Shown here: in pieces, positions 1 to 35,740 of the stretch
Position numbering within the stretch: position 1 is the first letter of the stretch
How the letters are laid out: every line of letters starts with the position of its first letter
NCBI GenBank assembly: GCA_017615355.1
Contig: JAGAAJ010000100.1
Coordinates: forward strand, 1-35,740
DNA from: Prevotella sp.
GTDB lineage: Bacteria; Bacteroidota; Bacteroidia; Bacteroidales; Bacteroidaceae
Length of the DNA stretch: 35,740 bases
Direction of reading: 5' to 3'
Notes under the pieces: model-generated
What the model was told of the DNA's origin: nothing
Databases searched by the model: none
Seen by the model: the letters and a program-made list of their open reading frames with translations, nothing else
Made by a program: the position numbers and the translations under genes

Positions 1-66
1 GAATTTGCTACACCCGCTGTGCGGCAGCAAATTCTTCATTCTTCTTTCTTCATTCTTCATTCAAGA
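1..66. repeat. Palindromic dispersed repeat, cut by window edge
   Basis: The left arm GAATTTGCT (1-9) is the reverse complement of AGCAAATTC (26-34), and the right side runs on into ATTCTTC-type low-complexity sequence up to about 62. Bases 21-44 are identical, over 24 nt, to 3797-3820 inside the U32-family gene, so these are two copies of one family. This copy lies directly downstream of the acpP stop codon (71). The left flank is outside the window. Confidence 0.75.
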
Positions 67-70
67 AATA

Positions 71-307
71 TTACTTCTGATTTTCCTCAAGATAGGCAAT
101 AGCGTCGGCTACGGTGCCAATCTTCTCGGCCTTGTCATCGGGGATAGAGATCTGGAACTCCTTCTCAAACTCCATGATGAGCTCCACGGTATCCAGTGAA
201 TCAGCGCCCAGATCGTTTGTGAAACTTGCTTCGGGCTTCACCTCAGCCTCATCAACACCCAGTTTGTCTACAATAATTGCCTTTACTTTGCTTTCAATTT
301 CTGACAT
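71..307 (-). CDS. acpP: Acyl carrier protein
   Basis: This 78-residue acidic protein is the acyl carrier protein that holds growing fatty acyl chains as thioesters on a 4'-phosphopantetheine arm during type II fatty acid synthesis in the cytoplasm. The attachment motif GADSLDT is present, with Ser37 as the modified serine, and the helix II signature [11 protein letters not shown] follows, as expected for contact with partner enzymes. Length is typical for bacterial ACP. The start is the only sensible ATG. A near-consensus Bacteroidetes promoter lies about 70 bases upstream. The usual downstream partner, fabF, would lie beyond the left window edge and is not seen. The gene is separated from ybeY by 219 bp that contain this promoter and a hairpin, so it is probably an independent unit. 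Identification is secure. Confidence 0.97.
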
Positions 308-376
308 GATTTTTCTTTTTTAATTGTGTTAGTATTATCCTTCAATCATGAAGGGTTATTTTCAAAATCGGGTGCA

Positions 377-407
377 AAGTAACACAATTATTTTCACTTG
401 GGCAAGT
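377..407 (-). promoter_or_regulatory. Promoter of acpP
   Basis: On the minus strand, TTACTTTG (384-377) resembles the Bacteroidetes -7 box TAnnTTTG. It is preceded, after 20 bases, by a TTG (407-405) in the place of the -33 TTTG. The predicted start of transcription is near 373, giving a leader of roughly 65 nt before acpP. The -7 box has one mismatch to consensus. Confidence 0.55.
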
Positions 408-419
408 TTTTTTGCATAA

Positions 420-450
420 AAAACGCCATTGTGTGCACACACAACGCTAT
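420..450 (-). terminator. Hairpin after ybeY, possible terminator
   Basis: On the minus strand GTTGTGTG and CACACAAT form an 8-bp stem with a very small loop, followed by GGCGTTTTATG. The short T run makes it a weak intrinsic terminator. Its place, between the end of ybeY and the acpP promoter, fits a boundary between two transcription units. Confidence 0.4.
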
Positions 451-526
451 TTGTGCAGTTTTTTGACTTGTATCAGCCAAGATTTTAGCATTTGTTTACA
501 TTTACGACACCTGAAGGCATCTTTTC

Positions 527-937
527 CTATCTCATAGCGAGGGCTTTGTCCTCGGCGGCCTCCATCTGCTCCCGTTCGCCAGGTCCTTTGTCGTTCTGTC
601 CGCAGAGGTGGAGGATGCCGTGTATGATGACACGATGCAGCTCTTCATCGTAGTCTTTGCCGAGCTGCTGGGCATTGGAGCGCACGGTGTCGAGGGAGAT
701 GACGATGTCGCCGTTGAGTGTGTCGTCCTCGCAGTAGTCGAAGGTGATGATGTCGGTGTAATAGTCGTGCTGCAGGAACTCGCGGTTCACCTCGAGGATC
801 TTCTCGTCGTCGCAGAAGAGGTAGCCCACCTCGCCTATCTTCTTCCCGTAGGCGGCTGCCACACGGCGTATCCAGGCCGATGTGTCACGCTTTTTGATGG
901 CAGGCAATTTGACGTTTTCAGTATTGTAGGTAATCAT
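527..937 (-). CDS. ybeY: Endoribonuclease YbeY, rRNA maturation factor
   Basis: This is the metal-dependent endoribonuclease YbeY, which in studied bacteria takes part in 16S rRNA 3'-end maturation and ribosome quality control. The 136-residue length is normal. The metal site reads HGILHLCGQND: His106 and His110 are present, but the third ligand position, His in the E. coli form HGxLHLxGYDH, is Asp116 here. From memory, Bacteroidetes members often have an Asp at this place, so I take it as a family variant rather than decay. The start ATG overlaps the coaD stop in an ATGA tetranucleotide, which points to translational coupling. It is the last gene of the U32-sufE-ruvB-coaD-ybeY run. Confidence 0.93.
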   Translation of the reverse strand: MITYNTENVKLPAIKKRDTSAWIRRVAAAYGKKIGEVGYLFCDDEKILEVNREFLQHDYYTDIITFDYCEDDTLNGDIVISLDTVRSNAQQLGKDYDEELHRVIIHGILHLCGQNDKGPGEREQMEAAEDKALAMR

Positions 938-1383
938 AGTGGTAGAAATTGGGTGACGTCCTGTCCGTAGTGCTGCAGTTCGCGTACCATCGATGAGCTG
1001 ATGCTGGCCAGTTGCGGATCGGCATAGAGTAGGATGGTGTCTATCTCGCCGTTGCTGAGGAGGCGGTTGATGTCGGCCTGCTCGCGTTCGTACTCGAAGT
1101 CCTTGACTGAGCGGACGCCTTTGACGATGAAACGGGCACCCTCCTCTCGTGCGAAGTCGACGGCCAAGCCGTAGTAGGGTTTAACCTCGATGCGCGGCTC
1201 GTTGGCGTAGATGCGGCGGATGGTCTCAGCACGCTCCTCTGCCGACGGTTGGCCGGGCTTGTTCACCTGCTGGCCTACAACGCCGATGACGAGACGGTCG
1301 AAGAGCGGCAAGGCTCTGGTCACAACAGAATCGTGGCCCTTTGTGAAGGGATTGAAGCTTCCAACGAAGATTCCTGTTTTCAT
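934..1383 (-). CDS. coaD: Phosphopantetheine adenylyltransferase
   Basis: CoaD transfers AMP from ATP to 4'-phosphopantetheine, giving dephospho-CoA, the penultimate step of coenzyme A synthesis in the cytoplasm. The 149-residue protein has the nucleotidyltransferase signature GSFNPFTKGH at residues 8-17 (the T/HxGH motif), an Arg-rich middle segment with FIVKGVRSVKDFEYE, and the C-terminal ISSSMVRE motif near residues 128-135 that closes the ATP site. All are standard. The gene begins 3 bases after the ruvB stop and its own stop overlaps the ybeY start, so it sits in the middle of a coupled run. CoA made here supplies the prosthetic group of the nearby acyl carrier protein, but that link is metabolic and not shown to be regulatory. 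Confidence 0.96.
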   Translation of the reverse strand: MKTGIFVGSFNPFTKGHDSVVTRALPLFDRLVIGVVGQQVNKPGQPSAEERAETIRRIYANEPRIEVKPYYGLAVDFAREEGARFIVKGVRSVKDFEYEREQADINRLLSNGEIDTILLYADPQLASISSSMVRELQHYGQDVTQFLPL

Positions 1384-1386
1384 TTT

Positions 1387-2418
1387 TTATCCGAATAAGT
1401 CTGGTTGCATGATATTGCCGCCATAGGGGTTGCGACCATAGTGGCGGTAGGCCAGCTCAGTGACCATACGGCCACGAGGTGTGCGTTTGATGAAGCCCTC
1501 CATGATGAGGAACGGCTCATAGACCTCCTCCACCGTGCCGGCATCCTCGCCGATAGCGGTGGCGATGGTGGTGATGCCCACAGGACCGCCCTTGAACTTG
1601 TCGATGATGGTGAGCAGGATCTTGTTGTCGATCTCGTCGAGGCCGTATTTGTCGATGTTCAGGGCCGTGAGTGCTACGCGCGATATATTGGTGTCGATGC
1701 CGCCATTGCCCTTTACCTGGGCGAAGTCGCGCACACGTCGCAGCAGCGAGTTGGCGATTCGGGGCGTTCCACGCGAGCGGCCGGCAATCTCCAGCGCAGC
1801 GTCCTCTGTGATGGGTACGCCGAGCAGTCGGGCCGAGCGTTCCACGATGCCGCAGAGCGTCTCAGGATCGTAATACTCCAGGTGCATATTGATGCCGAAG
1901 CGAGCCCTGAGGGGTGCAGTTAGCAGTCCGCTGCGGGTGGTGGCTCCGACGAGTGTAAACGGGTTGAGGTCTATCTGGATTGAGCGAGCCGACGGGCCTT
2001 TGTCGATCATGATGTCGATGCGGTAGTCCTCCATCGCCGAGTAGAGATATTCCTCGACGACGGGCGACAGACGATGAATCTCGTCGATGAAGAGCACGTC
2101 GCGTGGTTCCAGCGAGGTGAGGATGCCGGCCAGGTCGCCAGGCTTGTCCAAGACTGGGCCGCTGGTGATCTTGAAGCCCACGCCCAGCTCGTTGGCGATG
2201 ATGTTCGACAGCGTCGTCTTACCCAGGCCGGGAGGACCGTGCAGCAGCGTGTGGTCGAGGGGCTCGCCGCGATACTTGGCGGCCTCGACGAAGATGTGCA
2301 GGTTCTCCACCACCTTCTTCTGACCTGCGAAGTCGCTGAAGGTGAGGGGGCGCAGGGCGTTCTCGAAGTCTTTCTCGCCCTGATTGGGAGCTGTGTGGAT
2401 ATTGAAGTCGTCGTTCAT
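1387..2418 (-). CDS. ruvB: Holliday junction branch migration helicase RuvB
   Basis: RuvB is the hexameric AAA+ motor that, with RuvA, drives branch migration of Holliday junctions in recombinational repair. In the 343-residue product I see Walker A GPPGLGKT (61-68), Walker B with DEIH (112-115), the sensor GATTRSG, the arginine-finger region LRARFG, and the C-terminal winged-helix region ending in the RTPRGR motif. The reading frame stays open for another 83 codons upstream, but that stretch is an Arg/Pro/His-rich shadow of sufE, so I start at the ATG at 2418, where the recognised family N-terminus begins. That ATG overlaps the sufE stop (ATGA). No ruvA or ruvC is in the window. Confidence 0.97.
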
Positions 2419-2831
2419 AGTGTAAATGCCAGCGCATAGTCGTGGATGCGCTTCACCATTGCCACGAGGCCGTTGGAGCGGGTGGGCGAGAGGTGTTCGC
2501 GCAGGCCGATGCGGTCGATGAAGTAGAGGTCGGCGTCGAGGATGTCCTGCGGCTGTTGGCCGTCGAGGATGCCGATGAGCAGGCTGATGATGCCCTTCAC
2601 GATGAGGGCGTCGCTGTCGGCCTCGAAGTGCAGCGTGCCGTCGTCGCTCTTGGTCGCGTGCAGCCAAACGCGGCTCTGGCAGCCGTCGATGAGGTTTTGC
2701 TCCGTCTTGTATTCCTCAGCCAGCGGCTCCATCCCGCTGCCCATGTCGATGAGCAGCTGATAGCGGTCCATCCAATCCTCGAGCTCAGTGAATTCCTCGA
2801 TAATCTCGTCTTGTCTTTCGTTAATTGTCAT
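2415..2831 (-). CDS. sufE: SufE-like sulfur acceptor for Fe-S cluster assembly
   Basis: SufE-family proteins accept persulfide sulfur from the cysteine desulfurase SufS and hand it to the Fe-S scaffold. The 138-residue product has the family core [10 protein letters not shown], in which Cys51 is the sulfur-accepting residue, followed by the acidic beta strand and the segment [18 protein letters not shown] typical of SufE. Length fits. It overlaps the preceding U32-family gene by 11 bases and ruvB by 4 bases, so translation of all three is probably coupled. No sufS, sufBCD or other Fe-S gene lies in the window, so its desulfurase partner must be elsewhere. The gene symbol rests on family membership. 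Confidence 0.93.
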
Positions 2832-4158
2832 TTCTAATCAGTTTGAATAGTTTGTCTGAGGGCCTCACCTTGTCGCTGACGGGGATGGCGCAGAGGCGGC
2901 CCTGCGGGGCCTCGGTGACGGGGTGTCCGTCCTGGTCGTGAATCTCCGTAGCGGTGAGGTACATCACACCTGTGGTGGGGCCGGTGACGAGCAGCTTGTC
3001 GCCCACCTTGAATGTGGTGGCCTCGACGGCGAACTCGCCCACGCCGATGCGGCTATAGTATTTCGTGGCCCTTCCCACGTAGACTTTCTGCTCGGTGGCA
3101 TTGTTGCCGTAGCCTTTGTTCCACTCGCCGAATTTCTGTCCCTGATAGTAGCCGTCCCAGAAACCGCGATTGAAGACGGTGCTGAGCCTGCGGTCCCACT
3201 CGTCTTTCTTCTCCTCGGTAAACGTGCCTTCGAGGACTGAGGCGATGGCCTCCTTGTAGCAGCTCACCGTTTGATAGACGTACTCAGGGCCTCGCGCGCG
3301 TCCTTCTATCTTAAAGACCCTCACGCCGGCATCCATCATACGGTCGATGAAACGGATGGTCTTCAGGTCCTTGGGGCTCATCACATATTTATTGTCTATC
3401 TCCAGCTGGTGACCCGTTTCGTTGTCGGTGACGGTGTAGGAGCGACGGCACACCTGGATGCATTGTCCGCGATTGGCCGAGCGGTTGGCGGCGTCGAGGC
3501 TCATGTAGCACTTGCCGCTGACGGCCATGCAGAGGGCTCCGTGACAGAACATCTCTATCCTCACCAGCTCCCCAGACGGGCCGCAGATCCTTTCTCGCTC
3601 GATCGCCTCGTGGATACGTTTCACCTGTTCCAAGGTCAGCTCGCGGGCGAGCACCACCACATCGGCAAACTGGGCGTAGAACCGCAGGGCCGCCGTGTTC
3701 GAGATGTTGAGTTGGGTAGAGAGGTGAATGCTGAATGAAGAATGAGGAATGAAGAATGAAGAATTTGCTGCCGCCGTCCCATCTGGTGAAGGCATGGCGG
3801 CAGCAAATTCTTCATTCTTCATTCTTAATTCTTCATTACTGAGAACAGCCATATCGCTGGCAATGATGGCGCTGATGCCGGCCTCGCGGGCTGCGTCGAG
3901 GGTCTGGCGCATCTCGTCCATATCGTCGTCGTAGATGATGGTGTTCACCGTGAGGTAGCTCTTGATGCCGTGCTGCCGGCAGGTGTCGGCTATCTCCTTC
4001 AGGTCGTCCAGCGTGAAGGCCGAGGCCGAGCCGGCCCGCATGTTCAGATGGCCCACGCCGAAGTATACGGAGTCGGCCCCTGCCTGTATGGCGGCGGCCA
4101 GGCTCTCGCGGCTCCCCACGGGTGCCATCACCTCAAAGTCGCTGATCTTTGCGTTCAT
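2821..4158 (-). CDS. U32-family protein (RNA hydroxylase type) with repeat insertion
   Basis: The product (445 residues from the ATG at 4158) is a U32-family protein. The N-terminus has the barrel motif MAPVGSRES ... AGADSVYFG, and near residue 200 the family signature EMFCHGALCMAVSGKC is intact with all its cysteines. Characterised U32 proteins such as TrhP and RlhA are needed for hydroxylation of tRNA or 23S rRNA; 'peptidase' is a historical label. I cannot assign the substrate. A palindromic repeat inserted in frame adds about 28-36 residues (roughly 108-143, rich in N, E, F, A, S) between the strand ending AVLS and the conserved HLSTQLN. The longer frame starting at 4194 is rejected because its start overlaps a near-perfect promoter. 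First gene of the coupled run to ybeY. Confidence 0.9.
   Translation of the reverse strand: MNAKISDFEVMAPVGSRESLAAAIQAGADSVYFGVGHLNMRAGSASAFTLDDLKEIADTCRQHGIKSYLTVNTIIYDDDMDEMRQTLDAAREAGISAIIASDMAVLSNEELRMKNEEFAAAMPSPDGTAAANSSFFIPHSSFSIHLSTQLNISNTAALRFYAQFADVVVLARELTLEQVKRIHEAIERERICGPSGELVRIEMFCHGALCMAVSGKCYMSLDAANRSANRGQCIQVCRRSYTVTDNETGHQLEIDNKYVMSPKDLKTIRFIDRMMDAGVRVFKIEGRARGPEYVYQTVSCYKEAIASVLEGTFTEEKKDEWDRRLSTVFNRGFWDGYYQGQKFGEWNKGYGNNATEQKVYVGRATKYYSRIGVGEFAVEATTFKVGDKLLVTGPTTGVMYLTATEIHDQDGHPVTEAPQGRLCAIPVSDKVRPSDKLFKLIRNDN
3731..3838. repeat. Palindromic repeat inserted in the U32 coding sequence
   Basis: The arms 3752-3769 (GAAGAATTTGCTGCCGCC-like) and about 3794-3812 are perfect inverted copies around a loop of about 20 bases, and the inversion continues with few mismatches into flanking ATTCTTC low-complexity sequence, giving arms near 38 bp. 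Bases 3797-3820 match 21-44 exactly. The element keeps the reading frame open, so the host gene tolerates it. Confidence 0.85.
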
Positions 4159-4163
4159 GCCTG

Positions 4164-4195
4164 CAAAGGTACGAATAAGCGAGAAGAAAACCAAA
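4164..4195 (-). promoter_or_regulatory. Promoter of the U32-sufE-ruvB-coaD-ybeY operon
   Basis: On the minus strand TTTG (4195-4192), 20 bases, then TACCTTTG (4171-4164) fit the Bacteroidetes consensus exactly. The expected transcription start is around 4157-4160, at or next to the ATG at 4158, so the mRNA should have almost no leader. Confidence 0.75.
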
Positions 4196-4218
4196 AATTT
4201 TTTGAGTTTTCTCTAGTG

Positions 4219-4289
4219 AGAGCACTCTCACCTCTCACCACTCACCTCTCACTTCTTCAACTGAAGCAAGCAAGCTTGCGAAAGTTGTA
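4219..4289. repeat. Low-complexity CTCACC tract and small hairpin
   Basis: Bases 4219-4252 are made of CTCTCACC/CTCACC units. Beside it, CAACT ... AGTTG with an inner GCAAGCTTGC palindrome can form a hairpin (about 4258-4289). No gene is supported here. Such simple tracts occur several times in this window. Confidence 0.6.
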
Positions 4290-4304
4290 TTTAATTTTTA
4301 AAAT

Positions 4305-4390
4305 CATCCTACATTGCCTACATTTAAACGCAAACAATTGATATTCAGAAAGAAAAATGGTGTAGGATGCGGTGTAGGTGGTGTAGGATG
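4305..4390. repeat. TGTAGG-motif cluster, first site
   Basis: Two CCTACA motifs (about 4309-4322) are followed by three GTGTAGG motifs (about 4361-4388) in the opposite orientation. The same motif makes an 11-bp array at 34467-34521 and occurs once at about 27448. Here it lies directly beside a GGAGCCTC tandem array, the same pairing as at the other sites. Confidence 0.7.
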
Positions 4391-4542
4391 AGCCCTTTTT
4401 TCGCTAAAGAACCTCTTTATTTTGCTGAAGAGCCTCCTTTTTTTTTGCTGAAGAGCCTCTTTATTTTGCTGAGGAGCCTCTTTGTTCCGCTGAGGAGCCT
4501 CCTTATTTTGCTGCGGAGCCTCCAAAATAATTTTTCCAGGCT
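4391..4542. repeat. Tandem array of 21-22 bp GCTGAGGAGCCTC units
   Basis: About six to seven units of the form TTTATTTTGCTGAGGAGCCTC follow each other with a 21-22 bp period. A related array with the same core lies at 33981-34100. The minus strand frame reads as a short EAPQQNK-like peptide repeat, but units of uneven length break the frame and no homologous protein is recognised, so I treat it as non-coding. It ends about 50 bases before the promoter of the 4701 gene. Confidence 0.8.
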
Positions 4543-4591
4543 CCTTTTTTGTTAAAAACACATTTTTTCAAAAATTTTTCCCTAAAAAGTG

Positions 4592-4620
4592 TTGTGATTA
4601 CATTTTTTTTACTATCTTTG
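4592..4620 (+). promoter_or_regulatory. Promoter of the large secreted-protein gene
   Basis: TATCTTTG (4613-4620) is a consensus -7 box, with TTG (4592-4594) 18 bases upstream as the -33 element. The predicted start near 4627 gives a leader of about 75 nt rich in AAC/AAA before the ATG at 4701. Confidence 0.7.
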
Positions 4621-4700
4621 CACCCACAACGGTTAACTAACAACAGAAAAAACATACCATTTTCTTTAAACAACCTTTTTACTAACAATTAAAAAAACCA

Positions 4701-7700
4701 ATGCTTATGAAAGTTTCAAAACTACTCGTTTTGAGTGCATTGTTCGCCTTTACGGCAAATAATGCAAAGGCAGGGGTGCCCGACGGTCCTTGGGTAATGC
4801 CGGAACCGCAGGGGTTGGAGTTCACTACGTTTACTGTTGACGTAGACGATCCCGACTCGCACCATTTCTACCTTTACAACCCTGGCGCCAAGATGTTCTT
4901 CGCCAGCGGTAACTCATGGAACACGCAGGCAAGTGCCCGCGTCTACGGCTATGATTTCTGGCTGCAGACGGCTACTGAGGAAGGCGCTCCTGAGGGTACC
5001 TATGAGCTGTGGAACTATGTGAACAACCCCCAGCGTTCTGACGTTACGGGCAATCACAACGTATTCTTCGATGGTGGCTCCTACTGGGTCGATCACGGCA
5101 CACAGGCCGGCTACACGTGGAATTATTACATCGTTAACGACGCTGTTCGCTTCGAGGTTGTGACCAAGCCTGGCTACTTTATCGGCTGGGACGGCACTTA
5201 CATCGACAGCGACGATGCTTCCGCTACCTGCAGTAGTGTCCTGAAGAATCTGGATCCCGCTACAGAGGGTGTCTGCGTCGACTGGAAGGCTGTGACCGTT
5301 GATTCCTATGAGGCATTCCTGAGCAGTGACGGCTATGAGGCCTATTGCGAAGGCGCCAAGCTGTACATCGCTTCTCTCGGCCTGAAGAAGGCTCTGCAGG
5401 ATGCTGATGCTATCGGTTTGGATTGCACTGCCTCTACAGCTGTCTACACCAATGGTGAAAGCACTATTGCTGAGCTGAGAGCTGCTGCTACTCTGGTGAA
5501 CGCTCGCATTGCCCTGAAGAAGGCTATCGACGCTGCTAAGGACATCTATATTGATACCTCCAGCGCAGAGGCTACCCTCGCTAACGAGGAGAGCACCGTG
5601 AACCAGGTCAACACCGCTACTAACACCCTGACTGAGCTCACCGCTGCCAAGAAGACTCTGAAGGCCCTCATTGAAGAGTGCGAGGCCAAGGGTTACACCG
5701 AGACGGCTGACGCTAAGGCCGTGCTGCAGAATCCCAATGCCACAAAGGCTGAGGTGGAAGCTGCTACGAAGGCTCTGAGTGATGCTTACACAGAGTGGGG
5801 TAAGACTCAGGCTACTGTGGAGAGTCCTGCTGACCTCTCGGGTATGCTGGTCAATCCTAACTTCGACAACGCCAGCAATGCTGGATGGTCGGGAACTTCT
5901 CCCAACATGACTGGTTCTGGTTCACACGGCCCCGCCAACGTGGCTGAGCAGTGGAGCAAGACCTTCGATACCTATCAGGACGTCGAGGGACTGCCCGCTG
6001 GTATCTACACGCTGAGCGCACAGGCCGGATGGCGTAGTAATATTGCTGATTGGAGAGCTGGCAAGACTGGCTCCAAGCTGTATGTGAAGATTGGTGAGGT
6101 CGAGACCTCTACTCCCTTCATTTGCATGTGGGCTCCGATGAACACCACTCCGCTGGCTGGTCCTACTTCATGGGGTGTCAACGCTGGTGAGACAAGTGGT
6201 GTGGATCCTGAGACAGGTGAGACCTTCTACATCCCCAACGATCCTTCCTGCTTCCGCGTATATGCTGAGAAGGGATGGTACGACACCAAGATGCTGTTCA
6301 AGGTTTCTGCTGGTGACAAGGTTCGCGTTGGCGTGGCTCTGCCTAGCCGCGTGAGCGGTGATGACTGGAGCTGCTTCGACACCTTCGCACTCACCTTCTA
6401 CGGTGACGGTGCTGATGCTTGGCAGAAGTATATCGATGAGGCTTGGAACTACGAGCCGCTGGATCTGGATGAGGACGAAGTGCTCTTCACTCAGGCTTAT
6501 CTTGATGCCTACAACGAGGCTGTAAGCGTTGATCCCAGCACGCTGTCTGGCGACGCTGTGAAGAACGCTGTACTGGCTGTTGAGAATGCTTACACCCTGC
6601 TGCAGGAGAACATTGCTCTGTGGAAGGAGTGGAAGGAGGCCGTTGAGAAGGCAAGGAATCGCGTTGCTGACCTCGGATGGACCGATCCTTGGACCATGAC
6701 AGGTGGTGTTGGCGACTATCTCTATGATGCCGATGATATCGAGGTTGACCGCGAGCTGACCAACGCTGAGTTGGAGGCCGAGATTGCCAAGATTGCTGAT
6801 TTGATTGCCCAGTGCGAGAAGTTCGCTAAGGAGAACCTGCAGCCTGGTCAGGATGTGACGTTCTACATTAAGAATGCCGGCTTTGAGGAAGGCATTTCAA
6901 GTGCAACTAATCCGTCTGGTCTTACTGCTTCTGGTGATAATAATGATGATGGTAGCTATGGTACAGCAGAAGGTTGGCATGCCGACAAAACACGTAAGGG
7001 TAACTTTACTCCTGGCCCGCTTGGCTCTGACCTCGACCAACTGATGATTAGCGCCATTGGTAAGACCAACCACTGCTTTGAGGCTTGGCACTGCTGGGGC
7101 TTCGACCTCTGGCAGGAGGTGAATGACCTGCCCGCAGGTGTTTACCAGCTGGATGTGCAGGGCTATGTGCGTAACGAGGGTGATGCCACTACCATTCCCG
7201 TGAAGCTCTACCTGAACAACATGATGACCGACTTTGCTGAGGTCTATTCTGAGCAAGTAAGCGCAGAACATTTCCTGACGAATGCAGCTGGTAATGACTC
7301 GCTGCCCATCATTGAGAGCTGGTCATGGACTGATACCTGGTATCCTAACTCAATGGGTGCTGCCAGCCTCTGCTTCGAATGGGGCATGTATAAGAAGAGT
7401 GCCTTCGGTCTGGTACAGGAAGGCCAGCCCATGCGCATTGGTGTGAAGAGTGTGGATATGAACTCGCACTGGTGGTGCATCTGGGATAACTTCAAGCTCA
7501 CCTATCAGGGATTCCTGCCCAAGTATGTGAAGGACGCTCTGAAGGAGGCTGTTGCTGCCGTCGACATCGAAGGCAAGCTGATTGGTTCTGACGTGAGAGC
7601 AAAGGCAGAAGGTCTTCTTGACCAGGCTCAGGTCTACCTTGACGATACTGAGCACGGTGATGACGATACAGCATGGGGTAAGGAAATGTACAACCTGCTG

Positions 7701-8861
7701 AACGACATTTACGACATCGTTCCTGTCGTCAGTGCATCTGAGGCCCTGTTCGTTCAGCTGAGCGACGCCCTCATTGATCTGGAGAATGCGCTGTATGACG
7801 CAGTTGCCAGCCAGGCAGTTCAGAATGAGGCTGCTGCCCTGAAGGATCAGGTGGAGGAAGGTATCTTCAACGAGACATTCACCGACGCTGAGGCTAAGGC
7901 TCTTCTTGAGAAGATCAAGGGTATGATCACCACGCTCGCTCTGCCCGACTACAGCACTGCAAGCGATGCTACTCCTGTTGACCTGACTGCTGCCATCAAG
8001 TCGGCTAGCTTCGAGGCTATCGACGAGTATGACGAGAAGACGAACTCCAACGCTGGTTGGACCAACCCCTGCAACCTGGGTAATGCACCTAACGACAGCT
8101 GGAACCCCCACGATCAGAGACTCGTATTCGCTATGGAGCAGTGGCATGCCAATATCGACATGTATCAGGACATCATCGGCCTGCCCGCAGGTACCTATCT
8201 GCTGCAGATCGACGCCTTCTGTGAGATTTCTGGTGCTTCCGCCACTCAGGACCGTGCTGCCGACAGCTACAAGGCTTGGGTTGAGAATCCCAACTATTCT
8301 GAGGCATTCCTCTATGGTACTGACGGCGAGGGCGTGACCTATTCTACTCCTATCGCTAACCTGGCAAAGGCAGCTCCGAAGGAGAAGCCCGCATTCGTGA
8401 GCGACATCGACGACGTTCAGGCTGCTCTTGATGACGAGGTTGTTGAGGTAACACTCAACGAGGAGACCTACTACTGGCCCACCTCCCTCATCTCTGGCCG
8501 CTACTTCCTCGAACTGGGTAAGAACGGTGGCATTGACGGCGCCTACACCAACAAGGTCATCCTCAAGGTGAAGGAAGACGGCAAGCTGCGCGTTGGCCTC
8601 AAGGCTGAGCACATGGGTGAGAACAATGGTCAGCACTGGGTAGTTTGGGATGACTTCCGTCTCTTCTACTATGGCGCTAACAGCTCGAAGGGCGTAAGCG
8701 ACAACCCGCTGAGCGTTGAGAGCATCGCTGCTGCACAGCCCGTGAAGGTTGAGTTCTTCACTCTCGACGGCCGCAAGGTTAACAGCCTGCAGAAGGGTAT
8801 CATGATCCAGAAGGTTACCCTCGAGAACGGTGCTGTTATCGTCCGCAAGGTTCGCAAGTAG
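4701..8861 (+). CDS. Large secreted modular protein with three similar beta-sandwich-like modules
   Basis: This 1386-residue protein starts with a signal peptide (cleavage probably after NNAKA); an ATG two codons in at 4707 is an equal start candidate. The N-terminal part (about 30-200) has the look of a beta-trefoil, with FYLYNPGAKMFFASG. Ala/Lys/Glu-rich helical stretches follow. Three related modules lie at about 380-571, 719-938 and 1096-1326. Each begins NPNF/NAGFEE/SASFEA, has a central (Y/W)Q(D/E)V..LPAG.Y.L strand, and ends with (C/V)(F/W)D.F.L.(F/Y)YG, resembling galactose-binding-like or carbohydrate-binding folds. The C-terminus has TLDGRKV ... KGI, a sorting-type tail seen in Bacteroidetes secreted proteins. 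Codon use is strongly biased (GCT, GTT, CGC), suggesting high expression. No catalytic motif was found. A surface adhesin or glycan-binding role is inferred. Confidence 0.85.
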   Translation: MLMKVSKLLVLSALFAFTANNAKAGVPDGPWVMPEPQGLEFTTFTVDVDDPDSHHFYLYNPGAKMFFASGNSWNTQASARVYGYDFWLQTATEEGAPEGTYELWNYVNNPQRSDVTGNHNVFFDGGSYWVDHGTQAGYTWNYYIVNDAVRFEVVTKPGYFIGWDGTYIDSDDASATCSSVLKNLDPATEGVCVDWKAVTVDSYEAFLSSDGYEAYCEGAKLYIASLGLKKALQDADAIGLDCTASTAVYTNGESTIAELRAAATLVNARIALKKAIDAAKDIYIDTSSAEATLANEESTVNQVNTATNTLTELTAAKKTLKALIEECEAKGYTETADAKAVLQNPNATKAEVEAATKALSDAYTEWGKTQATVESPADLSGMLVNPNFDNASNAGWSGTSPNMTGSGSHGPANVAEQWSKTFDTYQDVEGLPAGIYTLSAQAGWRSNIADWRAGKTGSKLYVKIGEVETSTPFICMWAPMNTTPLAGPTSWGVNAGETSGVDPETGETFYIPNDPSCFRVYAEKGWYDTKMLFKVSAGDKVRVGVALPSRVSGDDWSCFDTFALTFYGDGADAWQKYIDEAWNYEPLDLDEDEVLFTQAYLDAYNEAVSVDPSTLSGDAVKNAVLAVENAYTLLQENIALWKEWKEAVEKARNRVADLGWTDPWTMTGGVGDYLYDADDIEVDRELTNAELEAEIAKIADLIAQCEKFAKENLQPGQDVTFYIKNAGFEEGISSATNPSGLTASGDNNDDGSYGTAEGWHADKTRKGNFTPGPLGSDLDQLMISAIGKTNHCFEAWHCWGFDLWQEVNDLPAGVYQLDVQGYVRNEGDATTIPVKLYLNNMMTDFAEVYSEQVSAEHFLTNAAGNDSLPIIESWSWTDTWYPNSMGAASLCFEWGMYKKSAFGLVQEGQPMRIGVKSVDMNSHWWCIWDNFKLTYQGFLPKYVKDALKEAVAAVDIEGKLIGSDVRAKAEGLLDQAQVYLDDTEHGDDDTAWGKEMYNLLNDIYDIVPVVSASEALFVQLSDALIDLENALYDAVASQAVQNEAAALKDQVEEGIFNETFTDAEAKALLEKIKGMITTLALPDYSTASDATPVDLTAAIKSASFEAIDEYDEKTNSNAGWTNPCNLGNAPNDSWNPHDQRLVFAMEQWHANIDMYQDIIGLPAGTYLLQIDAFCEISGASATQDRAADSYKAWVENPNYSEAFLYGTDGEGVTYSTPIANLAKAAPKEKPAFVSDIDDVQAALDDEVVEVTLNEETYYWPTSLISGRYFLELGKNGGIDGAYTNKVILKVKEDGKLRVGLKAEHMGENNGQHWVVWDDFRLFYYGANSSKGVSDNPLSVESIAAAQPVKVEFFTLDGRKVNSLQKGIMIQKVTLENGAVIVRKVRK

Positions 8862-8868
8862 TCATTGA

Positions 8869-8911
8869 ATGCGCACGCGTACGCGCATATACACGCACGC
8901 GTATGTATATA
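8869..8911. other. 43-nt alternating purine-pyrimidine tract
   Basis: Every base from 8869 to 8911 alternates purine and pyrimidine, made of CG, CA and TA steps (GCGCACGCGTACGCGC at its start). Such tracts can adopt left-handed Z-DNA. It begins 8 bases after the stop codon of the large secreted-protein gene and precedes its terminator. Confidence 0.8.
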
Positions 8912-8938
8912 GAAAATGTGAAAAACACATAGCATGAT

Positions 8939-8986
8939 AAGGAATGGTGACGGCAGAAAATGCCGTCGCCACTCCTTTCTTTTTTA
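8939..8986 (+). terminator. Intrinsic terminator of the large secreted-protein gene
   Basis: A 17-bp stem with one mismatch and one G-U pair (8939-8955 with 8961-8977) is followed by a T-rich run (8975-8986). It closes the 4701-8861 unit and separates it from the FAS1/SusCD operon. No convincing TAnnTTTG promoter was found between here and 9131. Confidence 0.85.
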
Positions 8987-9130
8987 TCATTCAGTCGAGG
9001 CAGAAAGTTTTCTTTTATTGTCGAGTAGTCTTTTAGACGCTTGAGAGAACTCCGCTCGTTGGCCTGCTTGGCCGTTGGGCATCCGAAATTGAAACTACAG
9101 GAAAAACTATATAAAACAACTAACTATATT

Positions 9131-11977
9131 ATGAGAAGACACTCAATCATCAAACCCGCACGGAGTATGACTGCCGCCTGCGTGCTGATGATGGCAGGTG
9201 CTATGCTGACCACGTCGTGTAAGGACGAGGTGCTCAGCGGACAGCCGGAATGGTTGGGCAACTCCATCTATGAGCGACTGCAGGAAGAGGGCAACTACAC
9301 CACCGTGATGAAGCTCATCGACGACCTGGGGCAGCACGAGGTGCTGGCGCATACAGGTTCGAAGACGCTCTTCGCTGCTGACGATGACGCCTTTCAGGAG
9401 TGGTTCCGCAACAACAACTGGGGCGTGAAGAGCTATGCTGATCTCTCTTTGGCACAGAAGAAACTGCTGCTGAAGAACTCCATGATCAACAACGCCTACC
9501 TCATCGAGCTGATGTCGAATGACAAGGCCAAGAGCGACAATGCCACGCCTCTGGAAGGCAGGGCCATGCGTCGTGAGACGGCTGTCTCCATCTACGACTC
9601 CGTCTACATCATGCCACCGTCGAAGTTCCCGCAGGCAAAGTCTTGGGACGAGCTGAGAAAACGCAACAAGCCCATCCCCATCATGTGCGACATCACTGAG
9701 CCGCCCATGATTCACTTCCTGCCCGCCTTCATGCGCTATCACAAGATAACGGATGAGGACCTGGCTATCCTCACCAACCAGCAGGCAAAGTCGACTGCTG
9801 AGGCATGGGTGAACGGCAAGCGAGTCAGCGAGCGCGATATCACCTGCAAGAACGGCTACATACAGAAGGTGGACGGCGTGATTGAGTCTGCTCAGAATAT
9901 GGCACAGATCATGCACCAGCATCCTAACATGTCGATGTATACCAGCCTTGTGGACCGATTCTCAATGCCTGTGCCCGATTTGGACGACAAGGGCGGCTTC
10001 GGCTCGTTCAGCAGCGAGTACAACCGTCTCTACAATCGTGAGGACACCGTCTACGTGCTCGCCTATTATGCCAACCGCTATGCCAACAACAAGATCCTGT
10101 CCGAAGCACAGGACAAGAACGACTGCGGCGGTCAGCTCGTGTTCGACCCAGGCTGGAACCAGTACATTGACTCCAAGCTTGACGTCACCCTGCACAACGA
10201 TGCTGGCGTGATGATCGTGCCCACCAACGATGCTATGGACCGCTTCTGGAACAATGAGGGCCGTGCCCTGAGAGATGAGTTTGGCTCGTGGGACAATGTG
10301 AACATGAAGGTGCTCACTTCACTGGTGCGCAACCATCAGCTCAGCTCTATCACAGCCGCTGTGCCGTCGAAGTTCCATACGGTGCTGAACGATGCCTTCG
10401 AGACCCTCGGCATCACGAAGGAGGACATCGACTCCTGCTTCATCGGCTGCAACGGCGTGGTGTATATGACCAACAAGGTGTTCATGCCTGTGGAGTTTAT
10501 ATCCGTGCTCTCGCCCGCTTCGTTCCACAACCAGACGATGAGCATCATCTACTGGTCGCTGACTGGCGCTGAACAGTATTATAAGATTACCTACGACAGC
10601 TACGGACATATCAGCGACGTGAAGACCTATCAGTTCAACTTTAAGCCGTATCTGCTCTCCATGAGTTCCAGATACGCTATGCTCCTGCCCACCAACGACG
10701 CTATGCAGACATATATCGACCCCGTCTCCTACGGCGGTGAGTCGATGCGTGTCTCGGAGGAGGGCGACACCACCACGCTGATGAAGGTGAACGCAATGAC
10801 CTGGGAGTACGACACGTCGAAGAACCAGGATGAGTGGGTGCAGGCCAGGCCGCGCCCCGTAGTGGTGGAGGAAGACGGCTCGCTCACTTTGGATGGCTCG
10901 TCCAACCAGCAGCCTGCCGCAGCCACCAAGGTGCGCAATATGCTTGAGAACCTCATCAACCAGCTCATCATCGTCATTCCTGACTCGATGAAGCAGAAGA
11001 CCCTCGACGACTATCTGAACGAGGGCTATCCCTACTTCCTCACCAAGGGTGGCAGCATGATTCGAGTCAGTCGTGGCGAGAATGGCAATCTCAGCTTCGA
11101 GGGCGGATGGCAGATGGAAGGTAACGGCAAGCCCGTGGTGGTTTCGGAAGAGTACAAGGAAGACAACGGCGTCAGCTATCAGCTGGAAGAGACGTTGCCC
11201 CTGCCCACCACGAAGTCGCTCTCGATGGTGCTGAAGTCACACGATGAGTACAGTACCTTCATGCATCTGGCCAACAACGACCTCACGTCCCTCTTCTCAA
11301 AGACCATCAAGGCTGGTGGCGATGAGACCTTCTCTGCCGGCAGCTCGAAACAGAACAACGTCAACTTGACGCTTTTCGACAACTATAACTACACCGTCTA
11401 CGTTCCTACCAACAGCTCCATCGAGAAGTTACAGGCCGACGGTCTGCTGCCTTCCTTCGATGCCATTGATGCCACTTGGGATCCTACCAAGTCTGTCTCT
11501 TTCGACAGCCTGTTGGAGGCAGAGCATCTGATGATAGAGAACTTCAGGGACCTGACAGCTTCGCAGGCAACCAACTATCGCAAGAGGGCGAAGGAATTGG
11601 TGCAGAATCTGTTGAGGGATTTTGTGCGCTATCACGTGCAAGACCATAGTGTCGCCATCGGTCTGGCCTCTGAGCGCAATCACGGCCAGTTTGAGACCAT
11701 GAAGCGCAATCCTGTGAACAAACGCTTCTTTACCCTCGGCGTGAGCTTCGACAACCAGCAGATCACCGTCACCGATGAGCTGGGTCAACAGCATCATGTC
11801 CTCGCTAAGCCAGGCCTCTATAATAATATTGTACGCGAGTATTGGCTCAAGGGCGGCTTGCAGCGAATGGTGAGCGACGCCGTCGTCCACTTGATTGACA
11901 GTCCGCTGAAGTATCAGGAGATGCGCCCCTGGCGCCAGGTGGTACTCGAGACTCTTGAAGCTGAATATGTGAAATAA
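9131..11977 (+). CDS. FAS1 (fasciclin) domain lipoprotein, four-repeat form
   Basis: I start at the ATG at 9131; the open frame reaches back to 9041, but only from 9131 does a clear lipoprotein signal appear, ending in LTTSC with Cys30. The following KDE is like the Bacteroidetes signal that sends lipoproteins to the outer surface. The 948-residue product contains at least four FAS1-type motifs: TLFAADDDAF, MIVPTNDAMDRF, AMLLPTNDAMQTYI and VYVPTNSSIEKL, with matching (R/N)(Y/H)H segments. FAS1 domains are small adhesive folds known from eukaryotic and bacterial cell-surface proteins. It is the first gene of a seven-gene set and ends 4 bases before a SusC gene, in the place where a SusCD locus often has an accessory surface lipoprotein. 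Ligand unknown. Confidence 0.85.
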   Translation: MRRHSIIKPARSMTAACVLMMAGAMLTTSCKDEVLSGQPEWLGNSIYERLQEEGNYTTVMKLIDDLGQHEVLAHTGSKTLFAADDDAFQEWFRNNNWGVKSYADLSLAQKKLLLKNSMINNAYLIELMSNDKAKSDNATPLEGRAMRRETAVSIYDSVYIMPPSKFPQAKSWDELRKRNKPIPIMCDITEPPMIHFLPAFMRYHKITDEDLAILTNQQAKSTAEAWVNGKRVSERDITCKNGYIQKVDGVIESAQNMAQIMHQHPNMSMYTSLVDRFSMPVPDLDDKGGFGSFSSEYNRLYNREDTVYVLAYYANRYANNKILSEAQDKNDCGGQLVFDPGWNQYIDSKLDVTLHNDAGVMIVPTNDAMDRFWNNEGRALRDEFGSWDNVNMKVLTSLVRNHQLSSITAAVPSKFHTVLNDAFETLGITKEDIDSCFIGCNGVVYMTNKVFMPVEFISVLSPASFHNQTMSIIYWSLTGAEQYYKITYDSYGHISDVKTYQFNFKPYLLSMSSRYAMLLPTNDAMQTYIDPVSYGGESMRVSEEGDTTTLMKVNAMTWEYDTSKNQDEWVQARPRPVVVEEDGSLTLDGSSNQQPAAATKVRNMLENLINQLIIVIPDSMKQKTLDDYLNEGYPYFLTKGGSMIRVSRGENGNLSFEGGWQMEGNGKPVVVSEEYKEDNGVSYQLEETLPLPTTKSLSMVLKSHDEYSTFMHLANNDLTSLFSKTIKAGGDETFSAGSSKQNNVNLTLFDNYNYTVYVPTNSSIEKLQADGLLPSFDAIDATWDPTKSVSFDSLLEAEHLMIENFRDLTASQATNYRKRAKELVQNLLRDFVRYHVQDHSVAIGLASERNHGQFETMKRNPVNKRFFTLGVSFDNQQITVTDELGQQHHVLAKPGLYNNIVREYWLKGGLQRMVSDAVVHLIDSPLKYQEMRPWRQVVLETLEAEYVK

Positions 11978-11981
11978 CCTA

Positions 11982-14900
11982 ATGACAAAGCAGAAGACTA
12001 TGAGTATACAGATAAATGAACGCGCGAGAAGGATTGCCCGCCGTCTGCTGCCGCTCCTGCTGCTGGCCTTGTTGCCTTTAGGCGCGTCGGCACAGAACAT
12101 TACCTCAGTCCACGGCACGCTGACGGACGAATACGGACCGCTGCTTGGCGCCACCGTCTGCGAGATAGACGCCAACGGACGTATCATCAACTCCGCCGTT
12201 ACCGATCTCAACGGTAACTTTACCATGAAGGTGAAGGACACGAAAGACAAGATACGCTTCAGCTATATTGGCTTGACCACTGTGACGATGGCCATCAACA
12301 AGACCACGTACAACCTGCGCATGAAGTCTGAGAACACCATCCAGCCCGTTGTCGTGAAGGCAAAGCGGCGTGCACAGGGCAATGGCCTTCCCATTCCTGA
12401 GCGTGAGATATCCTATGCTTCGCAGACCATCTCAATGAAGGAGTTCGAGGGTCTGGGTATGACCACCATCGACGAGGCATTGCAGGGCCGTATTGCCGGC
12501 TTGGATATCATCGGCAATAGCGGTAACCTCGGCGCTGGATCCACCATGCGTTTGCGTGGTGCCAGCTCGCTGTCGACGCTGACGGATGCCAATCCCCTTA
12601 TCGTCGTTGACGGCAATATCCGTGACGTCAATCTCGATGGCTTTGATATGGCTGGCGCCAGCGACGAGAAGTTCGCTGAGCTGCTGAACATCAACCCTGA
12701 GGACATCGCCTCCATCACCGTGCTGAAGGATGCTGCCGCTGCTGCAGTCTACGGATCACAGGGTGGTAATGGTGTCATCGAGCTCATCACAAAGCGCGGT
12801 GCCCGTGGTACGCCCAGAGTGAGTTATCAGCTGCGTCTCACCGGCACCTATCAGCCGAAGGGTTACAAGCTGCTGAATGGCGACGACTATACCATGATGC
12901 TGAAGGAGGCTTATTTCAATCCGCAGCAGGATGATTCAAAGTCTGCCGATGTGCGTGAGCTCAACTATGAGGACGACTTCTCAGAATATGAGATGTATAA
13001 CAACAATACCGACTGGCGTGATGCCGTCACACAGTGGGGTTTGCGTCAGAATCACTATGTCACCATCAGCGGTGGCGGTGAGAAAGCCCTCTTCCGTATC
13101 AGTGGCGGTTACGACCATGAGACGGGTTCGGTCATCAAGCAGAAGCTGAACCGTTTCACCACTCGTGTTGCCCTCGACTACAACGTATCAGAGCGCATCC
13201 GCGTGAGTACCAACTTCTCGCTGACCTACACGAAGAACGACATGAACTATAGCGATCTGCTCAACATCGCACTGAAGAAGATGCCGAACATGAGCATCTT
13301 TGAGCAGGACGCGAACGGCAACGATACCGACCGCTATTACACCATGCTGCAGAGCGGCTCCTCCGTCTTCGACAACGACCAGAAGGGCTATGTCAACCCG
13401 GTGGCATCGGCAAACTTGGCTAAGAGCCAGCGCCGCAGCTATGACATGAATCCCGAGCTTATCATCGACTACAATCTGCTGGGCCTCGATGAAGACCACT
13501 GGCAGCTGAAGTGGCGTGGCTCCGTCCTGATGAACATCGCCAACCAGTATAACGAGTCGTTCTTCCCACAGGAGCTGGCCAGCGGTGTCATCACTGGCAG
13601 CGGCATCAATAAGGCTGCCAACAGCTCCGCAAAGAGCGTGTCGTTCAACACGAAGCAGACGCTGACACTGACACCCGCCTTCCCCAATAAGGACCATAAG
13701 ATGATGATGATGGCACGCTTCGAGCTGACCAGCGGAAGCAGCAACTCGCAGTCCACAAGCGGCTACGGCCTGCCTTCTACAGGCGGTGTCATCACCAGTC
13801 CTGCTGCCGGCGGCATCATCAGCAACATGGATTCGCCCTATAACCAGTGGCGCTCTATGTACTACACCTTCTCTGCACACTACGCCTATAAAGAGCGATA
13901 CATCGCCGACTTCACCGTGCGAGCCGATGGTACGACCAAGTTCGGTCCGGGCCACCGTTGGGGCTACTTCCCCTCAGTGTCTCTGAAGTGGATCATCAGT
14001 GATGAGCCTTGGATGCAGAAGCTGAAGCCTACCCTCTCGATGTTCGCCATCCGACCGGGTTGGGGACGAGTGGGCAACCAGCCGCGTGACAACTATCTAT
14101 ACACCTCCACATACGGAGCTGGCGGAACATACATCGACCGCTCGTCGATGGTACCCCTGCGTCTGCGTCTCTCCGACTTGAAGTGGCAGCTCGTCACCAG
14201 CTATAACTTCGGTGTCGACCTCGGCTTCTTCGACGGTCGCCTCAACCTTACCCTCGAGGGCTACCAAAGCACGACTACGGATATGCTTTTGGAGAATTTC
14301 CGCATCCCCTCCAACTCCGGCTATGCCACCAAGCGTTACCACAACAACGGCAAGATGCGTAACACCGGCTGGGAGTTCCATATCAACACCAACCGCCTGC
14401 TGAAGATCAACAAGTTCACGATGGACATGAACGTGAACTTCGGCAACAACCGCAACGAGATTCTGGAAATGGATGAGTACATCCTTGAAAACAAGAACTC
14501 CATCTACGGCTATCAGAATGCTGAGCGATTGGTGCGTGTGCAACTGCACAATCCTTTCGGCGCTATCTACGGCTTCAAGTACAAAGGCGTCTACCAGTAC
14601 AATTACAATACGATCAGGAACGCTGTTGAGGGTATGACGCGAGAGGAAATCTACGACTATTGGGCTAATTTCGTAGCCGAAGGCAAGACGGCTCCTGTAG
14701 CCGTGTCGGCTGACGGACAGATTATCCTCGACGGCAACGACGTACCAAAGCGTATGATGTACGACTACCGCATTGACGGCACCGGCCACAACTCTTCCTA
14801 TCCTGGCTTCAACGGTGGCGATGCCATCTATGAGGATGTCAACCACGATGGCCAGATCAATGCCCTTGATATTACCTACCTTGGTTCGTCGCTGCCCAAG

Positions 14901-15389
14901 CTCACCGGCGGTTTTGGCTTCACGTTCAATATGGGTGAGTGGCGCCTGAGCACACAGTTCACTTATCGCGTGGGCAATAAGATCATCAATATGGCTCGTC
15001 TGCGCTCTGAGGCTATGATCGGCAACGACAACCAGAGCCAGGCCGTGAACTACCGCTGGCGCAAGGAAGGTGACGTCACCACTATTCCTCGTGCTTTGTA
15101 CGGTGAGTCTACCAACTACAACACGCTCATCAGCGACCGTTTCGTAGAGGACGGCTCCTACCTGCGTATGAGTTATGCACAGCTTTCCTACTCGTTGAGG
15201 AAGCAGCAGCTGAAGTGGTGTGGACTCAACCGTGTCTCTCTGTATGCTAGTATCAACAATCCTTTCGTCATCACGAAGTACAGCGGCGTCGACCCCGACA
15301 TCGCATTCGGAGGCGAATGGCCTGCTACCGACGATGCGCAGACTCCGCGTTCGCGTTCCTACACACTCGGTATTACTGTTGAGTTCTGA
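11982..15389 (+). CDS. SusC/RagA-type TonB-dependent outer membrane transporter
   Basis: This 1135-residue protein has a signal peptide ending ASAQ, an N-terminal carboxypeptidase-regulatory-like domain (VHGTLTDEYGPLLGATV, about residues 43-110), a plug domain with the SusC hallmarks RLRGASSL and NPLIVVDG (about 190-215) and VYGSQGGNGVIELITKRG, and then a long beta-barrel ending in an aromatic residue (VEF). Such proteins import large ligands across the outer membrane with energy from TonB, working with the SusD lipoprotein encoded next. An ATG at 12000 is an alternative start. The spacing to the FAS1 gene before it is 4 bases. The family call is secure; the substrate is not shown by sequence. 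Confidence 0.95.
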   Translation: MTKQKTMSIQINERARRIARRLLPLLLLALLPLGASAQNITSVHGTLTDEYGPLLGATVCEIDANGRIINSAVTDLNGNFTMKVKDTKDKIRFSYIGLTTVTMAINKTTYNLRMKSENTIQPVVVKAKRRAQGNGLPIPEREISYASQTISMKEFEGLGMTTIDEALQGRIAGLDIIGNSGNLGAGSTMRLRGASSLSTLTDANPLIVVDGNIRDVNLDGFDMAGASDEKFAELLNINPEDIASITVLKDAAAAAVYGSQGGNGVIELITKRGARGTPRVSYQLRLTGTYQPKGYKLLNGDDYTMMLKEAYFNPQQDDSKSADVRELNYEDDFSEYEMYNNNTDWRDAVTQWGLRQNHYVTISGGGEKALFRISGGYDHETGSVIKQKLNRFTTRVALDYNVSERIRVSTNFSLTYTKNDMNYSDLLNIALKKMPNMSIFEQDANGNDTDRYYTMLQSGSSVFDNDQKGYVNPVASANLAKSQRRSYDMNPELIIDYNLLGLDEDHWQLKWRGSVLMNIANQYNESFFPQELASGVITGSGINKAANSSAKSVSFNTKQTLTLTPAFPNKDHKMMMMARFELTSGSSNSQSTSGYGLPSTGGVITSPAAGGIISNMDSPYNQWRSMYYTFSAHYAYKERYIADFTVRADGTTKFGPGHRWGYFPSVSLKWIISDEPWMQKLKPTLSMFAIRPGWGRVGNQPRDNYLYTSTYGAGGTYIDRSSMVPLRLRLSDLKWQLVTSYNFGVDLGFFDGRLNLTLEGYQSTTTDMLLENFRIPSNSGYATKRYHNNGKMRNTGWEFHINTNRLLKINKFTMDMNVNFGNNRNEILEMDEYILENKNSIYGYQNAERLVRVQLHNPFGAIYGFKYKGVYQYNYNTIRNAVEGMTREEIYDYWANFVAEGKTAPVAVSADGQIILDGNDVPKRMMYDYRIDGTGHNSSYPGFNGGDAIYEDVNHDGQINALDITYLGSSLPKLTGGFGFTFNMGEWRLSTQFTYRVGNKIINMARLRSEAMIGNDNQSQAVNYRWRKEGDVTTIPRALYGESTNYNTLISDRFVEDGSYLRMSYAQLSYSLRKQQLKWCGLNRVSLYASINNPFVITKYSGVDPDIAFGGEWPATDDAQTPRSRSYTLGITVEF

Positions 15390-15430
15390 TGCTTCGCTAA
15401 ATATTCAGTCTAACGAAAAAAGAAGAAACT

Positions 15431-17236
15431 ATGACTACCACGATATACAAAAAGGTAAAAGGGCAGACAAGTTTGTTATTTGTTCTTTGTTCTTTCTTAT
15501 TTAGCGTAGCGCTGACCTCCTGCTCCGACTTCCTTGAAATTAAGCAGATGAATGAAATCATCCTTGAGGATTTCTGGAATGAGAAGTCTGACGTTGAGAA
15601 TGTCGTTACCGGATGCTATGCCGATTTGCTTGAGGACGGTATCCGCGAGCGTATGATGGTGTGGGGTGAAGGCCGAAGCGACAATGTGGCGGGTGGCCGC
15701 GACATTACCAATCAGCTCAACCTCTACAATGTGCTGCGTGAGAACATCACTGCCATGAACTCCTACACCAAGTGGGAAAGTTTCTATGCCATCATCAACC
15801 GCTGCAATACTGTGATGAAGTATGCACCGAAGCTCAGCACTGTTGACCCGAGCTTCACGCAGGCCGACCTGAAGGCCACTATTGCCGAGATGACCGCCCT
15901 GCGCTCGCTGTGCTATTTCTATCTGATCCGTACTTTCCGCGACGTACCTTTCAGCCGCGTGGCCTATACCGATGACGATCAGAAGATGGACCTGCCTGCC
16001 ACACCGTTCTACGATGTGCTCGATAGTCTTATCTATGACCTGGAGAGTGTCAAGGGCGATGCCGTTACCCGCTATCCCCTCACCGAGCCGCGCGATCAGA
16101 CGGGCCGTATCACACGTGACGCCATCTACGCCATGCTCTGCGAGATGTACTTGTGGAAGCAGGATTACGACAACTGTATTCGCTACGCCGAATTGGTTAT
16201 CGACTCGAAGAAGGAATACTTTACCGAGGTCGTGAACACCGCCGGCAGCAAGATCAATGCCAAAGATGCTGAGCTGATGCTGTTGCGTACCAACGGCTAT
16301 CCGCTGGTCTGCCTGCACATGAACGGCAACAATTTCGGCCAGGCTTACAAAGACCTCTTTGTCACAGGAAACAGCTTTGAAACCATCTTCGAGTTGGTCT
16401 ATTCTGACAATCCTTCCAGCAGTGGACAGAAGGCCAACGACGCTATCAGCAGCCTATACGGAAACAATACAAATAAAAAGGGCTCTTTCGTGGCAACTAC
16501 CCTCATTACCGAGGATGCAACAAAGGAATCTGCCCGCACCGTCTACGAGGATGTGAACAAGGCCTACGATGCCCGTATCTATACCAACTGCAGCTCCAGT
16601 AGCGGCTATATTACCAAGTATGCCACAAGGGCACAGGATGTGAGTGCCTCGTCTACTAAGGTGTCTGAGAATGAGAATAATACTAACAGGGAACGCTCCT
16701 ATTATGCCAATGGAGAAAACGGCAGCAAGTGGATTATCTATCGCTTGTCTGACATCATGCTCTTAGAGGCCGAGGCCCTGTGCCAGCAGATGGTGGAAGG
16801 CAGTGACAGTGTCGCCGCCAGCATCAATCGTGAGAAGCTCGACAAGGCCTTCTCGCTGGTCAATGCCGTCAACAAACGCTCCATCTGCAAGAATGTACTG
16901 CAGGCTTCTGACACCCTGAAACGCAGCAGCTATAACAGCAGGTCGCAGATGGAGAGCCTGGTGGAACGCGAGCGCCGTCGCGAACTGATGTTCGAGGGCA
17001 AACGCTATTACGACCTGGTTCGCTACGCTATGCGGGCAGGCAATACCACCGAGTTTGCCTCAGTCATGTCAAAGCGTGAAGACGTTAACCAAGGCTATGT
17101 CAGCAATTTCTTCAAGAAGATGGATGCTATCTTCTGGCCCTACAACTATGAAGAGATGCGTGTCAACCGCAACCTGAAGCCCAACCCGGCCTTCGGAACG
17201 GGCGAGAATGAAAGCTATGAGAAGACATCCAAGTAG
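15431..17236 (+). CDS. SusD/RagB-type surface lipoprotein
   Basis: The 601-residue product is the SusD partner of the preceding SusC, a helical TPR-like lid that binds ligand at the cell surface. The signal ends VALTSC with Cys31, followed by SDF. Family features include the N-terminal FWNEKSDVENVVTGCYADL, the helix ALRSLCYFYLIRTFRDVPF, and the C-terminal VERERRRELMFEGKRYYDLVRYA, all typical of RagB/SusD. The hydrophobic core of the signal peptide is encoded by a simple TTTGTT/TTCTTTG repeat tract (about 15471-15500). The first residues, MTTTIYKKVKG, resemble those of the FAS1 lipoprotein at 19562 (MKKILYEKVKG). The gap after susC is 41 bases. Confidence 0.94.
   Translation: MTTTIYKKVKGQTSLLFVLCSFLFSVALTSCSDFLEIKQMNEIILEDFWNEKSDVENVVTGCYADLLEDGIRERMMVWGEGRSDNVAGGRDITNQLNLYNVLRENITAMNSYTKWESFYAIINRCNTVMKYAPKLSTVDPSFTQADLKATIAEMTALRSLCYFYLIRTFRDVPFSRVAYTDDDQKMDLPATPFYDVLDSLIYDLESVKGDAVTRYPLTEPRDQTGRITRDAIYAMLCEMYLWKQDYDNCIRYAELVIDSKKEYFTEVVNTAGSKINAKDAELMLLRTNGYPLVCLHMNGNNFGQAYKDLFVTGNSFETIFELVYSDNPSSSGQKANDAISSLYGNNTNKKGSFVATTLITEDATKESARTVYEDVNKAYDARIYTNCSSSSGYITKYATRAQDVSASSTKVSENENNTNRERSYYANGENGSKWIIYRLSDIMLLEAEALCQQMVEGSDSVAASINREKLDKAFSLVNAVNKRSICKNVLQASDTLKRSSYNSRSQMESLVERERRRELMFEGKRYYDLVRYAMRAGNTTEFASVMSKREDVNQGYVSNFFKKMDAIFWPYNYEEMRVNRNLKPNPAFGTGENESYEKTSK
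15471..15500. repeat. Simple-sequence tract encoding a signal-peptide core
   Basis: Units of TTTGTT and TTCTTTG run through the part of the SusD gene that encodes LLFVLCSFLF. It is like other low-complexity tracts found between genes in this window, but here it is inside a coding region. Confidence 0.6.
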
Positions 17237-17259
17237 GAACTATCTTAAACATACAGACT

Positions 17260-19479
17260 ATGAATAGCAAAGATATAAAGCACCGGATCAAGAACTCGCT
17301 TCTGAGACTCGCCGCTGTCCTGGTTCTTCCAGCCAGTGGAGTGGGAGGGGGACTGCTCCTTTCCTCGTGTTCCGACGAACCCGACAGCGAGTATTATTAT
17401 ACGTTCACGGGTGAGATGATCAGCGACTACCTCGCCAACCGCCCCTGCTATAGCCAGTTCAAGACCATCGTGGAGCGGGCCCACCTCATGGATCTCCTCT
17501 CCACCTACGGCAAGTACACGTGTTTTGTGCCCTCCAACGATGCTGTTGAGGAATTTCTGAAGAAGCGTGGCCTGCAAAGTGTGGAGGAGCTCAGCGATGC
17601 CGACTGTGACACCATTGCACGCACGCACCTCATCGACAACCTCTACACCACCTATTCGATGAATGCGCAGACCATCCCAACCACCAACCTGCTGGGACGT
17701 TATCTTGCCACGTCGCAGGGAGTCGATGCCGACAGCAATGCCGTCGTCTACATTGAGAAGAAGGCGCACGTCATCTTCGAGCAGACACTTTCTGACGGTA
17801 CCTACATCCATCAGAACGACTCTGTGGAAAATGGCATCATCCAGCCCATTGACAAGGTGATTGAGAAATCGAACAGCTTCATTGCTGACATCCTGCGCGA
17901 CAACCCCGACATCAGCATCTTCTATGAGGCTTTGGTGGCTACCGGCGTACGCGAGCAGATCCTGCTGATTGAGGATCCTGACTACAGCAACAAGCAGTCA
18001 CGTTATCGCTATCGTTCCGACATTTGGGAAGAAGTGGCATGGGTGCCCGACCACAAGAAATACGGCTATACCGCCTTCGTCGAGCCTGACTCGCTATACA
18101 GGGCTAAGTTCGAAGAATATGGCATCGACACCAGCCAGGGTGATCTGTACGCACTCTATCAACTGGCTTGCCGCTTCTACGACCCCGTCTACAAGGACGA
18201 CGTCAAGGCTGAGGGACATGACTTCAAACACCTTGACAGTCCCGTCAACCCCTTGCACCGCTTCGTGCAGTACCATATCCTCAACCGCTATGCGGGGCCC
18301 GACCAGCTGACTCCCTTCGAGCCCAATCAGACGAAAGAGGCCTTTGGCTTCGACACCAGGCTCTGCAATCCCGTCGACTGGTATCAGACACTGCTGCCCT
18401 ACACCATGCTGAAGATTGAACAGCTCAGTAGGAAGAAGCGCCAGGATCCCCAGAATATCAATTCCCATCTGAATGAGATTGACATCTACGGACCGGATGC
18501 TTCCTACAAAGGCCAGCACTTTGTCAACCGCCGCTATGAGTCGCCCGACTATGAATATCGTGGCTCACATATCATCAGCGTTTCCAAAGTGAACCCCGAC
18601 GTAGAGGATGATGCCGTCAACGGCCACTACTTCTATGTCGACGACCTTGTGGTCTTTAGCAAGGATGTACGCGACGTGGTTCAGAACATGCGTATACGCA
18701 TGGACTTCTCCAGCATCTTCCCCGAGGTGATGAACCAGGGCATTCGTCTGGAGGGTAATTATGACAAGGATGACGATGCAAACTTCCCCGACGAGAAAGA
18801 GGTTCCCGACAACGGACGCAACTACTACTTCCCCGAAGGCTATCTTGATGGCGTCACCTTCAGCAACTGCTATGTGGTGCTGCGCCGTCCCCACTGCAAC
18901 TTCTGGTCGTGGCAGGGCGATGAGTGGAACCTGAAGGGCAAGTATGACTTCACCTTCCGCATCCCGCCGGTGCCCTATAGTGGTGAGTGGCAGCTGCGAC
19001 TCGGCTTCTGTGCTATTCCTCGTCGAGGCATCATGCAGACCTACTTTGACGGCGAGCCGCAGGGACTGCCCCTCGACATGACCAAGTTCCTCAACAGTGA
19101 CCTCTACATCAGTGACCGCTTTGTCGATGATGAGAAGCTCAACAACTATAGTGGAATGAGTGATGAAGAGCGTGCGGCAGAGCAGAAACTGCTCCGCAAC
19201 CTGGGTGCCTATCGTGGTGGCCGCAGTATCTATCACTTCCCGCCAAACGTCAGTGATGATAACTTCAGGAATTACTTTGCCGGCAATCCCAGAACATACC
19301 GCAAGATTCTCTATCAGGGTTACATCGATGCCACCAAGGACCACTACATCCGTTTCCGCGTGGGTAGCGGTAATACTGATGCCGGTCAGGACAACGAGTT
19401 CATGCTCGACTACTTTGAAATGGTGCCGAAGACCGTCTACGGCGTTGACGGCGACGGCGAAATAGAGGATGACCTGTAA
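17260..19479 (+). CDS. FAS1 domain lipoprotein with C-terminal beta-rich domain
   Basis: The 739-residue product has a lipoprotein signal ending LLLSSC (Cys37), followed by SDE, which fits surface export. A first FAS1 domain is marked by YTCFVPSNDAVEEFL (about residues 85-100) and TIARTHLID. A second, more diverged one is suggested by NPLHRFVQYHILNRY near residue 330. The last 250 residues are beta-rich with many aromatic residues (GVTFSNCYVVLRRP, FWSWQGDEWNLKGKY) and may be a separate ligand-binding fold; I do not recognise it with confidence. The gene lies 23 bases after the first susD and before another FAS1 gene, so all probably share one mRNA. An adhesive or ligand-binding role beside SusCD is inferred. 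Confidence 0.8.
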   Translation: MNSKDIKHRIKNSLLRLAAVLVLPASGVGGGLLLSSCSDEPDSEYYYTFTGEMISDYLANRPCYSQFKTIVERAHLMDLLSTYGKYTCFVPSNDAVEEFLKKRGLQSVEELSDADCDTIARTHLIDNLYTTYSMNAQTIPTTNLLGRYLATSQGVDADSNAVVYIEKKAHVIFEQTLSDGTYIHQNDSVENGIIQPIDKVIEKSNSFIADILRDNPDISIFYEALVATGVREQILLIEDPDYSNKQSRYRYRSDIWEEVAWVPDHKKYGYTAFVEPDSLYRAKFEEYGIDTSQGDLYALYQLACRFYDPVYKDDVKAEGHDFKHLDSPVNPLHRFVQYHILNRYAGPDQLTPFEPNQTKEAFGFDTRLCNPVDWYQTLLPYTMLKIEQLSRKKRQDPQNINSHLNEIDIYGPDASYKGQHFVNRRYESPDYEYRGSHIISVSKVNPDVEDDAVNGHYFYVDDLVVFSKDVRDVVQNMRIRMDFSSIFPEVMNQGIRLEGNYDKDDDANFPDEKEVPDNGRNYYFPEGYLDGVTFSNCYVVLRRPHCNFWSWQGDEWNLKGKYDFTFRIPPVPYSGEWQLRLGFCAIPRRGIMQTYFDGEPQGLPLDMTKFLNSDLYISDRFVDDEKLNNYSGMSDEERAAEQKLLRNLGAYRGGRSIYHFPPNVSDDNFRNYFAGNPRTYRKILYQGYIDATKDHYIRFRVGSGNTDAGQDNEFMLDYFEMVPKTVYGVDGDGEIEDDL

Positions 19480-19483
19480 AAAG

Positions 19484-19517
19484 ACCCACCCCCAGCCCCT
19501 CCCTGGAGGGAGGGGAG
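19484..19517. repeat. GC-rich palindromic repeat between FAS1 genes
   Basis: GACCCACCCCCAG (from about 19483) leads into CCCCTCCC TGGA GGGAGGGG (19496-19515), a perfect 8-bp hairpin. An inverted, slightly changed member of the family lies at 19619-19653 inside the next gene. The hairpin lacks a T run, so it may weaken rather than end transcription. Confidence 0.7.
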
Positions 19518-19561
19518 AGGTTACCATTATTTTCACTAAGACATCATAAACGATAACTATT

Positions 19562-21433
19562 ATGAAAAAAATATTATATGAAAAGGTAAAGGGGCTTCTT
19601 CGCTTTACAATGTATCTGCTCCTCCCCCTCGCAGGGGGAGGATGGGTGGGGGTCTCCTGCACCGACACGTGGGACGACCACTACGAAGGTCAGGCCACTG
19701 CCGAGTATGGCATGAGCGACAATACACTCTGGCAGGCCATCAAGGAAAATCCGCAGCTGAGCAACTTCGCCAGTGTCGTTGAGGCGTGCAACTTCGACCG
19801 TACGCTCAACTCTGCGCAGGTGCTTACCGTCTTCGCGCCTACCAACGACTGTCTGTCGAAAGAGCAGGCACAGGAGCTCATTACCCGCTATCAAACTGAG
19901 AAGAACAACGGTACGCTGGAGGAAGACAACACCGTGATGAAGGAATTCATTCAGAATCACGTAGCCCTGTTCAATTTCTCCGTTTCCGACCATACGAATG
20001 ACTCCATCCGTATGATGAACGGCAAGAAGCTGCCCCTGCTTAGCAACAGGTTGAACAATGCGACATTGCTCTCGAAGAATGCCCTTTACAGCAATGGCAT
20101 CCTCTTCACTGTTGACAATACGGTGGAGTTCCTGCCCAATGTCTTCGAGTATATCCGCAAGGATGCCGACTTCGACAGCCTCCGTTCGTTCCTGTATTGC
20201 GGTGACCCGCTCATCAGCGGTCGCAGCTATCCGCAGTTCTACTACAAGGAGTTTATGCCCAGCCTCAGTGTGGCAGGCAGCATCAAGGACGGCAAGACGC
20301 AGTATCTCGACTCTGTCTTTATCCAGCGCAACCGTCTCTTCGAGACATTGGGTAATCTGCACGTGGAAGACAGCGCCTATATCTTCCTTGCTCCCACCAA
20401 CGAGGTATGGAGCCAGCTCGTGGAAGAATACGAGCCCTACTTCGATTATCCTGAAGACGTGGACAAACGCGACTCCCTCATCTATCGCAATACCCGTCTT
20501 GCCATTATGGAAGGCACTACCTTCAGCCGTACGTTCAACAGCGACGAGGCACTGCAGGATTCAGCCATGTCGACAAACTGCGTAAGGGAATACACCTTGC
20601 GCCGCCAGGTCTGGGGAGGCCCCTTTGAATACTATCAGTATTTTATGCCGCTGAGCACGAACGGTGCGTTTGACGGAACTGAGGTTATCAGGTGCAGCAA
20701 TGGCGAGGTGCGCAAGGCCTCTAAGTGGAACATCGACAAGCGAATGACTTTCAACCAGTACCTTGTTGAGGAGGCTGAATACTCGTCGAATGTCAAAGAC
20801 GTGGTTCGTGTGTATGATCAGCAGCTGAAAGACTCCATCAATCTGGCCAAGATTACCGAGTGCTACGTCTCTTCCGACAACATCTTCTATGAGCGTGTAT
20901 GGGATGCTGGCTTCATCGAGGTGACGCCAACTGTTTCTGATAACATTTACATCAACTTCTACCTGAAGAACCATCTGTCCAATATCGGATACGATATCTA
21001 TCTTGTCACCGTTCCCGCATTGGCCAACGATAGCAATGCCACTGCCGTGCAGCGCCTGCCGACAAAGCTGCGCTGTGTCATCAGCAGCCCGGGCGTGAAG
21101 GACTACAGATCATCTGACCTCATCACCACACCCAATGCGGTAGACTATCTGCTGGTGGCCGAGGACTACAAGTTCAAAAATTGTACTTACGGAGTCACAA
21201 ACACCGACTTGCAGACCGTGATGAAGGTGGAGACACGTGTCAAGAGCAACGAGAACGATGTGACTTACTCACGTACGCTGCGTATCGACTGCATCTTGCT
21301 CGTGCCGCATGGTACGCTGCAGCTTGTCGATGCCCTTGACATCGGTTCGGCCCAGGGACAGCCTGGTGTGTTGCTCTATCCTCACGGACAGTACGACGAC
21401 CGCGCCTATAAATTCTGGTATATGCTCCGCTAA
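19562..21433 (+). CDS. FAS1 domain lipoprotein, two-repeat form
   Basis: The 623-residue product has a lipoprotein signal with Cys33 in VGVSC followed by TDTWDDH. The first FAS1 domain carries the near-canonical LTVFAPTNDCL (about residues 85-95) and IQNHVALFNF. A second is seen at YIFLAPTNEVWSQL (about 275-290). The C-terminal part (NIYINFYLKNHLSNIGYDIYLV and onward) is beta-rich and not recognised. The segment LLLPLAGGGWVGVS of its signal is encoded by a GC-rich palindromic repeat (19619-19653), so the repeat helps form the export signal. The gene lies between a FAS1 gene and the second SusC gene, with 82 and 33 base gaps. Confidence 0.83.
   Translation: MKKILYEKVKGLLRFTMYLLLPLAGGGWVGVSCTDTWDDHYEGQATAEYGMSDNTLWQAIKENPQLSNFASVVEACNFDRTLNSAQVLTVFAPTNDCLSKEQAQELITRYQTEKNNGTLEEDNTVMKEFIQNHVALFNFSVSDHTNDSIRMMNGKKLPLLSNRLNNATLLSKNALYSNGILFTVDNTVEFLPNVFEYIRKDADFDSLRSFLYCGDPLISGRSYPQFYYKEFMPSLSVAGSIKDGKTQYLDSVFIQRNRLFETLGNLHVEDSAYIFLAPTNEVWSQLVEEYEPYFDYPEDVDKRDSLIYRNTRLAIMEGTTFSRTFNSDEALQDSAMSTNCVREYTLRRQVWGGPFEYYQYFMPLSTNGAFDGTEVIRCSNGEVRKASKWNIDKRMTFNQYLVEEAEYSSNVKDVVRVYDQQLKDSINLAKITECYVSSDNIFYERVWDAGFIEVTPTVSDNIYINFYLKNHLSNIGYDIYLVTVPALANDSNATAVQRLPTKLRCVISSPGVKDYRSSDLITTPNAVDYLLVAEDYKFKNCTYGVTNTDLQTVMKVETRVKSNENDVTYSRTLRIDCILLVPHGTLQLVDALDIGSAQGQPGVLLYPHGQYDDRAYKFWYMLR
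19619..19653. repeat. GC-rich palindromic repeat inside a lipoprotein signal sequence
   Basis: CCTCCCCCT (19621-19629), CGC, AGGGGGAGG (19633-19641) is a perfect 9-bp hairpin followed by ATGGGTGGGGGTC. Read on the other strand it resembles the intergenic copy at 19484-19517. It encodes most of the hydrophobic and glycine part of the signal peptide of the FAS1 lipoprotein. Confidence 0.75.
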
Positions 21434-21466
21434 TATGTTCCACGACTATTCACAAAGAAAGAAACT

Positions 21467-24400
21467 ATGAGACGATATATCTTATTTGGCCTTACCCTGT
21501 CGCTGCTGACAGCATTGCCCGTCAGCCTCTATGCTCAGGACGACGAGCAGGAAGAGGTGGAGGTGAGTGCTCCGGTCAGGAAAGCCGTTGTGAAGAAACA
21601 GTATCCTACGCGTACCGTCCGTGGCCATGTGCTCGATGCTGCCACACGCCAGCCCGTAGCCGGTGCCATCGTGCGTGCTGCCGAGATTGACGGATTCAGT
21701 ACCCTGACCGACGATGACGGCGCCTACGAATTGAAGGTGCCCCTCTTCGCCAGCGCCCTCTTCATCACCACTACTGACTATACCCCGCAGCGCCAGGGCC
21801 TTACTGCCGACGAGGAGCAGCGCACGTCATTGCTGTATGTCACCACCTTCCGTAGCGACTATGCAGCCAAGACCAATGTGCTCGGTATGCAGGAAGCTAC
21901 TGACTTCCGCTATACCAATGCCGTCAACATCAAGGATGAGATGCAGGACCAGATGGGTGCCTATGTGCACACCATCAGTCGTGGCGGTACGCCCGGTGTC
22001 GGTTCGGTGATGTTCATACAGGGTCTCAACTCGCTGAACGTCAATGCCCAGCCCCTTGTGGTTGTCGACGATGTCATCATCGACCAGCAGTACACCCGTA
22101 CCATGCTGCACGACGGCTTCTACAACGATGTGCTGTCGAACATCAATCCCGCCGATATCGAGAAGGTTACCGTGCTGCGCAACGGCACAGCCCTCTATGG
22201 TGCTAAGGGAGCCAACGGCGTCATCCTGATCCAGACACGCCGTAACAAGTCGATGGCTACGCGTATCACCGCCAATCTCTCGGCCGGTGTCACCATGGAG
22301 CCCAAGTATTATTCGGTGATGGGTAACGACGAGTATCGCGGCTATGCCTCTGAGTTGCTGAAGACCACGCAGACGCTGACACGTACGTTCAAGTTCCTCA
22401 ACGAGGATCCCAGCTACTATTATTACGACCTCTACCATCAGAACACCGACTGGAAGGAGTATGTCTACCACACGGCCTTCACTCAGAACTACGGCATCAA
22501 CGTGGAGGGTGGCGACGATGTGGCCAACTATAACCTCTCTGTAGGCTACGGCAACCAGCAGAGCACGCTGAAGAAGAATGACATGGACCGTCTGAATGTT
22601 CGTTTCAACACCGACATCGGTCTGAGTCCCAAGCTCGACGTGCGTTTCGATGCCTCGTTCTCGAACGTCACCCGCAACCTGCGAAACGATGGTGCTCCTG
22701 TAGGCTATGATGAAGGCACCCCGACAGCGCCCTCTTTCCTGGCCTATACCAAGAGCCCGTTTATGAGCCCCTACAGCTACGGACATGACGAGACGGGTTC
22801 GGGTCGCTTCTCCGATACGAAGTTCGACATCACCGAGGAGAATTACCTCGAGGAGGCCATGGTCAGATACAATGGCTACAACTGGCAGCTGGGCAACCCC
22901 GCAGCTATCCTGGAATGGTCGGATGCCGAGAACAAGAACCATTTCGAGAACTCCATGCTCAACCTCACCATCACCCCGAAGTATCTGATCAACCGCGACC
23001 TGTTTGTCAGCGAGCACTTCAGCTACAATCTGGTGAACACCAGCGAGATGTTCTATATCCCCATCAATGGCACGCCCAACTATTACGTTTCCAGCCTGGC
23101 TCGCACCGTGGATAATGAGGTGCGTTCGCTGGCCTCGAAGCAGAACTCTGTGATGAGCGATACACGCATCGACTGGACGAAGCGTTTCAGCGCCCATTTC
23201 CTGCACCTCTTCGGTGGTGTCCGCATCAACTGGGAGAGCTACTCCGTCAATCGCCAGTGGGGCTACAATACCGGCAGCGACAAGACGCCGCGAATGCACG
23301 CCGGCCTCTTGGGCAAGGGTGCGAAGAGCATCAACGAGAACTGGAACAGCATGGCTTGGTATGCACAGGCCGAATACAACTACAAGAGCCGCTACTATCT
23401 TCAGGCCAACCTCACAATGGAGGGCTCTTCACGTTTCGGCTCCGAGAGTGGCGACATCAAGCTGCTGAAGGCTCCCTGGGCCATCTTCCCCGCCGTGCAG
23501 GCCTCGTGGGTGGTGAGCAACGAGCCTTGGATGGCCAAGGTGGGCGGCATCGACTACCTGCGACTTACCGCTGGCTATGACATCAGCGGCAACGACGACA
23601 TCGACTATTATGCCGCCCGCAGTTATTTCAGCTCCTCGCTCTATCAGAATCGTATCTCAGGCCTGGCCTTTGAAGGCATTGGCAACAACAGTATCAAGTG
23701 GGAGACGACACGCCGCCTGAACGCCGGCTTCGAGTCACGTTTCCTCAACAACCGCCTCGGCCTTTCGTTCAACTATTTCCGCTCTGCCACCAACAACCTC
23801 CTCACCCGTCAGACGCTGGGCTATCTCAGCGGACTGCGTGAGAACTGGTCCAACGACGGCAAGCTCAAGAACGAGGGCTTCGACGTCGACGTCAACGTGA
23901 AAGTGCTGGCCATGAAGGACTGGCAGTGGCAGGTTGGCGCCAGCGTGGGACACTATAAGAATGAGCTGACCAAGCTGCCGCTGACCGCCCAGCAGCTGGC
24001 CGACGGCACCCGCTATTTCGACTCCGAGGTCTATGGAGCCACCGTCCGCTCGCAGGAGGGACAGGCTTCCAACATCTTCTACGGCTACAAGGCGCTGGGT
24101 GTCTTCTCCACTACGGAGGAGGCTATGGCAGCCGGCCTGACGGGTGAGAAGGGCCTCTACTTCATGGCCGACAATGGCATTGACAAGTATTATTTCGGTG
24201 CCGGCGACGTGCATTTTGCTGATCTCAACGGCGACGGCATGATTACCGAGGCCGACCAGACCGTCATCGGTGATCCCAATCCCGATATCTACGGCAATAT
24301 CTACAGCTCGCTCAACTGGAAGCGCCTGCGTCTCGACGTTCGCTTCAACTATTCCTTGGGCAACGATGTCTACAACTACATGCGTTCGCAGCTGGAAGGC

Positions 24401-24769
24401 GGCAATCGCTTTATGAACCAGACCACGGCTATGGAGCGCCGCTGGCAGGTGGAGGGACAGCAAACCGACATGCCACGCATCACCTTCCAGGATCCTATGG
24501 GCAACTCCCGTTTCAGCAACCGTTGGATTGAGGACGGCTCCTATCTGCGTCTGAAGAGCGTCACCCTGAGCTATGACCTGCCGATCAAGTCAGAGTACCT
24601 GCAGGGTATGCAATTCTGGGTGCAGGGCAACAACCTGTTCACCCTCACACGCTATCTTGGCAGCGATCCCGAATCTGCTTTGACGGGCAATGTCATCGGA
24701 CAGGGCGTCGATGTGGGCTATTTAGGTCACAGCCGCAGCTTCGTAGCCGGTGTGAAGATCAACCTGTAA
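21467..24769 (+). CDS. SusC/RagA-type TonB-dependent outer membrane transporter, second copy
   Basis: This 1100-residue protein has a signal peptide ending SLYAQ, an acidic linker (DDEQEEVEV), a carboxypeptidase-regulatory-like domain (RTVRGHVLDAATRQPVAGAIV, about residues 50-110), a plug domain with the altered SusC motifs FIQGLNSLNVNAQPLVVVDDV and LYGAKGANGVILIQTRRN, and a barrel ending in VKINL. The residue before GLNSL is Gln, where the family usually has Arg (RG..S). It is clearly diverged from the first SusC in this operon, so this is not a recent duplication. It pairs with the SusD-like gene that follows. Substrate unknown. Confidence 0.94.
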   Translation: MRRYILFGLTLSLLTALPVSLYAQDDEQEEVEVSAPVRKAVVKKQYPTRTVRGHVLDAATRQPVAGAIVRAAEIDGFSTLTDDDGAYELKVPLFASALFITTTDYTPQRQGLTADEEQRTSLLYVTTFRSDYAAKTNVLGMQEATDFRYTNAVNIKDEMQDQMGAYVHTISRGGTPGVGSVMFIQGLNSLNVNAQPLVVVDDVIIDQQYTRTMLHDGFYNDVLSNINPADIEKVTVLRNGTALYGAKGANGVILIQTRRNKSMATRITANLSAGVTMEPKYYSVMGNDEYRGYASELLKTTQTLTRTFKFLNEDPSYYYYDLYHQNTDWKEYVYHTAFTQNYGINVEGGDDVANYNLSVGYGNQQSTLKKNDMDRLNVRFNTDIGLSPKLDVRFDASFSNVTRNLRNDGAPVGYDEGTPTAPSFLAYTKSPFMSPYSYGHDETGSGRFSDTKFDITEENYLEEAMVRYNGYNWQLGNPAAILEWSDAENKNHFENSMLNLTITPKYLINRDLFVSEHFSYNLVNTSEMFYIPINGTPNYYVSSLARTVDNEVRSLASKQNSVMSDTRIDWTKRFSAHFLHLFGGVRINWESYSVNRQWGYNTGSDKTPRMHAGLLGKGAKSINENWNSMAWYAQAEYNYKSRYYLQANLTMEGSSRFGSESGDIKLLKAPWAIFPAVQASWVVSNEPWMAKVGGIDYLRLTAGYDISGNDDIDYYAARSYFSSSLYQNRISGLAFEGIGNNSIKWETTRRLNAGFESRFLNNRLGLSFNYFRSATNNLLTRQTLGYLSGLRENWSNDGKLKNEGFDVDVNVKVLAMKDWQWQVGASVGHYKNELTKLPLTAQQLADGTRYFDSEVYGATVRSQEGQASNIFYGYKALGVFSTTEEAMAAGLTGEKGLYFMADNGIDKYYFGAGDVHFADLNGDGMITEADQTVIGDPNPDIYGNIYSSLNWKRLRLDVRFNYSLGNDVYNYMRSQLEGGNRFMNQTTAMERRWQVEGQQTDMPRITFQDPMGNSRFSNRWIEDGSYLRLKSVTLSYDLPIKSEYLQGMQFWVQGNNLFTLTRYLGSDPESALTGNVIGQGVDVGYLGHSRSFVAGVKINL

Positions 24770-24770
24770 T

Positions 24771-24805
24771 CGAAATTGAAAATTGATAATTGAAAATTGA
24801 AAATT
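24771..24805. repeat. ATTGAAA simple repeat upstream of the second susD
   Basis: Four to five copies of AATTGAAA-like units fill the gap between the second susC and susD genes and run directly up to the ATG at 24806. It also creates a TTG that extends the frame to 24797. The AT-rich run may keep the start codon free of structure. Confidence 0.65.
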
Positions 24806-26650
24806 ATGATTACCAAGATAAATAAAAAGGTGGTGGCAGGAGCATTCTCTCTCCTCTTTCCTCTCTCCTCTTTCCTCATGATGAGCTGCGACGACTTCTT
24901 CAATCAGGAGTCCAACGACGTGCTCTACGACAATCAGGAGCATCTTGACAATGCCGTTGACTCGGCATGGTCTGTGGTGGGCATCCTTGGCAAGCTGCAG
25001 CTCGTGGCCGACCGCACCGTCATCCTGGGTGAGGTGCGTGGCGATCTCGTCGACCTCAGCACGGCGGCCAGCAGCGACCTGCGCGACGTGGCCAACTTCA
25101 ATGTCGGCGACGACAACAAGTATAACAACCCGACCGACTACTATGCCGTCATCAACAACTGCAACTATTTCCTTGCCCATGTCGATACGTCGCTGCGCAG
25201 CCGCAATGAGCCTATCTTCATGGCTGAATGGGCTGCCGTGAAGGGTATTCGCGCATGGACCTACCTGCAGCTGGCCCTCAACTACGGCAAGGTGCCCCTC
25301 ATCACCGAGCCGCTGCTCAGACGTGAGGATGCCGAGGCCGCCGAGAAGGGACACATGGCAAGCATAGAGGACATCTGCACCTATTTCATCGACGACCTCT
25401 CCACCGTTCCCGCACGCTACAATAATGACTTCCCGCTGGACGACCGTTACGTCTCCGTGACGAATGTGAACAGTACCGAGCTGCTCTTCTTCCCCGTCAC
25501 GCTGCTGAAGGCCGAGCTCTACCTCTGGCGTGCCACCGTGACGAAGAGTGTCAACGACTACAAGCAGGCCGCCCTGAACTATTTCCAGTTCATCTCTGAG
25601 CGCAATGGTTCAGCGTCCTATCCCACCAAGAACGACAATCTGAGATGGCGTGCAGGGACCACAGAGTTCAGCTCGCCGATAGGCACTTTGGACTATGCCA
25701 AGGCCGAAGACCTCATCACCGTCATTCCTGGTAACTCGTCGCCCACCGTGGGCTTCTATAGTGAGCTGAATAATCTCTTCTGCTCGAACGATGACAACAA
25801 CTACCTGGTCAGTCTCCTGGCATCGCAGCGCATCTTCGATATCTCCGAGGCCCAGGACTACTGCCTGCCCGCCTCCAATGCCCAGTCGTATTCCTTTGTG
25901 CCCAAGGGACTGCGCGACTATCAGTCGGGCGACCTGCGCTTGAGCCGTGTCTATGACGAGGACTACGAGTACGACCCGTTTACCGAGGAGCGTATCCGCA
26001 CGAAGTACATCTCCAAGCACCGCTCCACCAACGTCACCGTCTATCGCCGCGTCTTGGTCTATCTGCACCTGGCCGAGGCCCTCAACGGTGCCGGCTATCC
26101 GCGCATGGCCTACCTCATCCTGTCCACAGGCCTGAGCAACAGGCAGATCAAGGAGCAGGCAATGCCCTACTACATGACCGACGACCGTGCCGACTCACTC
26201 TATCTGGCACAGTTCAATTTCGACGACCGCCTCTATCGCGTGTGCACCTTCGACGACTACAACGGCGTCTCTCCTGAGGGCAATCAGCTGGGCATCCACA
26301 GCCGCGGATCGGGATGGACACCGCTCAACGACCGCTATGTGCTCATCAACGACACCATCGAGCCCGACCTGCAGAAACGCCAGCAGCTCGTGGCCGAGCA
26401 GCAGCTCTTCGTCGACAGCCTCCTGCTCAACGAGAATGCCCTGGAGATGGCTTTCGAGGGCAACCGCTACTACGACCTCATGCGTTTCGCCATGCGTCAG
26501 AGCAATCCCGCTGCCTTCATGGCCGACCACATCTTTGCCCGTCGGGGCGAGGACAAGCGTGCCGAGGTGCAGGGCGAGGTGAAGACCGACTTCACCGACC
26601 GCAGCACCTGGTTCCTCAAGTGGAATGGAAAGATTGGTTTGATGGAGTAA
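24806..26650 (+). CDS. SusD/RagB-type surface lipoprotein, second copy
   Basis: I start at the ATG at 24806; the TTG at 24797 lies in repeat DNA and adds nothing conserved. The 614-residue product has a lipoprotein signal ending FLMMSC (Cys28), then DDF. SusD features are the N-terminal DNAVDSAWSVVG, the helix AVKGIRAWTYLQLALNYGKVPLITEPL, and the C-terminal ALEMAFEGNRYYDLMRFAMRQSNP. The hydrophobic core of the signal is encoded by a perfect 14-bp tandem duplication. It is the partner of the second SusC and the last clear member of the FAS1/SusCD operon. Confidence 0.93.
   Translation: MITKINKKVVAGAFSLLFPLSSFLMMSCDDFFNQESNDVLYDNQEHLDNAVDSAWSVVGILGKLQLVADRTVILGEVRGDLVDLSTAASSDLRDVANFNVGDDNKYNNPTDYYAVINNCNYFLAHVDTSLRSRNEPIFMAEWAAVKGIRAWTYLQLALNYGKVPLITEPLLRREDAEAAEKGHMASIEDICTYFIDDLSTVPARYNNDFPLDDRYVSVTNVNSTELLFFPVTLLKAELYLWRATVTKSVNDYKQAALNYFQFISERNGSASYPTKNDNLRWRAGTTEFSSPIGTLDYAKAEDLITVIPGNSSPTVGFYSELNNLFCSNDDNNYLVSLLASQRIFDISEAQDYCLPASNAQSYSFVPKGLRDYQSGDLRLSRVYDEDYEYDPFTEERIRTKYISKHRSTNVTVYRRVLVYLHLAEALNGAGYPRMAYLILSTGLSNRQIKEQAMPYYMTDDRADSLYLAQFNFDDRLYRVCTFDDYNGVSPEGNQLGIHSRGSGWTPLNDRYVLINDTIEPDLQKRQQLVAEQQLFVDSLLLNENALEMAFEGNRYYDLMRFAMRQSNPAAFMADHIFARRGEDKRAEVQGEVKTDFTDRSTWFLKWNGKIGLME
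24848..24875. repeat. 14-bp tandem duplication in a signal-peptide sequence
   Basis: TCTCTCCTCTTTCC occurs twice in direct succession (24848-24861, 24862-24875), encoding part of FSLLFPLSSFL in the SusD lipoprotein. As 14 is not a multiple of 3, gain or loss of one unit would shift the frame. Confidence 0.85.
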
Positions 26651-26677
26651 AGTTGATAGCAGCGCAACCTGCGCAAT

Positions 26678-27403
26678 ATGGATCAAAAGAGCATATTGAA
26701 GTTCCTTTGCCAGGTAATGGCAAACAACAACCGTGAGTGGTTTCAGGAACATAAAAAAGAATACGAGGCCGTCAGGGCTGAGTTTGAACGGGGCGTGCAG
26801 CAGGCCATCGAGCGTATTGTGACGTTCGATCCGGAAATCGCCCATGTACAGGTAAAAGACTGTACCTATCGTTTCTATCGCGATACGCGATTCTCGACAG
26901 ACAAATCACCCTACAAGAACCACCTCGGCGCCTATGTCAATGCAAAGAGCAAGAAGGCGCTCCGGGGTGGCTACTACCTGCATTTGGAGCCCGACCATTG
27001 TCTGTTGGCAGTTGGCAATTACTGGTTGCCTACGAACATCCTGACCTCCTGTCGCAACGAGATAATGGCGAACACGGCCGAGTGGCTTAGATGCGTGGAG
27101 AACAAGGAGTTCCTGACATATTTTGGCTCTGACGACCCCTGCAGCACAAACTCACCGACAGATGTCGACAGTTGGGACCAGCCTCAAGGCTTCGGATTGG
27201 CTAAACTGAAGACCTGCCCCTCTGGTTTCCCTAAAGACTGGCCACATGTCAACTATCTGCGCCTCAAGGACTATTGCTGTTGGCACGCCGTCTCAAACAC
27301 ATTCTTCGAGGGCGACGGTTGGCTTGATGAGATGGAGCGCATGTTCCGAGCCGCAAAACCCATGATGGACTTCATGAATGCCGTGATAGACGATTACGAA
27401 TAA
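26678..27403 (+). CDS. DUF2461 (TIGR02453) family protein
   Basis: The 241-residue soluble protein belongs to the DUF2461 family. I recognise the N-terminal FLCQVMANNNREWFQEHKKEYE and the family core FYRDTRFSTDKSPYKNHLGAY (about residues 66-86). There is no signal peptide, so it is expected in the cytoplasm. The biochemical role of the family is unknown to me. It starts 27 bases after the second susD, in the same direction, and may be read from the same mRNA, though the family occurs widely outside such loci. Its final 20 bases with the stop codon (TGATAGACGATTACGAATAA) are duplicated exactly 1.7 kb downstream, with two more bases, as part of a 22-bp direct repeat. Confidence 0.85.
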   Translation: MDQKSILKFLCQVMANNNREWFQEHKKEYEAVRAEFERGVQQAIERIVTFDPEIAHVQVKDCTYRFYRDTRFSTDKSPYKNHLGAYVNAKSKKALRGGYYLHLEPDHCLLAVGNYWLPTNILTSCRNEIMANTAEWLRCVENKEFLTYFGSDDPCSTNSPTDVDSWDQPQGFGLAKLKTCPSGFPKDWPHVNYLRLKDYCCWHAVSNTFFEGDGWLDEMERMFRAAKPMMDFMNAVIDDYE

Positions 27404-27405
27404 AG
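27384..27405. repeat. 22-bp direct repeat, left copy (3' end of DUF2461 gene)
   Basis: The 22 bases, beginning TGATAGACGATTACGAATAA and ending AG, are identical to 29094-29115. They contain the last codons and stop of the DUF2461 gene. The pair brackets a segment of about 1.69 kb with a single gene, as attachment sites or a target duplication would. Confidence 0.85.
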
Positions 27406-27419
27406 ACAAAAATCGCCGA

Positions 27420-27455
27420 CTTAGGAGGCTCCTTAGGAAAAATAGAGTGTAGGTG
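27420..27455. repeat. Isolated GGAGGCTCC and GTGTAGG motifs, third site
   Basis: CTTAGGAGGCTCCTTAGG is followed closely by AGAGTGTAGGTGG. These are single copies of the two motif families that form arrays at 4305-4542 and 33981-34593. Here they lie between two convergent genes and inside the 22-bp-flanked segment. Confidence 0.6.
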
Positions 27456-27462
27456 GCCTGCT

Positions 27463-28953
27463 TTAGCGGCCAATATGTTTTTTGCCGTTGGAGATGTAGA
27501 TTCCGCGTGGAATGATGCCCAATGGCAGCTTCCTACCTTGTAAATCGTAACAATCGGTTTCTTTGTCGTTTGGAGCAAGAATGAGCTGTTCTACGCTATC
27601 TGTGTCGTTGAGCATGTAATAAAAAGGACCATACAATGAATCTGCTAAGATGTAGGCCCGACATCCTCCGATGCGACCTACCTCACTTTCTGGTGTGTGG
27701 TCTATATAATAAATGTCCTGATTCGTAGTGATGACCATGTCGGTGCTCACGTAGCTACCTATAAACCACACATTCTCTATTGAGATTACTCCAGGTTGTT
27801 CTGATAGTTGCATCTCGCTGATGTCTACACGGCAATCCTTGTCAGCCATCAGAATATAGGGAACATTGGCTTGTGGAGTGGGTTCGCGTTCGAATACAAG
27901 TACATGATCCTCCCGATGGTCAAGCCGGTAGTATTTTCCAAGGGTCGCATCAGGAATCACAGGAAGAATAATGGTTCCTGCCACCCCTGCCTTGAAGTCA
28001 ATGGCATTGTAGAGGGTGAAGTCCATTTTCTTGTCTTCAAACTGCAGAGCCCAGAAATCATTTTCTTTTAAAAAGGAATACTCTATTCCAATATCATCGT
28101 ATGGGATGTAGCCGGCAGCTTTTGCTGAAGGCCGGAATGTATTCCGTCCCTCTGACGCTCTTACCTTGTAATGGCCCTCCTCGTCTGTCAGGCCCTTGTA
28201 CTCATTCTGTTCCCATTTACAACTGGTAAGAGTCACCTCAGCGCCGCTAATAGGATTACCGTCTTGGTCAACAACCTGACCAGTCAGATACTCCACTTTA
28301 GTGGCAATGGTATATTTTAATTGTGGCGCTATGTCGGATTGTGGCGAGTCGGAAACATTGTCCATCTGGTCGGATGTTGAGTACAACGCACTGAATTTAT
28401 TGTTGGAACGTGCGAAATAAACATCATGGTCGCTTACGTCGCCATAGCTCAACACCGTGATTTTCACGCCGCCATAATTATAGGTGAACGGCTCGTCAAG
28501 GGTGATATCTGTCAATTGAATCCATTGGTTTGGCTGCCCGCCGCTCTTGATGACAATGTCGCCCTCAAAAACCTTTGTCATATTGTCTACAGAAACGAAA
28601 CCGCCGCCTACTCGCATTACATCCATATCAACGTTTTGCATCCATACAATGACATGCCTTTCAATCTCACCTCCTGGATTATAACCCGTATAGCCTATTT
28701 TTGCAATTTTGTCACCTTTCATAATCTGCAAGTCACCAAATCGGTAAATAGCCTCAGACTTAGAATATGAACAAGTGGTGATAATGGGTGCACCGGCAGT
28801 CACGTTGTATTGATTGTCGTCATATCTGGGCCATATTTGTACCGTTTTCTCTTTATAGTCATATTCCTCCTCGTCCTGTCCGTCCTGACTATGGACTACC
28901 ATAGGCAGGAAAAGTGAAAAAGCAAATACAAGTAATAATTGTCTCATCATCAT
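27463..28953 (-). CDS. Secreted protein with carboxypeptidase-regulatory-like domain and C-terminal sorting-type tail
   Basis: This 496-residue product starts MMMRQLLLVFAF with a signal peptide ending VVHSQ. The N-terminal half is beta-rich, with IWPRYDDNQYNVTAGAPIIT and IERHVIVWMQN, and not recognised further. A carboxypeptidase-regulatory-like domain begins at YLTGQVVDQDGNPISGAEV (about residue 222) and includes DEEGHYKVRA. The C-terminus, YDLQGRKLPLGIIPRGIYI, is the tail common on secreted Prevotella and other Bacteroidetes proteins and may be a type IX secretion-type signal. The gene has its own consensus promoter and is the only gene in the segment bracketed by 22-bp direct repeats, so it may be recently acquired cargo. 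No enzyme motif is visible. Confidence 0.8.
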   Translation of the reverse strand: MMMRQLLLVFAFSLFLPMVVHSQDGQDEEEYDYKEKTVQIWPRYDDNQYNVTAGAPIITTCSYSKSEAIYRFGDLQIMKGDKIAKIGYTGYNPGGEIERHVIVWMQNVDMDVMRVGGGFVSVDNMTKVFEGDIVIKSGGQPNQWIQLTDITLDEPFTYNYGGVKITVLSYGDVSDHDVYFARSNNKFSALYSTSDQMDNVSDSPQSDIAPQLKYTIATKVEYLTGQVVDQDGNPISGAEVTLTSCKWEQNEYKGLTDEEGHYKVRASEGRNTFRPSAKAAGYIPYDDIGIEYSFLKENDFWALQFEDKKMDFTLYNAIDFKAGVAGTIILPVIPDATLGKYYRLDHREDHVLVFEREPTPQANVPYILMADKDCRVDISEMQLSEQPGVISIENVWFIGSYVSTDMVITTNQDIYYIDHTPESEVGRIGGCRAYILADSLYGPFYYMLNDTDSVEQLILAPNDKETDCYDLQGRKLPLGIIPRGIYISNGKKHIGR

Positions 28954-28977
28954 ATGAGTTTTTAATTATTGCGGAGA

Positions 28978-29009
28978 CAAAGTTACAAACTTTTAAGCAT
29001 CCCGCCAAA
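28978..29009 (-). promoter_or_regulatory. Promoter of the 27463-28953 gene
   Basis: On the minus strand TTTG (29009-29006), 20 bases, then TAACTTTG (28985-28978) match the Bacteroidetes consensus exactly. The predicted leader before the ATG at 28953 is about 20 nt. The promoter lies within the 22-bp-flanked segment, so the gene brings its own expression signal. Confidence 0.75.
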
Positions 29010-29093
29010 GGAATCAATGAAAAATGACGAACTCAACAGAATCGGCGAGGACTCCCTGATTCTCCAAATTAGATAAAAGTCTCCTGATTCCTT

Positions 29094-29115
29094 TGATAGA
29101 CGATTACGAATAAAG
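29094..29115. repeat. 22-bp direct repeat, right copy
   Basis: Identical to 27384-27405. Sequences on either side of the two copies differ, so the identity is limited to these 22 bases. An inverted pair CAAAGGAATCA (29007-29017) and TGATTCCTTTG (about 29085-29095) lies just inside this end of the segment. Confidence 0.85.
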
Positions 29116-29244
29116 CGAGATCTAAAGGACTTTTCCGAAGGGCTGCCGCTGCTCCGCAAACAGCTAAAAAAGTACCTGACCGAACGAATCGTTCTCCCAG
29201 CTATTGAGGTGATAAAGCTGATACCCTGAATCAGGGTAAGAGGT
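29113..29244 (+). pseudogene. Possible remnant of a DNA topoisomerase IB gene
   Basis: The frame from 29113 reads KRDLKDFSEGLPLLRKQL, then KKYLTERIVLPAIEVIKLIP, a TGA at 29227, and then IRVRG. Bacterial topoisomerase IB proteins have a stretch like 'K..L..F...LP.LR..V ... R.KVLA..VRLL...IRVGN', and the spacing roughly agrees. No start codon and no catalytic residues remain. The similarity is judged from memory by eye, and the fragment is short, so this is tentative. It directly abuts the right 22-bp repeat, which could mean that the insertion split an older neighbourhood. Confidence 0.33.
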
Positions 29245-29326
29245 CGTATTCAGATGAAACCACCGTAGAGGAATTTACTCTTTGTAGAAAAAGAATCGTC
29301 TTTTCTTAAAATATTTCCTGAATTGC

Positions 29327-29356
29327 TTTGCGATTTAGGGTTTTTTTGTATCTTTG
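29327..29356 (+). promoter_or_regulatory. Promoter of a structured leader or small RNA
   Basis: TTTG (29327-29330), 18 bases, then TATCTTTG (29349-29356) make a good Bacteroidetes promoter. The expected start is near 29363. No long gene begins close by; the transcript would run into the hairpin-forming region at 29564-29720. Confidence 0.65.
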
Positions 29357-29438
29357 CAACATAAATGTGTATAATTGAACGAATAACAAACTAAAAAATT
29401 CAAATTAGAACCAGAGAGAGAACAGAAAGTACATCGGG

Positions 29439-29531
29439 ATGAGGCCGCACAAGGTGCTGCCCTCCCACAGGGATTTTAATCAAAACAAATATATTAACTT
29501 ACAGGTTAGCGTTCCTGTTCGTACTTATTGA
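29439..29531 (+). CDS. Possible 30-residue small ORF
   Basis: An ATG at 29439 opens a 30-codon frame (begins MRPHKVLPSHRDF, ends VPVRTY) that stops 3 bases before a second small ORF in the same frame. It lies about 76 bases downstream of the predicted transcription start. It could be a leader peptide or chance. No family is recognised, there is no signal peptide, and short frames of this size are common by chance. Confidence 0.2.
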   Translation: MRPHKVLPSHRDFNQNKYINLQVSVPVRTY

Positions 29532-29534
29532 AAT

Positions 29535-29660
29535 ATGGATTTGAGCTTTTGCTCTTGTTCTTCGCAGCTGAATACCGCCAAACTATCAATCGTAGAGGAA
29601 CAAGCAGATGAAAGTTCACGCATGTTAGGCGTGGACTATTCGTGCTTGTTTTACGATTAG
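29535..29660 (+). CDS. Possible 41-residue small ORF overlapping the hairpin
   Basis: The frame begins MDLSFCSCSSQLNTAK and ends GVDYSCLFYD, with four cysteines. It is in the same frame as the 30-residue ORF before it. After its TAG stop the frame stays open for 31 more codons to 29754. It overlaps the long inverted repeat, so constraint on RNA structure may be the reason for the composition. I cannot decide between a real peptide and a chance frame. Confidence 0.22.
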   Translation: MDLSFCSCSSQLNTAKLSIVEEQADESSRMLGVDYSCLFYD

Positions 29661-29720
29661 GTCTACTTGGCGGTAACCCAGCTGCAGATAAGCATTGAAT
29701 GGTTCCGCCTTTTATTTTAT
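29564..29720 (+). ncRNA. Structured RNA or attenuator: long hairpin competing with a terminator
   Basis: Four paired blocks make a long hairpin: GCAGCTG 29564-29570 with 29679-29685, TACCGCCAA 29573-29581 with 29667-29675, AATCGTA 29588-29594 with 29652-29658, AACAAGCA 29599-29606 with 29643-29650, topped by AGTTCACGC 29613-29621 with 29629-29637 (one G-U pair, allowed only on the plus strand). The 3' arm can instead form GGCGG-AACC (29669-29678, one bulged T) with GGTTCCGCC (29701-29709), followed by TTTTATTTTAT, an intrinsic terminator. The two folds exclude each other. This resembles a transcription attenuator or riboswitch-like leader upstream of the DUF3857 genes. A stand-alone RNA such as a 6S-like RNA is an alternative. 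Confidence 0.5.
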
Positions 29721-29744
29721 GATAGCACAAAAAAGCGTAAGAAA

Positions 29745-29776
29745 TTTGTATAATCTATAAAAAGCACTTACCTTTG
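29745..29776 (+). promoter_or_regulatory. Promoter of the DUF3857 gene pair
   Basis: TTTG (29745-29748), exactly 20 bases, TACCTTTG (29769-29776). The predicted start near 29783 gives a leader of about 50 nt to the ATG at 29835. Because it lies downstream of the possible attenuator, the pair could be read from two promoters. Confidence 0.75.
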
Positions 29777-29834
29777 CACATCAAAATAAGATGTTATACA
29801 ATAAACTGAAATAAATCAATCAAATACGAGAATC

Positions 29835-31814
29835 ATGAAAAAAACAATGATGTACATCATGCTACTGGCTATCAGCATGATAGCCAATGCACAGGATATA
29901 GAGCCTAATTTGAAATGGGGCAAGCCTACAGATCAGGAGCTTCAAATGACAGAATATGCCCTAGACAAGGAAGCCGACGCTGTCGTGCTCTATCATAAGA
30001 CAGATGTGAGCTATCAGTTCACCAACAACGACTTTAGAGTGATTTATCGTGTGAACACTCGACTGAAAGTGTTGAAGCCAGAGGGCAAGCGAGTAGCTGA
30101 CGGACAGATAGCATATTTGGAAAACGAGACCAACCGTACACGCCGTGAGATTGTAACAGGACTGAAAGCTACTGCCTACAATATGGAAGATGGCAAACTG
30201 GTGAAGACAAAGATGGAACGCTCGATGACCAGTGAAGAACGTCTTGACAAGAACCAGATGGTAATGAAATTCAGCGTGCCTCAGGTGAAGGTGGGAACGG
30301 TCATCGAAATTGAGTATCGCATTGATAGCGACTACTATGGTAACATCCGCGATTGGTATGCTCAGCGCGATATTCCTGTGCTCTACACCTGCTATGAACT
30401 GTCAATTCCGGAATGGTTTACTTTCAATATTGAGGAAACAGGCATGAACCATATGGAAAAGAAAGAGAACAGCGAGCCTATGACATTGCTCTTTAGCGGA
30501 GGAACAGAAAATATCCTTACGAATATTAAGACCTTTGTCGGTAGGAACCTGCCTGCCCTGAAAGATGACGATTTTGTATGGCATGCTGCAGACTATGGTG
30601 ACAAGGTGACTGCCGAGCTGGCTGGCATATTCATCCCTGGTTCCGTTTATAAGAGCTATACCTCCACATGGGATGACATCGACAATCAGCTGCTGAGTGA
30701 CGAGGACTTTGGCGGACGCCTGAAGAGAAACAGTCCGTTGAAGGATGAAATCATAGCAGCCGGTATTCCCGACATCAGCGATAAGAAGGAACGGATAGCA
30801 GCCGTCTGGAAGTTGCTGAAAAGCAAGGTGCGTTGGAACGGTGACTATGCCTTTTGGGGAAAGTCGGCCTCAAAGATCCTGAAAGAGGGCACAGGAACGA
30901 ATGCCGACATCAACTTTCTGCTGATCAATATGTTACAGGATGCCGGCATCGAGTCAACCCCCGTCGTCATGAGAACGCGTGATAGTGGTATCTTACCTCT
31001 TTCCCACTCCAGTTTGAAATACCTGAACACCTTTGTAGTAGGCATCCCAATGACGGATTCGGGGATGGCGTATCTTGACGGCTCTGCTGAAGACGGCTAT
31101 CTGAACGTGCTTCCTGCTAAGCTTCTCGTTACCAGAGCACGTGTTGTACAGAAGACAGGAGCGGACCTATGGGTAAACCTGCAAGCTAATGCCCGTGGCC
31201 GTGAAACAGCCATTGTTCAAGCCCAACTTAGTACCGACGGACAGCTAAAAGGACAAAAGTCAACCATGCTTGTTGAAGAAGCTGCTGCTGCCAAGCGTCG
31301 TGTGTGGCGACTGGCAAAGGACAGTACAGAGCTGATTCAGAAGATGCAGGAGCGTGATGGAATAGAGATACAGTCCTATCGCTTAGAGGGCCGCCATGAT
31401 TTCTCGCCGACGGTGAAAGAAGAAATGACGTTTACCAAACAATGCGATGTTGCCGGTGATATGATCTACCTGAACCCGTTGGTCTTCATTCCACAGCATG
31501 AGTCCCCTTTCACGACTGCCGAGCGCATCCTGCCTATAGAGTTCCCCTATAATCAGTCAGAGACACAGAATGTGATCATCACACTACCCGAAGGCTATGT
31601 GGTGGAGGAGGCACCAAAGCCCATCATCATCAAGTTTGACGGCGCTACGGCTCGTATCATCTGTAACGTCAATGGCAATCAGTTGAGCGTGCAGTATCAG
31701 ATGAATATCTCCCAAACCTTCTACGCCTCAACTCAATATCAGGATCTTAAAGCCTTCTTTGATAGTGTGGTAGAAAGCAATAAGCACATTTTGACCATCA
31801 AGAAAGCGCAATGA
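29835..31814 (+). CDS. Secreted DUF3857/transglutaminase-like protein, catalytic residues missing
   Basis: The 659-residue product has a signal peptide ending ANAQ, an N-terminal DUF3857 domain (about 50-240, with FRVIYRVNTRLKVLKPEGK and VGTVIEIEYRI), a transglutaminase-like fold (about 320-430), and a C-terminal beta domain. In the core, the place of the catalytic cysteine, normally GxCxD, reads GTNADINFLL (near residue 355), and the usual NH around the histidine reads LNTFVV, so the enzyme triad appears lost while the fold is kept. The gene overlaps the next by 4 bases (ATGA), and that protein keeps its triad, so a pseudoenzyme-enzyme pair is plausible. Location is periplasm or outer surface. 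Substrate unknown. Confidence 0.83.
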   Translation: MKKTMMYIMLLAISMIANAQDIEPNLKWGKPTDQELQMTEYALDKEADAVVLYHKTDVSYQFTNNDFRVIYRVNTRLKVLKPEGKRVADGQIAYLENETNRTRREIVTGLKATAYNMEDGKLVKTKMERSMTSEERLDKNQMVMKFSVPQVKVGTVIEIEYRIDSDYYGNIRDWYAQRDIPVLYTCYELSIPEWFTFNIEETGMNHMEKKENSEPMTLLFSGGTENILTNIKTFVGRNLPALKDDDFVWHAADYGDKVTAELAGIFIPGSVYKSYTSTWDDIDNQLLSDEDFGGRLKRNSPLKDEIIAAGIPDISDKKERIAAVWKLLKSKVRWNGDYAFWGKSASKILKEGTGTNADINFLLINMLQDAGIESTPVVMRTRDSGILPLSHSSLKYLNTFVVGIPMTDSGMAYLDGSAEDGYLNVLPAKLLVTRARVVQKTGADLWVNLQANARGRETAIVQAQLSTDGQLKGQKSTMLVEEAAAAKRRVWRLAKDSTELIQKMQERDGIEIQSYRLEGRHDFSPTVKEEMTFTKQCDVAGDMIYLNPLVFIPQHESPFTTAERILPIEFPYNQSETQNVIITLPEGYVVEEAPKPIIIKFDGATARIICNVNGNQLSVQYQMNISQTFYASTQYQDLKAFFDSVVESNKHILTIKKAQ

Positions 31815-33649
31815 AACATCTACCAATATTTATTCTGACGGCTGTCACCCTGCCCGTCACAGCACAGAATGCTGTGGTGGAAGAGTCTGTAGTAGATGTT
31901 GTCTGCGACAGCCGTACCCATGCTATTCAGAATTTCAAGGAAGTGACGACTATTCTTAACGAGCATGGAGCAGATCTAGCCACGTTCGTCTGTTCGTGTA
32001 GCAAAAACGACAAACTGACAGCGTTTAAAGGACAAGTGACGGATAGCTCAGGTCGCGTCATCCGAAAAATCAAGGAGAGTGAGTTGAAACAAACGGAGTA
32101 TTCGCCCTATCTCGCCATTGATGACTATAAGGTGTATTATGACTACACGCCACCAGTCTATCCTGTCACCATTACCTATGAATGGGCGATTGACAGCCAC
32201 GATAATCTAATAGAGTTTCCCAGTTTCTGTCCGCAGACCGACTACGATGTCAGCGTCAAGCGGGCTTCATACACCCTTACTGCCCCTAAGGAACTTGCTG
32301 TCCGTCATGCACTACAAAATATTGACAAGACAGTAAACGTTAGCGAGAACTCTAACGGTTCTCAGATTCTCAGTCTTGAACTCTCCGACTTGCCCGCATT
32401 GAAGTATGAACCCTATTCCCGTCCTCTTCGTGAACGTCTGCCAATGGCCTATTTCGCACCTACAGACTTTACATACTATGGTACTCAGGGGAGCATGAAG
32501 GACTGGACGGAATACGGAAAATGGGAATACAGCCTTATCAATGGAAGCGAAATACTGCCTGATGCCGTATGTCATGAACTGCACCAGCTGACAGATGATT
32601 TGAAGACAGATCGTGAAAAGATTGAGGCACTCTACCAAAGACTTGAAAAGACCACCCGCTACGTCGCCATCCTCCTTGGTATCGGAGGTCAGAAGCCAGC
32701 CTCTGCTGCTGACGTCTGCAAAAGCGGTTTCGGCGACTGTAAGGGGTTGTCGAACTATATGCGTGCTATGTTAAAAGAGGTAGGAATCCCCTCCAATTAT
32801 ATTACCATCAGCACCAGCAACCGACGGCTACTGAAAGACTTCGCCAGCGTAGGACAGATGAACCACGTCATCCTGCAAGTGCCGCTTCAGGGTGATACGC
32901 TCTGGCTGGAGTGTACCAATCCGCAACTGCCTATGGGATATGTCCATGAGGACATTGCCGGCCATAATGCCATTGAGGTCAGTAAGGCAGGAGGTCGGTT
33001 AGTGCAACTGCCCGTCTATGCCGACAGCGCGAATCTGATGCACAGCAAAATCTCCATCCAGCTAGATTCGAAAGGTGCAGCAGACGTGTCATTGTTACAA
33101 GACTCCCATAACTGGCAGTATGAAAATAACATCCCATTAATGAAAATGGATGAAAAAGACCGTCATAAGACTTTACAGCGGATGATTCGTGTGCCTCAGG
33201 CAGAAATCGGACGCATGGATGTCAAGGAGGACGGTGCCACCATCACTGTCGATGCTGAGGTCAGAAGCCAACGGTATGCCACTGTCACAGGTCAGCGGCT
33301 CTTCGTTCCCATTTGTCCCATTCATAATGGTTACAGCACGCCCCCCACACTCCCCAATCGTCAGGAGGACATTTATTTGAAGGCAGGCTACTTGGATAGA
33401 GATGAAATAACCCTCACTATCCCGGAAGGCTATGACATTGAGGCCCGCCCCAATGATATTTCAATAGAGCATCCCTTCGGCAGATTCTCCTTTACCATAA
33501 GAAGTGAAGGAAATGAGATACACATACAGAATAGTTTGCTGATGAAATCAGGAACTTACGACAAATCGCTGTATCCTCAATTCATAGAATTTATTAAAAC
33601 TGTCAGCAGTATATACAGCCAGAAAGTTGTTCTTAAAAACAATTTGTAA
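31811..33649 (+). CDS. Secreted DUF3857/transglutaminase-like protein, apparently active
   Basis: The 612-residue product has a signal peptide ending PVTAQ, a DUF3857 domain (about 25-230, with VIRKIKESELKQ and PVTITYEWAID), and a transglutaminase-like core where the catalytic cysteine (GFGDCKGLSNYM, about residue 309), histidine (MNHVIL, about 350) and the third strand (LWLECTNP, about 366) are in the expected order. The C-terminal third is a beta domain. Such cores act as cysteine proteases or acyl transferases; the reaction here is not known. The start overlaps the stop of the upstream paralogue. The two proteins are clearly related in domain order but diverged in sequence. Confidence 0.85.
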   Translation: MKHLPIFILTAVTLPVTAQNAVVEESVVDVVCDSRTHAIQNFKEVTTILNEHGADLATFVCSCSKNDKLTAFKGQVTDSSGRVIRKIKESELKQTEYSPYLAIDDYKVYYDYTPPVYPVTITYEWAIDSHDNLIEFPSFCPQTDYDVSVKRASYTLTAPKELAVRHALQNIDKTVNVSENSNGSQILSLELSDLPALKYEPYSRPLRERLPMAYFAPTDFTYYGTQGSMKDWTEYGKWEYSLINGSEILPDAVCHELHQLTDDLKTDREKIEALYQRLEKTTRYVAILLGIGGQKPASAADVCKSGFGDCKGLSNYMRAMLKEVGIPSNYITISTSNRRLLKDFASVGQMNHVILQVPLQGDTLWLECTNPQLPMGYVHEDIAGHNAIEVSKAGGRLVQLPVYADSANLMHSKISIQLDSKGAADVSLLQDSHNWQYENNIPLMKMDEKDRHKTLQRMIRVPQAEIGRMDVKEDGATITVDAEVRSQRYATVTGQRLFVPICPIHNGYSTPPTLPNRQEDIYLKAGYLDRDEITLTIPEGYDIEARPNDISIEHPFGRFSFTIRSEGNEIHIQNSLLMKSGTYDKSLYPQFIEFIKTVSSIYSQKVVLKNNL

Positions 33650-33822
33650 TACTTTGACCCCCGCTGACAGCAAGTAATCAGAAGCAAAAAAACAAGCAAG
33701 GTATGAACATAAGGCACTGCCCTGATTCGGTGCACTGGTTTGATGCTCAAAGGGAGTAACGAAACGTGACACCCTTGATGGAGATAAAACCACCATCGCG
33801 ATTCGCGACTCTGCCTCAGGCG

Positions 33823-33850
33823 AATGTAGGCGAAATATTTCGCTTACATT
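33823..33850. repeat. 28-bp near-perfect palindrome
   Basis: AATGTA-G-GCGAAATATTTCGC-T-TACATT reads the same on both strands apart from one position pair. It could be a dimeric regulator site or a hairpin. It lies about 170 bases after the stop of the second DUF3857 gene, with no T run after it. Confidence 0.6.
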
Positions 33851-33874
33851 GGAAAGAAATACAGCTAATTTGAG

Positions 33875-33917
33875 GCCTTAACGTCACCACGTCACCGTCA
33901 CCAACGTCACCAAGGCC
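33875..33917. repeat. CGTCACC cluster enclosed by GGCCTT/AAGGCC
   Basis: Four CGTCACC motifs (starting 33882, 33890, 33896 and 33905) are enclosed by GGCCTT and AAGGCC, which could close a hairpin. Nothing coding is seen. Confidence 0.6.
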
Positions 33918-33980
33918 ATCGTCTGCTGTGTTTCCCTGATCTGCGTCAGCTGAAATTTCAGCCCACGTTCGCTTTCTCTG

Positions 33981-34100
33981 ACTCTCAGGAGCCTCCAAAA
34001 TATGCTGCGGAGCCTCCAAAATTTCCTGAGGAGCTTCTTTGTATTGCTGAGGAGCCTCCTTATTCTGCTGAGGAGGCTCTTTTTTTGCTGCGGAGCCTCC
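33981..34100. repeat. Tandem array of 20-22 bp GCTGAGGAGCCTCC units
   Basis: Six units with the core CTG(A/C)GGAGCCTCC follow each other, the same family as the array at 4391-4542, nearly 30 kb away. Units vary in the A/T-rich half (AAAATAT, TTTGTATT, TTATTCT). CCTACAT and GTGTAGG motifs follow, as at the other site. Confidence 0.8.
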
Positions 34101-34132
34101 AATTCTTTCACAAAATCAATAATATTGCAAAA

Positions 34133-34228
34133 CAACCTACATACCTACATTTTTGCATCTATCATCCTTATCTTCAAAGGTTTATAGAGTGTAGGCAGCC
34201 TACACTTTTTTCTTCATACCTACACTAA
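34133..34228. repeat. CCTACA/TGTAGG motifs including a 19-bp palindrome
   Basis: Two CCTACAT motifs (34134-34150) are followed by AGTGTAGGCAGCCTACACT (34188-34206), a palindrome with 9-bp arms around a single A, and ACCTACACT (about 34219-34227). Confidence 0.75.
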
Positions 34229-34310
34229 TTTCGGTTTTTATGACATAATTACGGAATTAATTCGTTCTACCACATTCATTATCAAGGTGTTCCTAAAAGT
34301 TTCCAACAAG

Positions 34311-34398
34311 GAAACAATTTGTTTCTAAGAAGGAAACACTTTGTTTCATAGGCAGAAACAAAATGTTTCTGAAGTGAAACATTTGCTGAAACAATTTC
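34311..34398. repeat. GAAACA...TGTTTC palindromes with 22-bp spacing
   Basis: Three 15-bp palindromes GAAACA-N3-TGTTTC start at 34311, 34333 and 34355, and GAAACA motifs follow at 34376 and 34388. The 22-bp period is close to two helical turns, as for arrays of protein-binding sites. Confidence 0.8.
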
Positions 34399-34466
34399 TC
34401 GCGCTATCCTTTCTTGCCCTCAGAATCTGCTCTCAAATGCCGCCTTAAGCCACCCCATCGTCGCAA

Positions 34467-34593
34467 AAGTGTAGGTAGGGTGTAGGTAAAGTGTAGGTAG
34501 GGTGTAGGTAGAGTGTAGGTTCAAAGGCATACCTACACTCAGCAACTATCTATATCTCAGCAAGATAATTCAAAAAGTGTAGGTATGTAGGTA
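34467..34593. repeat. Iteron-like 11-bp array RRGTGTAGGTA
   Basis: Five units of RRGTGTAGGTA follow each other at exactly 11 bp (34467-34521), then an inverted ACCTACACT (about 34531-34539) and a final AGTGTAGGTATGTAGGTA (34576-34593). The regular phase puts every copy on one face of the helix. No replication gene is in the window. Confidence 0.85.
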
Positions 34594-34698
34594 AAAATCA
34601 ACTTTTTTGAAAATAAATTTTGAGTCAACTTTCATACAAGCCGACTTTCAACCGCATTTGATTGAAAAAAAGAAAAAAGTCCAATTTTCCTGTTATCC

Positions 34699-34730
34699 TT
34701 TGGCCATTTATGGGATTGTTTGTATCTTTG
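34699..34730 (+). promoter_or_regulatory. Consensus promoter without an obvious gene
   Basis: TTTG (34699-34702), exactly 20 bases, TATCTTTG (34723-34730). Downstream is only a 13-codon frame (34757-34798, MKGTVGTGTCLTS) and a possible CCTCCTAA/TTAGGGAGG hairpin, then a second promoter at 34866. It may give a short RNA or add to expression of the 34914 gene. Confidence 0.65.
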
Positions 34731-34865
34731 CGGCATACTTGCGATTAGGAATACAAATGAAAGGGACGGTAGGGACTGGCACTTGTCTCACCTCCTAAAG
34801 AATAACGACGATGGCGGGTGGCGCTTGTTAGGGAGGAGCCTTGTTGAAAATAACACAGAAATATT

Positions 34866-34895
34866 TTTGCGTTTCAAGTTTTTTCCATATCTTTG
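34866..34895 (+). promoter_or_regulatory. Promoter of the small lipoprotein gene
   Basis: TTTG (34866-34869), 18 bases, TATCTTTG (34888-34895). The predicted start is around 34901, leaving a leader of about 12 nt to the ATG at 34914. This promoter is why the in-frame ATG at 34893, which lies inside the -7 box, is not used. Confidence 0.7.
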
Positions 34896-34913
34896 CCAAA
34901 AAAAATAGCAAAA

Positions 34914-35471
34914 ATGAAAACAATTCTCTATGTATTCGCTTTTCTTTGTTTGGTGAGTTGTAGAAATGAAGATAGTAATTCAATACATGAAATCTGCAGA
35001 TTCTATCTAACCTCTCATTCAGGCAGCGAATTGGGTTTGACCCAGATTTACGATGATGGAACTATACGAGTGTGTACAGGATACCAAGAAGGGGAATATC
35101 AAGATACATTACTACATCTGCTGTTTAACAAAATACCTGTAAGAAGTTATGACAAAGACATGTTTAGTAAATATCGTGCACAAGTAGATGGTAAAATGAG
35201 CGTTTTTGCATTGATGAGATTAAAAAACATGCTTTCTGCTGTGAGTAATGAAAAACATGTCATTCAGGAATCGGAAGATTGCGTATTTTTTGCATGGATA
35301 GGCGTTATTATAGCAGGTGAAAAAGAATGGTCATTTTACAATTTTGATATTGATGGAGAGATGAAAAAACTCTATTATTACTTGGGGGATCTTTCCTTAA
35401 AACTTCTTCAAAGCAAAGCTGTTAGTAAGATTTATTTATATCCTTTTTCAGGAATCAGGCGGACATATTAA
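34914..35471 (+). CDS. Small AT-rich predicted lipoprotein, unknown family
   Basis: The 185-residue product has a short lipoprotein signal ending FLCLVSC (Cys16), followed by RNEDSN. The rest has mixed strands and helices (FYLTSHSGSELGLTQIYDDGTIRV; later MKKLYYYLGDLSLKLL) and no motif I recognise. The coding region is clearly richer in A and T than the SusCD operon or the housekeeping genes, and it lies between a repeat-rich stretch and a possible transposase, which suggests transfer. It has its own promoter and terminator and so is a single-gene unit. Confidence 0.75.
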   Translation: MKTILYVFAFLCLVSCRNEDSNSIHEICRFYLTSHSGSELGLTQIYDDGTIRVCTGYQEGEYQDTLLHLLFNKIPVRSYDKDMFSKYRAQVDGKMSVFALMRLKNMLSAVSNEKHVIQESEDCVFFAWIGVIIAGEKEWSFYNFDIDGEMKKLYYYLGDLSLKLLQSKAVSKIYLYPFSGIRRTY

Positions 35472-35541
35472 ATCGCTTGGCTCGTCCAAGAACCGTCCCC
35501 GCCGATCTTAACCAGCGAAAATGGCTAAAGATACTGACAGG

Positions 35542-35566
35542 GCCTGTCTTCTGACAGGCTTTTTTA
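35542..35566 (+). terminator. Intrinsic terminator of the small lipoprotein gene
   Basis: GCCTGTC (35542-35548), TTCT, GACAGGC (35553-35559), then seven T residues. A perfect 7-bp GC-rich stem followed by a T run is a standard terminator. It lies 70 bases after the stop codon. Confidence 0.9.
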
Positions 35567-35681
35567 TGCCCAACCAACAATTTTCCATGAGGCACAACGT
35601 GCAGTTTTATATAACCAATTGATTTGCAATGTTTTTTGTTTTTGCCTCTTTTGCATATTTTCCATAGGTAACTGATGTGGC

Positions 35682-35705
35682 TTTCGAAATAATGTCGTAA
35701 CTTTG
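35682..35705 (+). promoter_or_regulatory. Promoter of the gene entering at the right edge
   Basis: TAACTTTG (35698-35705) is a consensus -7 box. The -33 side is weak (a TTTC near 35682, with too short a spacer). An ATG follows at 35725. The repeated TTTTCCAT(G)AGG-like motif at about 35581 and 35659 may belong to the end of a mobile element. Confidence 0.5.
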
Positions 35706-35724
35706 CAAACGAAAACCAACAACT

Positions 35725-35740
35725 ATGTATTTGCGAACAA
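35725..35740 (+). CDS. Start of a gene cut by the window edge, possibly a transposase
   Basis: Only five codons, MYLRT, are seen, placed about 20 bases after a -7 box. From memory, transposases of the IS1634 type in Bacteroidales often begin this way, but five residues prove nothing. The position, after a terminator and an AT-rich non-coding stretch, would fit the left end of an insertion sequence. Confidence 0.25.

Follow-up and report, generated by a model that had tools for sequence, protein, structure and literature searches.

The window (the whole stretch of 35,740 nucleotides of Prevotella sp. DNA that was analysed) carries, between positions 9131 and 26650 of the plus strand, seven genes in the order FAS1A-SusC1-SusD1-FAS1B-FAS1C-SusC2-SusD2. 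This arrangement, referred to below as the heptad, had originally been predicted with a single direction of reading and intergenic gaps of 4-82 bases, and both Pfam matches and coordinates confirm it. The features of the locus and its surroundings are as follows.

4613..4620, plus strand: TATCTTTG, candidate -7-type element upstream of UPS (motif match; the full two-part pattern fails here)
4701..8861, plus strand: UPS, large secreted protein of 1386 aa with repeated jelly-roll-like stretches (weak DUF5013 match, below its cut-off)
8945..8971, plus strand: intrinsic-terminator-like hairpin in the UPS-FAS1A gap, followed by a T-rich tail (z -6.1)
9131..11977, plus strand: FAS1A, lipoprotein with about four FAS1-like stretches (Pfam Fasciclin)
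11982..15389, plus strand: SusC1, TonB-dependent transporter (Pfam)
15431..17236, plus strand: SusD1, SusD-like lipoprotein (Pfam)
17260..19479, plus strand: FAS1B, lipoprotein with two FAS1 domains and a CBM-like jelly roll (Pfam, predicted model)
19562..21433, plus strand: FAS1C, lipoprotein with two FAS1 domains and a CBM-like jelly roll (Pfam, predicted model)
21467..24769, plus strand: SusC2, TonB-dependent transporter of a clade different from that of SusC1 (Pfam, tree)
24797..26650, plus strand: SusD2, SusD-like lipoprotein (Pfam)
26678..27403, plus strand: DUF2461 gene, 27 bases downstream of SusD2 (Pfam)

Pfam placed Fasciclin domains in three heptad genes, the TonB plug domain in two and SusD families in two. 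With E-values of 2.5e-14, 3.2e-12 and 1.5e-11 and scores of 54, 47.2 and 45 bits, against a curated cut-off of 22, the three FAS1 genes are members of the FAS1 family, and in both pairs a SusC-type TonB transporter lies next to a SusD-type lipoprotein. The open frame of FAS1A begins with TTG at 9041; its signal peptide is opened by the ATG at 9131.

No glycoside hydrolase, lyase, sulfatase, HTCS or sigma/anti-sigma pair was found by Pfam (E 0.001) among 18 window proteins, a set that comprises 17 of the 18 retained ORFs and SufE, the 94-aa frame at the right edge being left out. Of what defines a polysaccharide utilization locus (PUL) in the strict sense, Pfam detected among these proteins neither an in-locus enzyme, which several homologous loci do contain, nor a dedicated regulator (HTCS, SusR or ECF sigma/anti-sigma). 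The original prediction of a locus without any degradative enzyme is thus correct for the window, as far as Pfam sees, but not for the module generally, since enzymes lie beside its homologs. An enzyme of an unrecognised type is conceivable in the window, since Pfam leaves most of UPS, and the gene at 34893, without a match. A possible protein substrate is suggested by two matches alone, a U32 "peptidase" (2821-4194, other strand) and a transglutaminase-core gene (31811-33649). The remaining genes are ordinary-looking (YbeY, a cytidylyltransferase-like gene, RuvB and SufE). The DUF2461 gene may belong to the heptad transcript; this family is missing from the 25 commonest of 54 families matched by Pfam in 36 downstream genes of relatives. 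Two related, overlapping DUF3857/DUF3858 genes (29835-31814 and 31811-33649, plus strand), of which Pfam gives just the second a transglutaminase-core match, are followed by short tandem repeats with 21-base units at 33982-34123 and 11-base units at 34466-34520.

UPS had been suggested to be part of the system. Of 39 genes compared that precede a heptad, 7 are UPS homologs (L046, L047, L048, L049, L056, L068 and L072), and in other relatives this position is taken by secreted proteins of another kind or by enzymes; the suggestion therefore appears to hold for a section of the window's branch only. The element in front of UPS matches TAnnTTTG, which we take to be the Bacteroidota-type -7 element. 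The next plus-strand match after 4613 is at 28696, while about four would be expected by chance over this interval (a scaled shuffle mean that ignores the higher G+C of the stretch). None of 200 shuffles folded as well as the hairpin at 8945-8971. These signals fit either of two arrangements: transcription from a UPS promoter that partly reads through into the heptad, or a regulated promoter of a different type ahead of FAS1A. The hairpin is also a possible attenuator that would set high UPS against lower heptad expression.

Recurrence and joint evolution of the seven genes

The same gene order was sought in other Bacteroidales genomes, as had been proposed, and 102 heptads of exactly this order were counted, other orders of the class included. 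By SusC sequences 100 of these are distinct, and two represent one locus met twice; three belong to the window's genome, where the two further heptads are on contigs C139 and C124. Given 102 exact recurrences, the order exceeds chance. The FAS1 genes, whose absence or random placement in homologous loci would have spoken against a unit, keep their places in nearly all. Lipobox-like N-termini were found in 75-88 of the 102 heptads with a simple pattern.

A scan of genome contigs with a FAS1B profile yielded at least 410 relatives; among the best 80, which come from Prevotella, Xylanibacter, Hallella, Paraprevotella and other Bacteroidales, many of rumen or gut origin, 56 have the exact order. 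The rest comprise nine loci cut by contig ends (in one, L103, an antisense call additionally hides FAS1B), eleven with FAS1B but no adjacent heptad genes as far as the contig reaches, L046 (FAS1B hidden by an antisense call), L119 (rearranged), and L062 and L064, both titled Paraprevotella, in which FAS1B occurs twice. FAS1B-like genes of ~700 aa with no heptad genes beside them are those of L088, L091, L092, L093, L095, L101, L102, L106, L113, L116 and L120. In G060 there are 19 FAS1 matches in total, the listed ones in frames of ~700-735 aa.

Since a FAS1 query might favour FAS1 loci, we ran a single SusD2 query against 295 genomes of the order as well, and it matched 17 places in 11 genomes; this strict query missed the window's own SusD2. 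All 10 loci fetched in this way from other Bacteroidales families (7 genomes) have the exact order. When 395 genomes of the phylum were searched with a FAS1C profile, 44 had a match, mostly to the FAS1 domain alone; near-full-length matches were present in 7 genomes of other orders, and 8 of 8 loci there are exact. The same is true of all 11 heptads read in the genus of G032, presumably Bacteroides. The nine genomes selected in that genus come from 30 that match FAS1C at E 1e-5, and the SusD2 profile matched 19 of its 158 genomes (at most 8 candidates scored per genome). In G780, G785, G795, G811 and G825, large genomes of the same genus, nothing but a 238-aa frame is picked up by the FAS1C profile (E ~1e-7); this may be a small FAS1 protein in its own right.

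When the window's family was sampled, 61 copies of FAS1C were counted, spread over 31 of 61 genomes and 17 of 30 genera, and by this count a genome may hold up to six heptads. Twenty family loci were chosen mostly by FAS1 spacing, which makes them a biased sample, and six of them are not exact: SusC1 is split into two frames in G030C33 and G028C19, an antisense ORF is called in place of SusD1 and FAS1A in G008C1 and G042C82, G022C3 is rearranged, and G030C19 has no heptad. Another 20 loci, outside the 102, included five heptads, one cut at the stretch end (L165), two without FAS1B and 12 without a heptad. The two without FAS1B, L152 (G020) and L157 (G046), have the other six genes in order, hinting that FAS1B is a dispensable or swappable member. 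At G741:C38:43990-76999 two complete heptads (L210 and L211) are divergent, and the 1.9 kb gap between them holds one gene.

The two SusC/SusD pairs had been described as diverged, and this is borne out by the 27% identity of SusC1 and SusC2 in the window and by their separate clades. In a tree of 102 SusC1, 102 SusC2 and 7 other SusC sequences, SusC1 and SusC2 form one clade each (support 0.85 and 1.0). When distance matrices are compared among the seven genes, correlations of 0.87-0.97 result; the value for SusC1 against SusC2 is 0.969, to which host-species kinship contributes, while the largest of 2000 permutations gave 0.19. Together, the single clades and the correlated distances indicate that the two pairs evolve as one unit. 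Across the heptads of the window's genome, SusC1 and SusC2 are 22-27% identical, as distant as unrelated SusC proteins, and so do not stem from a recent duplication. The SusC1 proteins of the three heptads share 46-53% identity, and sequence divergence of this kind suggests that the whole unit was copied or transferred together.

Predicted folds and enzyme neighbours

The predicted model of FAS1B contains FAS1 domains at ~50-205 and ~207-475 and a C-terminal CBM-like jelly roll at ~476-727, and that of FAS1C has FAS1 domains at ~50-192 and ~194-395 and a jelly roll at ~397-590. The structural analysis of the FAS1C model named the family CBM35, and the jelly rolls of both proteins may be modules of the CBM84/CBM35 type. 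With two FAS1 domains and a CBM-like jelly roll in their models, both proteins look like surface glycan-binding lipoproteins. A profile search found no CBM-like domain in FAS1A, and the FAS1C of G036 has no solved-structure match by sequence at E 0.01. The N-terminus of FAS1C (19562-21433 in the window) carries a motif like C-(S/T)-D-x-W-D-D-H-Y after the lipobox cysteine; across 53 sequences its W37 and H40 never vary, seemingly stricter than a plain export signal requires.

In the genus of G032, a PL11 rhamnogalacturonan lyase gene lies within 20 kb of the heptad in six of nine genomes, against 0.35 expected (P 1.6e-7; distances were taken from match tables by hand). At two loci of this genus, the spacing between SusD2 and PL11 is just 6 and 9 bases, and four loci have in common a flank with GH28, GH88 and a DUF4450 protein, names that were assigned by similarity to seeds annotated with Pfam. 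The end of SusD2 in G358, which belongs to a different order, is overlapped by the reading frame of a PL4 rhamnogalacturonate lyase that bears a T9SS signal. Among 36 flank genes from other Bacteroidales families there are three GH88, one pectinesterase and, weakly, two matches to a pectate lyase family (best E 3.3e-4). The heptads of G036 and G030 are surrounded by GH28, GH88, PL11 and pectinesterase genes, and the PL11 of G036 also matches solved PL11 lyases. PL11 is found 285 bases from the heptad in G053 and on both sides of it in G033, which belongs to the window's genus.

Other enzymes are also seen. Pfam finds GH43 in 8 of 39 upstream genes of relatives; in Paraprevotella xylaniphila L065, GH43 with CBM6 lies by the heptad, and GH3, GH2 and GH76 occur beside the heptads of other relatives. 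These Pfam tallies of upstream, downstream and flank genes list the 25 commonest families, and the upstream gene L026:9686-11899 was left out of the scan. Over the 61 genomes of the window's family, proximity of PL11 to the heptad is at chance level (4 seen, 3.05 expected). PL11 was rejected as a genome-wide marker: it is present in 20 of 31 heptad genomes and in 7 of 30 others (P 0.0019), heptads being counted by FAS1C, which is no better than GH10 (P 0.0020). The window has no rhamnogalacturonan I (RG-I) lyase beside its SusCD genes, and the PL11 matches of its genome are on contigs C80, C84 and C95. The idea that the system takes up material already cut elsewhere may hold for the window, whose genome has RG-I lyases on other contigs. 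Judging from gene content, the module is tied to plant-polysaccharide users generally and, clearly, to RG-I in the Bacteroides-type branch. A pectic ligand for the window is our best single guess and not a result.

Proposed function and rival readings

We consider it fairly probable that the heptad encodes a single outer-membrane module that captures and imports a glycan, most likely a pectic one of the RG-I kind. This reading draws on the observed gene order, its conservation, the joint evolution of the pairs, the domain layout of the models and the pectin enzymes beside many homologs; from these we infer surface location, sugar binding, complex formation and the pectic ligand of the window. 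FAS1A, FAS1B and FAS1C, predicted surface lipoproteins, would, with both SusD lids, collect oligosaccharides from a plant polysaccharide (most likely pectic, RG-I) and deliver these to SusC1 and SusC2, a pair of unlike TonB-dependent barrels. FAS1B and FAS1C may act as surface glycan-binding proteins whose C-terminal jelly roll holds the sugar, while their paired FAS1 domains would work as spacers or dock onto the transporters. In many relatives the enzymes would come from neighbouring genes, and in the window's genome from loci elsewhere.

The original supposition that FAS1 speaks for a ligand other than a glycan is not supported: the models have CBM-like C-terminal domains, and homologous heptads occur inside pectin/rhamnogalacturonan loci. 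A system in which FAS1 lipoproteins attach the cell to host tissue, a plant surface or other cells, with the SusCD pairs secondary, is less likely than a capture and import module and, in our opinion, distinctly improbable: both pairs, each with its own clades, occupy fixed places in every counted heptad, a CBM-like domain ends both modelled FAS1 proteins, and carbohydrate enzymes abut many homologs. It is somewhat easier to imagine, though still unlikely, that the same machine handles another glycan and that the window's Prevotella branch takes arabinan-, arabinogalactan- or hemicellulose-type side chains and not the RG-I backbone. The GH43, GH3, GH2 and GH76 genes beside heptads, the lack of PL11 enrichment over the family sample and the three diverged copies in one genome, which suggest several ligands, argue for this; on the other side, PL11 adjoins the heptads of G053 and of G033, the latter of the window's own genus, and GH43 enzymes also remove pectic side chains.

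There is some possibility, and one compatible with a pectic ligand, that two independent transporters merely share an operon, each SusCD pair having its own binding protein and ligand. SusC1 and SusC2 are indeed as unlike as unrelated SusC proteins, but no half-heptad was found in uncut loci (FAS1B, FAS1C and SusD2 queries would miss a FAS1A-SusC1-SusD1 half), and SusC1 and SusC2 point to the same nearest neighbour in 77 of the 102 heptads. Sus-like loci generally reshuffle binding proteins and enzymes. A fixed seven-gene core, present in several orders and in up to six copies per genome, suggests that the two SusCD pairs of the capture and import module need each other. Only tentatively would we go further and propose that the seven proteins form one stoichiometric machine, in which FAS1 pairs clamp the two SusCDs together and a single glycan is divided between both barrels, its backbone, say, entering one and its side chain the other, and that this machine predates the split of the Bacteroidia orders. 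Whether two SusCD transporters work as one complex becomes directly testable.

Comparison with known systems

FAS1 adhesion proteins (periostin, TGFBIp, fasciclin I and MPB70) share with the heptad proteins the FAS1 fold and tandem domains, whereas the latter are bacterial lipoproteins encoded in a TonB-transporter operon and have an added, predicted CBM-like domain. Gramella portivictoriae and relatives have PULs with GH5, GH9 and GH26, and a FAS1 domain protein is among the figure abbreviations of the paper that describes them (PMC4891872). Going by that description, a FAS1 protein lies inside a PUL with SusD, as in the heptad; the passages on these loci name no dual pair and no three FAS1 genes. 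In PMC10199937 the word FAS1 occurs solely in a reference. The trypsin-binding proteins of Paraprevotella clara were considered because this species has the heptad (L082), and were set aside: the effectors are T9SS proteins, and neither FAS1 nor fasciclin is mentioned anywhere in the paper (PMC9477747).

In the RG-I PUL of B. thetaiotaomicron (BT4145-4183), passages of two papers place the SusC/SusD pairs BT4164/4165 and BT4168/4169, between them one further gene number and BT4167, a surface glycan-binding protein, and then the surface RG-I lyase BT4170 (PMC8002723, PMC3243724). This locus has the closest described topology, C-D-x-x-C-D as in the heptad, a likeness of gene layout alone. Our search of the literature, which covered open-licence papers and so leaves absence unproven, found no description of a unit with dual SusCD and three FAS1 genes.

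By analogy, the heptad would work like a Sus-type uptake system: the SusCD part is in place, while the window has no in-locus enzyme or regulator. It shares with Sus-type systems (SusCD with SusE/F or SGBP) the SusC barrel, the SusD lid and extra predicted lipoproteins with a putative C-terminal CBM-like domain, and differs from them by two diverged pairs in a fixed order, FAS1 domains and a seven-gene core without an enzyme. The spacers of the usual Sus-type binding proteins are Ig-like, as opposed to FAS1 in the heptad. FAS1, best known from animal adhesion proteins, thereby gains a probable place in bacterial glycan capture, its domains of the cell-adhesion type taking the position that sugar-binding proteins usually have.
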